Source: Pararhizobium capsulatum DSM 1112
GTDB lineage: Bacteria; Pseudomonadota; Alphaproteobacteria; Rhizobiales; Rhizobiaceae
DNA length: 64,000 bases
Assembly: GCF_030814475.1 (NCBI RefSeq)
Contig: NZ_JAUSVF010000001.1
Coordinates: forward strand, 3,478,001 to 3,542,000
Direction: 5' to 3'
Below the pieces are notes generated by a model. The model made no database searches, had not been told where the DNA came from, and worked only from the letters and a program-made list of their open reading frames with translations. The position numbers and the translations under genes were made by a program. Below, one piece after another: positions 1 to 64,000 of the stretch. Position 1 is the stretch's first letter; each line of letters begins with the position of its first letter.

Positions 1-1
1 A

Positions 2-100
2 GCCAAGGTACAGCTGATCGAGATCCGCGACCGCGGCGGCGAAAAGACATGGGCCTACCAGGCGCTGCTTGAGACGCTCGGCGGCGTGCGCCAGTACTAA
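2..100 (+). CDS. C-terminal end of an unidentified gene (partial)
   Basis: An open frame runs in from the left edge and stops at TAA (98-100), giving 32 residues ending in GGVRQY. The last stretch is mixed charged and hydrophobic and looks like a normal helical C-terminus. I do not recognise the family from so short a piece. It reads in the same direction as the sigma factor downstream, but about 230 bases separate them, so an operon is unlikely. Confidence 0.5.
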   Translation, partial: AKVQLIEIRDRGGEKTWAYQALLETLGGVRQY

Positions 101-329
101 GGTTTCGCGGCCCGCAATCGGCCGCATGTCATTTCAATATCGGGATTTTCGCGGCGATGCCCTGTCCAACGGACACGTGGCCATGTCGCGGGATCCCGAT
201 AGCAGTAAAATTATGGGGTCTCAGGCATTGGGCGGCTTGCGGATCATCGACCAAGTGTTTCATATCAACGAACGTAAAATCGATCGGGGCGAATAAGAAC
301 CCGACAGGAAACGTTTCATTGGAAGTGCA

Positions 330-848
330 ATGCGCCCAGCGCCGGATTCAAGCGAATTTCGACGGGACTTGGTCAGCCTGCTGCCCAAGTTGCGCCGCTT
401 TGCGCTGACATTGACGCGCAATGCCGCCGACGCAGACGATCTGGTTCAGGAAGTCTGCGAAAGAGCGATCTCTCGCAACCATCTCTGGAACGGTGAAGGA
501 CGGCTTGAAAGCTGGATCTATGCAATGACGCGCAACCTCTGGGTCGATGAAATCAGAAAATGCAAGGTTCGCGCCGGTAGCGGTACGGTCAACGCCCAGG
601 ACCAGAACGAACTTTCGATCGACGCTGCCGGTGAAAAGGCCGTCTATGTCAACCAGCTACACAAGCTCATCCTCTCTATGCCGGAAGGTCTTGCCAGCGT
701 CTTCGTCCTCGTCAACGTCGAGGGCCATAGCTACAAGGACGCCGCCGAGATTCTGAAAATTCCGATCGGCACCGTGATGAGCCGGCTCTCGACGGCACGG
801 CTGCGGCTTGCAGCCATGATCACGGAAACATCCGAAAGGAGGGCTTGA
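330..848 (+). CDS. ECF-family RNA polymerase sigma factor
   Basis: A 172-residue extracytoplasmic-function sigma factor that would direct core RNA polymerase to a small stress or envelope regulon. Region 2 spans about residues 13-80 (DADDLVQEVCERA, then the WIYAMTRN core). Region 4 spans about 110-162, with the helix-turn-helix around SYKDAAEILKIPIGTVMSRL. There is no region 3 and no extra C-terminal domain. The ATG is preceded by GGAAG at good spacing. The stop lies 3 bases before the next gene, which encodes a one-pass membrane protein, so this is a sigma/anti-sigma operon. I saw no convincing autoregulatory ECF promoter upstream. The signal sensed cannot be read from sequence. Confidence 0.92.
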   Translation: MRPAPDSSEFRRDLVSLLPKLRRFALTLTRNAADADDLVQEVCERAISRNHLWNGEGRLESWIYAMTRNLWVDEIRKCKVRAGSGTVNAQDQNELSIDAAGEKAVYVNQLHKLILSMPEGLASVFVLVNVEGHSYKDAAEILKIPIGTVMSRLSTARLRLAAMITETSERRA

Positions 849-851
849 AGG

Positions 852-1685
852 TTGCAAAACACAAAGGGTTTGGCCCTCGAAGTCCGGTTATCGGCTTATA
901 TTGACGGCGAAGTGAGCGAAGTTGAGCGGCGTGAGCTGGAGCATCTTGTCCATTACGATGATGAGGCGCGGTTGCTCCTGGAAATGTTGAAGGCCGGCAA
1001 CAATTTCGGCAACAGCGCCTTCGAAGAGTTCCTGCATGATCCCGTGCCGCTGTCGCTGGTACGCCATATCAAGCAGGGCTCCGGCGCCATGCCGCGCAAC
1101 GAACGCGCGCCCGTGGCGCCACAGCGCAAGAACCGTGTGAAAATCTGGCCCCGTGCTTTGGTCGCGTCCCTGGCGTTGTTCCTCGTCGGCGGTTCGACAG
1201 GTTTCATTATCGGAAAGGCGAGCAATGACACAGCCCTTCCCACAACCGCTGTCGCCGCAAGAACCTGGCTCGATGACATTGCCGACTATCATCGCATCTA
1301 TGCGCGGCAGGCCAAACATCTCGTCGAAGTGCCCGCCTCCCAGGAAGAGACAATCAAATCCTGGCTGTCCCAAAGCGTCGGCATCCCCTTCCGCCTGCCC
1401 GACCTTGAAGCTCAAGGCTTGACGTTTCAAGGCGCGCGCCTTTTGGTTGCCGCCGGAAAACCCGTTGCGCAGCTGATGTACAAGTCGAGCGACGGCGACG
1501 TCGTCGCAATCTGTTTCCTGAAAAGCAAGCCCGGCAGCACAGATTCTCCCGCCACGGAAAGCATCCGCGACGACCTGGCCATGATTTCCTGGCAAAAATC
1601 AGGTGCATCCTATGTCGTGGTAGGTTCATCTGCGAAGGCAAACCTGCAGGAACTGGCAGACAGGGTCTCGGCTCAGATCATCTGA
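852..1685 (+). CDS. Membrane anti-sigma factor
   Basis: A 277-residue protein that probably holds the upstream ECF sigma factor inactive. The N-terminal part (residues 1-75) has the anti-sigma look: SAYIDGEVSEVERRELEHL is typical of proteins that bind sigma through a short helical bundle. No HxxxCxxC zinc motif is present. A single membrane segment lies at about 101-121, followed by a periplasmic domain of about 155 residues, probably the sensor. The start is TTG at 852, which leaves a 3-base gap after the sigma stop; this close spacing supports it. The GGAGG before it overlaps the end of the sigma gene, consistent with coupled translation. Confidence 0.82.
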   Translation: MQNTKGLALEVRLSAYIDGEVSEVERRELEHLVHYDDEARLLLEMLKAGNNFGNSAFEEFLHDPVPLSLVRHIKQGSGAMPRNERAPVAPQRKNRVKIWPRALVASLALFLVGGSTGFIIGKASNDTALPTTAVAARTWLDDIADYHRIYARQAKHLVEVPASQEETIKSWLSQSVGIPFRLPDLEAQGLTFQGARLLVAAGKPVAQLMYKSSDGDVVAICFLKSKPGSTDSPATESIRDDLAMISWQKSGASYVVVGSSAKANLQELADRVSAQII

Positions 1686-1805
1686 TCTCGACATCTCAGC
1701 CCTATGCCGAGGATCTACCGGCATATCGTAATATCAAACACTTGCAGATGCTCGGGACAGGTCCGGGCATGGCGGAAGAGAGTTTTGAACTTTATCGGCA
1801 GTCTG

Positions 1806-1836
1806 AGCCGGCTCCTGCAAGCGGAACCGGCTTTTG
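1806..1836 (+). terminator. Rho-independent terminator after the sigma/anti-sigma operon
   Basis: AGCCGG (1806-1811) pairs with CCGGCT (1827-1832), extended inward by TCC/GGA after one mismatch, and is followed by TTTT. It lies 120 bases after the anti-sigma stop and just before the convergent chemoreceptor end. Confidence 0.6.
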
Positions 1837-1853
1837 TCATTCGACGACGGTGT

Positions 1854-3797
1854 TCAGAATTCCTGCCAGTCGCCGCCGGCATCCCCGCCGCCTTTTCCGC
1901 CGAAAGCGGAAGCGACCTTGCGGATCATGCCGGCTGCCGGCGATGATCGCGGGGTGGAGGACGGAACGGCTGCCTGAACCGTCCGTATAGAACCACCCTC
2001 GAAGCGGAATTTGGCAAGTTGCGAGGAAAGTGAGCCAGCTTCTGCAGCCAGCTTATGGCTCGCGGCAGACGTTTCTTCGACCATAGCCGCATTCTTCTGG
2101 GTGGACTGGTCCATCGTATTGACCGCGGCGTTGATCTCCTTGAGGGCAACCGACTGTTCGCGGGCCGCCTCGACGATCGAATTGACATGTCGGTTGATTT
2201 CCTGGACTTCGGCAACGATCTCCGTCAGCGCCTTGCCGGTTTCGCCGACAAGATTAACGCCGGAGCGAACCTGTACGCCGGAATTATTGATCAGAGCCTT
2301 GATTTCCTTTGCGGCATTGGCAGATCATTGGGCAAGCTCGCGAACTTCCTGGGCCACAACGGCAAACCCCTTGCCGGCCTCGCCAGCGCGCGCTGCCTCC
2401 ACGCCGGCATTGAGGGCGAGAAGGTTGGTCTGGAAGGCGATATCATCGATAACGCTGATGATGTTGTTGATTTCGTTCGATGATCCCTCGATCTGTCCCA
2501 TGGCCGCGACAGCCTTCTTGACGACCTCGCCGGAATGCTCCGCATTTGCCCTGGTCTTGGCGACAAGATTTCCGGCCTCCTCCGCGCGTTTGGTGCTGTC
2601 GTGGACTGTTGTCGAAATCTCGTCCAGAGCCGCTGCGGTCTGTTCGATCGAGGCCGCCTGTTGTTCGGTGCGACGTGCAAGATCATTCGCAGCAGAACTG
2701 ATCTCTCGTGCGCCGGCATCGATCGAGAACGCATTGCCGCCGATCGCCTTCAGAGCGGAGTGGAGCTTCTCGACCGAGTTGTTGAAGTTTAAGCGCAGTT
2801 CGTCGAGCGCCGAGCCGAAAGGTTCCGACAAACGGAACTCAAGGTTGCCGTTGGCCATTTCTTCAAGCGCCTGCCCAAGCTGGGCGACAGCAGTGTTCGT
2901 TGCGCAGGCTTCCATTTCGCGTTCGCGTGCGGTCGCTTCCATCTGCGCACGTTCTGTGGCAGCGCGGGTTGCGTCGTTGTCTGCCTGTCGGGCCGCCTGC
3001 GAGCGGACGGTATCGCGCACCGAGCCCACGGCGCGTGCCAGGCTGCCGATCTGGTCACGACGGGCATCGAGCGCTTCGTCAGTCGCAAGTTCGCCCGCGG
3101 CCATCTTCTCCAACGCCTGCTGCAGCTTTGCCATCGGCACGGTAATCGACCGGCTCGCAAGGAACGCGGCAATGACGGCAAGGAGCACGGCGCCGCCGAG
3201 AGAATAAAACGCCAATGTCTGGAAACCGCTCGCGGTGGCGCGGACTTCGCCACCGACCGACTTGTTGAGGGCTTCCTGATAGTCGATGAATTTGTTGATG
3301 GCGCCCAGCCAGGAAACGAACAGCGGCCGCGCTTCAGCAAGAAGGAGTTCCTTCGCCTTGGCCGTATCGCCTTTTTCCTGCAGATTGATGATCTCAACAA
3401 CAAGAGGATTGGTCTTGGACTGGATATCGGCGATTTCGCCGAGAATTTCCTTTTCGCGATCGGATGCACCGGCGGCAACCATATCCGCCATCTTCTTCTC
3501 GTTGTCGGCATAGGTGGCAGCGAGCTTGTCGATCAACTGCACCGCAGTCGCGCGCTCCTCTGGCGTCTCCACCAGGGTCACGTCGCGTATAGCAATCGCC
3601 CGATCGTGGACGCTGCCACGGAAGTTGATGGCAAAACGCTGCTTGACGCTGTTGATGTCGTTGATTGCGGCAAGATCGCTGTTGATGTCGTTGACCTTGG
3701 TGACCGATTGTTGGGTCAGAAGCAGCATCAGCAGGACCAGAAAGCCGAATCCTATGCCGAGACGCGTTCCGACACCGAACCGAAACGTCGATGTCAT
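1854..3797 (-). pseudogene. Methyl-accepting chemotaxis protein interrupted by an in-frame TGA
   Basis: The frame encodes a complete 647-residue chemoreceptor except that codon 491 is TGA (2325-2327). The frame continues without another stop to 1854. Start ATG 3797 follows GAGGAGG; a further ATG 14 codons upstream lacks this site. Order: TM1 at about 10-30, a periplasmic helical ligand domain, TM2 at about 195-217, HAMP, a linker coiled coil, then the signalling hairpin ([20 protein letters not shown]). The stop falls just after EVRELAQ, where the family has Arg and then Ser (QRS). A single C-to-T change of CGA explains it. Without the distal half of the hairpin and the final NWQEF-like tail (here GDWQEF, a CheR/CheB tether), the product should not signal normally. 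It may be a recent nonsense mutation, readthrough or a sequencing error. Confidence 0.88.
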
Positions 3798-4061
3798 CCT
3801 GAATTCCTCCTCTTTGTGCTCTTGCAAAAAGCAGCGCACTTACTTTGAAAAAGAACATTCAAGACTGACCGGTCCCCGCCGGGTCTCTTGCGCCATCATG
3901 TCGCCTTGCCGGTTGCACCCGGCCGCCTTGCTCGAAAGGCATATTAGATTTTTGTGGTTAACAAATTGCTTTAACGAAGAGTTAAAACCAAAGCGAGAAA
4001 TCTGGCTATTGACTACACGTCAAAAGATTCCTCGCGTCGCATGCGTATGTTCCGTATTCCC

Positions 4062-4097
4062 GATAGAAAAAGGGCTGCGACAGGATCGCAGCCCCTT
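4062..4097 (-). terminator. Rho-independent terminator of leuA
   Basis: GGGCTGCGA (4072-4080) pairs perfectly with TCGCAGCCC (4086-4094) around a 5-base loop. On the minus strand the stem is followed by TTTTTC. It lies 35 bases beyond the leuA stop. Confidence 0.88.
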
Positions 4098-4129
4098 GAA
4101 TGGAAAATGCCACCCGTCACGGCCGGCGA

Positions 4130-5836
4130 TTAACCGCGCTCCTCCAGAACACGGTTTGCGGCCGACACAATAGCTTCCAGAGATGCACCAACGATGTTCG
4201 TGTTGATGCCGGCCCCGAAGAGCTTGCCGCTCGGATGCTCCATCTCGACATAGGCGATGGCGGCTGCATTCGAGCCGTGCTGCAGCGAATGCTCGGAATA
4301 ATCAGCCACCGACATATCGATGCCGAGATAGATCGACAGCGCATTGATGAAGCCATCGATCGGACCTGTACCCTTGCCTTCGATGCGCTTGGTCTCGCCA
4401 TTGTCGGTGATCTCTGCGGCAACGATACGAACGCCCTTGTGCTCGCCCACCGGATAGGTGTGGTGATCGACGAATTTTATGCGCGCGCCCGGCTGGTCCA
4501 CATAGCGCTCGATGAAGCGGGCGTGGATCGCCTTCGACGGCAGTTCCTTGCCACCCTCATCGGTGATGCGTTGGATGTCTTCGCGGAACTCCACCTGCAG
4601 GTTGCGCGGCAGGTTGATACCGTAGTCTTCCTGCAGGATATAGGCGATGCCGCCCTTGCCGGACTGCGAGTTGATGCGGATGATCGCCTCGTAGCTGCGA
4701 CCGACGTCACGCGGATCGATCGGCAGATAGGGAACTTCCCACAGCGGCTTGTTGGCAACCTTGATCGCCTTCATGCCCTTGTTGATCGCATCCTGGTGCG
4801 AGCCGGAGAAGGCCGTATAGACCAGTTCACCGACATAAGGGTGGCGTTCCGGAATGATCATCTGGTTGGAATATTCGTAGACCTGCTTGATCCGCTCGAT
4901 ATCGGAGCAATCGATTTCCGGATCGATCCCTTGCGTGAACATGTTCAACGCCAGCGTCACGACGTCGACATTGCCGGTGCGCTCACCATTGCCGAACAGC
5001 GTTCCTTCGACGCGGTCTGCGCCGGCCATCAGGCCGAGTTCAGTGGCAGCGATGCCGGTGCCGCGGTCATTGTGCGGATGCAGCGAGATGATCAGGTTTT
5101 CGCGATTGTCGAGATTACGGCACATCCACTCGATCTGGTCGGCATAGATGTTCGGCGTCGCCATCTCGACGGTTGACGGCAGATTGAGGATCAGCTTGTT
5201 GTCGGCGGTCGGCTTGACGATTTCCGTGACCGCGTTGCAGATCTCCAGCGCCACTTCCAGCTCGGTGCCGGTAAAGCTTTCCGGCGAATATTCGAAGCGG
5301 AAGTCGCCGCCGGCCTTGGCGGCCATGTCGGTGATCATCTTGGCGGCATCGGTGGCGATCTGCTTGATGCCGGCAACGTCCTTGGCAAACACCACGCGGC
5401 GCTGCAGCTCGCTGGTGGAATTATAGAAATGCACGATCGGCTTGTTGGCGCCCTGCAGGGCCTCGAAGGTGCGGGTGATCAGTTCGGGACGGCACTGCAC
5501 CAGAACCTGCAACGAGACGTCGTCCGCCACATTGCCCTCTTCGATGCACCAGCGGGCGAAGTCGAAATCGGTTTGCGAAGCCGAAGGAAAACCGATCTCG
5601 ATTTCCTTGAAGCCCATGTCGAGCAGCAGCTGGAACATGCGCGCCTTGCGGTCGTGGCCCATGGGATCGACCAGCGATTGATTGCCGTCGCGCAGGTCGA
5701 CCGAACACCAGATCGGCGCCTTGGTGATTGTCTTGCTGGGCCACGTGCGGTCCGGAATGTTGATCTGTGGATAGGGCTGATACTTCACCGAAGCGTCGGA
5801 CATGCCCTGCTTGATAGAATGGGATTTCATGATCAT
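4130..5836 (-). CDS. leuA: 2-isopropylmalate synthase
   Basis: A 568-residue enzyme of the long (LeuA type 2) class that condenses acetyl-CoA with 2-oxoisovalerate, the first committed step to leucine. The TIM-barrel domain has the metal and substrate motif DLRDGNQSLVDP and the metal-binding HPHNDRGTG. The C-terminal third is the allosteric LeuA dimer domain used in leucine feedback (MEHPSGKLFGAGINTN region). I chose ATG 5836 because GAAGAGAAG precedes it; an in-frame ATG at 5830 is equally possible, and an upstream one at 5878 has no ribosome site. The gene stands alone between its own leader (leuL) and its terminator, so it is a single-gene unit under probable attenuation control. Confidence 0.95.
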   Translation of the reverse strand: MIMKSHSIKQGMSDASVKYQPYPQINIPDRTWPSKTITKAPIWCSVDLRDGNQSLVDPMGHDRKARMFQLLLDMGFKEIEIGFPSASQTDFDFARWCIEEGNVADDVSLQVLVQCRPELITRTFEALQGANKPIVHFYNSTSELQRRVVFAKDVAGIKQIATDAAKMITDMAAKAGGDFRFEYSPESFTGTELEVALEICNAVTEIVKPTADNKLILNLPSTVEMATPNIYADQIEWMCRNLDNRENLIISLHPHNDRGTGIAATELGLMAGADRVEGTLFGNGERTGNVDVVTLALNMFTQGIDPEIDCSDIERIKQVYEYSNQMIIPERHPYVGELVYTAFSGSHQDAINKGMKAIKVANKPLWEVPYLPIDPRDVGRSYEAIIRINSQSGKGGIAYILQEDYGINLPRNLQVEFREDIQRITDEGGKELPSKAIHARFIERYVDQPGARIKFVDHHTYPVGEHKGVRIVAAEITDNGETKRIEGKGTGPIDGFINALSIYLGIDMSVADYSEHSLQHGSNAAAIAYVEMEHPSGKLFGAGINTNIVGASLEAIVSAANRVLEERG

Positions 5837-5953
5837 TGCGGCTTCTCTTCGTCTTGAGGCGCATTGCCCGCATGCCATAACCGATCAGTGGTCGCAATGC
5901 GATGGCAAAATCTGCCCTTGATGGTTCTTTTCTTGAAGGATTTCAGAAGGTGA

Positions 5954-5996
5954 AAGGAGCTGGGGCCGGTAGGCTTTGGGCCACCGGGCGCTCCTT
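5954..5996 (-). promoter_or_regulatory. Hairpin of the leuA leader (candidate attenuator)
   Basis: AAGGAGC (5954-5960) pairs with GCTCCTT (5990-5996), and inside it CCGGT (5966-5970) pairs with ACCGG (5983-5987). On the minus strand it begins at the leader-peptide stop codon and is followed by a weak T-rich stretch. The position fits a terminator or pause hairpin controlled by ribosome stalling at the Leu codons. The competing antiterminator pairing is not obvious by eye. Confidence 0.55.
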
Positions 5997-6115
5997 CAAA
6001 GAACCCGGCAACCGCTTATAAGGCCGAGAAGAAGAAGCGAGGCGCACGAACGGTTGCGCGCGGCAAAATGCCCGCGGGAAACCTGTTCGTTGATCTGTGC
6101 GCCAATCGTCTGCAT
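5996..6115 (-). CDS. leuL: Leucine leader peptide of leuA
   Basis: A 39-codon reading frame ends 159 bases before leuA. Near its end are the codons CTT CTT CTT CTC GGC CTT, giving SLLLLGLISGCRVL before TGA. A block of consecutive Leu codons immediately before a stable hairpin, upstream of the leucine pathway gene, is the classical attenuation layout. Scarce charged tRNA-Leu would stall the ribosome and change folding of the RNA. The ATG at 6115 is the best start; the frame is open further upstream but includes a tandem repeat that looks non-coding. The product has no expected function as a protein. Confidence 0.75.
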   Translation of the reverse strand: MQTIGAQINEQVSRGHFAARNRSCASLLLLGLISGCRVL

Positions 6116-6169
6116 ACGTGTTGTATAACTGGGGAAAATTCCGGGGGCAAGAGAGCTGTCAGGAAAAAA

Positions 6170-6205
6170 CCGGACAATGCTGTGCAGCCGGACAATGCTA
6201 TGCAG
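6170..6205. repeat. Tandem 18-bp direct repeat upstream of leuL
   Basis: Two adjacent 18-base units (6170-6187 and 6188-6205) begin CCGGACAATGCT and differ at one position (TGTGCAG against TATGCAG). They sit in the divergent gap between the leuA leader and the Phd antitoxin, where promoters of both transcripts must lie. Confidence 0.85.
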
Positions 6206-6241
6206 ATTGCGAAGGTTCCGGGATGCCGCTAGAACAACGGG

Positions 6242-6517
6242 ATGACAATCATCCCGATCCGCGAAGTCGAAAACCGTCTGATCGAACTTGCCCGCCGTGT
6301 TGAAGGCGGCGAGACCATTACAGTCACGCTCGATGGCAAGCCGGTAATGGACCTTGTTCCCTCGCAGAAGAAGGGCGGGATCAATTGGGAAGGGCTGCGC
6401 GCTTTCAAACGCGAAAATGGCATCACGCAAATTTTCGGTGAGATTCCGGCCGATTTCGACAATCCGCTCCCGGAAGACTTCCTGATAACACCGTTACCGC
6501 CCTTTCCCGAAAAATAA
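6242..6517 (+). CDS. Phd/YefM-type antitoxin
   Basis: A 91-residue antitoxin of the prevent-host-death fold. The N-terminus (IIPIREVENRLIELARRVEGGE, then ITVTLDGKPVMDLVP) is the usual DNA-binding and dimer part. The C-terminal tail (FGEIPADFDNPLPEDFLITP) is the acidic and proline-rich segment that wraps the partner toxin. Its TAA overlaps the toxin ATG by one base. The neighbouring PIN gene is frameshifted, so this antitoxin may now be an orphan. It reads away from leuL, and its promoter region holds the tandem repeat. Confidence 0.82.
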   Translation: MTIIPIREVENRLIELARRVEGGETITVTLDGKPVMDLVPSQKKGGINWEGLRAFKRENGITQIFGEIPADFDNPLPEDFLITPLPPFPEK

Positions 6518-6902
6518 TGCGGCTACTCCTCGATACTCACATATTCATCGCGTTGGTGGAGGAGCGGATGCGCCATCTGCCAGCTTGGATCGGGCTAGAG
6601 ATCGAATCGTCGCAAAATGATCTCTATCTGAGCGTTGCGAGGCTGTGGGAAATGGCCACAAATGGCGTCTCGGAAAGCTTCCTCTACCCGCCTCGCTTGA
6701 GTTATTGCCCGATTTAGCTCGAAACGCCAATGTGGCGTTTTTGTCGATCACTGAACATCATGCTCTCCGCCATGTGGAGCCCGAGCCATCGACACGCGAT
6801 CCCTTCGATCGACTTCTCCTCGCGCAGTGCGCCGTTGAAAATCTGAAGCTTGTCACGATCGAGCACGCATTGCCGAACCATCCGCTTGCGCTCACGAAAT
6901 AG
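6517..6902 (+). pseudogene. VapC-like PIN-domain toxin, frameshifted
   Basis: A PIN ribonuclease whose frame breaks near 6660. The first frame gives MRLLLDTHIFIALVEER (first acidic residue of the PIN site) through LWEMAT and then stops at 6717. The continuation is in another frame: KWRLGKLPLP through DPFDRLLLAQC and the final LVTIEHAL. Joining them needs one added base in the A run of CACAAATGG (6658-6666), which restores ATKWRLGKL, the family's usual sequence. A one-base deletion therefore inactivates the toxin. The acidic residues in DPFDRLLLAQ remain encoded downstream of the break. Confidence 0.85.
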
Positions 6903-6903
6903 C

Positions 6904-6935
6904 AAAAACCCCACCGGCACGAGCCGATGGGGTCA
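6904..6935 (-). terminator. Rho-independent terminator of clpP
   Basis: ACCCC (6908-6912) pairs with GGGGT (6929-6933), with an inner GGC/GCC pairing. On the minus strand the stem is followed directly by TTTTTG. It is 25 bases beyond the clpP stop and also just after the end of the convergent PIN remnant. Confidence 0.8.
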
Positions 6936-6958
6936 ATAATGTTCGATCGGTCGTGCGA

Positions 6959-7540
6959 TCAGATATCTGCGCCCGAAGTGACGATGCGCGAGACCAGACC
7001 GTAACCCTTGGCTTCCTCGGCGGAGAGCCAGTAGTCGCGATCCGTATCCTTGGCGATCTTTTCGATCGGCTGGCCGGTCGCCTCCGCAAAGATGCGGTTC
7101 AGGCGTTCGTTCATCTTGATGATTTCGCGCGCCTGGATCTCGATGTCAGAGGCCATGCCGCGGGTGCCGCCGGACGGTTGGTGAAGCAGGAAGCGGGTGT
7201 TCGGCAGGCAAATGCGACGCTCTTTCGGAGCAGCCACATAGATCAGCGCACCGGCGGAAGCGACCCAGCCGGAACCAATCATCCAGACCTTCGGCTTCAC
7301 GAACTTGATCATGTCATGGATCGAGTCGCCGGATTCGACATGGCCGCCCGGGGAATTGACGAAGATGCGGATGTCTTCGTCGCTGGCGGCGGCAAGCGCC
7401 ACGAGCTGCGAGCAAACCTTCTGCGCCAATTCCTGGTTGATCGGGCCATAGATAAAGATCGAGCGCGACTTGAACAGGTTCGCCTCGGTCTCCTTGCCCA
7501 AAGGCAGTTCCGTCTTCTTGTCTTCGTCGTCTTCGTTCAT
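6959..7540 (-). CDS. clpP: ClpP-family serine protease subunit with variant triad
   Basis: A 193-residue member of the Clp protease proteolytic-subunit family, which forms barrel oligomers that degrade proteins fed by Clp ATPases. The nucleophile Ser95 (GWVASAGA) and His120 (LLHQPSGG) are present. The third triad residue, Asp in the usual GLVD near the C-terminus, is Ser184 here (GLVSRIV). The oxyanion-side motif [10 protein letters not shown] is intact. There is no adjacent clpX, clpA or lon, so this is an orphan paralogue rather than the housekeeping gene. Start ATG 7540 follows GGGAGACAG. The gene is monocistronic with its own terminator. Activity may be altered or depend on a partner ClpP. 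Confidence 0.9.
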
Positions 7541-7777
7541 TCGCTGTCTCCCGCGAAATTCGTGTTGTTCTGCCGCAGTCAGATAAGGCGACTCGACTGC
7601 GAAAACAATGCAACAAAAGCGGTTGAGGATGAAAGAGCTAAGCTTGCGCTATGGTAAAAGACGCGAATTAAGGCAAATGCCGTATGGACTCGGCCCTGCC
7701 GGATAATAAGATGAGTTTCACGCATTTGCATCCGGCGGGTCCGCCTCCCACGCATCCGCCCGTCAGTGGGGAACTCA

Positions 7778-8356
7778 ATGAAAAAAATCCTGTCTCTCGC
7801 CGCCGCTCTTCTCGCGGTCTCCTCAGCTCCCGCCTTCGCCCATCTGGACCCTGCCGAGCACGGTTCGCTGATGGCCGGCTTCACCCATCCGCTTTCCGGG
7901 CTTGACCATATGCTCGTCATGGTCGCTGTCGGCCTCTGGGCCGCACAGATCGGCGGGCGCGCGCTTTGGGTGGGCCCATCGGCCTTCGTCAGCACGATGG
8001 CGGTCGGCTTCGCGCTGGCCCTTGCTGGTGTCTCGCTTCCCTTCGTCGAGCCTGCGATCCTCGCTTCGATCGTCGCGCTTGGCCTCTTGGTCGCAATGGC
8101 CGTGCGTTTTGAAACCGTCGCCTGCGCCGCTGTCGTTGGCGTCTTCGCCCTCTTCCATGGCTATGCCCATGGCGGTGAGTTGGGAGCGGCAGGCGCCGTG
8201 CCCTTCGGCACCGGTTTCGTCATTGCCACGGCGCTGCTGCATGCCGCCGGCATCGGCCTTGGTCTCGGCATTGGCAGGCTTTCTGCCGGCGGTGTTCTTT
8301 CCCGCATTCTCGGCGGCATCACCGCACTTGCCGGTCTCGCGCTGATCTTCAACTGA
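7778..8356 (+). CDS. HupE/UreJ-family membrane protein
   Basis: A 192-residue integral membrane protein with an N-terminal signal peptide (MKKILSLAAALLAVSSAPAFAH) and about six hydrophobic segments. The HupE/UreJ marks are HPLSGLDHMLVMVAVGLWAA near the N-terminus and FALFHGYAHG in the middle, both His-rich and thought to carry nickel or cobalt through the membrane. Members elsewhere serve hydrogenase or urease, but no such genes are in view, so the metal and client are open. ATG 7778 follows GTGGGGAA; an earlier in-frame start four codons upstream lacks good spacing. Confidence 0.85.
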   Translation: MKKILSLAAALLAVSSAPAFAHLDPAEHGSLMAGFTHPLSGLDHMLVMVAVGLWAAQIGGRALWVGPSAFVSTMAVGFALALAGVSLPFVEPAILASIVALGLLVAMAVRFETVACAAVVGVFALFHGYAHGGELGAAGAVPFGTGFVIATALLHAAGIGLGLGIGRLSAGGVLSRILGGITALAGLALIFN

Positions 8357-8370
8357 GCAGACATAGCCTG

Positions 8371-8409
8371 AAACAGAAACGGCGGGCCAAAAGCCCGCCG
8401 TTTCTGTTT
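8371..8409. terminator. Bidirectional terminator between hupE-like gene and queF
   Basis: A perfect 17-base inverted repeat (8371-8387 and 8393-8409) with a 5-base loop. It has a GC core and A-rich/T-rich flanks on the stem itself. It lies 15 bases after the plus-strand stop and 6 bases before the minus-strand queF stop, so it can end both transcripts. Confidence 0.85.
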
Positions 8410-8414
8410 GGACA

Positions 8415-8879
8415 TCATCCCCGTCCGCGATAGGGCTGCACACCCTGATCCGGCAGCCACACGGCTTCCGGCGGTGCGCCCGTCTGCCAGAAGACATCGA
8501 TCGGGATACCACCGCGCGGATACCAGTAGGCACCGATCCTGAGCCACTTCGGCGACAGCAGATCCACCAGCCGCTTGGCGATGTCGATCGTGCAGTCCTC
8601 GTGGAAGGCACCGTGATTGCGGAAGGAATGCAGGTAGAGCTTCAGCGACTTGGATTCGACCAACCAGCCGTCCGGCACGTAATCGATGACAATATGCGCG
8701 AAGTCCGGCTGCCCCGTCATCGGGCAGAGCGAGGTGAATTCGGGTGCCGTGAAGCGCACCACGAAGTCAGTGCCGGCATGGTTACTCGGCACGCGCTCCA
8801 GTACAGCCGTTTCAGGGCTCATTGGTGCCTCAACGGCCTGCCCCAGTTGCGAGAGGCCGGAAACATCGGTCTTGCTCAT
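8415..8879 (-). CDS. queF: NADPH-dependent 7-cyano-7-deazaguanine reductase
   Basis: A 154-residue QueF of the short, type I form. It reduces preQ0 to preQ1 in queuosine biosynthesis for tRNA wobble modification. The catalytic Cys is in [10 protein letters not shown] with the family Asp four residues later in PD, and the QueF signature ESKSLKLY follows. Its ATG overlaps the stop of the CDF transporter by four bases (ATGA), so the two are translationally coupled. The pairing with a metal exporter has no obvious metabolic reason. The rest of the preQ0 pathway (queC, queD, queE) is not in the window. Confidence 0.95.
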
Positions 8880-9796
8880 GATTTCAATCCTTCAACGACT
8901 TTGACGCGGATGCCATGGGCTTTTTCACCCTCAGGCTCCACATGAATGGCGATCTTTGCGCCGGGATGAACGCCCCGAATGGCATCTTCAAGGCGGTCGC
9001 AGATATCGTGCGCTTCCCGAACCGGCATTACGGATGGAACAACCATGTGGAAATCCACGAAGATCGCCGGCCCGGCCTGACGCGTCTTGAGATCATGCAC
9101 GCCGAGCGAACCTGCTCCATTTGCGGCAATTGCATGCTTGATCGCCTCTTCCTCATCAGCGGGAACAGCGCGATCCATCAACCCATCGACGGAGCGGGCA
9201 ATGACCTTCCACCCCTGATAGAGAATGTTGCAGGCGACGATGACAGCCAGCAGCGGATCGAGCACCGCATAGCCGGTCGCGATCGCTGCAATGAGGCCGA
9301 CGAGAACGCCGACGGACGTGACCACATCGGACAGGATGTGATGGCCATCCGCCTCCAGCGCAGGAGAACGAAGGCTCTTGCCGGCCCGGATCAGAATCCA
9401 GGCCCAGACCGCGTTGATGACGCCCGCCAGAAGGTTGATACCCAGACCCAGCACTGGAGCATCAGGCAGACGCGGAGCGAAGATCGCCGGGATAGCTTCC
9501 CCGACGATCAGCAGCGCTGCGACAACAATCAACACGCCCTCGATAACCGCAGAGAAATACTCAGCCTTGTAATGGCCGAAGGGATGGCCGGCATCCGCGG
9601 GCTTCGCCGCATAACCGATCACCACGAAGGCAACGACGGCGGCCACGACATTGACGATGGACTCGAGCCCATCCGACAGCAGGGCGACCGAGCCGGTTAC
9701 CCACCAGGCCGCCATCTTGAGCCCCAGCACGGCAAGTGCCAGCGGAATGCCCCAGAAAGCGAGCCTCTGTGCCTTGTTCTTGTTGCTGTTCGTCAT
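8876..9796 (-). CDS. Cation diffusion facilitator transporter
   Basis: A 306-residue CDF-family exporter of divalent metals (Zn, Fe, Co, Mn or Cd) driven by proton exchange. It has six membrane segments and then a C-terminal cytoplasmic domain from about residue 210 ([11 protein letters not shown]). Metal-site residues appear as [11 protein letters not shown] in TM2 and [12 protein letters not shown] in TM5; the HxxxD in TM5 is typical of zinc or iron transport, but the TM2 site is S-D-G-L-E. ATG 9796 follows AGGGAAC; an earlier start at 9853 would run through the trpE(G) terminator and is less likely. It is the first gene of a two-gene operon with queF. Confidence 0.9.
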
Positions 9797-9814
9797 CAGC
9801 GAGTTCCCTGGCCA

Positions 9815-9850
9815 AATAAACAACCGCCGCGCCTGGTGGGGCGCGGCGGT
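9815..9850 (-). terminator. Rho-independent terminator of trpE(G)
   Basis: ACCGCCGCGCC (9824-9834) pairs perfectly with GGCGCGGCGGT (9840-9850), loop 5. On the minus strand the stem is followed by TGTTTATTT. It is 24 bases beyond the trpE(G) stop and upstream of the CDF gene start. Confidence 0.8.
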
Positions 9851-9873
9851 CAAAAAAGTCGCGTCCGGAATGC

Positions 9874-12063
9874 TTAAGCAGCCTTGATCTTCGCCCGCTT
9901 GGCAAGATGGGCCACGACATTTTCGATCATGCGCATGCCGGCGTCTCCGCCGAGCGTCATAATCGATTCCGGATGGAATTGAACCGCCGCGACGGGTTCT
10001 TTCACATGTTCGATGCCCATGATTGTACCGTCATCGCTCTCGGCCGTGATCATGAAATCCCGCGGCAGGGTCGAAGGATCGGCAAAAATCGAGTGGTAGC
10101 GACCGACGGTGACTTCCTTGCCAAGACCCGAGAAGACGATACCCGGCTCCAGCACCCGGATGCGCGAAGGCTTACCGTGCATGGGGATGGCAAGCTGGCG
10201 CAAATCGCCGCCATAAGCTTCGGCCAGCGCCTGCAGTCCGAGGCAGACACCGAAGATCGGCAGGTTTCTCGCACGCGCCTTCTTGATCGTGGCCTTGCAA
10301 TCGAAATCCTTCGGCATGCCCGGCCCGGGCGACAGCACGACGAGATCGGGCTTAAGCGTATCGAGCAGTTCCTCGGCAACAGGCGTGCGTACGGTCGTTA
10401 CAGTCGCGCCCGTCTGGCGGAAGTAGTTGGCAAGCGTATGGACGAAACTGTCCTCGTGATCGACGAGCAGGATGTTGACGCCTGCGCCGACCGAGGCGAC
10501 GTCGCGCCCTGCCTTGCCGCTGTTGGCCGATTTTGCATCACGGATGGCTGCGATCATGGCGGATGCCTTCAGTTCGGTTTCGGCCTCTTCCTCTTCCGGG
10601 TTGCTGTCGTTGAGCAGCGTCGCCCCCGCACGCACCTCGGCAATGCCGTCCTTGATGCGGATGGTGCGCAGCGTCAGGCCGGTGTTCATGTCGCCATTGA
10701 ACCCGACCATGCCGATCGCGCCGCCATACCAGGCGCGCGGGCTCTTTTCATGGCTTTCGATGAAGCGCATCGCCCAGAGCTTTGGCGCACCGGTGACGGT
10801 GACGGCCCAGGCGTGGGAGAGGAAGCCGTCGAAGGCATCCATATCGTCGCGAAGGCGGCCTTCGATATGATCGACCGTGTGGATCAGGCGCGAATACATC
10901 TCGATCTGACGGCGGCCGATGACCTTGACGGAGCCCGGCTCGCAGACGCGGCTCTTGTCGTTGCGGTCGACGTCCGAGCACATGGTCAGCTCGGATTCGT
11001 CTTTCTTGGAGTTCAACAGCTTCAGAATCTGTTCGCTATCAGCGATCGGATCAGCACCGCGCTTGATCGTGCCAGAGATCGGGCAAGTCTCGATGCGGCG
11101 GCCGGAGACGCGCACGAACATCTCCGGCGAGGCGCCGACGAGATATTCCTGGTTTCCGAGATTGATGAAGAAGGAATAGGGCGACGGGTTGATCGCCTTC
11201 AGCCGGTTGGAAATTTCCGACGGCTTGCTGTCGCAGCGCTCGTAGAACTTCTGGCCCGGCACGACTTCAAACAGATCGCCACGGCGAAAGCTTTCCTTCG
11301 CCTTGGTCACCAGCTCGGCATATTCGCCGGGGCGATGGTCGCCATGCGGCGGGATGCTATCGACGGTGCGGAAAGCTTCCGGCACAATATCTCCGGCCTT
11401 GCCCTCGGTCGTCACGCCAGCCTTGGTGAAGTCATAGCGGTCGATCCAGGCCTTGGCCGAATAGTGATCGACCACAAGGATTTCGTCCGGCAGGAACAGC
11501 ACCATGTCGCGCTGGTCATCGGGCCGTTTCAGCTTCAGCTCGATCGCGTCGAACTGGAAAGCAAGATCGTATCCGAAAGCGCCGTAAAGGCCGAGGCTGG
11601 AATCTTCCTGCGAATAGAACAGCGCGGTCACGGCACGAAGAACCGTGAAGACGGTCGGGATTTTCGAGCGCTCTTCCTCGGTAAAGACGCGATCCGGCAT
11701 GTTGATCGTCAGGTCGATACGGCGGGTCGTGATCGAACCGATGGTGATATCGGCTACACCAGCGAGATGAGCGGAGATGATGTCGATCAGCGCTTCACCG
11801 CGCTCGTTATAGGCTTCGATCCAGAGTGCACGGCCGAAGGAGGAAATGGCAAGCGGCGGATCGACTATGGCGGTGTCCCAGCGGGTATAGCGGCCGGGAT
11901 ATTCGTAGTTGGACGAGAAGACCGCGCCGCGGCGCTCGTCGAGCCGATCGACATAGCTGGAGATCGCCTCCGCATAGGGAGCCTCGCGCCTGCGCCTGAT
12001 AATGTCGATGCCGCCCTTGGTCGTATAGGTTTCCGCGCCATCGTTCAGAATTGTCGTCGCCAT
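9874..12063 (-). CDS. trpE(G): Fused anthranilate synthase TrpE(G)
   Basis: A 729-residue single-chain anthranilate synthase converting chorismate and glutamine to anthranilate, the first step to tryptophan. The TrpE chorismate domain fills about residues 1-515 (signatures [30 protein letters not shown]). The TrpG glutaminase domain follows at about 530-729, with nucleophile Cys607 in GVCLGLQA and His/Glu in FHPES. The fusion in this order is characteristic of rhizobia and some relatives. ATG 12063 is chosen because GGAGTGGAAC precedes it; the frame upstream belongs to the leader RNA. It is monocistronic, preceded by trpL and an attenuator. Confidence 0.97.
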
Positions 12064-12108
12064 GTTCCACTCCGTTTCGGCCCGTTTTTCCCTGGAGCGG
12101 CCCGAATA

Positions 12109-12141
12109 CAAAAAAGCCGCCTCGAAATCTCCGGGCGGCTT
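12109..12141 (-). terminator. trp attenuator hairpin
   Basis: AGCCGCC (12115-12121) pairs with GGCGGCT (12134-12140). On the minus strand the stem runs straight into TTTTTTG, a classic intrinsic terminator, between the trpL stop (12177) and trpE(G). It should form when trpL is translated without stalling at its Trp codons. Confidence 0.9.
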
Positions 12142-12176
12142 GTGCTCTCAATCACGCATGACTGGTCAAGGCCGCC

Positions 12177-12221
12177 TCAGCGAGCCCACCACCAGATCGA
12201 AAGGATGCGTGCCTGTGTCAT
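12177..12221 (-). CDS. trpL: Tryptophan leader peptide
   Basis: A 14-residue peptide, MTQARILSIWWWAR, with three consecutive TGG codons just before its stop. It lies 114 bases upstream of trpE(G) with the terminator hairpin between them. This matches the attenuation leader known from rhizobial trpE(G) genes: a ribosome stalled at the Trp codons lets an antiterminator form. The peptide is translated mainly as a sensor; in Sinorhizobium a trans role for trpL RNA and peptide has been reported. Confidence 0.95.
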   Translation of the reverse strand: MTQARILSIWWWAR

Positions 12222-12365
12222 GGCCGAAATTGTTAGCGCGGGATCAGGAAATGCGCAAGCGGGCCGCCGGAAATCGGCCCGGAAAAAAGCGTCGACCAGG
12301 TCATCCAGATGAAAAAGGCGACCTTTTCAGGCCGCCCTTTTCGCTGAAGCTCGGTTGAAGAGCTT

Positions 12366-14591
12366 CTAGAACCGCTGTGTGAGCGAAATCTTGAAGGTCC
12401 GACCCGGCTCGGAATAGTACTCCTTGCCCGGCACCGACGTCGCAAGGTTGACGTCACGCACGTTGATTGCGTCGTAGTAGGTCTTGTCGAAGACGTTGTA
12501 GATGCCAGCGCGCAAGGTCAGCCCTTCAGCTTGCTCGGGCTTCCACCAACCGGTCAGATCGACGATGCCGTAGCCTGCGGGCTTGAACGACGCGTCGCTC
12601 TTGCTCGGCACGGCCTTCGACGCAATCAGGGTCACGTCCGTGCCCCAGATTTCGGTGGCATAGCCTGCGCCCAGCACACCCTTCAACGGCGCAACGGAGC
12701 CGAGCTTGTCGTTCTCGGTCGTCGCATCGAGGTTCTTGCCATCGGCATAGGTCAACGAGCCGTTGATATGGAAACCGTTGTCAAAGCGCTTATAGCCGGA
12801 GAGTTCGACGCCGTAGATGCGGACACGATCGAGGTTGACAGTCTGGGTGATGCCCATCGGATAGCTCGGATCAAAGCCGGGCACCGCGACCGTATCGATG
12901 AAGTTGCGATACCGGTTGTAGAAGGTGGTAACGCGACCACCAAAGTCTTCGTCGCCGAGCTTCGCGCCCACTTCAAAGGCGTTGCTGGTTTCCGGCTTCA
13001 GGTTTTCATTGCCAAGACGGAGATAGGTACCCGGTGCACCGTAATCGAGGTAGAGCTCGTTGGCGGTCGGCGAACGGAACGCCATCGCCCACTGGGCAAA
13101 CAGCTCGACATCTTCCGCCGCCTGATATTTTGCCAGCAACTTCGGGGAGAAAGCATCATCGCTCTGTCCCGGAGGCATGCCGTCATAGTTCGGATTTTCG
13201 GTATATGCCGCCGTTTCCTCGGGGGATTGATCGTACCAGTCATAGCGTAGGCCGGGCGTCAGCGAGAAGCCGGAAGAACCGAATGCAATCTCGTCTTCTA
13301 GATAAAGGCCAAGCTTCCTGGAGTCGACATCTGGCATGTCGGCCTGGTTGGTGTGGAGGAAGTTGCAGGGGTCGAACGGGCCGGACGGCACCGGTGCGCA
13401 GCTATCCTTGCCCGAAGAATATTGCGTGGTCTTGCCGATCGTGAAATCGCCGCCGGCGCGCAAGGTGTGGCTGAAGGCGCCGCTTTCGATTTCCTTCTCG
13501 ATGTAACCCGCACCGCCGAAGGAACGATTTTCCACTTCGCTCAGACGGGAATAGTCCCCGATAACCGAGGTGTAGCGATATCCGTCCTTGCCGCTATCGC
13601 GGGTCAGGTCCTGCCAGTAGATGACGGCATTGGCGTTGTCGAACAGGGCATCATCATCGACGGCCTCGAACTCGTAGTTCAAGGAGATGCGATCGCGCTG
13701 CACATCGTCAAGTCCATCCCAGTCGCCCGGACGATAATTTCCGCCGACCGACTGTTCGGTGCGCAGATCGACGTCCTTGTTGCGGTCGAAGCGCTCGCCG
13801 GTCAGCGTGAAGGTGTGGCCGGTTTCGGTATACTGCTTGACCTTCACGAGGAAATTGTTCTGGTCGAAATCGGCCGGGTTTGCTTCCGTGCGGCCAGCAC
13901 CATAGGCGTCGTTGTCGCCGTTCGTCTCCGTCTCGTGACCCTTCTTGTAGCCGCCTTGAAACAGGACTGCGGTGTTGTCAAAACGGGTGGCGACGGCAGC
14001 CGTCGTGCTCCAGCTGCGATCCTCGCTGTCATAGGCGAACTTGAAAATGCCGCCCCAGCTCTTGTCATCGCCGATCAGGTCTTCCGGCTGAAGGGTATTC
14101 AGCACCACGGCACCGCCGAGAGCACCATCGCCGGCGCGGCTCGAATCGGCACCACGCACGATGTCGACGGAGGAAAGCTCGTTGAAATCGAAGCTATCGA
14201 TGCCGCCATCTGCGTCACGTGCGCCGTCGTCCAGATAGGGGATCGGGATACCGTCGATTGTAGTCTGGACACGCGGCCCCTCCAGACCACGGATATTGAC
14301 GCTGCCATTGGTGCGGTTGAAGTTGACGCCCGGCTCAAGACTGCGGCCAAGATCGGTAAAGCTCGAAATCTGCTCGTCGTCTATCTGCTCTGCCGTGGTT
14401 TCAGCGGCGAGCGGCGTGTTGGCAACGCCCTTCTTCGGCGCCTTGACAGTGATCTTCTTCAGAACCGTGACACGATCCGTCTTTTCGGACGGATCGCTGG
14501 CATCCTGTGTGTAAGCGAGATGCGGGGCAGAAACGAGGGTGAGAAACGCCGCACAGGCCAGAAGACGAGCGCAGTGATGCCGGGTGTGCAT
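12366..14591 (-). CDS. TonB-dependent outer-membrane receptor, heme/hemoglobin type
   Basis: A 741-residue outer-membrane gated porin of the heme/hemoglobin/transferrin receptor family. Signal peptide at about 1-27, a TonB-box region, plug from about 58 to 165 (SVNIRGLEGPRVQTTIDGIP), then a 22-strand barrel ending in the outer-membrane signature SLTQRF. The family's FRAP and NPNL boxes appear as FRSP (505-508) and NENL (528-531), but the segment between them has no His, although many heme receptors carry a heme-binding His there. The substrate may therefore not be heme. Upstream lie an iron-responsive box and a CRP-like palindrome. It is a single gene; no hmu or TonB genes adjoin it. Confidence 0.88.
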   Translation of the reverse strand: MHTRHHCARLLACAAFLTLVSAPHLAYTQDASDPSEKTDRVTVLKKITVKAPKKGVANTPLAAETTAEQIDDEQISSFTDLGRSLEPGVNFNRTNGSVNIRGLEGPRVQTTIDGIPIPYLDDGARDADGGIDSFDFNELSSVDIVRGADSSRAGDGALGGAVVLNTLQPEDLIGDDKSWGGIFKFAYDSEDRSWSTTAAVATRFDNTAVLFQGGYKKGHETETNGDNDAYGAGRTEANPADFDQNNFLVKVKQYTETGHTFTLTGERFDRNKDVDLRTEQSVGGNYRPGDWDGLDDVQRDRISLNYEFEAVDDDALFDNANAVIYWQDLTRDSGKDGYRYTSVIGDYSRLSEVENRSFGGAGYIEKEIESGAFSHTLRAGGDFTIGKTTQYSSGKDSCAPVPSGPFDPCNFLHTNQADMPDVDSRKLGLYLEDEIAFGSSGFSLTPGLRYDWYDQSPEETAAYTENPNYDGMPPGQSDDAFSPKLLAKYQAAEDVELFAQWAMAFRSPTANELYLDYGAPGTYLRLGNENLKPETSNAFEVGAKLGDEDFGGRVTTFYNRYRNFIDTVAVPGFDPSYPMGITQTVNLDRVRIYGVELSGYKRFDNGFHINGSLTYADGKNLDATTENDKLGSVAPLKGVLGAGYATEIWGTDVTLIASKAVPSKSDASFKPAGYGIVDLTGWWKPEQAEGLTLRAGIYNVFDKTYYDAINVRDVNLATSVPGKEYYSEPGRTFKISLTQRF

Positions 14592-14659
14592 ATACCAATC
14601 CTTTTACGATGAACCGGGCTGGCTGCCGAGGCAATGTGCTCGAGGGGCTGGCTGGGCGA

Positions 14660-14675
14660 TGTGACGTTTGTCACG
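14660..14675. promoter_or_regulatory. CRP/FNR-like palindrome upstream of the TonB receptor
   Basis: TGTGACGTTTGTCACG matches TGTGA-N6-TCAC(A), with a perfect GTGAC/GTCAC core. It lies about 70 bases upstream of the receptor start and between that start and the iron box. It could bind a CRP/FNR-family regulator or be chance. Confidence 0.4.
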
Positions 14676-14715
14676 GCGGAAAGTCATCCGCCTTCCTTTC
14701 GCCACATAAAAAACA

Positions 14716-14730
14716 TGACTATTGTTGTCA
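14716..14730. promoter_or_regulatory. Iron-responsive operator (TGA-N9-TCA)
   Basis: TGACTATTGTTGTCA is an exact TGA-N9-TCA element in an AT-rich stretch, 125 bases upstream of the TonB receptor start. RirA, the rhizobial iron repressor, recognises elements of this form at iron-uptake genes. Repression in iron-replete cells is therefore inferred. Confidence 0.65.
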
Positions 14731-14874
14731 ACATATAACTGCGATTTTTGACTACGTTCCCCAACCGCTTTATTTTGCGGCGAAATATTTTCTCGCTGAG
14801 ATCGAATGAAACCCAGCGCCACCTCCATGCGTTGAGCTTTCCCGTCGGCCATAAAGGCCACCAGGAGTGTCTCA

Positions 14875-15732
14875 ATGTCCTTTCGGATCGCCGCAATCGT
14901 CCTGTTCGCCACCCTTCTCAGTGCAGCCAGTCTTCCCAAGGAAGGCCCAACACCTGAAAAGCGGCCCGAAACGGAACAGACGGCCCCCGCCGCGCAAAGT
15001 GAAAGTGAAACCGCGACCCCCATCCCCCGGCCCCCCGGAAAGGATGGTGACGTGAAAGGCCACGAGCAAAACAAACCTCCACAGGCGGATGATGCAAAGG
15101 CCTCGGACGAGAGCAAGAAAACGGATGAGGTCGGTGAGAAACCCGCCCCGCCCCCGCCGATCATGGCCGAAAGTGATCAGGACCACGCCGCCTGCATGGC
15201 CGAGCTGAAGGCAATCGGGGCAGAGTTCGAACCCGTCGATCGTATCGATGATGGCTCTGGGTGCGGCATCGACAAGCCCATCAAACTGACGACGGTTCTA
15301 CCTGGCGTCGTGCTGAAGCCAGAAGGCACGATGCGTTGCGAAACGGCACTCGAACTGGCCCGCTGGACGAAGGAAGCGGTTTTTCCCGCGGCAAAAGCAG
15401 CGCTCGAAAGCGATGGCCAATTGACGACTATCAACCAGGCTTCGAGCTACATCTGCCGGCTGCGCAACAACGCCAAGACCGGCAAGATTTCCGAGCATGC
15501 CCGGGGCAATGCCATCGACATCGCCTCCTTCACCTTTAAGAGTGGAAAGACCATCGCGATTGAACCGCGCGACGAGGATTCGACGCTTTCAGGCGCTTTC
15601 CAGCGAGCCGTTACCGCGTCCGGCTGTCTCTATTTCGAAACCGTTCTCGATCCCGGCAGCGACGAAGCACATGAAAACCATCTGCATTTCGATGTACTGC
15701 AGCGCCGCGGCGGATATCGCTATTGCCGATAA
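14875..15732 (+). CDS. Extensin-like C-terminal domain protein
   Basis: A 285-residue exported protein. A signal segment (FRIAAIVLFATLLSAASLP) is followed by about 80 residues of Pro, Lys and Glu-rich linker (PPPPIM near residue 95). The globular domain from about 105 is the extensin-like C-terminus seen in many alphaproteobacteria. Its SEHARGNAIDIASF and the later ENHLHFDV resemble the His and Asp metal ligands of LAS-type peptidoglycan peptidases, so an envelope hydrolase role is plausible but inferred. Four Cys in the domain may form disulfides. Start ATG 14875 follows GGAG. It is divergent from the TonB receptor. Confidence 0.85.
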   Translation: MSFRIAAIVLFATLLSAASLPKEGPTPEKRPETEQTAPAAQSESETATPIPRPPGKDGDVKGHEQNKPPQADDAKASDESKKTDEVGEKPAPPPPIMAESDQDHAACMAELKAIGAEFEPVDRIDDGSGCGIDKPIKLTTVLPGVVLKPEGTMRCETALELARWTKEAVFPAAKAALESDGQLTTINQASSYICRLRNNAKTGKISEHARGNAIDIASFTFKSGKTIAIEPRDEDSTLSGAFQRAVTASGCLYFETVLDPGSDEAHENHLHFDVLQRRGGYRYCR

Positions 15733-15856
15733 GGAGCGATAGGGTGCTGCAGTTTCGAGAATCCGGCGGCGTTTGTTTTTAACCGCTTGTGGATTGGTCG
15801 GCCGCACCCCATCTGCTCAGCGCGGCATAGGCCGTGTCTCACAAGGATTTTTCCGA

Positions 15857-16375
15857 ATGTCCGTCTCCACCTATTCCCTGTCGATCCCGGTTTTTCTGCG
15901 CGGCCTCGCCGTGCTTTCGGCCATCCTCGCCAAAGCGAAGATCCATGCCACTGAAAACGCAATCCCGCTCGAAACGCTTTTCAACGCGCGCCTTGCGCCA
16001 GATATGCTCACGCTTGCGGGCCAGATCCAGCGCGTCAGCGATACGTCGAAAAATGCCGTCGGCCGGCTGACGACAATCACCGCAGCCGGCTTTCCCGACA
16101 CAGAACAGAGTTTTGAAGAGCTGGAGGAGCGGGTCCACAAAACGATCGCCTTCCTGGAAACCGTGACGCCTCAGGATATGGAAGGCAGCGGTGAACGTGA
16201 AGTAGCGATCAACCTCGGCAAGCTGAAATACACCTTCACCGGTACCGAATACCTGCTGACCTTCGCGATCCCGAACTTCTTCTTTCACCTCACGACGGCC
16301 TACGACATCCTGCGCAACCAGGGCGTTCCGGTTGGCAAGATTGACTATCTTGGCACATCTCAGGCGGCCGCCTGA
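15857..16375 (+). CDS. DUF1993-type protein
   Basis: A 172-residue soluble protein. The pattern SLSIPVFLRGLAVLSAILAKA near the start, LAPDMLTLAGQIQRVSD in the middle and FFFHLTTAYDILRNQGVPVGK near the end matches the DUF1993 family, four-helix bundles related to DinB. The function of the family is unknown. ATG 15857 is chosen because homology begins at MSVSTYSL; an upstream in-frame start at 15773 would add an unrelated segment. It stands alone, convergent with fhs. Confidence 0.8.
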   Translation: MSVSTYSLSIPVFLRGLAVLSAILAKAKIHATENAIPLETLFNARLAPDMLTLAGQIQRVSDTSKNAVGRLTTITAAGFPDTEQSFEELEERVHKTIAFLETVTPQDMEGSGEREVAINLGKLKYTFTGTEYLLTFAIPNFFFHLTTAYDILRNQGVPVGKIDYLGTSQAAA

Positions 16376-16448
16376 GACTGACCTCCGTTCACGTCGGGGC
16401 GAGCTGAAAACGGTATTGAAGGCGACATGGGCTGAATGATTGCCGGTA

Positions 16449-18128
16449 TCAAAACAGCCCTTCGATAAAGCCGTCGTCGTTGAGGAAAATCCTCTCCGAC
16501 GATGGCACACTTGGCAGCCCGGGCATGGTCATGATCTCACCGGTGATAACGACCACGAAACCGGCGCCGGCCGAAAGCCGAACCTCGCGCACCGGGACCG
16601 TATGCCCCGTGGGAGCGCCGCGCAGATTGGGGTCGGTCGAGAAGGAATACTGGGTCTTTGCTATGCAGACCGGCAGGTTGCCATAGCCCTGCGCCTCCCA
16701 TGCATGGAGCTGGTCACGCACCTGCTTGTCGGCGATCACCTCACCTGCATGGTAAATCTCGGTGGCAATCGTCTCGATCTTCTGGAACAGCGGCATGTCA
16801 TCGGGATAGAGCGGTGAAAACTGCGCATGGCCGCCTTCCGCCAGCTCCACGACCTTGTGCGCCAGATCCTCGATCCCGCCCGACCCTTGCGCCCAATGGC
16901 GGCAGAGCACGGCTTCGGCGCCCAGTGTCGCGACATAATCCTTCACCGCCTGGATTTCCGCTTGAGTATCGGTTGCGAAGTGATTGATGGCGACGATGGC
17001 CGGCACGCCGAATTTCTTGACGTTCAGCACATGGCGGCCGAGATTGGCGCACCCCTTGCGCACAGCCTCGACATTTTCGCTCCCGAGATCCTCCTTCTTC
17101 ACGCCGCCGTTCATCTTCATGGCACGAACCGTAGCGACCACGACCGCGACGTCGGGCTTCAACCCGGCTTTGCGGCATTTGATGTCGAAAAATTTCTCCG
17201 CCCCGAGATCGGCGCCGAATCCGGCTTCCGTCACCACATAGTCGGCAAGCTTGAGCGCCGTCGTCGTCGCCATTACCGAATTGCAGCCGTGAGCGATATT
17301 GGCAAAGGGACCGCCGTGAACGAAGGCGGGATTGTTTTCGAGCGTCTGGACAAGATTCGGCTGCAGCGCATCCTTCAAAAGCACAGCCATCGCACCATCA
17401 GCTTTGAGGTCGCGTGCGAAGACCGGTGTCCTGTCGCGGCGATAGCCGACGATGATGTTGCCTAGGCGAGCTTCGAGGTCCTTCAGGTCCCGTGAGAGAC
17501 AGAGAATGGCCATGACCTCGGAGGCGACGGTGATGTCGAAACCCGTCTCGCGGGGGAAACCGTTGGCGACACCGCCGAGCGAGCCGACGATGTGGCGCAG
17601 CGCCCGGTCGTTCATGTCCATTACCCGCCGCCATGCGATGCGACGGACGTCTATGCCCTCTGCATTGCCCCAGTAGATGTGGTTGTCGATAAGGGCGGCC
17701 AGCAGATTGTGCGCCGAGGTAATTGCGTGAAAATCGCCGGTGAAATGAAGATTGATGTCTTCCATCGGCACGACTTGCGAATAACCACCGCCGGCAGCTC
17801 CGCCCTTCACACCGAAACACGGACCGAGCGAGGCTTCACGAATGCAGACCACCGCCTTTTTACCGATCCGGTTCAATCCGTCACCGAGCCCGACCGTGGT
17901 CGTCGTCTTGCCCTCGCCGGCCGGTGTCGGGTTTATAGCGGTCACAAGGATCAGCCGGCCATTCTTCTTCTCCCTTTGGCGAGCGATGAAGCCGGCGCTG
18001 ACCTTCGCCTTGTCGTGGCCGTAGGGAACGAGATCTTCCGGCGGTATGCCGAGCCGCGCACCGATCTCGTAGATCGGCTTCTTGATGGCAGTGCGCGCAA
18101 TTTCAATGTCCGACTTGACCTCGCCCAT
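16449..18128 (-). CDS. fhs: Formate-tetrahydrofolate ligase
   Basis: A 559-residue cytoplasmic enzyme making 10-formyl-tetrahydrofolate from formate, ATP and tetrahydrofolate, feeding one-carbon units to purine, formyl-Met and serine synthesis. The ATP site is the P-loop [18 protein letters not shown] near residue 70. The C-terminal half carries the family segment GQ-like [10 protein letters not shown]. The length equals the family norm. ATG 18128 follows GGGGAGA and starts [11 protein letters not shown], where homologues start; the open frame upstream is not conserved. It follows the DUF2333-type gene on the same strand, about 140 bases away, so it is probably separate. Confidence 0.96.
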
Positions 18129-18270
18129 ATGGTGTCTCCCCCGATGCACCTTGTTATGGCGACATAAAATCGCGAAAGGCGGCGCAACGCCAGCCTTTGT
18201 TTCAACGGCGTACAAAACCCGCCAACAGCTTTCACCGATGGCGGGGCAGGAGTGTCGTCCGAAGGAAAAA

Positions 18271-19473
18271 TCAGCGAGCGAGAACGTCGCGCATTTCCAC
18301 GAGGTTGGAGCGGACCCGCAGAATATAGAAGCCCATCGTCGCCAGATGCGTCGGCATGATCCAGCCATCCTCACGCCCGTTGGAGATGATCGCGGGCTGG
18401 ATGCGCAAAGCCGCACGCAGTTGCTTGATGCTCTCTGTCCAGATCGGGTCTAGTCCACGCTGTGTGATAACAGCCTGGAAATCCGCACCAGCCGCCGCCA
18501 TCACGCCGTAGTAGCCGTAAAGCTGGCCGTAGGCGAACCAGAACCGATCGTCCGCGCGCGTATCGAACCATCCGCCATTATGGTTTTCAGAGCGCTCGCG
18601 GATCATCGCTGACGTGTTGCCGAGATCGTTGGCGATACGATCGAGGAACTCGATCAGGTTGTCGGAGCGGCCGTCAAAGGTCGCTTCGCATTTGATGAGG
18701 CTTTCATTGAAGGCCTGAAGATCGCGCATGGCGCTGCGATAGAAGCTCGGCGTCGGCGTCTTCGGGCCGAAGGGGTCGAGCCCGAAATACCAGGCGGTTT
18801 CGTCGAACTGCATGTTGGAACGGGCGCGCTGCAGGTTGTTGTTGATGCCTGAGGTGCCGCGGACGCGACCGAGGGAGTCGACCAGTTCCACCGTTGTACG
18901 CCGGATCGCCTGGTTCACACCGCGCTGGAACGAAGCCTTGTTATCGAGCCAGGGCGTATCGTCCCAATCCATCCCGAACAGCCCAGTCTTGTAGAGCAGC
19001 ATCGAGGAAATCCAGGCATTCTGATTGACATTGAAGTCGATGAGATCGGCGGAAACATCGACGATTGCCGAGCGTTCGCAGGTGCTTCCCGGAGCCGGTG
19101 CAGGGGCCGTTGCCAGTTCGGCTGTGCTTGCGTCGGGGGCAGTCGTGGTGTTCGCATTCGCGGTCGTTGCCGCCCCGCCCGACACGGGCTTGGTTGGCAA
19201 TCCTGCGTCATTCTTGCGTGCCGCGAAATTATACCGGTCGACATAATCGGGATTGAAATTCGTCCATGCCTGGGTCTGCCAGATGAAATAGCCATAAAGG
19301 CCGAACAGGGCGATCAGGAAGATTCCGATCGGTCCCTTGATGATCCAGGCGCGGGAGCGGTACCACGTGGCGATTGCCACGAAAGGGGTCAGTATCCAGG
19401 AAATCGCCAATCCGATGCCGCGGCCGATGGCCGCAAAAACACGCTGGAAGAACGTGACGATCGGATCAAGCAT
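18271..19473 (-). CDS. DUF2333-type membrane-anchored protein of a five-gene locus
   Basis: A 400-residue protein with one clear membrane segment near residues 47-64 ([17 protein letters not shown]), perhaps a second hydrophobic helix before it. A Thr/Ala-rich linker (about 95-125) then leads to a large soluble domain with conserved-looking blocks [22 protein letters not shown] and [17 protein letters not shown]. It resembles DUF2333, whose function is unknown. Its start overlaps the end of the upstream gene by 8 bases, so it is the last gene of the coiled-coil/AAA locus. I infer that it anchors the group to the inner membrane. Confidence 0.75.
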
Positions 19474-20767
19474 TGGCGGTATCCTCCTTGAGCCCGTAAA
19501 GGCGTCTGCGAAATGCAGTCTTGTCCTTCAGATATGCACCTGTCAGCGTCGCCACAACATATTCGCGGAATTTTTCGCTGTAGCGTTCATAGGCTGCGTA
19601 AAAACCCTGCTTGTCGAAGACGAAGCGGGAAACGAAATCATCCGGCGTCAGCTGAGATATCAGCCGGTTGACCAGCCACTGATCGGGATGTTCGGGCGCT
19701 GCCCGCACCAGCTGGAACCGTTGCGCTGGCGGTACGTCCTGCATCTTGATGACGCCTGTTGCCATGACCGTGCGGATGGCATTCTGCAAGAACGGATAAA
19801 TCCCGTTCTTCGCCACAGTGGCGGCATTGCGATGCATCCAAGTCTGCAGCCAGATGGCATCGATCGCATTCTGATCGACGGTCGGCTCCGTCTCATTGAC
19901 CAGCGCACGGATCACCATGTCGGCGCGGTGCTGGTAGAGGCCCGATGTCTCCACCCAGGATGCCTGCGGCAATTGCAGCCGGTTTGTCGAAGCGAGGAAA
20001 TCGAAGATGCGCTGGTGATCAGACAGGCCGATGTAACTTACCTGCCACGGCCGCGAACGACGGAAACCTGGAACGGATGGATCGCAGATCACCGTCGTCG
20101 TCTTGTCATCGAGGAAAATGTAGACGCCGCCGAAATGATTGGCCCAGAAGGCATCATGCCGGAAGACGAGCTTGTCGGGTACGAGAGCGTTTTCCCGGAT
20201 ATCGCCGGTCAGCTTCGCCAGTTCCACCATGCGGTTCAGCAGCGTGTCATCCGCCCATGCAGTCGGCACGGTTTTCAGACGATCGACGAGCGAGCGAAGC
20301 TCACCGGCCTTGCCCAGCATGTCCTCCGCGGAAAGAACCCGGAATCGGACCTCGTTGATCGACAGCAAGTCGTCGATATCGGTGACCACCGAAACGCTGT
20401 CTTCGATCTCCCCGTAAAGCGCATCGCGGATCGTCACCGCATTGATCGCGCGGGCATTGGCGGCGAAAAACTCGTGCATCAGGGCGGCAGTGTTGGAAAA
20501 GCTGGTGTGGACAACCGGCAGCTCTTCCTGCGCGGGTGTCATGATGATGAAACGGCGGTTGACGCGGTTCGGATCGAGATAGTCCCGGTCGCCGAGTTCA
20601 TCGGCAATTTCGGGGGAGAAGCCGGTCATGTCGATCTGGAACGACGAAAGCCCCGTCGGGCGTAGTCCGAACCCGGCCAGCGCCTTGTTGTAGCGCGCGA
20701 TCAGGTGTGGCTCCGAGATATCGAGCAGCCGGCCATAGATCAATTCGGCTTCGAGGAGGCGTTTCAT
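19466..20767 (-). CDS. Large soluble protein of unknown function (DUF6638-like) in the AAA locus
   Basis: A 433-residue protein with no signal peptide or membrane segment and no motif I can assign an activity to. It begins MKRLLEAELIYGRLLDISEP. The middle has VYIFLDDKTTTVICDPSVPG and the C-terminal half is helical (DWLVN-type and FREYVVATLTGAYLKDKTAFRRRLYG). I believe relatives are annotated DUF6638 but could not check. It overlaps the membrane-anchored gene by 8 bases. A toxin-antitoxin pair separates it from the AAA gene upstream, yet all are on one strand with small gaps. Confidence 0.75.
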   Translation of the reverse strand: MKRLLEAELIYGRLLDISEPHLIARYNKALAGFGLRPTGLSSFQIDMTGFSPEIADELGDRDYLDPNRVNRRFIIMTPAQEELPVVHTSFSNTAALMHEFFAANARAINAVTIRDALYGEIEDSVSVVTDIDDLLSINEVRFRVLSAEDMLGKAGELRSLVDRLKTVPTAWADDTLLNRMVELAKLTGDIRENALVPDKLVFRHDAFWANHFGGVYIFLDDKTTTVICDPSVPGFRRSRPWQVSYIGLSDHQRIFDFLASTNRLQLPQASWVETSGLYQHRADMVIRALVNETEPTVDQNAIDAIWLQTWMHRNAATVAKNGIYPFLQNAIRTVMATGVIKMQDVPPAQRFQLVRAAPEHPDQWLVNRLISQLTPDDFVSRFVFDKQGFYAAYERYSEKFREYVVATLTGAYLKDKTAFRRRLYGLKEDTANA

Positions 20768-20797
20768 GCTGTGCGGACGGACCTTGGCGAGAGTTCG

Positions 20798-21067
20798 TTA
20801 TCTGTAGACGTCACGTCGATGCCCGATCTCGACAACGAGAATGACCAGACGCTGATCCTGAAGCCTGCAGAGGATTCGAAAGTCTCCGACCCGATAACGC
20901 CAGAGATCTCCAAGTTTCGAGCCCTGCAACGCCTGACCCAGTTGCCGGGGATTATCCATCGCCAGCACCCGGCGATACAAAAAGTCGACGATGCGTTGGG
21001 CGTCGGAAGAGCTTACTTTCTTCAGGCTCCTTTCGGCGACATCGGAGATTTCAATCGTCCAGGCCAA
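20798..21067 (-). CDS. RelE/ParE-family toxin
   Basis: An 89-residue toxin of the RelE fold, which cuts mRNA in the ribosome. The core is WRYRVGDFRILCRLQDQRLVILVVEIGHRRDVY, typical of the RelE/StbE branch. It starts with TTG at 21067, inside the last 17 bases of the antitoxin gene; the sequence AWTIEISDVAERSLKKV fits the RelE N-terminus, supporting this start. The pair sits inside the five-gene AAA locus on the same strand. Confidence 0.88.
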   Translation of the reverse strand: MAWTIEISDVAERSLKKVSSSDAQRIVDFLYRRVLAMDNPRQLGQALQGSKLGDLWRYRVGDFRILCRLQDQRLVILVVEIGHRRDVYR

Positions 21068-21284
21068 GTTCTCTCATGACCTCCTTGAAAGGACGGGTGC
21101 TGACCTCACCGCGTTCAATGCGCTCAACCACGCTTTCCGCAAGATAGATATCCTCCAGATCCTCGAGATGCTCCTCAATCGCCTGCCGGATATAATATGT
21201 CGCCGTGCGACCGGTGCGGGCGGCAAGGGCCTGCAGCCGTTCATAAGTCTCGTCAGGAAGACGAACTGCCGTTTGCTTGGCCAT
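21051..21284 (-). CDS. Ribbon-helix-helix antitoxin of the RelE pair
   Basis: A 77-residue antitoxin. The N-terminus AKQTAVRLPDETYERLQALAARTGRTATYYIRQA-like segment (residues 2-35) is a ribbon-helix-helix DNA-binding fold. The rest (ERIERGEVSTRPFKEVMRELGLDD) is the acidic toxin-binding tail of the RelB type. ATG 21284 follows GGGGAG. The gene ends inside the toxin start. A perfect 16-base palindrome 14 bases upstream is the likely autoregulatory operator. Confidence 0.88.
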   Translation of the reverse strand: MAKQTAVRLPDETYERLQALAARTGRTATYYIRQAIEEHLEDLEDIYLAESVVERIERGEVSTRPFKEVMRELGLDD

Positions 21285-21297
21285 GACCAACTCCCCT

Positions 21298-21313
21298 GGG
21301 ATACGCGTATCCC
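21298..21313. promoter_or_regulatory. Perfect 16-bp palindrome, candidate TA operator
   Basis: GGGATACGCGTATCCC is fully self-complementary and lies immediately upstream of the antitoxin ATG, next to an AT-rich ACATTATCAT stretch that could be a -10 region on the minus strand. Ribbon-helix-helix antitoxins repress their own promoters through such sites. Confidence 0.65.
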
Positions 21314-21360
21314 ACATTATCATAACCATGACGCGACTTCCACTTGAAGGAATCAAACGT

Positions 21361-23271
21361 CTACCACCGCCCGTCCCTCTTCATTTCCTCGATCTCCCGC
21401 ACCGCCCTTTCCCGCTGGCGTTCGCGGCGGATGATGTCGTTGACGGCGGCATCGTCGGATTTGTCGGTGTAGCGGAATTCGCTGTCGGCGTAGCGGTTGA
21501 TCTCCTGCAGCACCATGGGCAGCGTCACGGGGCCGCGCAGTTCCTCGATCATCGCCTTCTTCTCGTCGTAGGGCCTGTGCATGAAGCTTGCGGCGTCCCT
21601 GAACCAGTCGTCCGGCAGTTCGACATCCATCGCCCGCATCTTGATCGCGTCCGTGATGTTCTTGATGGCGCGGCCGGTGAAGCGCGGTTCGGCAAGCTTG
21701 ATCTCGTGCAGATAGGCACCAACATCGGCGAGCGTCGTGATCGCGCCCCTCGCCTTTTCGAAATGCTCCCAGACGGCCACCAGCCCCTCCTCCTTCGGCC
21801 GGGAATGGGCCTCGTAGGATTGCGATACGGCCTTCTTTATTTCCTGCCCAGCAAAGAGCGCATGCTCACCGAGCGGGATCTTGTGGTTCTTGCCGACCAG
21901 CATGGCGAAGATGTCGATGTAATCGGCCTCCGTCTGCGGCCCATCGACCAGCCAGCGGGCCCCCGCGCGCTGGCGCAGCGCATCGTCGACATTCTCCGGG
22001 TAGTTGGAAAACATACCGAAGGTGCAATTGCCGCGCACGACGGTCGAGGCCCCGGCAAAACTTTCCATCAACACCGCCGTCACCTCATGCTGGCCGGCGG
22101 AAGCGCGGTCATCAGAGCGCTTGGCCGCGACCTGATCGACGTCATCGATCGTGCCAAACCCAATGGCGCGCGGGTGGATGACGTTGTTGACGAATTCCTT
22201 GCAGTTCTGGCCCGACTTGCCCTGGTAGGAGGAAATCTGGTCGACGCCGAAATTCTCGTAATGGAAGGCGTAACCGGCGACTTCGCAGTAATCGTTGAGC
22301 ATACCGGCCAGCATCTGGATCAGGATAGTCTTGCCGGTGCCCGGCATGCCGTCGCCGATGAAGGTGAAGAGGAAACCACCGAGCTCGACGAAGGGATTCA
22401 TCTGCCGGTCGAAATCATAGGCCATCAGCATCTTGGCAAGCTTCAGCGCCTGATACTTGGCGATGTGGTTGCCGATGATCTCTTCCGGCTTCTTGAAGGT
22501 CATCACCAGCGGCTTGCGCTTGGCGCCGGGGGCGACATCGAAGCCATTCAGCGTGAAATCATCCTGATCAAGCCGAATATGCGCGTTTTCGAAGGCGGCA
22601 AGTCCTGTAAAGCGCGCCTTACGGCCAATCAGTCCCTCGATCGCCACACGGGCGAAAGCCCGCGCCCGGCTGGTCAGCGCCGGATCGTCAGGCGCGCCGG
22701 CAATCGTCTTGTCGAGCGCCGAGATCATCGACTTCAGCGCATCCTGTGGCGTGTCGAAGAGGAAATCGGGCTCTGCGCCATCCTCGACCGGCTCGCCTTC
22801 ACCCGTCAGTGTGGAAGACAGATAGGCCGCGAAGGTGAAGGCGGCGACATAGGCCGAGGCCGAAAGCAGCGCCTTGAAGCGGCCCGCCTCCTCACCGGCA
22901 AGCGGCGCGGACGCGTTGCGCGATTGCAGGCTTTCGAGGTCGGTCTGGCGGGCAAAGACATCGGCAACCGCAAGCGCCACCTGCGAAGCGCGCCTTGCGC
23001 GATAGAGCAACGCATGCTGGGCGAGCGACATCAGCGGGTCGCCCGTATGCACGCTCTGTATCGTCTTGATCAGCTCCACGTCGCGCGTGCGGCGCTGGCC
23101 ACCGGTCGAAACCGTCGAGACGAAACGCCTTCCCGTGCCGGCAAGCGGTGTCGATGAGGCTGGATCATCCGCTTCGAGAATGATCCGCCGGGTCACCAGC
23201 CCCTGCGCCACGGCCTGGTGCCTGGCGATATCGTCCTCATGCAATGTCGTCAGGCCGGTATTCAGGCTCAT
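21361..23271 (-). CDS. AAA-family ATPase at the core of an uncharacterised locus
   Basis: A 636-residue ATPase. A 300-residue helical N-terminal region leads to Walker A GDGMPGTGKT (306-315), Walker B-like IGFGTIDDVD (370-379), a sensor-1/arginine region MFSNYPENVDDALRQRAGAR (420-439) and a sensor-2-like FTGRAIKNI (531-539). The order is that of AAA proteins that remodel or unfold partners. It has no protease, helicase or nuclease domain. It starts 4 bases after the stop of the preceding gene, a tight operon link. The 3' end is a basic coiled tail (RRERQRERAVREIEEMKRD). I do not recognise a characterised orthologue; role in envelope or stress physiology is a guess. Confidence 0.85.
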   Translation of the reverse strand: MSLNTGLTTLHEDDIARHQAVAQGLVTRRIILEADDPASSTPLAGTGRRFVSTVSTGGQRRTRDVELIKTIQSVHTGDPLMSLAQHALLYRARRASQVALAVADVFARQTDLESLQSRNASAPLAGEEAGRFKALLSASAYVAAFTFAAYLSSTLTGEGEPVEDGAEPDFLFDTPQDALKSMISALDKTIAGAPDDPALTSRARAFARVAIEGLIGRKARFTGLAAFENAHIRLDQDDFTLNGFDVAPGAKRKPLVMTFKKPEEIIGNHIAKYQALKLAKMLMAYDFDRQMNPFVELGGFLFTFIGDGMPGTGKTILIQMLAGMLNDYCEVAGYAFHYENFGVDQISSYQGKSGQNCKEFVNNVIHPRAIGFGTIDDVDQVAAKRSDDRASAGQHEVTAVLMESFAGASTVVRGNCTFGMFSNYPENVDDALRQRAGARWLVDGPQTEADYIDIFAMLVGKNHKIPLGEHALFAGQEIKKAVSQSYEAHSRPKEEGLVAVWEHFEKARGAITTLADVGAYLHEIKLAEPRFTGRAIKNITDAIKMRAMDVELPDDWFRDAASFMHRPYDEKKAMIEELRGPVTLPMVLQEINRYADSEFRYTDKSDDAAVNDIIRRERQRERAVREIEEMKRDGRW

Positions 23272-23275
23272 GGGG

Positions 23276-24424
23276 TCACACCTCGCTTACCACCTGGTTT
23301 CCGGAAATCACATGCACCTTGTAGTCGCCGAAGATCGCGGCGACATCGCCGGCAGCATAAAGCGCCTGATAGGCCTCGTGCGGCACCAGTGCATGCTTCT
23401 CGAAGGAACTGACCCCCATGCGCGTCGCTTCGAGATTGTCCGTATCGATATGGAATTCCTCGGAGGCCGGTGTCGAGGACCAAAAGCCGCGCTGGGCAGG
23501 ACGTTCTGCCTTGGAGAAGACCTCCTGCACTGTCCAGGTCAGTAGCCAGGCATTCTCCAGCTTGCGCACCTTGGAGAGGATGTCGTTGATGCGCGCATTG
23601 TTCTCGGTGATCCCGGCCGAATAGAAAGGCCCGAGCACGATGCGGCGCAACTGCTTGGGATGCAGCTCCTCGAAATCCTTGTCGAGATTGGTGGCGATCG
23701 TCACCGGCGACAGGGAATAAGCGCTGTTCTTCAGCGTAAAATCATCGAAACGGCTGGCGAGTTCCGGATTGAGCAACCCACCGATCGGCAGCGGGATATC
23801 CTGGTCCGGGTTTAGCTTGCCATCGGGCGTCACCAGCAGATTGACGATCTTCTCGGACGAATCCTCGATCGTTGACATGTAGATCATCGGCAGCGTGCTG
23901 GTGCCGTCGAAGGCACCCCAGCACACCACGTAGTACGGCCGCATGGTCTTCGGATTGACGGCAACTCTTATCGTCTCGGGCAGGATGAAGGGCGAGAAAA
24001 TGTCGCCCTTGCCGATCTGCTCCAGATAGAGCCGCTCGGCCATGCGCGCCTGAAGGTCGGTTGGAAACACCTTTTGCCGCAGAATGAAATCGGCCATTTC
24101 TGCGCGAAGCGCATCGGCAACGGGAATGCTGGCCAGCCGCTTCTCGGCCGTCTGCCGGTCGTTTTCGAGTTCCAGCACATTCTGGAACACCGGAAAGCCG
24201 CTTTCAGCGCGGGAAATGCGAAACTGGTCGATAAAGCCGACACGGTTTTCCCAGCAGGAGAAAGAGGATTTCAGCCGTGCGAGATAGGGAACGACGACTT
24301 CGCCGACCACGGAATTGCGGTAAAGCGGCGAATTGCGGTCGGCGAGGAAGATTTCCAGCCCGGCAAGGGCGGCGTGGATGGAGCCGAAATATTGGCCGAC
24401 GGGGCCTTCGAGGGCGGCGTTCAT
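23276..24424 (-). CDS. Uncharacterised helical protein, AAA-locus partner
   Basis: A 382-residue soluble protein with no signal peptide or membrane helix. It opens with a helical segment (GQYFGSIHAALAGLEIFLADRN). A central beta-rich part (YVVCWGAFDGTSTLPMIYMS) is followed by HPKQLRRIVLGPFYSAGITENN and a C-terminal block ending VISGNQVVSEV. I cannot assign a function. Four bases separate its stop from the AAA start, so the two proteins are probably made together and may act as a complex. The RIME-type repeat lies just upstream of this gene and could alter expression of everything after it. Confidence 0.75.
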   Translation of the reverse strand: MNAALEGPVGQYFGSIHAALAGLEIFLADRNSPLYRNSVVGEVVVPYLARLKSSFSCWENRVGFIDQFRISRAESGFPVFQNVLELENDRQTAEKRLASIPVADALRAEMADFILRQKVFPTDLQARMAERLYLEQIGKGDIFSPFILPETIRVAVNPKTMRPYYVVCWGAFDGTSTLPMIYMSTIEDSSEKIVNLLVTPDGKLNPDQDIPLPIGGLLNPELASRFDDFTLKNSAYSLSPVTIATNLDKDFEELHPKQLRRIVLGPFYSAGITENNARINDILSKVRKLENAWLLTWTVQEVFSKAERPAQRGFWSSTPASEEFHIDTDNLEATRMGVSSFEKHALVPHEAYQALYAAGDVAAIFGDYKVHVISGNQVVSEV

Positions 24425-24454
24425 GGGTGGTCAACCTTGCGGTGATGAGTGCGG

Positions 24455-24575
24455 GTTCGCCCCTCATCCGGCCTGTCGGCCACCTTCTCCCCGCTGGCGG
24501 GGAGAAGGGACAAGCGGCAAACTCCGTGGTGCCCTCTCCCCGCAGGCGGGGAGAGGGCTAGGGTTTGGGGCAATC
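24455..24575. repeat. RIME-type rhizobial intergenic palindromic element
   Basis: Two GC-rich palindromes in tandem: CCTTCTCCCCGC-TG-GCGGGGAGAAGG (24483-24508) and CCCTCTCCCCGC-AG-GCGGGGAGAGGG (24532-24557), preceded by CCCTCATCCGGCCTGTCGGC. This matches the sequence style of the Rhizobium-specific intergenic mosaic element. It fills the 187-base gap between the first and second genes of the AAA locus. Confidence 0.85.
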
Positions 24576-24611
24576 CTGTGAACGAAGACGCACCGCGCAT
24601 GGCTGCAAGCA

Positions 24612-25700
24612 TCACGACTTCACGTAATTCGCAGCATTGTGCTTATCCATCACCGTCTGGAACCGCCGGGCAAAGGCATCATCCGCAAGTTTCTTCCGCC
24701 GCTGGATGTCCTGAGTCGAGAGCATGTTCTTCTCGTGCATCTCCAGGAGATCACCGATATGGCGCTGGGCAGCGGAACCGATGCCGGCCATGGTTTCCTC
24801 AGCCGCCGTATCCACTTGACTGCCGAGCGTGTTGATCTTGTGGGCGACATCCTGCTGGGCTGCTGTCTTCAGCGAATCTTCCAGCGCCTTGTAGAGCACG
24901 ATGCGCTGCTCGGTATCGATCGTCAGCTTGTTGATCAGCGTGTTCTGGGCGGCGATCTGGTTGTTGAGCGAATCGACGAAGGTCTGGAACATCGAGGTGT
25001 AACGCTCGTAGGTCTGGCTTTCGGCCAGCAATTCCTGCTCCTTGGCCTGCTTCTCGTTATATTCCGTCGCCAGCACAGAGCGCTCGCCTTCGAGCTGGGT
25101 CCGCGAAATCTGGTCGGTGGAAGCCGCGATGCGGTTTTCGATATCCATCAACATCGGGTTCAGCTCCTCGATGCGCTTTTGCACCTCCTGCAGCTTGGCA
25201 ATCGTACCCTTGCGCCGCTCGATCACCTGGATAAGGCTCGCCTCCGACGTCTTGTAGCGCTGGTCGAGGACGGATTTCTGCTCTTTCAGAATGCCGACGA
25301 TAGTGTCGGACTTGGACAGCAGCTCCTGCAGGTTGCCGGCCAGAGACATGTTGCGGACGCGATCGGTGCGCATGCGCTGGGCGCTCTGCTTGGAGAAGAT
25401 GCCGATGAATTTCTCATAGCCGGTGAAGGTCTTCATGCTCTCGAATTCGGCGCCGAAAACATTGGTCGCATCCTCAAGCCCGATGATCAGATCGGCGATA
25501 TTGCCTTCCATCACCTTCTGCTGGCGGATTACGTCGTCGATGCGGGCATTCTCGATGTCGAAATTGGCATCGCCGAGCTTGGTGTCGGCCTTGGCGAACT
25601 GGTCGAGCACGACGGCCGACTGGTCCATCTTGCCACGCATCTCCTGAACGATTCCGCGGGTCTTTTCGATCTCGCTTTCAAAATTCTGAAGTGTCGCCAT
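24612..25700 (-). CDS. Long coiled-coil protein, first gene of the AAA locus
   Basis: A 362-residue protein that is nearly all helix, with heptad patterns from about residue 1 to 280 (for example IAKLQEVQKRIEELNPMLMD, and EYNEKQAKEQELLAESQTYE). It lacks a signal peptide and membrane segments. The C-terminus is basic (RRKKLADDAFARRFQTVMDK). ATG 25700 follows CAGGGGGAAAA; an ATG nine codons upstream is less well placed. No activity can be read from it; some coiled proteins of this sort are structural adaptors. It is the first gene of the minus-strand set with the helical protein, AAA ATPase and two further unknowns. Confidence 0.78.
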   Translation of the reverse strand: MATLQNFESEIEKTRGIVQEMRGKMDQSAVVLDQFAKADTKLGDANFDIENARIDDVIRQQKVMEGNIADLIIGLEDATNVFGAEFESMKTFTGYEKFIGIFSKQSAQRMRTDRVRNMSLAGNLQELLSKSDTIVGILKEQKSVLDQRYKTSEASLIQVIERRKGTIAKLQEVQKRIEELNPMLMDIENRIAASTDQISRTQLEGERSVLATEYNEKQAKEQELLAESQTYERYTSMFQTFVDSLNNQIAAQNTLINKLTIDTEQRIVLYKALEDSLKTAAQQDVAHKINTLGSQVDTAAEETMAGIGSAAQRHIGDLLEMHEKNMLSTQDIQRRKKLADDAFARRFQTVMDKHNAANYVKS

Positions 25701-25819
25701 CGGATTTTCCCCCTGTTTGCCGATCATGACGCATCGCGTCGCCGGATTATTCGAAGCCGGACCGGATTATATAATGGTCCCCGCACTTTGAAGCACAAGG
25801 GTTGCAGGCGGGATTATTG

Positions 25820-26206
25820 CTATTTTGGCGCGGCGACCGATTTCAGATAGGCAACGACATTGGCGATATCGTTGGGTTTCTTCAGACCTGCAAAGGTCAT
25901 TTTCGTCCCCGGCACCATCGCCTTGGGGCTCAGAAGATATTCCGAGATCCGCGCCTCGTCCCAGACTTTCCCATCGGCGCCGAACTCGGTCATGGCCGAG
26001 GAGTAGCTGTAGTTTGGCACTGTCGCGACCGGACGACCGATGACGCCGAGAAGGCTCGGGCCGACCCGGTTGGTGGGTTCGGTTGCGGTGTGGCAGGCAC
26101 CGCATTTGCGGAATACGGCGGCCCCGGCTTCGGCATCGCCGGCGGCCTGGGCAGCGACGGCGGAAAGACAGAGACAGAGGATGGAGAAAAACAGACGCGG
26201 CATCAT
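25820..26206 (-). CDS. Class I c-type cytochrome
   Basis: A 128-residue exported cytochrome. Signal peptide at about 1-21 (LSAVAAQA/AG cleavage), heme attachment CGACH (35-39), and the distal Met ligand at about 103 in VPGTKMTF. The VGPSLLGVIGRP segment is typical of mitochondrial-type cytochromes c in alphaproteobacteria. It would carry electrons in the periplasm between bc1 complex or dehydrogenases and oxidases. It is a single gene between the coiled-coil locus and thymidine kinase. A start one codon later is equally possible. Confidence 0.93.
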   Translation of the reverse strand: MMPRLFFSILCLCLSAVAAQAAGDAEAGAAVFRKCGACHTATEPTNRVGPSLLGVIGRPVATVPNYSYSSAMTEFGADGKVWDEARISEYLLSPKAMVPGTKMTFAGLKKPNDIANVVAYLKSVAAPK

Positions 26207-26267
26207 GACAACCCCGGAAAGGCAGAAAGCGCCACCATGGCACGAAGCGCCGCCTTCGCGAAAGCCG

Positions 26268-26849
26268 TCAAACCTCGTTCATCAGGTCGTCCCAATGCCG
26301 GCGGCAATAGGAAACATACTTCTCGTTGCCGCCCACCTCGATCTGCGCACCCTCGCGAATGACCCGCCCTTCGGCATCAAGCCGTACCACCATCGTCGCC
26401 TTGCGACCGCAATGGCAGATGGTGCGCACTTCACGCAGCTCGTCGGCGATGGCCAGCAATGCCATTGAGCCGGGAAAAAGCTTGCCCTGAAAATCGGTCC
26501 GCAGACCATAGGCCATGACCGGAATGCCGATCCGATCGGCAACACGCGCCAGCTGCCAGACCTGTTCTTCCGCCAGGAACTGCGCCTCGTCGACGAAGAC
26601 GCAGGCGATCTTTTCCTCGTCGTGAAGCCGCTCGATCATCGCATAGAGATCGTCCCCGTGAGCGAAAGCCGTCGCATCGGCACTCAACCCGATGCGCGAC
26701 GATATCCGGCCCTTTCCGGCGCGATCGTCGAAGGCCGCGATCAGCACCAGCGCGCGCATGCCGCGTTCCTGATAGTTGTAGGAAGCCTGCAGCAGCAGGG
26801 TGGATTTCCCTGCATTCATCGTGGCGTAGCTGAAATAGAGTTTGGCCAT
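26268..26849 (-). CDS. tdk: Thymidine kinase
   Basis: A 193-residue type II thymidine kinase that phosphorylates thymidine for salvage. P-loop MNAGKSTLLLQ at the N-terminus, the Walker B/DEAQF motif (CVFVDEAQFL), the lasso segment GGNEKYVSYC, and zinc-site residues in ICHCG and CRRHW. ATG 26849 follows AGGACAG and starts MAKLYFSY like relatives; the frame extends 11 codons upstream with two more ATGs but without conservation. It stands alone. Confidence 0.95.
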   Translation of the reverse strand: MAKLYFSYATMNAGKSTLLLQASYNYQERGMRALVLIAAFDDRAGKGRISSRIGLSADATAFAHGDDLYAMIERLHDEEKIACVFVDEAQFLAEEQVWQLARVADRIGIPVMAYGLRTDFQGKLFPGSMALLAIADELREVRTICHCGRKATMVVRLDAEGRVIREGAQIEVGGNEKYVSYCRRHWDDLMNEV

Positions 26850-27094
26850 GGCTTTCTGTCCTCGTATGCTCATCCCGTTCATGAACAGACAGGGCGGGGA
26901 ACACTAGAGCGCCGATCACGAAAACCACAGAAAATCGATCGATCACGGCACTCCATCAGCATTGCGACATATGACGTCGCTTTGGGCGGGCGTGTCCGGC
27001 GATTGTCCCAATACACTCCACGCAACACCAGGGCGCTTGAAAAGGCGAAAAATTGGTGATTGGCTAAAGTCATAAATGACAGGGGAACGACAAA

Positions 27095-28051
27095 ATGAAC
27101 CACGCATTCTCATTGAAATTCATAGCTGCCGCAACTGTTTCGCTTATCGCACTCGGTGGTTCCTCGGCCTTTGCCGCCGAACCGGAAAACTGTGGCACCG
27201 TGCGCTTCTCCGACGTCGGCTGGACCGACATCACCGCAACGACGGCAACCGTCAGCACCGTTCTGAAGGGCCTCGGCTACCAGACGGAAACGACCGTTCT
27301 TTCCGTGCCTGTCACCTACCAGTCGCTGAAGAACAAGGACATTGACGTCTTCCTCGGCAACTGGATGCCGACCCAGGAAAATGACGTTCGCCCGTTCCTC
27401 GATGACAAGTCGGTCGAATCCTTCGGCCCGAACCTCGAGGGCGCCAAATACACGCTCGCGACCAATACCAAGGGCGCCCAACTTGGCATCAAGGATTTCA
27501 AGGACATTGCCGCGCACAAGGATGATCTGGGCGGCAAGATCTATGGCATCGAGCCGGGCAATGACGGTAACCGCCTGATCATGGACATGGTCGACAAGAA
27601 CACCTTCGACCTTACCGGTTTCGAAGTGGTCGAATCCTCCGAACAGGGCATGCTCGCCGAAGTCGCGCGCGCCGAAAAGGATGGTGGACCGATCGTTTTC
27701 CTCGGCTGGGAACCCCACCCGATGAACGCCAATTTCAAGCTCACCTATCTTTCGGGCGGCGATGACATCTTCGGGCCGAACTTCGGCGGAGCGTCGGTGT
27801 TCACCAACGTGCGCGCGGGCTACATCACGGAGTGCCCGAATGTCGGCAAGCTGCTGACAAACCTCAAGTTCTCGCTCCAGATGGAAAACGAGATCATGGG
27901 CAAGATCTTGAACGAGAGCAAGGACCCGGAAGCTGCAGCCACCGAGTGGCTGAAAGCCAACCCAACCGCTGTCGATCCCTGGCTTGCAGGCGTAACCACC
28001 AAGGACGGCGCCGACGCCGCGAGCGCAGTCAAGACCGCACTCGGCCTCTGA
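27095..28051 (+). CDS. choX: Choline-binding periplasmic protein
   Basis: A 318-residue substrate-binding protein of the choline ABC importer. Signal peptide at about 1-28. The aromatic cage described for ChoX is visible: Trp in DVGWTDI, Trp in LGNWMPTQ, Tyr in GAKYTLA and Trp in FLGWEPHP, with Asn in EPGNDGN contacting the ligand. This favours choline over carnitine or proline betaine. ATG 27095 follows GGGGAACG. It is the first gene of choXWV; the wide gap before choW holds a hairpin that may leave this gene more strongly expressed. Choline taken up can be oxidised to glycine betaine, but the bet genes are not in view. Confidence 0.93.
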   Translation: MNHAFSLKFIAAATVSLIALGGSSAFAAEPENCGTVRFSDVGWTDITATTATVSTVLKGLGYQTETTVLSVPVTYQSLKNKDIDVFLGNWMPTQENDVRPFLDDKSVESFGPNLEGAKYTLATNTKGAQLGIKDFKDIAAHKDDLGGKIYGIEPGNDGNRLIMDMVDKNTFDLTGFEVVESSEQGMLAEVARAEKDGGPIVFLGWEPHPMNANFKLTYLSGGDDIFGPNFGGASVFTNVRAGYITECPNVGKLLTNLKFSLQMENEIMGKILNESKDPEAAATEWLKANPTAVDPWLAGVTTKDGADAASAVKTALGL

Positions 28052-28105
28052 ATAAAATTTGTGCCCGCCTCTAAAAAGGCCGGCCTGACGATCGCAAACG
28101 TACTC

Positions 28106-28130
28106 ATGCGGGCGGCATATCCGCCCGCAT
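28106..28130 (+). other. Hairpin in the choX-choW gap
   Basis: ATGCGGGCGG (28106-28115) pairs with CCGCCCGCAT (28121-28130) around CATAT. No T run follows. Such stems after binding-protein genes often stabilise the upstream mRNA or reduce readthrough into the permease gene. Confidence 0.6.
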
Positions 28131-28221
28131 CCCGACGCGCATCGCATCCCATGTCTGCAGTCCTGTCATTGAGGATTTCGCCTGTAGATGCCCCATCAAC
28201 TTTGAAATCGGGTTTCAATTC

Positions 28222-29097
28222 GTGGATTGGCTGACAACTACCAAGATTCCAATTGGTCCCTGGGCCAAAGCCGTCGTCGATTGGCTGACAACCAACGGTG
28301 AAGGCGTGTTCGACTTCCTGAAAGTCGTGCTGCAGGCCGGCATCAATGCCGTGCTGTTCGTGTTGCAAGGCCCCTATCTCACCAGCCCCGGCGGCAAGCT
28401 GGGATACGCCCTTGCGATGATCCTGCTGATTACCTGCCTCGCCTGGTATTTCCGCCGCTCCATCGGCGTCACGTTGTTTACCTTCTTCGGGCTGCTGCTG
28501 ATCGTTAACCAGGGCTTCTGGAAGGAAACGACTGAAACGCTGGCGCTGGTGCTCGCCGCAACCGGGGTCAGCATGCTGGTCGGCGTACCGCTCGGCATCG
28601 CCGCTGCGCGGCGGCCCTGGTTCTATGCGATATTGCGGCCTGCACTCGACCTGATGCAGACGATCCCCACCTTCGTCTACCTCATTCCGGCGCTGATCTT
28701 GTTTGGCCTTGGCATGGTTCCGGGCCTGATCGCAACGGTGATCTTCGCCATTCCCGCACCAATCCGCCTGACGCGTCTCGGCATCATCTCCACGCCGCCA
28801 TCGCTCGTGGAAGCAGCAGTGTCCTTCGGTGCGACGCCCTCGCAGGTCTTGCGCAAGATCGAACTTCCCTTTGCCATGCCGCAGATCATGGCGGGTCTTA
28901 CCCAGACCATCATGTTGTCGCTGTCGATGGTGGTGATTGCGGCACTGGTGGGTGCCAAGGGCCTCGGCGTGCCGGTCGTGCGCGCACTCAACACCGTCAA
29001 CATCTCGATGGGCTTCGAAGCCGGCCTCTGCATCGTCATTCTCGCGATCATTCTCGATCGTCTTTTCCGGTCTTCCGATGAAGGAGAAGGCGCATGA
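28222..29097 (+). CDS. choW: Choline ABC transporter permease
   Basis: A 291-residue inner-membrane permease of the OpuAB/ProW type. It has about seven hydrophobic helices and the EAA loop that docks the ATPase (VEAAVSFGATPSQVLRKIELP). The GTG start at 28222 gives MDWLTTTKIPIGPW, which fits homologues. The 3' end overlaps choV by four bases (ATGA). Together with ChoX and ChoV it imports choline. Confidence 0.93.
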   Translation: MDWLTTTKIPIGPWAKAVVDWLTTNGEGVFDFLKVVLQAGINAVLFVLQGPYLTSPGGKLGYALAMILLITCLAWYFRRSIGVTLFTFFGLLLIVNQGFWKETTETLALVLAATGVSMLVGVPLGIAAARRPWFYAILRPALDLMQTIPTFVYLIPALILFGLGMVPGLIATVIFAIPAPIRLTRLGIISTPPSLVEAAVSFGATPSQVLRKIELPFAMPQIMAGLTQTIMLSLSMVVIAALVGAKGLGVPVVRALNTVNISMGFEAGLCIVILAIILDRLFRSSDEGEGA

Positions 29098-30140
29098 GCG
29101 ACGCGGTCGTATTCAAGAATGTCGACATCGTCTTCGGCAACAGGCCTGAAACCGCTCTGGCCATGGTCGATCAGGGCAAGACCCGCGACGAGATCGGCGC
29201 TGCGACTGGCCTCGTGCTGGGCGTGGCAGATGCCTCATTGACCATCCATGAGGGCGAAATTCTCGTGCTCATGGGCCTTTCCGGTTCCGGCAAATCCACG
29301 CTTCTGCGTGCGGTGAACGGCCTTGCCCCCGTCGTGCGCGGCAGCGTCGAGGTCAGGACCGGCAATGGTTCGCTCAACCCCTACAAGACGACGACAAAGG
29401 CCCTGCGCGATTTTCGCATGCACACCGTCTCCATGGTGTTCCAGCAGTTCGCACTGCTTCCTTGGCGAACCGTCGCCGACAATGTCGGTTTCGGTCTCGA
29501 GCTTGCCGGTGTGCCGGAAGCTGAGCTGAAGACGCGCGTCGCCGAGCAGCTGGAGCTGGTAAACCTCACGAAATGGGCCGGTCGGCAAGTGAAGGAACTT
29601 TCGGGCGGCATGCAGCAGCGCGTCGGCCTAGCCCGTGCTTTTGCCACCGGCGCACCGATCCTGCTGATGGACGAGCCCTTCTCCGCGCTCGATCCGCTGA
29701 TCCGCACCCGCCTGCAGGACGAACTTCTTGAGTTCCAGCGCCGCCTGAAGAAGACCATCCTCTTCGTCAGCCACGATCTGGATGAGGCCTTCCGCATCGG
29801 CAACCGCATCGCCATCATGGAAGGCGGACGCATCATCCAGTGCGGCACGCCGCAGGAGATCGTCAAGAACCCGGCCAACCAGTATGTCGCCGATTTCGTC
29901 CAGCATATGAACCCGATCACGATGCTGATGGCCATGGACGTGATGCAACCGGGCGTCAGCCGCGATTCCGCCGGCGTCAGTGCTACCGCCAAGCCAACCA
30001 CGCCGCTTGTCGATATCCTCGACGCCATGGCCCGCCAGCCCGGCAGCATCGGCGTGGTGGACAACGGCGCCATCGTCGGCACCATCAGCGCGCAGAACGT
30101 CGTGGAAAGCCTGACGCGGCACAAGAACAGAGACGTGTAG
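29094..30140 (+). CDS. choV: Choline ABC transporter ATPase
   Basis: A 348-residue ATPase of the ProV/OpuAA class. Walker A GLSGSGKSTLL, Q-loop FQQFALLPW, signature ELSGGMQQRVGLAR, Walker B ILLMDEPFSALDP and switch His in FVSHDLDEA. After about residue 280 a shortened CBS-like tail (PLVDILDAMARQPGSIGVVDNGAIVG) may sense ionic strength or nucleotides, as in related osmoregulated transporters. The start overlaps the choW stop. A strong stem lies 43 bases beyond its stop. Confidence 0.93.
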   Translation: MSDAVVFKNVDIVFGNRPETALAMVDQGKTRDEIGAATGLVLGVADASLTIHEGEILVLMGLSGSGKSTLLRAVNGLAPVVRGSVEVRTGNGSLNPYKTTTKALRDFRMHTVSMVFQQFALLPWRTVADNVGFGLELAGVPEAELKTRVAEQLELVNLTKWAGRQVKELSGGMQQRVGLARAFATGAPILLMDEPFSALDPLIRTRLQDELLEFQRRLKKTILFVSHDLDEAFRIGNRIAIMEGGRIIQCGTPQEIVKNPANQYVADFVQHMNPITMLMAMDVMQPGVSRDSAGVSATAKPTTPLVDILDAMARQPGSIGVVDNGAIVGTISAQNVVESLTRHKNRDV

Positions 30141-30182
30141 ATCAGCGTCGAACCGGCAGGTTCCGACAACAACAATTCTAAG

Positions 30183-30230
30183 CTAAAACGCACATCGCCC
30201 GGAGGTCTCTTCCGGGCGGTGCCGTTTTAG
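30183..30230 (+). terminator. Terminator of choXWV
   Basis: CTAAAACG (30183-30190) pairs with CGTTTTAG (30223-30230), and CGCCCGGA (30196-30203) with TCCGGGCG (30211-30218). The outer stem supplies the T-rich side. It also sits right at the next gene's start, so it may limit that gene's translation. Confidence 0.65.
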
Positions 30231-30234
30231 GGAA

Positions 30235-30987
30235 ATGAGGATCATGAACGACAAACCTTCCGTCCTGCGTGAAACCGACGATGAGGCGCGCACGCTTGCC
30301 CGGACCCTGCTGCGCTCGGCGCGAAGTGCGGCTCTCGCCGTTCTGGAACCCGGACAAGACGGTTTCCCATTCGTCAGCCGCGCGCTGGTCGGCACTGATA
30401 TCGATGCGACGCCTGTCATCCTGATCTCGAAGCTTTCGACCCATACGCAGGCGCTGGCCGCCGATAGCCGCTGCTCGCTTCTGGTCGGCGAAATCGGCAA
30501 GGGTGATCCGCTGGCCCATGCACGGCTGACCGTGCAATGCCAGGCAGAGAAGGTCGAACGCGACAATCCGCGTCATTTGCAGCTCCGCGAACGCTTTCTC
30601 CGCCGTCATCCCAAGGCGCAGCTTTATGTCGATTTTCCCGATTTCGCCTTTTTCCGACTCCCCCCTCTCCGCGCCAGCCTGAACGGTGGATTCGGCCGCG
30701 CCTATGTGCTGGAAGGCCATGAACTGATCATCCAATCGCCTGCTATCTACGAGCTTGCCGCCATGGAAGGTCGCGCTATCGGTCATATGAACAGCGATCA
30801 TGCGGACGCCGCCAGCCGCTATGCGCGAACGTTCTGCAAGGCAACGGAAGACGGATGGCGAATCAGTGGCATCGATGCTGCCGGCCTTGATCTTGCGCTC
30901 GCGGACCAGCTGAAACGCCTCGAATTCGACGAACCGCTGCAATCCGCCGCTGAACTGCGCCCGTTGCTCCTCCGGCTTTACGGTTAA
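30235..30987 (+). CDS. HugZ-like heme-utilisation/PNPOx-fold protein
   Basis: A 250-residue protein with two parts. Residues about 15-150 are a split-barrel flavin-reductase-like fold (AALAVLEPGQDGFPFVSRAL, LLVGEIGKGDPLAHARLTV). Residues 165-250 are a DUF2470-type domain (IGHMNSDHADAASRYA). This combination is typical of the HugZ/HutZ group, some of which degrade heme, while others are of unknown function. The GGFGRAYVLEG joint is also family-like. Two starts are possible, ATG 30235 or 30244; neither has ideal ribosome-site spacing. It lies right after the choXWV terminator. Confidence 0.82.
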   Translation: MRIMNDKPSVLRETDDEARTLARTLLRSARSAALAVLEPGQDGFPFVSRALVGTDIDATPVILISKLSTHTQALAADSRCSLLVGEIGKGDPLAHARLTVQCQAEKVERDNPRHLQLRERFLRRHPKAQLYVDFPDFAFFRLPPLRASLNGGFGRAYVLEGHELIIQSPAIYELAAMEGRAIGHMNSDHADAASRYARTFCKATEDGWRISGIDAAGLDLALADQLKRLEFDEPLQSAAELRPLLLRLYG

Positions 30988-31044
30988 CTCGTCTCAGCTA
31001 CCCCTAATTCTCGCACTAGCCCGTTGCCCTTTCATTCATCACGT

Positions 31045-31075
31045 CTAATTATCTCCCGATTATTAGTATGACTAA
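31045..31075. promoter_or_regulatory. Inverted repeats before the NolR-like gene
   Basis: CTAAT (31045-31049) with ATTAG (31062-31066), and overlapping it TTAGT-ATG-ACTAA (31063-31075). NolR binds AT-rich ATTAG-type sites and represses its own gene in Sinorhizobium, so these are likely operator half-sites. Confidence 0.55.
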
Positions 31076-31106
31076 AGCGTGATGAAATCCCACATCGGAG
31101 TGCGCA

Positions 31107-31445
31107 ATGCCTGAAATTTCCTCTGAAACCCATCAGAAAGCCGAGATCGCCGCCGAGTTTTTGTCCGCGATGGCAAATCCGAAGCGTCTGCTGATTCTCA
31201 ATTCGCTGATCAAGGAGGAGATGGCTGTCGGCGCATTGGCCGTTCGGGTCGGCCTGAGCCAGTCGGCGCTTTCGCAGCATCTGTCGAAGTTGCGTGCACA
31301 AAACCTCGTAACCACAAGGCGCGACGCCCAGACCATCTATTATTCCTGCGCGTCCGAGCAGGTGCTGAAGGTTCTGGATACGCTGAAGGACATTTATCGG
31401 AGCGATGAGGAAGACGTTAAGCCGCTCAAGCAGCTTCGCGCTTAA
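31107..31445 (+). CDS. nolR: NolR-like ArsR-family regulator
   Basis: A 112-residue winged-helix DNA-binding protein. SAMANPKRLLILNSLIKEEM and the recognition segment VGLSQSALSQHLSKLRAQNL are close to what I recall of NolR, the rhizobial regulator of nod genes, exopolysaccharide and conjugation. The metal-binding ELCVCDL of true ArsR sensors is absent, so metal is not the signal. No nod genes lie in this window. ATG 31107 has a GGAG in CATCGGAGTGCGC upstream. Its promoter holds ATTAG inverted repeats, consistent with autoregulation. In non-symbiotic relatives the same protein serves general roles. Confidence 0.78.
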   Translation: MPEISSETHQKAEIAAEFLSAMANPKRLLILNSLIKEEMAVGALAVRVGLSQSALSQHLSKLRAQNLVTTRRDAQTIYYSCASEQVLKVLDTLKDIYRSDEEDVKPLKQLRA

Positions 31446-31939
31446 ACGCTTCTCAGTTCCGCCCGATTGGCGGGGCAAATATCATATGTAGACGATGCCT
31501 TTGGGTCGTCTGCACGCCGCCTCCTGTTGCAGATGAACGGATCAGGTCCCCGGACATCCAACATCAGGCGTTTGTCCTGTCGCGCCCGGATAAACGGATC
31601 CGGGCGCGACAGGCAGTGATCACAACCCGGCAGCGACGGCAATATTGCCCTTTATCCGTCACTCACAGGACACACCCGTAATCGCACGACAAGGTTGTGC
31701 CTGGCTTGCCTTTGCCTCCACGGAACGCCGGCATGGTGTAGCTGACGACGATCCGATCCCTGGCTCTGCAGGCAGTCCTCCAAAAGCTTCGAAGAAGCTT
31801 CACCCTTCAGCAACTGCGGAACTGACCAATCTTCGCTCTGTCGATATCGAAGGCCGCGAAAAGCCCGGGTTCGGCATTGCTATGAGCCTTGTCATATAAT
31901 GGCCGAACACCAACCTCGTTCACACGGCGACTGTGTTGC
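31446..31939. other. Non-coding gap with one strong hairpin
   Basis: This 494-base gap holds no convincing gene. The only notable element is a perfect 16-base inverted repeat, CCTGTCGCGCCCGGAT (31576-31591) with its complement (31598-31613), loop AAACGG, without a T run on either side. Short open frames here look like chance reading. Confidence 0.6.
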
Positions 31940-34237
31940 TCATAGCGCATCCGCCAGGAACGAGGCCACATAGACGAGCGGCGCATTCCAGTTGATCGCG
32001 ATCTCATTGCTGCCATAGGCGGCGATATCGTCGACATAGCAGGTCTGTGGCACGCAACCCTGCAAACGGTTGCGGGCAATCTCATCCACCGGTGTGGAGT
32101 TGGGCCCACCGGCCAGAGAGCCGACCGGCGGGTTTGGGAAACTTGCGTCGACTTGATGGGCATACCAGCGGCTATGCTGGTTATGGGGCGAGACGCTGCC
32201 ATAGCCGGTGACATAGGACATGTTCATGGCATTGCGGCCGAGAATGTAATCCATGCTTTCGCGGATACCCTGCAACAGGCCTCGGTCCCCGGAAAGATCG
32301 TATCCCGCAGCCATGACAATCATGTTCTGCAGGATCGCGTGGTTTGAGCCCCAGTCATAGCGGCTTTCGGCCGGACGGTAGATCTGGCCGAAAGGTTCCT
32401 TTTGCTGCAGCTTGAGGAAGTTGCCGGCCGCGGATACCACGCTCTTGCGGATCATCGACAGATCCTTCTTCGGCAGTTTGTCGCCATAGAGCGCCAGATT
32501 GATCCGCCCGAGCGCTGCCGGATTGCGCCAGTGAAAGGCGCCGGCCGGTGAAAAGATCGGACCTGCCCAATAGGGCGAGGCATGAAGCGCCGTCAGATAT
32601 TTCTTCTCGCCCGTGGAGATGAAAAGCTCGGCGGCGGCCCAATACGTCTCGTCGATGACATCGTCGTCGTCATAGTCGCCACCGCCCTGCAAGCCATCGG
32701 ACGTCGGCGCGTAGAGAACAGGGTTGGCGGCAGCAGCCAGCCAGGCCTTCTTCGCGGCTGTTAAAAGCTTCTGGGAAAAGTCATCGTCATAGGCGGCAAA
32801 TAATCGAGCGCCCTGGGCCGCCGTCGCTGCAAAATCCAGCGTCGCGGCAGTGGACGGCCGGTGAAGCGCACGCTCCTGAGCGTCCATATGCGGCAGAAGC
32901 GGAAGAACCGTCCACGCGGTATCATGGACCTTGTGATGAACCATGCCGGCAAGCGGCTGCCCATCCGGCACGATCATCTTCAGCAGAAATTCAAGCTCCC
33001 AGCGTGCCTCGTCGAGAAGATCGGGCACGCCGTTGCCATTCTCCGGTATCCGCGACAGGCTGTCGCTCAACGCTGCCGAGGCTCCGCCGCCGTAGATCAT
33101 GCCGCGCTCGAAGGTGCCAAGCAGTTGCGCCGCCGAGATGGCACCGTTGACCGCGTATTTGCCGTTGTCGCCCGCGTCGTACCACCCTCCCGTCACGTCG
33201 AGCCGATAGCCGCAGTGCCAATCGCCATACAGCGTTTCGGCCGCCGATCCGCTCAGGCATCCGACATCGCTGTCGCCCTTGTTTTCCTCCTGGTTGATAT
33301 GGCCGGCAGGCCGCGCATAGGCAGCACCTGCGATGGCGCCATCGATCTCGATGCCGCTGCGCTGTGGATAGAACCAGGAGAGAGCGTCGATCCTGAGCTT
33401 GGAATAGACATCGCGGCCGATCGAGAACGAAAAGCTGGTCGCGTCGCCAACGACAATCCGGTAGCCTTCGCCGGCCCTGTGGAAGGCGGAAAAATCAGCG
33501 ACATGAGTATCGGCCCCGACTGTCGGATCGAAACCCGCAAGCTTTGTCGTGCCCTCTCCCACCGTAGCGCCGGACGCGTCTATGAGTCTGAAATCCAACG
33601 GCTTCGCGGACGAGGAAATGATGGTAACCCGCTTGGGACCATCCAGAAAATAACCGGATTGATTGACAAGAGGAGGCAGCACCTCAAGCGGGCTGGGTGT
33701 TCCAGACGGCAAAGGGGTGGCCGCCATCGCAGCCGTGGCCGGCTTCGTATCGACCTCCGCCAGCGTCACATCGTCGATGCAGAGATGCCACGGTCCTTGG
33801 GCGCCGCCAAGGTGAAAGACAAGCTGCGCCGGCGCCGCCTCCGTGGCGACGAAAATCGTCGAAATGTCTGTCGGGTCTTCGCCGGCGCGGCCATCGATCC
33901 GAACCTGGGCCGTCCAGGGTTCGGCGGCCCGCTGCACCAGGATCGGGAAGCGATGCTCCTCGCGGCTTTCGGTCTTTATCTTCAGGCGATAGGTCTTGCC
34001 GGGCTTCAAGCTGAGGTCGTTGACGCCCATGAGCCGGTCCCACATCTGCCCGCCCGCAGGAACTGCCGCGCAGAGCTTGCCGTTATCGCGCGAAAGCACG
34101 ACATCGCCACTTCCCCAGAAGCCATCCTTGGCCTGCTCGAAAGCCCCGTCCACGATAGTTTCTTCCGCGCGCGCTTGCACGAGAAGCAGGCCCAGCACAA
34201 CAAGGGCCACGCAGGCCACGCCATTTCGCAAGATCAT
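31940..34237 (-). CDS. Secreted GH9 family cellulase with N-terminal carbohydrate-binding domain
   Basis: A 765-residue exported glycoside hydrolase. Signal peptide (VACVALVVLGLLLVQARAEE), then a beta-rich region resembling a CBM4/9 module (about 23-165, WTAQVRIDGRAGEDPTD), an Ig-like CelD N-domain (about 185-270), and the GH9 catalytic domain to the end. Catalytic-base Asp lies in TGGWYDAGDNGKY; the family signature HNQHSRWYAHQ follows; the acid Glu lies in GSNEIAINWNAP. It would cut beta-1,4-glucan such as plant cellulose or the bacterium's own. ATG 34237 has CAGGAC upstream; the frame continues upstream but lacks a signal. Monocistronic. Confidence 0.93.
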   Translation of the reverse strand: MILRNGVACVALVVLGLLLVQARAEETIVDGAFEQAKDGFWGSGDVVLSRDNGKLCAAVPAGGQMWDRLMGVNDLSLKPGKTYRLKIKTESREEHRFPILVQRAAEPWTAQVRIDGRAGEDPTDISTIFVATEAAPAQLVFHLGGAQGPWHLCIDDVTLAEVDTKPATAAMAATPLPSGTPSPLEVLPPLVNQSGYFLDGPKRVTIISSSAKPLDFRLIDASGATVGEGTTKLAGFDPTVGADTHVADFSAFHRAGEGYRIVVGDATSFSFSIGRDVYSKLRIDALSWFYPQRSGIEIDGAIAGAAYARPAGHINQEENKGDSDVGCLSGSAAETLYGDWHCGYRLDVTGGWYDAGDNGKYAVNGAISAAQLLGTFERGMIYGGGASAALSDSLSRIPENGNGVPDLLDEARWELEFLLKMIVPDGQPLAGMVHHKVHDTAWTVLPLLPHMDAQERALHRPSTAATLDFAATAAQGARLFAAYDDDFSQKLLTAAKKAWLAAAANPVLYAPTSDGLQGGGDYDDDDVIDETYWAAAELFISTGEKKYLTALHASPYWAGPIFSPAGAFHWRNPAALGRINLALYGDKLPKKDLSMIRKSVVSAAGNFLKLQQKEPFGQIYRPAESRYDWGSNHAILQNMIVMAAGYDLSGDRGLLQGIRESMDYILGRNAMNMSYVTGYGSVSPHNQHSRWYAHQVDASFPNPPVGSLAGGPNSTPVDEIARNRLQGCVPQTCYVDDIAAYGSNEIAINWNAPLVYVASFLADAL

Positions 34238-34429
34238 GTCCTGAAGCCGTTTCGGATACGAGCGTCTGCAATCTGCCGCAAACAGGTTAAGCTTCCTCAA
34301 AGACACCGTTTTGAAGCTTATCAATTGACCCAAAACAACCGCTCCAGCCGCATACTTGACGCTCCAAGGCACCCTGATAGTTTGCCCAGTAGGTAAAGAT
34401 TCCCAGCCATTCAGATTGCCCAGAGTTTG

Positions 34430-34530
34430 TCAGGGAAAGTGGAAACCGGTTTTCCCGAAAAGACAAACGAAAACAAAAGAATCTAGAGGATGCCTGGTTC
34501 AATGTGAACCAGGCATCCTCTAAAGCGGAT
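34430..34530. repeat. Rhizobial intergenic mosaic element with an 18-bp perfect hairpin
   Basis: TAGAGGATGCCTGGTTCA (34484-34501) pairs perfectly with 34505-34522 around a 3-base loop. It is preceded by GGAAACCGGTTTTCCCGAAA, a phrase common in rhizobial intergenic repeats. The element lies between the divergent GH9 and adenine deaminase genes. Confidence 0.7.
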
Positions 34531-34577
34531 TTTGGAGGGAAAGCTCTCCACGACCGCGATAGAAAAGGAATCCGTCC

Positions 34578-36275
34578 ATGTCCGAACGTCTCGAACGCCT
34601 GATTGACCAGGGCACGGGCCGCATACCCGCCGATATCGTTCTTAAAGGCGGGCGTTTCTTCGATCTGGCGACCGGGGAGCTCGTCGCCTCCGACATCGCA
34701 ATCTGCGGCGACCGGATCGTCGGGACCTATGGTTCCTATCAGGGCGAAACGGAAATCGACATTTCCGGAAAGATCGTCGTTCCCGGCTTCATCGATACGC
34801 ATCTGCACATCGAATCCTCGCTCGTCACGCCACATGAGTTCGACCGCTGCGTCCTGCCCTATGGCGTGACGACAGTGATCTGCGATCCACACGAAATTGC
34901 CAATGTGCTCGGCACCGGGGGCATCCAGTACTTCCTCGATAGCGCCCTCGAAACCATCATGGATATCCGCGTCCAGCTTTCGAGCTGCGTGCCGGCCACG
35001 CATCTGGAAACCTCCGGCGCCGACTTGCCCATCGAGAAGCTGCTGCCGTTCCGCGATCATGAAAAGGTCATCGGCCTTGCGGAATTCATGAATTTCCCCG
35101 GCGTCATCCACAAGGATCCCGTCTGCCTCGCCAAGCTCGAAGCCTTCCAGGACGGCCATATCGACGGTCACGCGCCGCTGCTGCGCGGCCTTGACCTCAA
35201 CGGCTACCTCTCCGCCGGCATCCGTACTGACCACGAATGCACGACGGCGGAGGAAGCACTCGAAAAGATCCGTAAGGGCATGCATATCCTCGTGCGCGAG
35301 GGCTCGGTATCCAAGGACCTGCATGCGCTGATGCCGATTATCACCGAACGGCTTTCGCCATTCCTTGCGCTCTGCACCGACGACCGCAATCCGCTCGATA
35401 TCGCCGAGGAAGGTCATCTCGACTATATGATCCGCACGGCAATTGCAGCAGGCGTCGCGCCGCTGGCGGTCTATCGCGCGGCCTCCATCTCGGCCGCCCG
35501 CGCCTTCGGCCTCAGGGATCGCGGCCTCGTCGCCCCCGGCTGGCGCGCCGATCTCGTGGTTATCGACAGCCTGGAAAATTGCCGGTCGGAGATGGTCTTC
35601 TCGGGTGGACGACGCGTAACAGACGCGCTCTTTGCCACCCGTCGTCCCGTTGCGCCGGTCGGCCTCGACAGCGTGAAGGCCGGCCATGTCAACGCCGCGG
35701 CGTTCGGCGTGCCCTATACGGAGGGCGAGACTTCGGTCATCGGCGTGCTACCGGGCAAGATCATCACCGAACATCGCCGCTTCAAGCTGCCCGCCGATGG
35801 CAACCAGACGGGCATCGATCTCGGCCGAGATATCATCAAGGTCGCCGTCATCGAGCGACACGGCATCAACGGCAATCATGCCAATGGTTTCGTGCAAGGT
35901 TTCGGCCTGAAGACGGGTGCGATCGCCTCGACAGTCGGTCACGACAGCCACAATATCTGCGTCGTCGGCGTCAACGAGGATGACATGGCGCTTGCCGCCA
36001 ATCGGCTCGGCGAGATCAAGGGCGGCTTCGTCGTCGTCCAGGATGGCAAGGTGACCGGCGAAATCGCGCTGCCCGTCGCAGGATTGATGAGCCTCGAACC
36101 CTACGAGAGCGTGCGCGACACACTGCACCATCTGCGGCAAGCCGCCTTCGCGCTGGGAGCAACCCTGCAGGAACCCTTCCTGCAACTCGCCTTCCTGCCG
36201 CTGCCCGTCATTCCACATCTCAAGATTTCAGACCGCGGACTGGTGGATGTCGATAAGTTCATGCTGATCGGGTGA
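34578..36275 (+). CDS. ade: Adenine deaminase
   Basis: A 565-residue metal-dependent amidohydrolase converting adenine to hypoxanthine and ammonia. Metal ligands are in [15 protein letters not shown], with Glu in [11 protein letters not shown], and further sites in [18 protein letters not shown] and CTDDRNPLD. The C-terminal domain continues to [12 protein letters not shown]. Length and order match the bacterial Ade family. ATG 34578. Hypoxanthine made here can enter the xdhABC route 14 kb away. It is divergent from the cellulase and separated from the following TA pair by 60 bases. Confidence 0.95.
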
Positions 36276-36335
36276 TACAGTTTCAAGTTGGCTTGCCGGA
36301 TGGCGCCATTTAAGATGACGTTGAAAGGCTGAACC

Positions 36336-36536
36336 ATGACCAAACTTGAACATATCGAAAAATCCGTGACGGACCTCGCACCCGATGAATTTCAGAAGTT
36401 CGCGGCTTGGTTCGAGAGACTTCAGGCAACGCGATGGGACGCCCAAATTCAGGCAGACGCGGAACGCGGTGCTCTGGATAACCTTGCCGATAGCGCCATT
36501 TCCGATTTTCGCGCGGGACGGACCCGAAAGCTGTGA
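36336..36536 (+). CDS. Small antitoxin of a RelE-type pair
   Basis: A 66-residue protein whose N-terminal half (KLEHIEKSVTDLAPDEFQKF) and C-terminal tail (ALDNLADSAISDFRAGRTRKL) match antitoxins found with RelE/ParE-superfamily toxins. The family binds toxin through the tail. Its TGA overlaps the next start (GTGA), and it is too small to be an enzyme. ATG 36336. No separate DNA-binding fold is obvious, so autoregulation may need the complex. Confidence 0.75.
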   Translation: MTKLEHIEKSVTDLAPDEFQKFAAWFERLQATRWDAQIQADAERGALDNLADSAISDFRAGRTRKL

Positions 36537-36787
36537 GGCATCACGCCACAGATCGTTTCTGGCAGAGCTATGAGACACTTCCCGGCGGAATCCAGGAATT
36601 GGCGGATCGCAACTTCGAAAAATTGAAGCAAGATCCCCATCACCCCTCACTCCATCTCAAGAAGGTCGGGCGTTTCTGGTCTGTCCGCGTAGGGAAATCA
36701 TGGCGAGCCCTCGCGGTGAACGACGGCGAAGATATGATCTGGTTCTGGATCTGCTCCCATACTGATTACGACAAGCTGTTAAAGTGA
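36533..36787 (+). CDS. RelE/HigB-like toxin
   Basis: An 84-residue toxin of the RelE superfamily. HLKKVGRFWSVRVGKSWRALAV and the final FWICSHTDYDKLL are the conserved beta-sheet and C-terminal parts. A GTG start at 36533 gives a four-base overlap with the antitoxin. The end overlaps the convergent alpha-glucosidase stop by 9 bases, so the module is wedged between two housekeeping genes without a gap. Confidence 0.8.
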   Translation: MRHHATDRFWQSYETLPGGIQELADRNFEKLKQDPHHPSLHLKKVGRFWSVRVGKSWRALAVNDGEDMIWFWICSHTDYDKLLK

Positions 36788-38428
36788 AAGTTTCCCGCAA
36801 AACGCATCCAGCGCATCGAGCGCAACCTCACCATCGTCCACGCGCGCTTCGAAACCCGGCATCGGCAAAAGTTCAACAACCTTTACATCCTTCGGCAACT
36901 GCACCGATTGCGGGCCGCGTCGGAGATTGAAAACGAAGAGCAGCCGCTCGCCATCTTTCTCGCGGGTAAAGGCGAGAATATCCTGATTGGTTTCTATAAA
37001 GCGCATCGAACCGTCGCGCAGCGCCGGACGTTCCTTCCGGAAAGCAAGCGTCTGGCGGTAATGTGCCAGAACGGAATCTTCCACCTTTTCCTGCGCATCG
37101 GCGGCGAGCACTTTGTGTATCTCAGGAACTGGCAGCCAGGGCTTACTCTTGGAGAACCCGGCATTGGCGGATTTGACCTCCCACGGCATCGGCGTTCGGC
37201 ACCCGTCACGCCCCTTGAAGGATGGCCAGAAGCGAATGCCGTAGGGGTCGCGCAGGTCCTCGAAGGCGAGCTCGGCCTCCGGCAGCGACAGTTCCTCTCC
37301 CTGATACAGGCAAATCGAACCCCGCAGCGCCGACAAGACCGTAATCGCAAGCTTTGCCACGCGCTCGCGCTCGTCATCCTTCTCGATGAAACGGCTGATA
37401 TGGCGGGTGACGTCGTGGTTGGAAAAGGCCCAGCAAACCCACCCATCCGTCACCGCATCCTGAAACGCCGTAACGCAGCGGCGGATATGGGTTGCCGTGA
37501 AATCCGGCCCCAGAAGATCGAAGGTGTAGCACATATGCAGCTTGTCGCCGCCGCTCGTATAGGCGGCAACGGTCTTCAGTGATCGTGCACCATCGCCCAC
37601 CTCACCCACGGAGGCGCGGTCGCCGAACTCGTCGAGCAGCGCCCGGAAGCGCTGAAGGAACCCGACATTCTCCGGCTGGGTCTTGTCGTGGAGATGGTTC
37701 TGCATGCCATACGGATTGACGTCGGGCGCATCGAGACCGATCGCCTCTTCGTCATGGACCAGCGGCGGGTTATCCCGCAATTCCTTGTCGTGGAAATAGA
37801 AGTTCACGGTATCGAGCCGGAAACCATCGACACCCCGCTCCAGCCAGAAACGTACCGTGTCGAGCAGCGCATCCTGCACATCCGGATTGTGGAAGTTCAG
37901 GTCCGGTTGCGAGCCGAGGAAGTTGTGCATGTAATATTGCTTGCGCACGCCGTCCCATTCCCAGGCCGGCCCGCCAAAGATCGATAGCCAGTTATTGGGC
38001 GCCGTGCCATCCGGCTTGGGATCGGCCCAGACATACCAGTCAGCCCGGTCGTTCGTCCGGCTTGAACGACTTTCCTTGAACCAGGGATGCTGGTCTGACG
38101 TATGCGAGATCACCTGATCGATGATCACTTTCAGGCCAAGATCATGAGCCTTCTTCAGCAGCGCATCGAAATCCTTGAGCGTTCCGAACATCGGATCGAC
38201 GTCACAGTAATCCGAGACATCATAGCCCATGTCGGCCATCGGTGACGTGAAAAAGGGCGAAAGCCAGATCGCGTCGACGCCGAGGCCTGCAATATAGGAC
38301 AGCCGTTGCGTGATCCCGTTAAGATCTCCCAGACCATCCCCTGTCGTGTCCTGGAAAGACCGCGGATAGACCTGATAGATGACGGCACCACGCCACCAGT
38401 CGGGATCGGACTTAACGGGAGAGGCCAT
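36779..38428 (-). CDS. aglA: Alpha-glucosidase, GH13 family
   Basis: A 549-residue cytoplasmic glycoside hydrolase. The four GH13 regions are visible: DQVISH, GFRLDTVNF with the nucleophile Asp, EVGD region for the acid Glu (ASVGEVGDG), and FSNHDVTRH. Lead-in AVIYQVYPRSFQD is typical. It should split sucrose, maltose, trehalulose and similar alpha-glucosides, as AglA of Sinorhizobium and Agrobacterium does, but the aglEFG transporter genes are not next to it. ATG 38428 has GGAG seven bases upstream; ATG 38440 is an alternative. Divergent from the KDG kinase. Confidence 0.9.
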   Translation of the reverse strand: MASPVKSDPDWWRGAVIYQVYPRSFQDTTGDGLGDLNGITQRLSYIAGLGVDAIWLSPFFTSPMADMGYDVSDYCDVDPMFGTLKDFDALLKKAHDLGLKVIIDQVISHTSDQHPWFKESRSSRTNDRADWYVWADPKPDGTAPNNWLSIFGGPAWEWDGVRKQYYMHNFLGSQPDLNFHNPDVQDALLDTVRFWLERGVDGFRLDTVNFYFHDKELRDNPPLVHDEEAIGLDAPDVNPYGMQNHLHDKTQPENVGFLQRFRALLDEFGDRASVGEVGDGARSLKTVAAYTSGGDKLHMCYTFDLLGPDFTATHIRRCVTAFQDAVTDGWVCWAFSNHDVTRHISRFIEKDDERERVAKLAITVLSALRGSICLYQGEELSLPEAELAFEDLRDPYGIRFWPSFKGRDGCRTPMPWEVKSANAGFSKSKPWLPVPEIHKVLAADAQEKVEDSVLAHYRQTLAFRKERPALRDGSMRFIETNQDILAFTREKDGERLLFVFNLRRGPQSVQLPKDVKVVELLPMPGFEARVDDGEVALDALDAFCGKLSL

Positions 38429-38697
38429 CGGAAGCTCCATGGCTGGAGGAACATGATGACAAGATGTATCGTCCTGATGCAGCGGAGTAAACGGTTCGGG
38501 AGCCGGTTTTGTTGCGGTGCAAATTGCGTGTTGGCGGCGAAGTTCCCGTGACAATCTTCCATTGATAATACCCCGCCCCAACCCTGTCCCGCAGGCGGGA
38601 AGACCGGATCACCAAGCTTGCCACTCCTCTAGAAATACCCTTGCCTTCTCCCCCTGCTTGCCCCTATCCGGAGATGAGACACTGGAGGAGAATAGAA

Positions 38698-39615
38698 ATG
38701 GCGGGCAGCTTGCTTTCGATCGGCGAATGTATGGTGGAACTCATGCAGGCTGAGGGGGATCTGCTGCGCAAGGGTTATGCCGGCGATACCTTCAACACTG
38801 CCTATTATGCCCGCCGCTTCCTGCCAAGCGATTGGTCCGTCGATTACCTGACGGCCGTCGGCACCGATACGGTCTCGGAAGACATGCTTGCCTTCATGAA
38901 AAAGACCGGCGTCGGTACAAGTGCTATCCGCCGCATCGAGGGTCGCTCGCCTGGCCTCTACATGATCCACCTGAAGGATGGCGAGCGCAGCTTTTCCTAT
39001 TGGCGTTCGACATCGGCTGCAAAGCTGCTGGCCGACGATGCCGACCATCTGCGCGCGCGTATCGAAACCGCCGACGTCATCGTCTTTTCCGGCATCACCC
39101 TTGCCATCTTGGCCCCGGATGGCGTTGAGACCCTGCTATCGGAATTGCGCCGCGCCAGAGCCACAGGCAAGTTCGTCGTCTTCGATCCGAATATCCGCCC
39201 TCGCCTATGGGATGATCGCCAGCGTATGCTGGACACCATCTCCGATGGCGCCCGCGCGGCCGGTCTCGTCATGCCGAGCTTCGACGACGAGGCGAGCCAT
39301 TTCGGAGATGCCGATATCCCGGCAACGATCGCACGATACCGCAGCCTCGGGGTCGAAAACATCGTCGTCAAGGATGGAGCGAACGGCTTAACCCTAAGCT
39401 TCGCCGGACAAGAGGACATCTTCGTCCCTGCGGAAAAAGTGGAGAAGATCATCGACACGACCAGCGCCGGCGACAGCTTCAACGGTGCGTTCCTCGCCCA
39501 CTATGCCATCGACGGAAATGCAAAGTCAGCCGCCGAGTTTGCCGCCAAGGCGGCTGCCGCCGTCATCCAGCATCACGGCGCGCTGATCAGCGCCGACAAG
39601 CTGCCGACGCCGTAA
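38698..39615 (+). CDS. kdgK: 2-keto-3-deoxygluconate kinase (PfkB family)
   Basis: A 305-residue sugar kinase. SIGECMVELMQ at the N-terminus, FDPNIRPRLW in the middle and the PfkB signature DTTSAGDSFNGAFLA with the catalytic Asp. The pattern matches KdgK, which phosphorylates 2-keto-3-deoxygluconate in the pectin/uronate and Entner-Doudoroff routes; a related ribokinase-type substrate cannot be excluded. ATG 38698 follows GGAGGAG. A single gene divergent from aglA and convergent with der. Confidence 0.88.
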   Translation: MAGSLLSIGECMVELMQAEGDLLRKGYAGDTFNTAYYARRFLPSDWSVDYLTAVGTDTVSEDMLAFMKKTGVGTSAIRRIEGRSPGLYMIHLKDGERSFSYWRSTSAAKLLADDADHLRARIETADVIVFSGITLAILAPDGVETLLSELRRARATGKFVVFDPNIRPRLWDDRQRMLDTISDGARAAGLVMPSFDDEASHFGDADIPATIARYRSLGVENIVVKDGANGLTLSFAGQEDIFVPAEKVEKIIDTTSAGDSFNGAFLAHYAIDGNAKSAAEFAAKAAAAVIQHHGALISADKLPTP

Positions 39616-39628
39616 GAGACAACGAGAT

Positions 39629-41062
39629 TTACCGCCGCTTCTTCTTGTTTTCGAAGGGATTTTCCGAAGCGCGCAGATGGATGCGGATCGGCACGCCGGG
39701 CATGTCGAAATCATTGCGCAGGCCGTTGATCAGATAGCGGATATAGCTTTCCGGCACGGCATCGGGCCGTGTGCAGGAGATCATGAAGCCCGGCGGGCGC
39801 GCCTTGACCTGCGTCATGTATTTCAGCTTCAGGCGACGACCTGAGACGGCCGGTGGCGGATGCTGGGTCTGCACGCCATCGAGCCAGCGGTTGAGACGCG
39901 CCGTCGAAATACGGCGGTTCCAGACCTTGTCGGTATCGATGATCGACTGCATCAACTTGTCGAGACCGTAGCCTGTCTGGCCAGAAATCGGCACGGCGCG
40001 AATACCGCGCGCCTGCGGCAGCAACCGCTCGGTCTTTTCGCGCAGATCGGCAAGAACCGCCTGCGGATCCTCGACCAGATCCCACTTGTTGAAAGCGAGG
40101 ATAGCGGCGCGCCCTTCGCGGATCACGAGATCGGCGAGCTGCAGGTCCTGCTTTTCAAAGGGGATGGTCGCATCGAAAACGATGACGACGGATTCGGCAA
40201 AACGGATCGAGCGCAAACTGTCGGCAACGGAGAGCTTTTCGAGCTTCTCCTGCACACGCGCCTTCTTGCGCATGCCGGCGGTGTCGAACATCTTGATGGT
40301 GCGACCGCGCCATTCCCACTCGACGGAAATACTGTCGCGGGTGATGCCGGCCTCGGGGCCAGTCAGCAGCCGGTCTTCGCCGAGGAAGCGGTTGATCAGG
40401 GTCGACTTGCCGGCATTCGGTCGGCCGATGATGGCGACGCGCAGCGGCTTTGTCTCGTCATATTCGGGCTCGAAATCCTCGTCGTCCTCGGCACCGGCAA
40501 GGGCCGCTTCATCGCGCACATCGACATTCGTCTCGGCTTCATCGACTTCAGGCGGAAACGCACGGTCCTCACCGATCGCAGCGACGATCGCGTCGCGCAG
40601 GTCGATCATGCCCTGACCGTGTTCGGCGGAAATCGCGACGGGCTCGCCGAGACCGAGCGTGAAGGCATCGTAGTAGCCCCCGTCCGATCCTTTGGCTTCG
40701 GACTTGTTGGCAACCAGCACCACCGGCTTGCCGCGGCGCCGCAGCATCTCGCCCAGCGTCTCATCGGCCGGGGTCAGGCCGTATTTGGCATCGACAACAA
40801 ACAGCGTGATGTCGGCTTCATCAATGGCTGCTTCTGTCTGCAACCACATGCGGCCCTGAAGGGTTTCAGGCCCCGATTGCTCGAGGCCCGCCGTATCAAC
40901 GATGGTGAAGCGCAGATCGACGAGCTTGGCGTCGCCCGGACGCCGGTCGCGGGTTACGCCCGGCGTGTCGTCGACAAGCGCCAGCTTCTTTCCGACCAGA
41001 CGGTTGAAAAGCGTGGACTTGCCGACATTAGGGCGCCCGACGATGGCGACGGTGAAGTTCAT
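39629..41062 (-). CDS. der: Ribosome-assembly GTPase Der
   Basis: A 477-residue double GTPase required for 50S ribosome maturation. G domain 1: [14 protein letters not shown] (8-21), DTAGLEQ, NKSE. An acidic linker of about 40 residues ([20 protein letters not shown]) follows. G domain 2: [26 protein letters not shown]. The C-terminal KH-like domain ends in the basic tail FENKKKRR. It follows the TPR-like gene by 29 bases on the same strand, an arrangement usual in this group. Confidence 0.97.
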
Positions 41063-41091
41063 CGAAAATTCCTGTTCGTCACGCGCCCCGT

Positions 41092-41763
41092 TCAGGACGC
41101 CTTGCCGCTGGCAGTGATCAGATCGAGCAGCATCTGGGCGCGGTTTGCCAGATTGCGGGGGCTTTGGGCATCATCAGCAATCTGCTGGAACCAGCCTTTT
41201 GCCTTGGCCATGTCCCCAGCCTTGTAGGCGGCAAGGCCGAGTGTCTCACGGGCCGAATGACGAAGACCATTCTGCGGCACCGCAAGCAGCTCAACCTCGG
41301 CCGAAACCTGCTCGTAGGTGCCGGTATCGACCAGCAGATAAGCGGCGCGGATACGGGCTGCATCGCGCATCGCGGCAGGAACGCTGTTGTCCTTGGCGAT
41401 ATCGGAGAAAACAGCGATGGCGCCAGCAGTATCACCTTTTTGCGCCTGAAGTGTTGCAGCGCGCATGCGAGCCAATACTGGATAGGCGCCGTAACCATCT
41501 TTTTCCAGCGTATTGAAGGCCGCCAGTGCTTCATCCGTCTTGTTGGCCTTGGCGAGCGTCAGAGCCGCCAGAAATTCGTCGCCGGACTTCGATGCGGAGC
41601 TTTCGCGCCAGTACTCATAGCCGACCTTGCCGATGGTTCCGAGCACAATCAGAACGGCGATGGCGACGATGACGCCGCCGAAACGGGTCCAGACGCTCCG
41701 CATCTGATCGGAACGCAGTTCGTCATTGACCTCGCGGATAAAGCTGTCGTCTTGGTTCGCCAT
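41092..41763 (-). CDS. TPR-like membrane protein upstream of der
   Basis: A 223-residue protein of the YfgM/DUF2133-like tetratricopeptide group. A cytoplasmic N-terminal stretch ([16 protein letters not shown]), a single membrane helix at about 29-47 ([23 protein letters not shown]), and a periplasmic helical repeat domain. In enterobacteria YfgM works with SecYEG and chaperones; a similar role here is inferred. ATG 41763 follows GGAGCAGG. It forms an operon with der. Confidence 0.85.
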
Positions 41764-41865
41764 TCCTGCTCCGGATAACCGGCCTTCTTATACTAGATGA
41801 TCGGAAAGATTTTGCGCCTTCTACCCCATTTTGCGGCGGTTGTAAGGGGGGCAGCACGAATTGCC

Positions 41866-42462
41866 CTATCCCATGACGATCGGCGACACGCCGATCAACA
41901 GTTCATGCAGCCGCCAGACGAACAATCCATAGACGATCAGACCGCCAATGACAGCCATGACATCGTAGCCGTAGGAGACGAAAACCGGGTGCGTTATCAA
42001 TCCGAAGCGCCAGCGGCGCTTCATCGAAATCCTGAGGATCACGCCCCAAGCGAGGAATGTGCCGAACAGCAGAACGGAGTTGGTCTCGCCATTGGCCAAG
42101 AGATGGGCCAGCGCCCAGATCTTGATGGCGAGCACGGCCGGATGCTTGGTGGCAACCTTGATCTTACCGGCCGGCAGAAAGGCCGCAACCAGACAGATGC
42201 AGGCAAGGATCATCAGCGTCAGCGCGATGTGGCTGAGGAATTTCGGAGGCGTATAAAGAATGCCGCTCGTGGCGCGCGAAGCATCGAAGCCATAGGCGAT
42301 AAGACAGAGACCAACGAGCGCACAGATGCCATGGATAGCATGCCATGCACCTTTTCCACCCTTGGCGATGACGGCGTCACGCAAGCCCGGCGCGAAACTG
42401 CGCACGAGGTGAATGCCGAGAAAAATTACGATACCCAGAACAAGAATTGCCATTGTCGACAC
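41866..42462 (-). CDS. nnrU: NnrU-family membrane protein
   Basis: A 198-residue integral membrane protein with about five or six hydrophobic helices. The family phrase GIHLVRSFAPGLRDAVIAKGG near the N-terminus and TKHPAVLAIKIWALAHLLANG in the middle are characteristic. NnrU was first linked to nitric-oxide and nitrite metabolism, but many genomes carry it without denitrification genes, as appears here. The fold is related to isoprenylcysteine-type methyltransferase and ZDS-like membrane proteins. It stands alone. Confidence 0.88.
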   Translation of the reverse strand: MSTMAILVLGIVIFLGIHLVRSFAPGLRDAVIAKGGKGAWHAIHGICALVGLCLIAYGFDASRATSGILYTPPKFLSHIALTLMILACICLVAAFLPAGKIKVATKHPAVLAIKIWALAHLLANGETNSVLLFGTFLAWGVILRISMKRRWRFGLITHPVFVSYGYDVMAVIGGLIVYGLFVWRLHELLIGVSPIVMG

Positions 42463-42625
42463 CGCTTACATGATTTCATCTGTCGTCCGGCTTAAAGCTA
42501 TCGCGACTTGATTTCCAGTGCGATCAAAGGATTGCCTCATTCTTGACGCAGGGGTTTCGGCCACCAACCGGCTCGCGCCCCCCCCGACACCCTGCCCCTT
42601 TGACGTATTCGTTCCAGGTCATGCC

Positions 42626-43630
42626 ATGCTTCTTCGTTTCGCCATCGCTTCCGTCGCCCTGCTGTCAGCCATGCCGTCCGCCCAGGCAGTGCAGCCACCG
42701 CAGCCTGCGACAAACCCCGAGCAGATGGTGATCGTTTCCTTCGATGGCGCGCATGACAACAGGCTTTGGGAAAAGAGCCTGGACATGGGAAAGCGCACCG
42801 GCGCGCATTTTACCTATTTCCTCTCCTGCACCTTCCTGATGACGAAGGCCGAAGGCGGTCTCTCCTATCAGGCGCCAGGCCACAAGGCTGCACGCTCGAA
42901 CGTCGGCTTCGCCCAGTCGCAGGAAGAGATCGCGGCTCGCGCGCGCCACATCTGGCAGGCACATCTTGCCGGCCATGATATCGGCAGCCATGCCTGCGGC
43001 CACTTCGACGGCAAGACCTGGAGCAAGGCCGATTGGAGCCGCGAGTTTTCGGCTTTCAACGCAGCCCTTGCCAACGCCTGGACCGCAGCCGGCATTCCAG
43101 AGGAAAAACCGCAGGGCTGGGACGACTTTGTCCGCACCGATATCAAGGGGTTCCGTGCGCCTTATCTCTCGACCAGCGACGGCCTGCTGCCGGCGCTGAA
43201 GGACGCCGGTTTCGCTTATGATGCGAGCCTTGTGACCAAGGGGCCGGGCATGCCCGCAACATCAGAGGGCATGCCACGCTTCGGCCTGCCGCTTATCCCG
43301 GAAGGCCCACAGAAGCGACGGGTGATCGGCATGGATTACAATCTCTTCGTCCGCCACTCCATGGGCGTCGAAAACAAGAAGGACAGCGCCACCTTCGAGG
43401 CCCGTGCACTCGACGCCTACCGCAACGCCTTCAATGCCCAATACGACGGCGACCGTATTCCGCTGCAGCTCGGCTTTCACTTCGTCGAGATGAACGGCGG
43501 AGCCTACTGGCGCGCGCTCGACCGCTTCCTGACGGAAACTTGCAGCAAGCCGGATGTCGCCTGCGTCAACTATCCGGAAGCCTTGGCAAGGCTCGCAAAC
43601 GAAAAGAAGGCGGATCGCTCCGCCTTCTGA
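42626..43630 (+). CDS. Exported polysaccharide deacetylase-like protein
   Basis: A 334-residue protein with a signal peptide (LLRFAIASVALLSAMPSAQA). The NodB-type fold is visible: VIVSFDGAHDNRLWEK as the Asp motif, HDIGSHACGH as the His-based metal motif, and KGFRAPYLSTSDGL as the Arg region. The first motif has SFDGA rather than the usual TFDDG, so one metal-adjacent Asp is replaced. Possible substrates are N-acetylated envelope sugars. ATG 42626 gives the signal peptide; a longer frame upstream is not supported. The stop lies inside a terminator stem. Confidence 0.85.
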   Translation: MLLRFAIASVALLSAMPSAQAVQPPQPATNPEQMVIVSFDGAHDNRLWEKSLDMGKRTGAHFTYFLSCTFLMTKAEGGLSYQAPGHKAARSNVGFAQSQEEIAARARHIWQAHLAGHDIGSHACGHFDGKTWSKADWSREFSAFNAALANAWTAAGIPEEKPQGWDDFVRTDIKGFRAPYLSTSDGLLPALKDAGFAYDASLVTKGPGMPATSEGMPRFGLPLIPEGPQKRRVIGMDYNLFVRHSMGVENKKDSATFEARALDAYRNAFNAQYDGDRIPLQLGFHFVEMNGGAYWRALDRFLTETCSKPDVACVNYPEALARLANEKKADRSAF

Positions 43631-43642
43631 TTGGTCTTTTGT
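43605..43642 (+). terminator. Terminator overlapping the deacetylase stop
   Basis: AGAAGGCGGA (43605-43614) pairs with TCCGCCTTCT (43619-43628) around TCGC; a T-rich tail (GGTCTTTTGTC) follows about 5 bases later. The stem covers the last codons and the first base of the stop codon. Confidence 0.65.
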
Positions 43643-43656
43643 CTGGTATCATCCCG

Positions 43657-44925
43657 TCAAACGGGCTTGGCATCTTCTTCACTGCGGGTTTCAAGGTATC
43701 GCTGCTCAATAGCCGGTAGCGGCTCGTCATAGATCGCCGCTTCAAATGCTTTGAGACGTTTATAAATCGACAGCAACTCGACAATCGTTGTCCACGAATT
43801 GACCAGATACTGGAACGATTCCCGCACCTGCCCGAATACATTCTGAATCTGGCTCATTACACCCAGCGTCAGCTTGCCCGCGACAATCGACGGCACAAGA
43901 ACGAAAGTGCCGAACAGATTGTCCGCCTGCAGATAGAAGATGCGGGCGACGTTGAAATACATGTAGTGGAAGTAAAGGCGAAAATAGTTACGCCGGACAT
44001 TGGCAAAAAGCTGCGCCACGGTGATCGGATCTGCACGATCGTCGTGATCTTCGCCGTAGACGAGTTCCTTACGATAGGCCGCCTCGACGCGCTGATTGCG
44101 AAACTCGAGGCCCGGCAGCTTGATACCGACCAGCGCCAGGAACACCGTGCCAAACAGCGACCAGCAGATCGCCGCCCAGACCAGGGCATGCGGCACCACG
44201 CCGATGACGGGCAATTCCGTGACCGTCGTGGAGAATTTGAAGAGCACCGGCAAAAACGCAATCAACGTCATGATCGAGCTCACAAGGTTGACGCCGAGGC
44301 TTTCGACCGTGGACGAGAAGCGCATCGTATCTTCCTGAACACGCTGGGAAGCACCTTCGATGTGGCGCAGCTTCGGCCAATGCGACATGTAGAATTCGTT
44401 CATCGCCGTGCGCCAGCGGAAGATGTAGTGGCTGACGAAGAACAGATTGAGCACGCCGACGGTGATCGCGACAAAGGCAATGCCCGCAAAGCCGGTCATG
44501 CCCCAATAGAGATCGGCGGCCGTCGGTATCGGCGCCTGGCGCGCCAAAGCGCGCTGGATCATGTCATAGAACGGTCCGTACCAGGCGTTGATCGCCACGC
44601 TCACCTGAACAGAGAAATAGGTGTTGAAAACAACCAGCGCGGAACCGAGCACCGACCATCCTTGCCAGCGATGCGGACTGTAGGTGAACCAGAAGGCGGA
44701 AAACAACCCGGCCATCAACATGTAATAGATATAGAACCAGAGAAACGGCGGGGTCCAAAAGACGGATACGCCGACAACCGGGTCCGTACCTTCCGGCAAA
44801 GGCGGAAGCCCGACAAGCGCGCCGAAATCGCGTGCCCCCCCGTACCAAACGAATACTGCAAGCAACGTCCAGATAATAACGGATAGGAAGAAAAGCTTGG
44901 GCTTGGGAAAAAAGGAAATGAACAA
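43657..44925 (-). CDS. bacA: BacA/SbmA peptide transporter
   Basis: A 422-residue inner-membrane transporter of the SbmA/BacA family, which imports antimicrobial and nodule-specific peptides by proton motive force. It has about seven membrane helices and no ATPase domain. Family phrases include [51 protein letters not shown] (residues about 170-203), and [13 protein letters not shown] near the end. In Sinorhizobium BacA is needed for bacteroid survival and for very-long-chain lipid modification. Length matches BacA. Single gene. Confidence 0.93.
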
Positions 44926-45210
44926 GACAGTCCGACTTTCGCTGGTGGCGGGCGAAGCACCCGCTTTCTCGAAGCGGGAAACTAGGGCAAAAGCCTTTGT
45001 CTGCCAATCACAAGCGCGGAACGTTACCGTTATTTAATCGAACGCTTTTGCGGTGCTGACGAAGACGCCATCGCGGCTGAAATGCGCCGTCCTTCCAGCC
45101 CGATGATCAAGGCGCAGGCCAGCGCTCTTTCGCACTGCAACACGATTGGGACAAACCACAAAATTTGAAGCTCTCGATCAGCATCGGGAATGCTTTGCGG
45201 ACGACAAAAA

Positions 45211-45966
45211 TCAGACTCCATCCGGCAATGTCAGGACCTTCGGCCCGTTGCGAGTGACAACGACGGTATGCTCATATTGCACCGTCGGCGCGCGCGGCTC
45301 GCTGTAGAGCGTCCAGGCATCATCGCCACTTTCGGCCCAATGCGCACCGAGAGACAGGAACGGCTCGACGGTGAACACCATGCCCTCTTCCATCCGGCGC
45401 TTCTCATGCTTGTCCGGCCAGGTCGCGATCTCGCCCGGTTCCTCATGCAGCGAGCGTCCCACACCATGGCTGGCGAGGTTGGTGACCAGCGTATAGCGGT
45501 TTTTCTTCGCAAAGCTTCCGATCGCATTGCCGATGGCCGCCAGCGGCCGGCCAGAGCGAACCTCGTTCAGCCCCACCCACATGGCGCGCTTGCCATCGCG
45601 GCAAAGCCGCTCGATCTGCGGCTTGACCGGCGGCACGGCGAAAGAGGCGCCGGTGTCGGAAAAGAACCCGTTCTTCTCGGCGGAAACATCGATATTGACG
45701 AGGTCGCCAGCCGCAATGACCCGCGGGCCGGGAATACCGTGCGCCACTTCCTCATTGACGGAAATGCAGGTCGCGCCGGGAAAATCATAGGACAACTCCG
45801 GGGCCGAACGCGCACCTGCCTCTTCCAGCAAGCGCCGGCCAATCGCATCGAGTTCGGCCGTCGTCATGCCGGGCTCGAGCGCCGCCCCCATCATCTGCAC
45901 GGCGCGGGCGCAAATGCGGCCGATTTCCTTCAGCCGCTCCAGATCATCGTCATTGTTCAGGGTCAT
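45211..45966 (-). CDS. map: Type I methionine aminopeptidase
   Basis: A 251-residue enzyme that removes initiator Met from new proteins. All ligands are present: His in EVAHGIPG, Asp in VNIDVS, Asp in FFSDTGASF, His residues in ASHGVGRSLHEEP, Glu in FTVEPFLS and Glu in VQYEHTVVV. Rhizobia usually have a second map; this may be the accessory copy, since no rps or sec genes are near. ATG 45966. The LLM flavoenzyme lies 61 bases upstream on the same strand, possibly cotranscribed. Confidence 0.95.
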   Translation of the reverse strand: MTLNNDDDLERLKEIGRICARAVQMMGAALEPGMTTAELDAIGRRLLEEAGARSAPELSYDFPGATCISVNEEVAHGIPGPRVIAAGDLVNIDVSAEKNGFFSDTGASFAVPPVKPQIERLCRDGKRAMWVGLNEVRSGRPLAAIGNAIGSFAKKNRYTLVTNLASHGVGRSLHEEPGEIATWPDKHEKRRMEEGMVFTVEPFLSLGAHWAESGDDAWTLYSEPRAPTVQYEHTVVVTRNGPKVLTLPDGV

Positions 45967-46027
45967 GTCATCTCGCTTTCAGGACGTATGTAACGCGCCG
46001 AAAGCGCCTGATAAAGCCCCCCAATCC

Positions 46028-47077
46028 TTACGCAGCAGGCTTGCCTTGCGCCAACGCCGCACGAACAAGCGGCGCGACCTTGGTGCCATAGAGCTCGATG
46101 CCACGCATGATCTGGTCATGAGGCATCAGGCCGATCGCCATCTGCAACAGGAAGCGATCATTCTTGAAGATACGCTGGTGGCGGACGATCTTTTCCGCGA
46201 CCGTCTCGGGATCACCCAGGAACAGATTGCCGTTCGGCCCGATCGACTGGTTGAAATGCGCCCGGCTCGTCGGCCCCCAACCCCGCTCGCGGCCGATACG
46301 GTTCATAACTTCCGCCTGCGGGCCGTAGAACTGGTCGGCCGCCTGGTCCGTCGTGTCAGCTATGAAGCCGTGAACATTGATGCTGGTCTTGAGCTTCGAC
46401 GCATCTTGACCGGCGCGGCGCGCGGCCTCGCGATAGAGATCGAACAGGGGCGCATAGCGCGCGGGCTCGCCGCCGATGATCGCAAGCGCGACCGGCAGAC
46501 CGAGCGTACCGGCCCGCGCCACCGATTGCGGCGTGCCGCCGACGGCAATCCAGATCGGTATCCTGTCCTGCAGCGGACGCGGATAAACGCCACGCCCATG
46601 AATGGAGGCCCGCTTGCTGCCTTCCCAAGTGACCGTTTCGCCGTCGCGGATGGCCAGAAGAAGATCGAGCTTCTCCGAGAAGAGATCGTCATAATCTTCG
46701 AGATTGTAGCCGAAGAGCGGAAAGGACTCGATGAACGAGCCGCGCCCGGCCATGATCTCTGCCCGGCCCGCCGAAATCAGGTCCAATGTCGCAAATTGCT
46801 GGAATACACGCACGGGATCATCGGAAGACAGAACGGTCACCGCGCTGGTCAACCGGATCGATTTCGTCTTGGCCGCCGCAGCCGCGAGGATGACGGCCGG
46901 CGCAGAGGCGGCGTAATCCGGGCGGTGATGTTCGCCCAACCCGAAGACATCAAGCCCCACCTGATCGGCAAGCTCGATCTCTTCGATCAGGTGGCGAATA
47001 CGCTCCTCACCCTCCACCCCGCGCCCGCTCAGAGCCTCGGGATGAACATCCGCAAATGTGTAAAGACCAAGTTCCAT
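46028..47077 (-). CDS. LLM-class flavin-dependent oxidoreductase
   Basis: A 349-residue luciferase-like monooxygenase. [29 protein letters not shown] and [26 protein letters not shown] are typical of this F420/FMN TIM-barrel family, as are [20 protein letters not shown] and the [17 protein letters not shown] block. The exact substrate cannot be read. Relatives of the same length are annotated only as LLM-class oxidoreductases. Precedes map on the same strand. Confidence 0.88.
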
Positions 47078-47206
47078 GCGTGCGACCTATCCTGCCTGAG
47101 CCGCCCAGCGGCTCTCCGTCGCGACTATCTAGTCGCAGCAGATAAAAGATTACAGTTCGCGCATGGAAACAATGTGTTTCAGCGGCTTCGTGGCAGCACT
47201 GAAGCG

Positions 47207-48697
47207 CTAAAATGTACTCAAAGTCCGCTTCACGGCGTTGCGCCAGCCCTTGAACTTTGCCTTTCGCGTCTTGTCGTCCATGGCCGGCTCGAACCGGCGA
47301 TCGCGCGCCCAGGTGGCGGCAAAGTCGGCCTGATCCGGCCAGACACCGGCGCGACTGCCGGCGAGCCAGGCGACACCCAGCGCCGTCGTCTCGAGGATGA
47401 CGGGGCGATCAACGGGTGCATCAAGCAGGTCGGAGAGGCGCTGCATCGTCCAGTCCGACACAACCATGCCGCCATCGACACGCAATACTGTCTCCTTGCC
47501 GTTGCTTGACCAATCCTTGTGCATCGCCTCGAGCAGATCGCGCGTCTGGTAGCAGACGGCCTCAAGCGCCGCGCGGGCGAATTCGTTCGGGCCGGTGTTG
47601 CGGGTCAGACCAAAGATTGCGCCACGGGCATCGGGGTCCCAGTGGGGCGCGCCGAGGCCGGTGAAGGCCGGCACGAGATAAACCTCCTGATGCGGGTCAG
47701 CATCCATGGCCATCGGGCCGGTCTCATAGGCGGCGTTGATGATCTTCAGTCCATCGCGCAGCCATTGCACAGCCGCCCCGGCGATGAAGATCGAGCCTTC
47801 CAGCGCATAAGTCGTCTTGCCCTCAAGGCGGTAGGCAATCGTCGTCAGGAGCCGGTTCTTCGAACGCACCATGTCTTGCCCGGTATTCAGCAGGGCAAAA
47901 CAACCGGTCCCATAGGTAGATTTCAGCATGCCGGGCTCGAAGCAGGCCTGGCCGATGGTGGCCGCCTGTTGGTCGCCGGCAACGCCGAGGATGGGGATCG
48001 CCGCGCCAACGATCTCGGGATCGGTCACACCGAAATCGGCCGCGCAATCCAGCACCTTGGGCAGCATCGTCCGCGGCACCTCGAGCATCTTCAGAAGATA
48101 GTCGTCCCAGTCGTTTTCGACGATATTGAACATCAGAGTGCGGGATGCATTGGTCGCGTCGGTGACAAAGGACTTGCCGCCCGTCAGCCGCCAGATCAGG
48201 AAAGTGTCGATGGTGCCGAAGCAAAGCTCGCCCTTGATCGCGTGCGCCTGCCCATTCTTGACGTTGGACAGCAGCCAGGAGAGCTTCGTTCCTGAAAAAT
48301 ACGGATCGAGCAGCAGGCCGGTCTTCTTCACGACTGCCTTTTCAAAACCCTGCCTTTTCAACGTGTCACAGAAGGATGCCGTGCGGCGATCCTGCCAAAC
48401 GATGGCGTTGTAGATCGGCTTGCCGGTCTTTCTGTCCCAGACGACCACGGTCTCGCGCTGGTTGGTGATACCGATCGCGGAAATGTCGGAAGCCACGAGA
48501 CCGGCATTGCGGATCGCCTCCTGGATCGTGGAGACGACGGTATCCCAGATCTCCTCCGGATCGTGCTCGACCCAGCCGGATTTCAGGAAATATTGCCGGA
48601 ATTCGCGCTGACCGGTGCCGACCACCTTCTGTTCGGCATTGAAAACGATCGCCCGGCTCGATGTCGTGCCCTGATCGATCGCAAGCACGTAACCCAT
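47207..48697 (-). CDS. glpK: Glycerol kinase
   Basis: A 496-residue kinase making glycerol-3-phosphate from glycerol. [14 protein letters not shown] is the phosphate-binding start; [31 protein letters not shown] and the ATP-site [13 protein letters not shown] follow. ATG 48697 follows GGGAGGGAGG; the frame extends 136 codons upstream into AT-rich promoter DNA and is not coding. The usual glpD, glpR and glpF are absent here. Three phased AAACGAA repeats upstream may bind a DeoR-type (GlpR) repressor. Divergent from xdhA. Confidence 0.96.
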
Positions 48698-48769
48698 GAT
48701 GGCCTCCCTCCCTTGTGTCGCGCGCGTTTCCTCCCGGCGCGACCTTTTGAAAAACTTCAATACAACAGT

Positions 48770-48800
48770 AAAACGAATGTCAAACGAAAATAAAACGCAA
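48770..48800. promoter_or_regulatory. Three phased AAACGAA repeats upstream of glpK
   Basis: AAACGAA at 48771-48777, AAACGAA at 48782-48788 and AAACGCA at 48793-48799 recur every 11 bases, one helical turn. DeoR-family repressors such as GlpR use direct TTCG-type half-sites (TTCGTTT on the minus strand). They lie 75-105 bases upstream of glpK. Confidence 0.55.
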
Positions 48801-48914
48801 ATTTTTCTGCGTTCTCGCCACCCGGGAAATCTGGCTCTTGCGCTGCAAAACGCAATTGTCACATCAGCGCTTTTGCGCGTAGTCTGATGTGTCGAAATGA
48901 TAAGAAGAGACAAG

Positions 48915-50393
48915 ATGACGGCAACGACTGGCAGCATTCGCTTCATTCTCAACGATCGCGACGTTGCGTTATCCGATCTTTCGCCTACCGCAACGCTCCT
49001 TGATTTCCTGCGCCTCGAGCGCCGGTTGACCGGCACGAAGGAAGGCTGCGCCGAAGGCGACTGCGGCGCCTGCACAGTGCTCGTCGGAAAGCTCGTGGAC
49101 GGCACCCTGATCTATGAAAGCGTTAATGCCTGCATCCGATTCGTCGGCTCGCTCAATGCCACCCACGTCGTCACCGTCGAGCATCTGGCGGGCAGGGATG
49201 GCACGTTGCATCCGGTGCAGCAGGCGATGGCCGATTATCATGGCTCGCAATGCGGCTTTTGCACGCCGGGTTTTGTCATGTCGCTCTATGGTCTCTGGCT
49301 TTCGCGGGATAATCCCGGCCGTGCCGATATCGAAAAGGTGCTGCAAGGCAACCTCTGTCGATGCACGGGCTACGAACCGATCGTGAAAGCGGCCGAAGCG
49401 ATCGCCCACGCCCGTCCGGACAGCCTCTTCGACCCGATCCTGAAAGTACGCGAGGATGTCACCGCACGATTGAAGTCTATAAAGACCGAAGAGACAATCA
49501 TCATCGGCCCCGAAGATGCGCAACTCCTCGTCCCCGGAACGACGGCAGCTTTGACCGAGATCATGGAACGATTGCCCAAGGCCACCATCGTCGCCGGTTC
49601 GACGGATGTCGGGCTGTGGATCACGAAACAGATGCGCGCGATCAATCCGGTCGTGTTCATCAGCGGGCTGGATGCGTTGCAGACCATCGCCGAGAATGCC
49701 GCAGGCATCACCATCGGTGCGGGCGCCAGCTATACCGCCGCCTTCGAAACGCTGGCGCGACGTTTCCCTCCGCTTGGCGGCCTGATCAACCGCATCGGCG
49801 GCGAGCAGGTGCGCAATATGGGTACGATCGGCGGCAACATCGCCAACGGCTCGCCGATCGGTGACAGCCCGCCGCCGCTCATCGCCCTTGGCGCCACTGT
49901 CACGCTGCGCTCTACCGCCGGCCAGCGAACGTTGCCGCTCGAAGATTTCTTCATCCAGTACGGCGTGCAGGATCGGAAGGCTTCCGAGTTCGTCGAGAGC
50001 ATTTTCGTGCCCGCGCTGCCTGAAGCAGATCATTTCGCCGTCTACAAGATCACCAAGCGGCGCGACGAGGACATCTCCGCGCTCTGTGCCGCTTTTCGGG
50101 TCACGCTCGATGCCGGCAACCGTGTCACTGCTGCCCGTATCGCCTTCGGTGGCATGGCCGGAACGCCAAAACGGGCATCCGCCGCAGAGACGGCCTTCGT
50201 CGGTCAACTCTGGAACGAAGAGACGATCAAGGCGGCACAGGCTGCTCTTGAGCAGGATTATCAGCCGCTCACCGACTGGCGTGCGACCGCCGATTATCGC
50301 ATGCTGACCGCTAAAAACCTTTTCACGCGCTTCTTCCTTGAGACATCGGGAGAGCCGGCAGAACTCAAGCGGTTCGCCACCGGGGAGATTTGA
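48915..50393 (+). CDS. xdhA: Xanthine dehydrogenase small subunit
   Basis: A 492-residue subunit carrying the iron-sulfur and FAD parts of xanthine dehydrogenase. N-terminal 2Fe-2S cluster: [12 protein letters not shown]; second cluster: QCGFCTPG and LCRCTGY. The FAD domain spans about 180-400 ([31 protein letters not shown]), then the CO-dehydrogenase flavoprotein C-terminal domain. ATG 48915 fits the iron-sulfur start; ATG 48897 six codons upstream is an alternative. It is first in xdhABC, two bases before xdhB. Confidence 0.95.
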
Positions 50394-50395
50394 CG

Positions 50396-52747
50396 ATGGA
50401 CCAATCTACCTTCGAAGAGCGCAAGACCATCGCTGGCGGCATGCATGCGAACCTGCGCCACGACAGCGCCCACAAGCATGTCTCCGGCACCGCCGACTAT
50501 ATCGATGACATCCCGGAGCCGGTTGGCACGTTGCACGGCGCACTCGGCATGACCGATCGCGCCCATGCGGAAATCGTCTCCATGGATCTCTCCGATGTCG
50601 AGGCCTATCCGGGCGTCGTCTGCGTGCTGACGGCCCGCGACATGCCCCACAGCAATGACATCAGCCCAAGCCATCTCGACGACGAGCCGGTGCTGGCGGA
50701 TGGCAAGGTGCAGTTCCACGGACAACCGGCCTTTGCCGTGATTGCCGAGACACGCGACATCGCACGACGGGCGGCCCGCAAGGCAAAGATCGTCTACCGC
50801 GATCTGCCGCACTTTACCGATATTACCGACGCGCTGGAAAACGGCGCGGAACTCGTGACCAAGCCGCTGACGCTTTCGCGCGGCGAGGCCGAAGCGGAAC
50901 TGGAACAGAGCCCCCGTCGCCTGCATGGCCGGATGCGCATCGGCGGCCAGGAACATTTTTATCTCGAAAGCCACATCGCCTTTGCCATCCCCGGCGAGGA
51001 CGACGAGATTACCGTCTGGTCATCGACCCAGCATCCGAGCGAAGTCCAGCACATGGTCGGCCATGTGCTCGGCGTGCCCTCCAATGCCGTGACCGTGCAG
51101 GTGCGCCGCATGGGTGGCGGTTTCGGCGGCAAGGAAACCCAGGGCAACCAGTTTGCGGCTCTCGCAGCCGTCTCCGCCAAGAAGCTCGGCCGTGCCGTGA
51201 AATTCCGACCGGATCGTGACGAGGACATGACCGCGACCGGCAAGCGCCACGACTTCCTTGTCGATTACGATGTCGGCTTCGACGACGAGGGCCATATCCA
51301 TGCGGTCAAGGCCAATTATGCCGCACGCTGCGGCTATTCCTCCGACCTTTCCGGCCCAGTCACAGACCGCGCGCTGTTCCATGCCGACAGTTCCTATTTC
51401 TATCCGCATGTGAAGCTGACTTCCCAGCCCTTGAAGACGCATACTGTCTCCAACACAGCCTATCGCGGTTTCGGCGGGCCGCAGGGCATGGTCGGCGGCG
51501 AGCGCATCATCGAGGAAATCGCTTATGCGCTCGGCAAGGACCCGCTCGACATCCGCAAGCTGAATTTCTATGGCGAAAAGGGCAGCGGCCGGGATATCAC
51601 CCCCTATCACCAGCAGGTCGTCGACAACGTCATCCAGCGCGTGGTTTCGGAGCTTGAGGCTAGTGCCGATTATCAGGCCCGGCGGCAGGCGATCATCGAT
51701 TTCAACCGCACCAGCCGCGTCATCCGCAAGGGCATTGCGCTGACGCCGGTGAAATTCGGCATCTCCTTCACCATGACGGCCTTCAACCAGGCCGGCGCTC
51801 TCGTCCATGTCTACCAGGACGGCTCGATCCACCTGAACCATGGCGGCACCGAGATGGGACAGGGGCTGTATACGAAGGTCGCCCAGGTTCTGGCCGACAG
51901 CTTCCAGGTCGATATATCAACCGTCAAGATCACGGCGACCACGACTGGGAAAGTGCCGAACACATCCGCCACCGCCGCCTCTTCCGGCTCCGATCTCAAC
52001 GGCATGGCCGCCTATGATGCCGCGCGCCAGATCAAGGAACGTCTCGTCGCCTTCGCCGCCGAGCGTTGGCAGACCGATCCGGCCAATGTCAGCTTCGTGC
52101 CCAACCACGTGAAGATCGGCGATGAGCGCGTGCCCTTCGCCGACTTCATCAAGCAGGCCTATTTCGCCCGCGTCCAGCTTTCGGCGGCGGGTTTCTACAA
52201 GACACCAAAAATCCATTGGGATCGCACCACAGGCCGCGGTACGCCGTTCTATTATTTCGCCTATGGCGCCTCTGTTTCAGAGGTTTCTATCGATACGCTG
52301 ACCGGCGAATACATGGTCGACCGGGTCGATGTACTTCACGACGTCGGCAAATCGCTGAACCCGGCAATCGATATCGGCCAGATTGAAGGCGCATTCGTGC
52401 AGGGCATGGGCTGGCTGACCACCGAAGAACTCTGGTGGGATGCCAAGGGCCGGCTGCGCACCCATGCGCCCTCCACCTACAAGATCCCGCTTGCCTCCGA
52501 CCGGCCAAAGATCTTCAACGTTAAGCTGGCCGAGTGGTCGGAGAATGCCGAGATGACCATCGGCCGCTCCAAGGCCGTCGGTGAACCGCCTTTCATGCTG
52601 CCAATCTCGGTGCTGGAAGCGCTGTCCATGGCCGTCGCCAGCGTTGCCGACTACCGCGAATGCCCGTGCCTTGACGCCCCGGCGACACCGGAACGGGTAC
52701 TGATGGCAGTGGAACGCCTGCGCGCTGCACAAGCCGGAAAAGCCTGA
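50396..52747 (+). CDS. xdhB: Xanthine dehydrogenase molybdopterin subunit
   Basis: A 783-residue catalytic subunit binding the molybdenum cofactor. It hydroxylates hypoxanthine to xanthine and xanthine to urate. Motifs include RRMGGGFGGKETQ, AYRGFGGPQGM, GGTEMGQGLYTKV and the active-site Glu near the end in KAVGEPPFMLPISV. ATG 50396 follows GGGGAGA; a TTG at 50390 that overlaps the xdhA stop is less likely. The gene is followed 12 bases later by xdhC. Confidence 0.95.
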   Translation: MDQSTFEERKTIAGGMHANLRHDSAHKHVSGTADYIDDIPEPVGTLHGALGMTDRAHAEIVSMDLSDVEAYPGVVCVLTARDMPHSNDISPSHLDDEPVLADGKVQFHGQPAFAVIAETRDIARRAARKAKIVYRDLPHFTDITDALENGAELVTKPLTLSRGEAEAELEQSPRRLHGRMRIGGQEHFYLESHIAFAIPGEDDEITVWSSTQHPSEVQHMVGHVLGVPSNAVTVQVRRMGGGFGGKETQGNQFAALAAVSAKKLGRAVKFRPDRDEDMTATGKRHDFLVDYDVGFDDEGHIHAVKANYAARCGYSSDLSGPVTDRALFHADSSYFYPHVKLTSQPLKTHTVSNTAYRGFGGPQGMVGGERIIEEIAYALGKDPLDIRKLNFYGEKGSGRDITPYHQQVVDNVIQRVVSELEASADYQARRQAIIDFNRTSRVIRKGIALTPVKFGISFTMTAFNQAGALVHVYQDGSIHLNHGGTEMGQGLYTKVAQVLADSFQVDISTVKITATTTGKVPNTSATAASSGSDLNGMAAYDAARQIKERLVAFAAERWQTDPANVSFVPNHVKIGDERVPFADFIKQAYFARVQLSAAGFYKTPKIHWDRTTGRGTPFYYFAYGASVSEVSIDTLTGEYMVDRVDVLHDVGKSLNPAIDIGQIEGAFVQGMGWLTTEELWWDAKGRLRTHAPSTYKIPLASDRPKIFNVKLAEWSENAEMTIGRSKAVGEPPFMLPISVLEALSMAVASVADYRECPCLDAPATPERVLMAVERLRAAQAGKA

Positions 52748-52759
52748 CGGTTTCAGACG

Positions 52760-53584
52760 ATGAACTTCGCAGCCCAAAGTCTGGACGCCTTTCTCGACCG
52801 CGAGTTCAAGCTCGTCATCGTCGAAATCCTCGACGCGCGGGGCTCGACGCCGCGGGAAGCAGGCGCGATCATGCTGGTCTCGCCGACCGATCTGCACGGC
52901 ACCATCGGAGGCGGTCAGATGGAGCATATGGCGATAGACAATGCCCGCGCCTTCCTCGCCGGTGTCAGCGATACCCTCACCATGGATATTCCGCTTGGGC
53001 CTGATATCGGCCAGTGCTGCGGCGGTCGCGTCATCATCGGCTTGCGCATCTGCGATGATGCCGCTCGCGCCGATCTTCACCGGCTGATCGAGGAACGACG
53101 AAACGGCTTTCCGGAAGTTTGGCTGTTCGGTGCCGGCCATGTCGGCCGCGCGCTTGCCGATGCACTGCTTCTATTGCCCCTGAAAACCTACGCGGTGGAG
53201 ACGCGGGAAACGGAACTGGCACAGATGTCCGCCGGTGCGCATCATCGTCTCGTCGCCATGCCGGAAGCGATGGTGAAGGATGTCGCGCCGGGCGGCGCGA
53301 TCGTGATCCTGACCCACGACCACGCATTGGATTTCCTGGTCGCAAAAGAGGCCCTTGCACGAAACGATCTTGCCTATGTCGGCATGATCGGCTCGAAGAC
53401 GAAGCGAGCGACCTTTTCAAGCTGGGGGCGCCGGGAAGGAATGAGCGACGCGGAACTGGCCCGCCTGACGCTTCCCATCGGCGGCACCGCCGTTCCCGAC
53501 AAGCGCCCGGCGGTGATCGCGGCTCTCACAGCCGCGGAAATCATCACCCGCATCAGCAACTACCGCGTCAGTTCGCACTCCTGA
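52760..53584 (+). CDS. xdhC: XdhC molybdenum-cofactor insertion protein
   Basis: A 274-residue chaperone that binds the molybdenum cofactor and delivers it to XdhB. N-terminal XdhC/CoxI domain with EILDARGSTPREAGAIML and GTIGGGQMEHMA; the Cys pair in GPDIGQCCGGRV is thought to hold the cofactor. A Rossmann C-terminal half follows (FGAGHVGRALADAL, and VGMIGSKTKRATF). Length and order match the rhizobial protein. ATG 52760. The end overlaps a short convergent gene by 25 bases. Confidence 0.94.
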   Translation: MNFAAQSLDAFLDREFKLVIVEILDARGSTPREAGAIMLVSPTDLHGTIGGGQMEHMAIDNARAFLAGVSDTLTMDIPLGPDIGQCCGGRVIIGLRICDDAARADLHRLIEERRNGFPEVWLFGAGHVGRALADALLLLPLKTYAVETRETELAQMSAGAHHRLVAMPEAMVKDVAPGGAIVILTHDHALDFLVAKEALARNDLAYVGMIGSKTKRATFSSWGRREGMSDAELARLTLPIGGTAVPDKRPAVIAALTAAEIITRISNYRVSSHS

Positions 53585-53763
53585 CGAGGTTCCCGTCCTT
53601 CAAGAAAACCCAGGTCCCGCTTGATGTAATCCGGGGTAACGTCGAGATCGATCGAGGCGCTGTCCGCGCGGATGCATACCAGAAAATTGCCGGCGGCACG
53701 CCACAGGCGCTGCGGCCAGGATGGCATGTAGAGTTCATGTTTTTCAAAGACTTGAAATGTCAT
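53560..53763 (-). CDS. Small hypothetical protein
   Basis: A 67-residue frame starting at ATG 53763, with AGG spaced eight bases upstream. The C-terminal part DVTPDYIKRDLGFLEGREP has the look of small rhizobial proteins related to DUF1127, whose tails read like DYxxRDIGL. No function can be given. It is tail-to-tail with xdhC, overlapping by 25 bases, and divergent from the LysR gene. The upstream frame to 53844 is possible but lies in the LysR promoter. Confidence 0.5.
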   Translation of the reverse strand: MTFQVFEKHELYMPSWPQRLWRAAGNFLVCIRADSASIDLDVTPDYIKRDLGFLEGREPRQECELTR

Positions 53764-53864
53764 GACGAGACCTGATTTCCATATTGAATGTGGTTGCAGC
53801 TTGCCGCCAAACGTGCTGACATTCCAATCGAACTTCACGCGCATTGCATCAAGAGAACTTATCC

Positions 53865-54761
53865 ATGAAACTGTCTCGACAGATGCCGCTCAATGCGCTG
53901 CGCGTATTCGAAGCAGCGGCGCGCCTGATGAGTTTCACCAGAGCCGGCGAAGAACTCGGCATGACGCAGACGGCGGTCAGCTACCAGATCAAACTCCTGG
54001 AGGATCATATCGGCGAACCGCTGTTTCTCCGGCGCCCCCGGCAGATTTCACTGACGGAGGCAGGCGAACGACTGGCACCGAAGGTCACTCAGGGGTTTGC
54101 AGTGCTGGCGGAAGCGATGGCATCGGTCAGCGACGAAACCGGCCAGATGCTGCATCTCGATTCGACCGCGACCTTCGCCCAGCAATGGCTGACGCGCTAC
54201 CTCGGCTCCTTCCAGCTTCGCCACCCGAACATCGCGGTTCGGCTTTCGACCTCCCCCGTCGTCAATGATTTTGCCAGCACGCAGGCAGATGTCGCCATCC
54301 GCTACGGCCGCGGCCTCTGGCCGGGGTTGAAGGCGCACCGCATCATGCGCATGGATTTCGCGCCCATGCTGAGCCCGAAGCTGGCCGAGCAGGTCGGCGG
54401 CATCCGCGAACCGGCCGACCTCCTGAAACTCTCCATCATCAGCGCCGGCGATGTCTGGTGGGAGCAGTGGTTCACCGCCGCAGGCGTGAAAAACCCGAAT
54501 CTCAAGCGTTTTCCGCCCAACGAACTCGGCACCCAGTCTTTCGATGCCGGCATGGCGATCGCCGGCCAGGGGGTCGCCATCCTGAATCCCCAGCATTTTC
54601 AGGAAGAAGTAGAAAGCGGCAGGCTCTACCAGCCCTTTTCCTTGACCTGTAACGACGGACGCGACTACTGGCTGGTCTATCTCGAAACCCGGAGGCACGT
54701 GCCAAAAATCCGCGCGTTCAAAGATTGGATGCTGAGCGAATTTCCATCGGCGGAAGAATGA
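53865..54761 (+). CDS. LysR-family regulator of the purine cluster
   Basis: A 298-residue regulator of the GcvA-like branch. N-terminal winged helix: LNALRVFEAAARLMSFTRAGEELGMTQTAVSY, then the linker helix and a periplasmic-binding-protein-type effector domain from about residue 90. ATG 53865 starts at MKLSRQMPLNAL; a TTG seven codons upstream would add non-conserved residues. Its position between xdhC and puuD suggests control of purine degradation, with a purine or urate-type ligand, which is inference. It reads in the same direction as both neighbours. Confidence 0.88.
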   Translation: MKLSRQMPLNALRVFEAAARLMSFTRAGEELGMTQTAVSYQIKLLEDHIGEPLFLRRPRQISLTEAGERLAPKVTQGFAVLAEAMASVSDETGQMLHLDSTATFAQQWLTRYLGSFQLRHPNIAVRLSTSPVVNDFASTQADVAIRYGRGLWPGLKAHRIMRMDFAPMLSPKLAEQVGGIREPADLLKLSIISAGDVWWEQWFTAAGVKNPNLKRFPPNELGTQSFDAGMAIAGQGVAILNPQHFQEEVESGRLYQPFSLTCNDGRDYWLVYLETRRHVPKIRAFKDWMLSEFPSAEE

Positions 54762-54860
54762 AATAATCGCTGCGCACTGCTACCACCGGGCCGGAATTGG
54801 CCTTCCCTCACGGGCAAAATTTTCGCAATGTGGCCATGCGGAGGATGAAAGGGGAACTGA

Positions 54861-56099
54861 ATGTACGAATACGCCATTGCCTGGGAATGGCTGGCCTTTG
54901 CCGTCCGCTGGCTGCATGTGATCACCGCCATCGCCTGGATCGGCTCATCCTTCTATTTCATCGCGCTTGACCTCGGCCTCGTGAAACGCCCCGGCCTGCC
55001 GGCTGGCGCCTATGGCGAAGAATGGCAAGTTCACGGTGGGGGCTTCTATCACGTCCAGAAATACCTTGTGGCACCGGCCTCCATGCCGGAACACCTGACC
55101 TGGTTCAAATGGGAAGCCTACACCACCTGGCTTTCCGGCTTCGCCATGCTGTGTCTGGTCTATTACGGTGGCGCAGACCTCTTCCTTGTCGACCGCCACG
55201 TCCTCGACATCACCTCGACGCAGGCAATCCTCATTTCCATGGGCTCGCTCGCCATCGGCTGGATTTTCTACGACCTGCTGTGCAAATCGCCGCTCGGCAA
55301 GAACACCTGGACGCTGATGGGCATCCTCTACGTGGCGCTCGTCGCCATGGCCTGGGGCTACACGCAGGTCTTTACCGGCCGTGCCGCTTTCCTGCATCTC
55401 GGCGCCTTCACCGCGACGATCATGTCGGCCAATGTGTTCTTCATCATCATGCCGAACCAGCGCATCGTCGTCGCCGACCTGATCGCCGGGCGCACGCCGG
55501 ACCCGAAATACGGCGCCATCGCCAAGCAGCGCTCGCTGCACAACAACTACCTGACGCTGCCCGTCATCTTGTTCATGCTGTCGAACCATTATCCGCTGGC
55601 CTTCGCCACGGCCTATAACTGGGTCATCGCCGCCCTCGTCTTCCTGATGGGCGTCACCATCCGCCACTGGTTCAATACCACGCATGCGCGCAAGGGTCGC
55701 CCGACCTGGACCTGGCTGGTGACGCTGCTGATCTTCATCCTGATCATGTGGCTTTCGACCGTGCCGAAGCTGATATCGGGAGAGGACAATGCCGCGGTCT
55801 CCCCGGCCTTCCAGCAATTCGCCTCCAATGCGCATTTTTCGGCCGTGAAGGACACGATCTCAACCCGCTGCAGCATGTGCCATGCGGCAGAGCCCGTCTA
55901 TGAAGGCATCGTGCGACCACCCAAAGGCGTGATGCTGGAAACCGACGGCGAGATCGCCGCCCATGCGCGCGAAATCTACATCCAGGCCGGCCGCAGCCAC
56001 GCCATGCCGCCCGGCAACATCACCGATATGACCAAGGACGAGCGCGCCCTTCTCACGGCATGGTTCGAAAGCGCCACCACGGAAGGCAAGACGGAATGA
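54861..56099 (+). CDS. puuD: Membrane cytochrome-c urate oxidase PuuD
   Basis: A 412-residue integral membrane enzyme oxidising urate to 5-hydroxyisourate, passing electrons to its own heme instead of oxygen. About eight membrane helices fill residues 10-300. The C-terminal soluble domain carries CSMCH (337-341) and a likely axial Met in SHAMPPGN (about 382). This is the type first defined from Agrobacterium. ATG 54861 follows AAAGGGGAA. Its TGA overlaps guaD start by four bases. The two following steps, hiuH and uraD, are on the opposite strand nearby. Confidence 0.95.
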   Translation: MYEYAIAWEWLAFAVRWLHVITAIAWIGSSFYFIALDLGLVKRPGLPAGAYGEEWQVHGGGFYHVQKYLVAPASMPEHLTWFKWEAYTTWLSGFAMLCLVYYGGADLFLVDRHVLDITSTQAILISMGSLAIGWIFYDLLCKSPLGKNTWTLMGILYVALVAMAWGYTQVFTGRAAFLHLGAFTATIMSANVFFIIMPNQRIVVADLIAGRTPDPKYGAIAKQRSLHNNYLTLPVILFMLSNHYPLAFATAYNWVIAALVFLMGVTIRHWFNTTHARKGRPTWTWLVTLLIFILIMWLSTVPKLISGEDNAAVSPAFQQFASNAHFSAVKDTISTRCSMCHAAEPVYEGIVRPPKGVMLETDGEIAAHAREIYIQAGRSHAMPPGNITDMTKDERALLTAWFESATTEGKTE

Positions 56100-57409
56100 C
56101 GACGACGCTGGTCCGCGCCCGCACGCTGAGCTTTTCGCGCGCACCGCTCTCCATGGACGACACAGGTGCCTATCGCTACGAAAGCGACGGCGCGCTGCTG
56201 GTTGCCGATGGCATCATCCTCGCAAGCGGCCCCTACGCCGCCGTCCGCGAAAATGCGCCCGCCGATGTCATCGAAATCGACCATCGCCCGCATCTGATCG
56301 TGCCGGGCTTCATCGATACCCACGTGCATTTTCCACAGATGCAGGTGATCGGTTCTTACGCCGCAAACCTCTTGGAATGGCTGAACACCTACACCTTTCC
56401 AGAGGAATGCCGCTTCGTTGAAACCGCGCATGCGCAACGTATTGCCGGGCATTTCTACGATGAGATGATCCGCCACGGCACCACCACGGCCGTCGCCTAT
56501 TGCTCCGTCCACAAGACCTCCGCCGACGCCTATTTTGCTGAAGCGTTGAAGCGCAACATGCGCACGGTCGGCGGCAAGGTGATGATGGATCGCAACGCGC
56601 CGCAGGGCCTGCTCGACACAGCTGAAATGGGCTATGACGAGACCCGGGCTGTCATCGCGGACTGGCACGGCAAGGGCCGCAACCACGTCGCCATCACCCC
56701 CCGATTCGCCATCACTTCAACGCCGGAGCAGATGTCGGCCGCGCAGGCGCTCGCCCGCGAGTTCCCGGACCTGCACATCCAGACCCACCTTTCGGAAAAC
56801 CGGGACGAGATCGATTTCACCTGCTCGCTCTATCCCGAAGCAGCCGATTACACCGATATCTACGTCCGCTATGGCCTGCTCGGGCCGAAATCTCTTTTCG
56901 GCCACTGTATCCATCTGTCAGAGCGCGAGATGGATGCGATGAGCGAGGCTGGCGCGATTGCCGTGCATTGCCCGACATCCAACCTCTTCCTCGGTTCCGG
57001 CCTGTTTCCGTTGAAGGCGCTGATGCGGCGGGAAAAGCCGGTGCGAGTCTCGGTCGCAACCGATGTCGGCGGTGGCACCAGCTATTCGATGCTGAAGACG
57101 ATGGACGAGGCCTACAAGATCCAGCAATTGCTGGGCGAACGCCTCAACCCGTTTGACAGCTATTACCACATGACGCTCGGAAACGCGGAGGCATTGTCGC
57201 TCGCGCACAAGATCGGCACGCTGGACGCCGGCACCGACGCCGATTTTATCGTATTGAACATGGCAGCAACACCGGCCATGGCGTTGAAGGCGGAAGTGGT
57301 AAATTCGCTCGCCGAAGAGCTTTTTCTGCTGCAGACAATGGGCGACGATCGCGTTGTTGTGGAAACGTATGTGGCCGGCATCGCTTCGAAGTCCGGTTTG
57401 CGCTCATGA
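56096..57409 (+). CDS. guaD: Guanine deaminase
   Basis: A 437-residue zinc amidohydrolase converting guanine to xanthine. The metal site is in FIDTHVHFPQMQVIG; the specificity loop has EWLNTYTFPEE; further ligands are in IQTHLSENRDE, the CIHLSERE block and ATDVGGGTSYSM. ATG 56096 overlaps the puuD stop (ATGA). Product xanthine feeds xdhAB, so the order of genes matches the pathway. Length equals the bacterial GuaD family. Confidence 0.94.
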   Translation: MTTTLVRARTLSFSRAPLSMDDTGAYRYESDGALLVADGIILASGPYAAVRENAPADVIEIDHRPHLIVPGFIDTHVHFPQMQVIGSYAANLLEWLNTYTFPEECRFVETAHAQRIAGHFYDEMIRHGTTTAVAYCSVHKTSADAYFAEALKRNMRTVGGKVMMDRNAPQGLLDTAEMGYDETRAVIADWHGKGRNHVAITPRFAITSTPEQMSAAQALAREFPDLHIQTHLSENRDEIDFTCSLYPEAADYTDIYVRYGLLGPKSLFGHCIHLSEREMDAMSEAGAIAVHCPTSNLFLGSGLFPLKALMRREKPVRVSVATDVGGGTSYSMLKTMDEAYKIQQLLGERLNPFDSYYHMTLGNAEALSLAHKIGTLDAGTDADFIVLNMAATPAMALKAEVVNSLAEELFLLQTMGDDRVVVETYVAGIASKSGLRS

Positions 57410-57509
57410 AAGGGAAAGAGGTAAAATAATTTTACCTCTTTCTGATTCCCGGCTTAACAAGCCAAGCCGGAACGTGATATTGCCAGGCAACACGTTCAAG
57501 GGTTCCGCC

Positions 57510-58646
57510 ATGTCCACGCCTCTCGAAATCGCCGACCTCAAAGCCATCGCCAAGCGTCGTGTGCCAAAGATGTTCTTCGACTATGCCGACAGCGGCGCCT
57601 GGACAGAAGGCACCTACCGGGCCAACGAGGAGGATTTCAAGAAGGTGAAGCTGCGCCAGCGCGTGCTGGTCGACATGACCAACCGCTCGCTGGAAACGAC
57701 GATGATCGGCCAGACCGTATCGATGCCCGTGGCGCTGTCCCCGACCGGCCTCACCGGCATGCAGCATGCAGACGGCGAAATGCTGGCGGCGCAGGCGGCC
57801 GAGGAATTCGGTGTTCCCTTCACGCTCTCGACCATGAGCATCTGCTCGATCGAGGACGTCGCCTCGGTGACCAAGAAACCCTTCTGGTTCCAGCTCTACG
57901 TCATGCGCGACCGGGATTTCGTGAAGAACCTGATCGACCGCGCCAAGGCGGCCAAGTGCTCGGCGCTGGTCCTGACGCTTGATCTGCAAATCCTCGGCCA
58001 GCGCCACAAGGACTTGCGCAACGGCCTCTCCGCCCCGCCAAAGTTCACCCCAAAACATATCTGGCAGATGGCAACCCGGCCGCTCTGGTGCATGCAGATG
58101 CTGCAAACCAAGCGCCGCAGCTTCGGCAACATCGTCGGCCATGCCAAGAACGTTTCCGATCTCTCGTCGCTGTCCGCCTGGACGGCCGAGCAGTTCGATC
58201 CGCAACTGTCCTGGGAAAATGTCGCGGAGATCAAGGAAATGTGGGGCGGCCCACTGATCCTCAAGGGCATTCTCGATGTCGAGGACGCGAAGATGGCAGC
58301 CCGCACCGGCGCCGATGCGATTATCGTCTCCAATCACGGCGGTCGCCAGCTCGACGGCGCCCCATCCTCGATCAGCATGCTGCCAAGGATCGTCGATGCA
58401 GTCGGCGGCATGATGGAAGTGCATCTGGACGGCGGCATCCGCTCTGGCCAGGACGTCCTGAAGGCGGTCGCCCTCGGCGCTCAGGGAACCTATATCGGCC
58501 GCCCCTTCCTCTACGGCCTCGGCGCCGGCGGGAAAGGGGGCGTCAAACTGACACTCGAGATCATCCGCAAGGAGCTGGACATCACCATGGCGCTCTGCGG
58601 CAAGCGCGATATCAGGGATATCGATGCGAGCGTGATTGCGGAGTGA
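57510..58646 (+). CDS. lldD: FMN alpha-hydroxyacid dehydrogenase, L-lactate dehydrogenase-like
   Basis: A 378-residue FMN enzyme of the L-lactate dehydrogenase/glycolate-oxidase family. KMFFDYADSGAWTEGTYRANE begins the TIM barrel; the catalytic His and Arg are in SNHGGRQLDGAPS; the FMN phosphate site is HLDGGIRSGQD and LGAQGTYIGRPF. It oxidises a 2-hydroxyacid, most likely L-lactate, to the keto acid and reduces a quinone or cytochrome. Its place in a purine cluster might instead point to a glycolate-like acid from ureidoglycolate. ATG 57510 fits homologues; the longer frame upstream overlaps guaD. Confidence 0.9.
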   Translation: MSTPLEIADLKAIAKRRVPKMFFDYADSGAWTEGTYRANEEDFKKVKLRQRVLVDMTNRSLETTMIGQTVSMPVALSPTGLTGMQHADGEMLAAQAAEEFGVPFTLSTMSICSIEDVASVTKKPFWFQLYVMRDRDFVKNLIDRAKAAKCSALVLTLDLQILGQRHKDLRNGLSAPPKFTPKHIWQMATRPLWCMQMLQTKRRSFGNIVGHAKNVSDLSSLSAWTAEQFDPQLSWENVAEIKEMWGGPLILKGILDVEDAKMAARTGADAIIVSNHGGRQLDGAPSSISMLPRIVDAVGGMMEVHLDGGIRSGQDVLKAVALGAQGTYIGRPFLYGLGAGGKGGVKLTLEIIRKELDITMALCGKRDIRDIDASVIAE

Positions 58647-58913
58647 TCAGTAGAGGAAGCGGCATTGGGTGATGGTCACTGACTGCTCCTCACCCTTGCC
58701 GGAAACAATGTAAATCAACCTATGCTCCCGCGTTATACGCCGGGACCAATAGCCTTTGAAGTTCTGACGAAGTGGCTCAGGCTTACCGAGCCCTTCAAAG
58801 GGATGGGGCAGAATGTCCTTGATAAGCTCATTGACCCGCAGTTGCGCCGCCCGGTCAGTTTGCTGCCAGTAGACGTAGTCGTCCCAAGCAGCCTGATGCC
58901 ATATGAGCAGCAT
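58647..58913 (-). CDS. yoeB: YoeB-type toxin with altered active site
   Basis: An 88-residue YoeB. It aligns along its whole length with the E. coli toxin: LIWHQAAWDDYVYWQQTD, GKPEPLRQNFKGYW, SRRITREHRLIY, and an end CRFLY. Glu46 and Arg65 of the active site are conserved, but the third residue, His83 in CRYHY, is Leu87 here. The toxin may be weak or inactive. It follows the antitoxin by 2 bases. It ends opposite lldD, at the meeting point of the two halves of the purine cluster. Confidence 0.9.
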   Translation of the reverse strand: MLLIWHQAAWDDYVYWQQTDRAAQLRVNELIKDILPHPFEGLGKPEPLRQNFKGYWSRRITREHRLIYIVSGKGEEQSVTITQCRFLY

Positions 58914-58915
58914 CT

Positions 58916-59191
58916 TCAGTCTTCAATAAGACCGTGGTGAACCAGGTTCCTTCCTGCCTCTACGTCTGCGATAGCACCCATGAGACGCTTGGCATTGGCA
59001 GGCGACGACATGAGATGCAGCGTTTCCAGCATGCCCTCATATTCATCCTTGTCGATCAGGATCGCCGAGGGTTTGTTGCGTCGGACAATTTCGACAGCAA
59101 CGCGATCCTGGCTTACTTCATCCAGAAGTCCCGCAAGTTCTTCGCGGGCTTTGGAAAACATAATAGTGCGAATAGTAACCTCGCAACTCAA
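58916..59191 (-). CDS. yefM: YefM-type antitoxin
   Basis: A 91-residue antitoxin matching YefM: IRTIMFSKAREELAGLLDEV and SSPANAKRLMGAIADVEAGRNL line up with the E. coli sequence. The start is uncertain. The alignment needs the residues IRTI before the first ATG (59161), so a TTG at 59191 is listed; an ATT after GAGG, in the same frame, could also serve. The operator 7-24 bases further upstream carries TGTACA cores, the recognised YefM binding motif. Confidence 0.85.
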   Translation of the reverse strand: MSCEVTIRTIMFSKAREELAGLLDEVSQDRVAVEIVRRNKPSAILIDKDEYEGMLETLHLMSSPANAKRLMGAIADVEAGRNLVHHGLIED

Positions 59192-59197
59192 CTATCT

Positions 59198-59215
59198 GTA
59201 CAACAAATCGTACAA
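59198..59215. promoter_or_regulatory. YefM operator with TGTACA cores
   Basis: TGTACA (59198-59203) and CGTACA (59210-59215) form an inverted repeat TGTAC-N8-GTACA immediately upstream of the antitoxin gene. E. coli YefM-YoeB recognises repeated TGTACA cores. Confidence 0.65.
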
Positions 59216-59240
59216 GTCCTTTCAAATGTCAAGAATTCGT

Positions 59241-59603
59241 TCAACTCCCCCGATAAGTCGAATAGCTGAACGGCGAGAACAGCAGCGGCACATGATAATG
59301 GCTGGCCGCATCTGCGATACCGAAGCGCAGGGGGATCAAGTCGAGAAAGGCGGGTTCCGCCAACGCAGCGCCACTTGCCCGCAAGTAATCTCCCGCATGG
59401 AACAGAAGCTCGTAGGTTCCGGCGGCAAAGGCCTCGCCTTCCAACATCGGGCCATCGACGCGGCCGTCGCTGTTGGTAGAGACCGTGCGCAGTAAAGTCT
59501 TCCGCTCGCCGTCGATACGATAAAGGTCGATTTTAAGTCCCTCAGCCGGTTTACCGAGAGCTGTATCAAGGACATGGGTGGTTAGGCGGCCGGATTTGAT
59601 CAT
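59241..59603 (-). CDS. uraH: 5-hydroxyisourate hydrolase
   Basis: A 120-residue transthyretin-fold enzyme (HIU hydrolase) opening 5-hydroxyisourate to OHCU. Catalytic His in [17 protein letters not shown], Arg in DGRVDGP, His in ASHYHVPLL and the family's signature end YRGS are all in place. ATG 59603 overlaps the allA stop by four bases. It is last in the minus-strand operon puuE-uraD-allA-uraH and completes the step after PuuD. Confidence 0.95.
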
Positions 59604-60121
59604 GGTTTCGATGCTCCGTCACTGTTGCCAGCGCTTTCGATGACAAAGGGTTCTTCGTAGAAGAACTCCACCAGATTGTTGCCCGGCCCCTCGCGATCGA
59701 CCACGAGAAAATCGCAGACAGCACCGACTGCGATCAGTGGATGGTGCCAGACATTGCGGCCGTAGTTCAGCCCCCGCGATCCGCTCACCCGAAACACGCG
59801 CGGCACTCCCGGCCGTCCGTCCTCGTCCGGGGCGACGACGGCGAGCCAGTTGTGGCCACTGAGCGGTGAAAAGCTCTGCGAGCCGAGAGGATGACGTTCA
59901 ACCATGTCGACAACATAGGGAAAGCTGCGCGGCTGGCCACGAAACAGATTGATGATGACGGAGGCGCCGTCACCCACAACATCGGCACGGGCAAGCGCAT
60001 GGAAACGTTCCGTCGTGCCGCCGTTGATCAGCCGCACCGACGAAGGATCAGCCTCGATGATGGTGCCGAACGGTGCAAAAGCAGCTTTCGTCAGCGGCTC
60101 TATGACAAGCGGACGCGCCAT
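59600..60121 (-). CDS. allA: Ureidoglycolate lyase
   Basis: A 173-residue cupin-fold enzyme splitting ureidoglycolate to glyoxylate and urea. Family phrases are [25 protein letters not shown]-like [26 protein letters not shown] and [12 protein letters not shown] 60121 starts [10 protein letters not shown]. It is placed between uraD and uraH, though its substrate only arises later (from allantoate by allantoicase, or from ureidoglycine), and allC or alc is not in the window. Confidence 0.92.
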
Positions 60122-60154
60122 CAGGTTCGAACCCCAACGGCAAAAAAGGCGACC

Positions 60155-60658
60155 TCAGACATCGGCGTCTCCCGGCAGCAGCGCCTGCAGCCGCAGCCAC
60201 GCAATCTTCTCCACCTGCGCTGCTGCCGTCTCCAGTTCCTGCTGCGGCGTATTACCGATACGGCTCTCGAAGGCTTCAAGAATGTTGTCCTTCGTCAGCC
60301 CCTTGACGGCGATGATGAAGGGAAAACCGAATTTCTCCACATAGGCCGAATTGAGCTCGGTGAAGCGGGCATGCTCAGCCGCACTTAACCGGTCGAGACC
60401 AGCGGATGCCTGCTCGGCCTTCGAATCCTCGGTCAGATTGCCCGCCAAGGCGAGCTTGCCGGCGAGATCGGGATGGGCGCGCAACACGTCCAGCCGTTCG
60501 GTCTCCGTCGCGTTTCGGAAGGCGACGACCATGCCGGCATGCACATCTTCCGCCGTGATCGGCATCTGCGGCCGCGCATCATAGGCGCGCTCGGCGACCC
60601 ACGGGGAATGCTCGAAGATGCCACCGAAACGAGCCACGAATTCCTGTTTTCCGGCCAT
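60155..60658 (-). CDS. uraD: OHCU decarboxylase
   Basis: A 167-residue enzyme decarboxylating 2-oxo-4-hydroxy-4-carboxy-5-ureidoimidazoline to S-allantoin. The catalytic His is in LRAHPDLAGKLA and Glu follows in the TEDSKAEQASAGLD segment; the C-terminal NILEAFESRIGN is family-like. Its ATG overlaps the puuE stop by one base. The gene order puuE-uraD is common in purine clusters. Confidence 0.94.
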   Translation of the reverse strand: MAGKQEFVARFGGIFEHSPWVAERAYDARPQMPITAEDVHAGMVVAFRNATETERLDVLRAHPDLAGKLALAGNLTEDSKAEQASAGLDRLSAAEHARFTELNSAYVEKFGFPFIIAVKGLTKDNILEAFESRIGNTPQQELETAAAQVEKIAWLRLQALLPGDADV

Positions 60659-61590
60659 CAGAGTGCACCTTCCGGCTTGTGATGCTCATACCAGTGGCGG
60701 GCGATATCGATGCGCTTGGGGATCCAGACCTTGTCGTGCCCCAGCACATAGTCGACGAAGCGCGCGAGCGCCGCGGCACGACCGGGACGGCCGACGAGGC
60801 GGCAGTGCAGCCCGACGTTCATCATCTTCGGACTGCCCTCGGCGCCTTCAGCATAGAGCACATCGAACGTATCCTTGAGATAGGTGAAGAACTGGTCGCC
60901 GGAATTGAAGCCCTGCGGCGTGGCAAAGCGCATATCGTTGGCATCCAGCGTATATGGGATGATCAGATGTGGCTTGTCGGGCGTCAGGCCCGGCACCCAG
61001 TAGGGCAGGTCGTCGGCATAGCTGTCGCTGGAATAGAGGAAGCCGCCCTCCTCCAGCACCAGCTTCAGCGTGTTGTCGGACGGCTTGCCCTGATACATAC
61101 CGAGCGGGTGCGATCCGGTCAGCTCCTTGTGGAGCCGCACGGCTTCGAGGACGTGCCTGCGCTCTTCCTCTTCCGGAAAATCCTTGTATTCCAGCCAGCG
61201 ATAGCCGTGGCTGGCGATTTCCCACCCGGCTTCCTTCATGGCCGCGACGGCCTCCGGGTTACGCGCCATTGCCAGCGTCACGCCATAGACGGTCACATCG
61301 ACCTTGCGGCTGGTAAACATGCGCCAAAGCCGCCAGAAACCGGCGCGCGAGCCATATTCGTAGATCGATTCCATGTTGAGATTGCGCTGGCCCGGCCAGG
61401 ACTGCGCGCCAACGATCTCCGACAGCAAGGCTTCGGAGCCTCTTTCGCCGTCCATGATCGAGCTTTCGCCGCCCTCTTCGTAGTTCACCACAAATTGCAC
61501 GGCGATGTTCGCATCGCCCGGCCAGCGCACGTTGGGAAGGTTGCGTCCATAGCCGACGAGATCGCGCGGATAAGCTTTTTCTACCATCAA
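60658..61590 (-). CDS. puuE: PuuE allantoinase
   Basis: A 310-residue metal-independent allantoinase of the polysaccharide-deacetylase fold, opening allantoin to allantoate. YGRNLPNVRWPGDANIAVQF at the start, SIMDGERGSEALLSEIVG, EIASHGYRWLEYKDFPEEEE and NVGLHCRLVGRPGRAAAL are characteristic of PuuE. It starts the minus-strand operon and has tandem ATGs (61590 or 61587). The last base of its stop is shared with uraD start. Confidence 0.94.
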   Translation of the reverse strand: MMVEKAYPRDLVGYGRNLPNVRWPGDANIAVQFVVNYEEGGESSIMDGERGSEALLSEIVGAQSWPGQRNLNMESIYEYGSRAGFWRLWRMFTSRKVDVTVYGVTLAMARNPEAVAAMKEAGWEIASHGYRWLEYKDFPEEEERRHVLEAVRLHKELTGSHPLGMYQGKPSDNTLKLVLEEGGFLYSSDSYADDLPYWVPGLTPDKPHLIIPYTLDANDMRFATPQGFNSGDQFFTYLKDTFDVLYAEGAEGSPKMMNVGLHCRLVGRPGRAAALARFVDYVLGHDKVWIPKRIDIARHWYEHHKPEGAL

Positions 61591-61702
61591 TTCACCCTTC
61601 GATTTCGCCGGAACGGTAGCATCCGAAACCGGAAAGTCGAGATGAAAATGACGGTTATCCGAAGGCGAAAGCGGCAGTCATCCCGGCGGCCGCCACGTGC
61701 CT

Positions 61703-62494
61703 TTAGCCAGCCTGGAGACGCATCGCGAGTGCTGCCAGTTGCTCCGTAGCAGGATTCGGCGTGTTGTCATCCTGCCCTTTCCGGCGAAGAGAAGGGCGAT
61801 GCGCCGAAAGTTTACCGAGCGGATGCTGGGAATGCACGCGCAACGGCGCGCCCGGCTCAGGCTCGATGAACAAGGCAAGGCTAGCGACTTTTATCGGCTC
61901 GGAAAGGAAATGCCCGAAATACTCGCGCAGGGCTTTTTCGAAACGATCTCTCAGATTGGAATGCAGCGCGCCGGTGAGCATCATGTGGAATCGGAACTCA
62001 TCCATCACATAGGGAAAGCCCCAGCGATGCAGATTGGCGAATTGCGGCGCCGTCAGCGAATCCGAGTCACGTCGGTCGATTTCCGCCTCGGACAGCGGTG
62101 CACGAAAGCGGTCGAAGGCTTCCACCACCGAAGCCGCGAAATAGTTCATTTCGGCGCATTCCGAAGCCGACATCAAACCGTAAAAGGAACCCAGGCGAGA
62201 GACTTCCAGTCGCGGGATTTCGAACGGCATGGCAGCGCTTGCGAACTGCATCATGAACTTCAGAAGGCTTGCCTCGGTCTCGTCAGGATGCAGCCTGAAA
62301 GGTGCCTTGATGGTACCGTGAAAACCATAACGGCGCGGAACCGCCGTGTGAAAGGCGACCTCCTGCCGGCTGAAGCCGGGGATGGACGGGGGCTCGCAGG
62401 CCTCACCTGAGTAGACGTTCCGCCCCAGCCAGCTTGCAGCCGCCACCGAGAGCGGATCGTGCATCGATGGCGTGTAGTAGATCGCGTACCGCAT
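61703..62494 (-). CDS. DUF1045 protein, 2H-phosphoesterase-like
   Basis: A 263-residue protein of the DUF1045 family. Two His/Thr motifs, YGFHGTIKAPF and FRFHMMLTGAL, mark the 2H phosphoesterase fold that hydrolyses cyclic or RNA-terminal phosphates. Relatives occur in phosphonate operons but also beside purine-degradation genes in rhizobia. ATG 62494 begins MRYAIYYTPSMHD; the 21 codons upstream are not conserved. About 110 bases separate it from puuE, same strand, so it may belong to the operon and be its first gene. Confidence 0.82.
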   Translation of the reverse strand: MRYAIYYTPSMHDPLSVAAASWLGRNVYSGEACEPPSIPGFSRQEVAFHTAVPRRYGFHGTIKAPFRLHPDETEASLLKFMMQFASAAMPFEIPRLEVSRLGSFYGLMSASECAEMNYFAASVVEAFDRFRAPLSEAEIDRRDSDSLTAPQFANLHRWGFPYVMDEFRFHMMLTGALHSNLRDRFEKALREYFGHFLSEPIKVASLALFIEPEPGAPLRVHSQHPLGKLSAHRPSLRRKGQDDNTPNPATEQLAALAMRLQAG

Positions 62495-62702
62495 CTGCAG
62501 TTTCCTGATTCGTATAACTGCTCCAGCAAATAAGCGATCTTCGTGACAGGATGACAAAACCGCGCGTTTTGTTCATTCCAAACCCGACGAAAGAGTGGGA
62601 CAAGGGAAATACATTTACAATAAAAAGTTGGGGAAAAACAATGGAACCATCGGGTTACTCGGCCGTTTACTACCCGGACACAACAAAATTGGGAGAAACA
62701 TC

Positions 62703-63104
62703 ATGAGCTACCAGAGCCCTGAATTTCAGACGACCCGCAAGGATGCCAGCATTCGCGAAACCCACGACCTGATTGCCAGCGACAAGGTTGAAGGTACCCG
62801 CGTCTATGGCGCCGACGGTAAGCATATCGGCACCATCGAGCGGGTTATCCTCGAAAAACGCAGCGGCCGCGTTTCCTATGCCGTTCTCGCTTTCGGCGGC
62901 TTCCTGGGACTTGGCGAAGACCATTATCCGCTTCCGTGGGCAAAGTTGTCCTACGACGAAAACCTCGGCGGTTATCGCACAGACGTGACCCGCGATCAGG
63001 TTGAAAGCGCACCGAAGTATCAGAGTGACGAAGAATACGACTGGAACCGTGAGAACGGCCGTCGCGTCTATGATTATTACGGCGTACCGCCGTACTGGAT
63101 GTAA
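62703..63104 (+). CDS. PRC-barrel domain protein
   Basis: A 133-residue soluble protein with one PRC-barrel domain (about residues 25-100): LIASDKVEGTRVYGADGKHIG, VSYAVLAFGGFLGLGEDHYPLPW. Such small proteins in rhizobia are often stress-induced and of unknown function. The C-terminus is rich in Tyr, Asp and Arg (RRVYDYYGVPPYWM). ATG 62703 follows GGGAGAAAC; the frame extends upstream without ribosome site. A strong terminator follows. Confidence 0.88.
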   Translation: MSYQSPEFQTTRKDASIRETHDLIASDKVEGTRVYGADGKHIGTIERVILEKRSGRVSYAVLAFGGFLGLGEDHYPLPWAKLSYDENLGGYRTDVTRDQVESAPKYQSDEEYDWNRENGRRVYDYYGVPPYWM

Positions 63105-63152
63105 TCCGGTTTGGCTCGCCTGACGTGGCGCGCGCAACGTCCGAACGAGCAG

Positions 63153-63186
63153 AGAAGACCCCGTCCCGTGCGGGGTCTTCTTTTTG
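63153..63186 (+). terminator. Rho-independent terminator of the PRC-barrel gene
   Basis: AGAAGACCCCG (63153-63163) pairs perfectly with CGGGGTCTTCT (63171-63181), loop 7, followed by TTTTG. It lies 48 bases after the stop. Confidence 0.92.
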
Positions 63187-63189
63187 GGC

Positions 63190-64000
63190 CTATGGCTGCC
63201 GCTGCAGACGCAGATGATGATCGACCGTAAAAGATGGCGGCAATTGCACGTCTCTCCCCAACAAACCCGCGACTACGGCCGCTGCCAAGGTATGCGCGAT
63301 CCCGAAACTGATCTTGAACCCTCCTCCCAGCACAAACAGCCGAGTGTGGTCAGGGTGTTGACCGGCGATCGGATCGCGGCCGATGGCTTTTGGCCTCAAT
63401 CCCGCCCACCGCTCGATGACGGGTGCGTTTTCGAGGCGGGGCGCAAAACGCCGTGCACGTGCAATTAATGCATCCAGTTGTTCGTCCGTGGAAAAGGGCT
63501 GCCCGAAGTGGTCCTCGCTGGTGCTGCCGATCGCGACCCGCCCGTCTTCGTGCGGGATGATATAAAGCCCGTCGTTGAAAATGACGGGTAGTGTTGGGTC
63601 TATACCAGCATCCAGGAGTGCCGCCTGCCCTTTGACAGCGACGCCGATCGGCTTGGAAGACGCGGATAGCGAGAGAGTGTCCAGAAAGCCGAATGTCGCC
63701 ACGCCTTCGGCAGCGATACAGCGGTCGAAGGATAACTGACGACCATCGGATATCTCGGCCTTTCCCGCCTGCAGGTCGAGATGTGCGACCCCGCATCCTT
63801 CCTCAAGGACGACGTTCTCCTGTCGCCGCAGCCATGTTGCCAGAAGAGCAAGCAGTGCGCGCGGCGCCACGCGGGCAGCAAGCGTGTCGAGGACAACACC
63901 GGAGGAGATAAACTCGTCCGCGGGCCATCCTGAAAGGGATGACTGTTCCTCCACGTTCCAGAAGAATTCCCGCCCACCCTGATGCCAGTTTACCAAGGCC
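63190..64000 (-). CDS. FAD-dependent amino-acid oxidase-like protein (partial)
   Basis: A frame of at least 270 codons that runs off the right edge; only the C-terminal three quarters is seen. It resembles the glycine/D-amino-acid oxidase family (ThiO/DadA-like): SFDRCIAAEGVATFGFLD, VIFNDGLYIIPHEDGRVAIG, WAGLRPKAIGRDPIAG and VLGGGFKISFGIAHTLA. The N-terminal FAD-binding GxGxxG lies outside the window, so the exact substrate cannot be assigned. Its stop is 5 bases after the plus-strand terminator run. Confidence 0.82.
   Translation of the reverse strand, partial: ALVNWHQGGREFFWNVEEQSSLSGWPADEFISSGVVLDTLAARVAPRALLALLATWLRRQENVVLEEGCGVAHLDLQAGKAEISDGRQLSFDRCIAAEGVATFGFLDTLSLSASSKPIGVAVKGQAALLDAGIDPTLPVIFNDGLYIIPHEDGRVAIGSTSEDHFGQPFSTDEQLDALIARARRFAPRLENAPVIERWAGLRPKAIGRDPIAGQHPDHTRLFVLGGGFKISFGIAHTLAAAVVAGLLGRDVQLPPSFTVDHHLRLQRQP

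Follow-up and report, generated by a model that had tools for sequence, protein, structure and literature searches.

Does the group of minus-strand genes surrounding an AAA ATPase in the genome of Pararhizobium capsulatum DSM 1112 constitute a conserved functional unit and, if so, what might it do? An earlier note on the 64,000-nucleotide stretch analysed here (the window) had described five such genes as a tightly spaced locus and had suggested an ATP-driven machine tethered to the inner membrane. All five open reading frames were recovered on the minus strand, together with two further genes, and the features of the locus are as follows.

24612..25700, minus strand: CC, a coiled-coil protein of 362 aa, first core gene (open reading frame; 40/40 and 80/80 loci)
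24425..24611: spacer of 187 bases with a near-perfect palindrome at 24482-24509 (sequence)
23276..24424, minus strand: HEL, 382 aa, second core gene (open reading frame; structure model)
21361..23271, minus strand: AAA ATPase, 636 aa, third core gene (Pfam AAA; motif alignments)
20768..21360, minus strand: variable slot of 593 bases, from the ATPase to DUF6638 (at least 250 bases here in 57/113 loci)
21051..21284, minus strand: RHH (ParD-like) antitoxin gene, in the slot (RHH_1, DUF6290 and TraY all over the Pfam cut-off)
20798..21067, minus strand: ParE-family toxin gene, in the slot (PF05016, 1.2e-13)
19466..20767, minus strand: DUF6638 protein, 433 aa, fourth core gene (PF20343, 2.2e-74)
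18271..19473, minus strand: DUF2333 membrane protein, 400 aa, facultative fifth gene (PF10095; 25/40 and 79/80 loci)

Gene layout and conservation of a four-gene core

The 4-base gap between the HEL and ATPase genes (23272-23275) and the 8-base overlap of the DUF6638 and DUF2333 genes (19466-19473) were found as described earlier, but the spacing is not tight throughout, with 187 bases separating CC from HEL and 593 bases, enclosing two genes on the same strand, lying between the ATPase and DUF6638. Thus the genes, gap and overlap of the original observation stand, and its tight spacing and five-gene unit do not. The palindromic element of the CC-HEL spacer occurs at a single place in the window when up to three mismatches are allowed, and a purine-rich stretch precedes the CC start at 25700. 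A promoter scan of positions 18000-26400 yielded no promoters, against 2.3 expected from shuffled sequences, a difference that carries no information either way.

Genes for CC, HEL, the ATPase and DUF6638 occur in identical order and on one strand in all 40 loci of a first set, and all four are present in each of the 80 loci of a second set, both sets having been picked by the presence of the ATPase. Since the second set comprises the best 80 of 505 confirmed loci its members are near relatives of the window and, because the two sets overlap partly (e.g. L114 and L139), the 120 loci are not independent. No opposite-strand orientation was seen among the measurable pairs in a junction survey of these loci; counts for the first three junctions derive from 117, 113 and 113 of the 120 loci and those for the fourth from the 104 loci carrying DUF2333, the CC of L112, the ATPase of L123 and some second-set reading frames having been left out for want of an extension to a start codon. 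All four genes are also present in 29 of the 30 ATPase-positive genomes among 199 surveyed from the order, and in two Vibrio records. In distant loci, identity to the window proteins amounts to 48-53% for the ATPase, 34-42% for CC, 28-36% for DUF6638 and 20-29% for HEL.

The shared order and strand lie far beyond chance, and the cluster is real, with a core consisting of CC, HEL, AAA ATPase and DUF6638. For these four of the five genes neither scattering in related genomes nor clear homology to a characterised system was found; the fifth, DUF2333, is variable. Of 151 family genomes, 63 gave no ATPase match, so the function is dispensable. A small literature search yielded no paper on the four-gene system; PMC7327166, as far as its excerpted text extends, concerns other rhizobial growth proteins. 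The retention of a four-protein unit between distant proteobacteria, with ATPase identity falling to 39% and no function found, is unusual.

A variable slot between the ATPase and DUF6638 genes

The two genes absent from the earlier note overlap one another and, by Pfam membership, form a putative type II toxin-antitoxin pair, ParDE; a TTG start was chosen for the coordinates of the ParE-family gene. They occupy a position that is exceptionally changeable. At least 250 bases are present at the ATPase-DUF6638 junction in 57 of 113 loci, and the corresponding counts for other junctions range from 1 to 11. Recognised modules (toxin-antitoxin, nuclease-like and other) were found in the slots of 49 loci, all on the operon strand, and they include ParE, HigB-like, DUF559 nuclease-like, AbiJ, DUF4145-like and membrane protein families. 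Outside the slot, probes for slot genes gave a match in just 1 of the 113 loci, an enrichment biased by the choice of probes from the slots themselves and counted over loci that share ancestry and include some duplicates. A tree of 114 ATPases requires at least 37 changes of slot state, with 25 for presence/absence. The slot would seem to hold optional passenger modules, and it provides a testable case of toxin or nuclease modules joining a core machine. The maintenance of the core from soil bacteria to Vibrio, together with a slot for interchangeable genes, points to a real and apparently undescribed machine.

These contents raise the question of whether the locus serves in stress or anti-phage responses, with the four-gene core sensing or assembling and the slot gene acting as an exchangeable effector. 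Such a role would accord with the predominance of toxin-antitoxin and nuclease-like genes, their uniform strand and near-confinement to the slot, the frequent changes of state and the slot genes of L091, L093 and L096, which either overlap both neighbours or are separated from them by gaps, in each case of no more than 4 bases. The ATPase also gives a weak match to the PADLOC TRIP13 family (E 4.5e-7). However, the slot measures less than 250 bases in 56 of 114 loci, the probe counts carry the bias given above, and PADLOC has no matching family for the remaining four proteins. Moreover, typical defence loci are not known to occupy a conserved chromosomal place, whereas the core does: the stretch fetched around it includes a thymidine kinase gene in 62 of 80 loci and an FTHFS gene in 66 of 80. 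An origin in phages finds no support either, since none of 50,697 phage records matched the ATPase at E 1e-10. We regard a stress or anti-phage role as rather improbable. More specifically, the core could be a chromosomally fixed and undescribed AAA+ sensor-remodeller governing the toxin or nuclease module that happens to fill the slot, with effectors exchanged between lineages, and this we consider very doubtful. Type III CBASS combines HORMA proteins with TRIP13, and it was rejected as a candidate: Pfam gave no HORMA or cyclase match in the five proteins of the locus or in five neighbours, and PADLOC gave none in the former.

The ATPase and a possible remodelling activity

By score the ATPase is assigned to the AAA-domain proteins (PF00004, 42.2 bits against a cut-off of 21.2), as had been claimed earlier, and it is a putative hydrolase. 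In all 114 ATPases compared, the eight residues checked in Walker A (306-315), the pore-loop-like YQGKS motif (349-353) and residues N423, R433, R435, R439 and R534 are unchanged; on visual inspection, a Vibrio homologue sharing 39% identity keeps the checked motifs too. From AAA anatomy, we take these to correspond to a pore-loop-like motif, a sensor-1-like Asn and arginine finger positions. Most AAA proteins carry a catalytic glutamate (D-E) at the end of Walker B, whereas the motif ends in D376-D377 in 114/114 of these ATPases, such that hydrolysis may be slow or unusual. The intact Walker A and the arginines at finger positions agree with the earlier note, and Walker B must be corrected to D-D.

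Walker A, the pore-loop-like aromatic residue, the sensor-1-like Asn and the arginines at finger positions are common to classical AAA ATPases and the window protein, but the latter differs in its D-D Walker B, in about 300 N-terminal residues lacking a Pfam match and in its fixed set of partners. The best sequence matches in the PDB, AFG2 and i-AAA protease, are distant (best E 5e-5).

The partners are largely unclassified. CC and HEL have no Pfam family, by cut-off in the case of CC, and no relative of known function was detected for either. A structure model of HEL (mean pLDDT 80.7) comprises an N-terminal helical part, in line with the initial description of a helical protein, and a C-terminal alpha/beta part, which is not; T-fold is a candidate label for the fold of residues about 158-344. 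The protein described previously as a soluble unknown lies where reported (19466-20767), but Pfam has a name for its family, DUF6638 (PF20343, 251.3 bits against a cut-off of 27). Both DUF6638 and DUF2333, to which the window proteins belong by curated cut-off, are uncharacterised families, and defining the machine would give a function to the former and perhaps the latter.

Invariant positions in CC alignments are located mostly at residues about 222-308. A reduced locus, consisting of thymidine kinase, a CC relative and DUF2333, jointly lacks HEL, the ATPase and DUF6638, and its CC is without 22 residues (273-294) that are retained in the eight ATPase-linked CC proteins of that alignment; the best-conserved region extends beyond the missing block, which lies inside it. 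On the basis of this indel pattern, CC is a candidate client of the ATPase. The deletion could equally mark a contact with HEL or DUF6638, or mere decay, and the folds of CC and HEL are unmatched, so that the client idea draws no support from structure.

We tentatively favour, at somewhat below even probability, a dedicated AAA+ remodelling machine in which an ATPase ring threads or remodels CC assemblies. We infer that the ATPase would form a ring in which the invariant Y349 of YQGKS grips the substrate, which would then be threaded or pulled. The main client would be CC, or an assembly of it, engaged via its conserved C-terminal region, chiefly residues 273-294, and HEL and DUF6638 may act as dedicated cofactors, either recruiting this client or processing it; what such a machine might do physiologically is likewise conjectural.

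Alternatively, the ATPase could act in protein quality control or protein activation on a client encoded elsewhere, with CC, HEL and DUF6638 as adaptors. The invariant pore-loop-like motif and the several dedicated soluble partners would suit such an activity, but no peptidase domain was found by Pfam in the five proteins, nor in the conserved core of the 40 and 80 loci, and CC persists where the ATPase, HEL and DUF6638 are absent, and we judge it unlikely. Single peptidase genes do occur in the wider neighbourhood, one being annotated in L267.

CC resembles TelA ("toxic anion resistance", PF05816) by eye in size, coiled-coil make-up and short motif spacing. A relationship was rejected: hhalign gave E 0.12 for 28 CC against 7 TelA sequences (reversed TelA, 0.22) and E 0.054 with 1% probability for 32 CC (reversed control, 0.54), the C-terminal part of CC scored 15.7 against a maximum of 19.4 in 40 column shuffles, TelA was not among the Pfam matches of the window CC, and the window's genome yielded no TelA match.

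A possible, facultative link to the membrane

The combination of a coiled-coil protein, an AAA ATPase and a membrane partner is also reminiscent of ESCRT-III/Vps4 and PspA-AAA pairs, in which case CC would polymerise on the inner membrane and be disassembled by the ATPase. In the excerpted part of PMC11237479, PspA or Snf7 genes adjoin those of AAA+ ATPases, a comparable pairing, but that excerpt holds no counterpart of HEL or DUF6638. Furthermore, Snf7 and PspA were absent from the Pfam matches of the window CC at E 1 and from the 25 listed of 68 weak families for 28 CC members, hhalign of CC with one PspA gave E 0.4, hydropathy revealed no membrane segment in CC, and in the window ATPase no MIT domain, as in Vps4, was matched by Pfam at E 1 ahead of residue 307. 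In L101, PspA and YiaAB genes lie about 1.4-2.4 kb past DUF6638, which would favour the pairing, although two genes, one DUF1523-like and one on the opposite strand, come in between. We hold a membrane-remodelling pair of this kind to be improbable.

For the remodelling machine that we favour, an envelope protein, DUF2333 or, in other genomes, DUF1523, may tie CC to the inner membrane in many alphaproteobacteria. Pfam bears out the DUF2333 assignment (66.2 bits against a cut-off of 22), and the family is present in 79/80 loci of the second set. However, it was unmatched in 15/40 loci of the first set and in two Vibrio stretches, and occurs without an ATPase match in 27 of 151 family genomes, implying that tethering to the inner membrane may occur but would be facultative. 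The conserved unit around the ATPase and the lack of any matching named system agree with the earlier interpretation, and an ATP-driven process fits the invariant tyrosine, Walker A and arginines, but the unit does not always include the membrane anchor.

In an excerpt of PMC5256989, the DUF2333 gene is placed between amidase and NUDIX genes. Hydropathy of the N-terminus exceeds 1.6 for sliding segments that start between residues 16 and 49 and peaks at 42-60, consistent with one or possibly two hydrophobic segments. Residues C132 and C262 are kept in 107/107 DUF2333 proteins and, were there two segments, these cysteines would be cytoplasmic.

A conserved four-gene AAA+ unit

The locus comprises five minus-strand genes encoding, in order of transcription, a coiled-coil protein (CC), a 382 aa protein with a helical N-terminal part (HEL), an AAA ATPase, a DUF6638 protein and a DUF2333 protein. 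An ORF check of the window found all five at the coordinates of the earlier note, and Pfam assigned the third, fourth and fifth to AAA, DUF6638 and DUF2333, respectively, with no family above cut-off for CC and HEL; no NCBIfam match exceeded its cut-off. The tight spacing described in that note holds for HEL and the ATPase, 4 bases apart, and for DUF6638 and DUF2333, which overlap by 8 bases, but not for the 187 bases separating CC from HEL, nor for the 593 bases between ATPase and DUF6638 (20768-21360; hereafter the slot), which had been overlooked together with the same-strand toxin-antitoxin genes that they carry.

24612-25700, minus strand, CC
24482-24509, near-perfect palindrome in the 187-base CC-HEL spacer
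23276-24424, minus strand, HEL
21361-23271, minus strand, AAA ATPase
20798-21284, minus strand, ParDE-type toxin-antitoxin pair between ATPase and DUF6638 (RHH antitoxin and ParE-family toxin)
19466-20767, minus strand, DUF6638 protein
18271-19473, minus strand, DUF2333 protein

The palindrome occurs at one place within the window and resembles a rhizobial intergenic repeat.

The window belongs to a genome of 6.48 Mb; among the named records with an ATPase match, its closest relatives are from Pararhizobium and Rhizobium (95 to 90% identity of the ATPase). Homologues were detected in 88/151 genomes of the family, 30/199 of the order, 2/142 of the class and 26/398 of the phylum, samples which overlap and each include the window's own genome. 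The ATPase is not essential across the family since 63 of the 151 genomes yielded no match.

The earlier expectation of a conserved gene set was borne out for CC, HEL, ATPase and DUF6638, all present with identical order and strand in 40/40 loci fetched from ATPase-positive genomes, but not for DUF2333, present in 25 of them. The four genes also occur in all 80 named loci which, as the best 80 of 505, are near relatives of the window; 79 carry DUF2333 and the remaining one is a 5-kb contig. Because these 120 loci had been picked for their ATPase, we tested the converse by querying the same 199 order genomes with CC, DUF6638 and HEL in turn, which gave matches in 32, 32 and 29, respectively. 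Comparison of the lists placed all four genes in 29 of the 30 ATPase-positive genomes, the exception (G450, 58% complete) having no CC or HEL match. Genomes G170 and G269 showed a CC match with none for ATPase, HEL or DUF6638, G422 (78% complete, ATPase end at a contig edge) carried CC and DUF6638 with no ATPase match, and G382 carried DUF6638 and DUF2333 together on a contig of 3.2 kb, again with no ATPase match. Within the family, CC was matched in 88/88 ATPase-positive genomes and in six more with no ATPase match: G170, G188, G269, G281, G193, whose match reaches just E 9e-4, and G251, which is 68% complete and whose contig stops inside HEL. The four genes constitute a genuine AAA+ unit that is conserved as a set and is accompanied by an optional membrane partner and a slot of varying content; no description of such a unit was found in the literature searched.

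ATPase motifs and distant loci

In an alignment of 114 ATPases (113 loci and the window), the checked Walker A residues, YQGKS (349-353) and residues D376, D377, D379, R385, N423, R433, R435, R439 and R534 (window numbering) are invariant, and the Walker B motif ends in D-D. From their position and general AAA anatomy, we take YQGKS to be pore loop 1 and the arginines to be fingers and sensor 2. The nearest PDB sequence relatives, AFG2, i-AAA protease and proteasome-activating nucleotidase, are all distant, and the nearest PADLOC family is TRIP13. The AAA+ unit would thread or remodel a coiled-coil client.

Outside the Alphaproteobacteria, genome G522 preserves the order of all four genes (30-50% identity), and the ATPase was matched in four Vibrio records (39-40% identity), two of which were inspected and retain the order CC, HEL, ATPase, DUF6638. 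The core therefore comprises these four genes. In G522 (locus L090), DUF6638 is followed by a DUF1523 membrane protein (Pfam), and loci L089 and L101 encode DUF1523-like proteins there, the likeness being judged from their first residues; the class-level group of L089, f24, is at a guess Rhodobacteraceae. In the two Vibrio records a gene annotated mfd directly follows DUF6638 (L267 and L268, both 12283-15744). A PspA/IM30 gene and a YiaAB gene (L101 5299-6315) lie beyond the core in one order genome, past the DUF1523-like gene and an opposite-strand gene.

The DUF2333 partner and reduced loci

DUF2333 is commoner in the family than the ATPase (114/151 versus 88/151 genomes); it occurs in 87/88 ATPase-positive genomes and in 27 with no ATPase match, five of which have a CC match. 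Its N-terminus is hydrophobic and may contain either one membrane segment or two: hydropathy exceeds 1.6 in 19-residue segments whose first residues fall within 16-49, with the peak at 42-60. All of the 107/107 proteins retain two cysteines, 100 having no further cysteine and seven a third; given one segment and an internal N-terminus, the pair would be periplasmic and could form a bond. PMC5256989 places duf2333 of Pseudomonas fluorescens MFE01 between amidase and NUDIX genes at a T6SS hcp locus.

Five reduced loci (L256, L257, L263, L264 and L271), from G170, G269, G188, G281 and plasmid pSK03 of Rhizobium leguminosarum BIHB 1148, consist of a CC relative and DUF2333 adjoining thymidine kinase, with no match to HEL, ATPase or DUF6638 in the fetched stretches; FTHFS lies within four of these stretches, that of G281 being the exception. 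Since their surroundings are shared with full loci, we infer that they arose by loss and not by primitive absence. Among R. leguminosarum plasmids, pRlX5 of strain TP16 (L270) carries the four core genes with no DUF2333 match, in contrast to the reduced locus of L271.

Alignment of two reduced-locus CC relatives with eight ATPase-linked CC proteins, two of them from Vibrio, showed that a block at window residues 273-294, within the part of CC that is most strongly conserved (about 222-308), is retained by all eight and lacking from the two, which diverge just downstream; by eye, the remaining three relatives also lack the motif. This provides the strongest hint that the block serves the HEL-ATPase-DUF6638 module, the alternative being that decay of the reduced-locus CC explains its absence.

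The variable slot

Junctions of at least 250 bases are found at 57/113 ATPase-DUF6638 boundaries, compared with 11/117 for CC-HEL, 5/113 for HEL-ATPase and 1/104 for DUF6638-DUF2333. Eight slot proteins served as tblastn probes to type the 57 slots, which contain DUF559 (23), HigBA-like pairs (12), ParDE (8), a small membrane protein (3), DUF4145-like proteins (2), AbiJ_NTD4 (1) and unrecognised contents (8). Six of the probes were checked with Pfam, the DUF4145 match being below cut-off, and two names, those of the small membrane protein and of the RelE-like protein paired with the HTH protein, were assigned by eye. All 49 recognised modules lie on the operon strand. Across 113 loci (2.05 Mb, of which slots make up 2%), the probes matched elsewhere in one locus only, a comparison biased towards the slot because the probes came from slots. 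On a FastTree tree of the 114 ATPases, slot state changed at least 37 times and presence or absence at least 25 times, raw minima without a shuffled baseline and with unrecognised contents pooled as one state. We read the slot as a tolerant insertion place where co-directional modules are kept; that it constitutes an effector socket has a low probability.

The clearest exception to co-directionality is a 566-aa antisense ORF filling a 1.9-kb slot in L126 and L183, two loci apparently from one genome. In L096 the slot is filled by an AbiJ_NTD4 (abortive-infection family) gene (8059-9081) that starts 3 bases past the ATPase and overlaps DUF6638 by 4 bases. The slot of Sinorhizobium meliloti Ak57 carries, at L269 10688-11851, an annotated IS4-like transposase (ISRm16) behind an endonuclease-domain gene.
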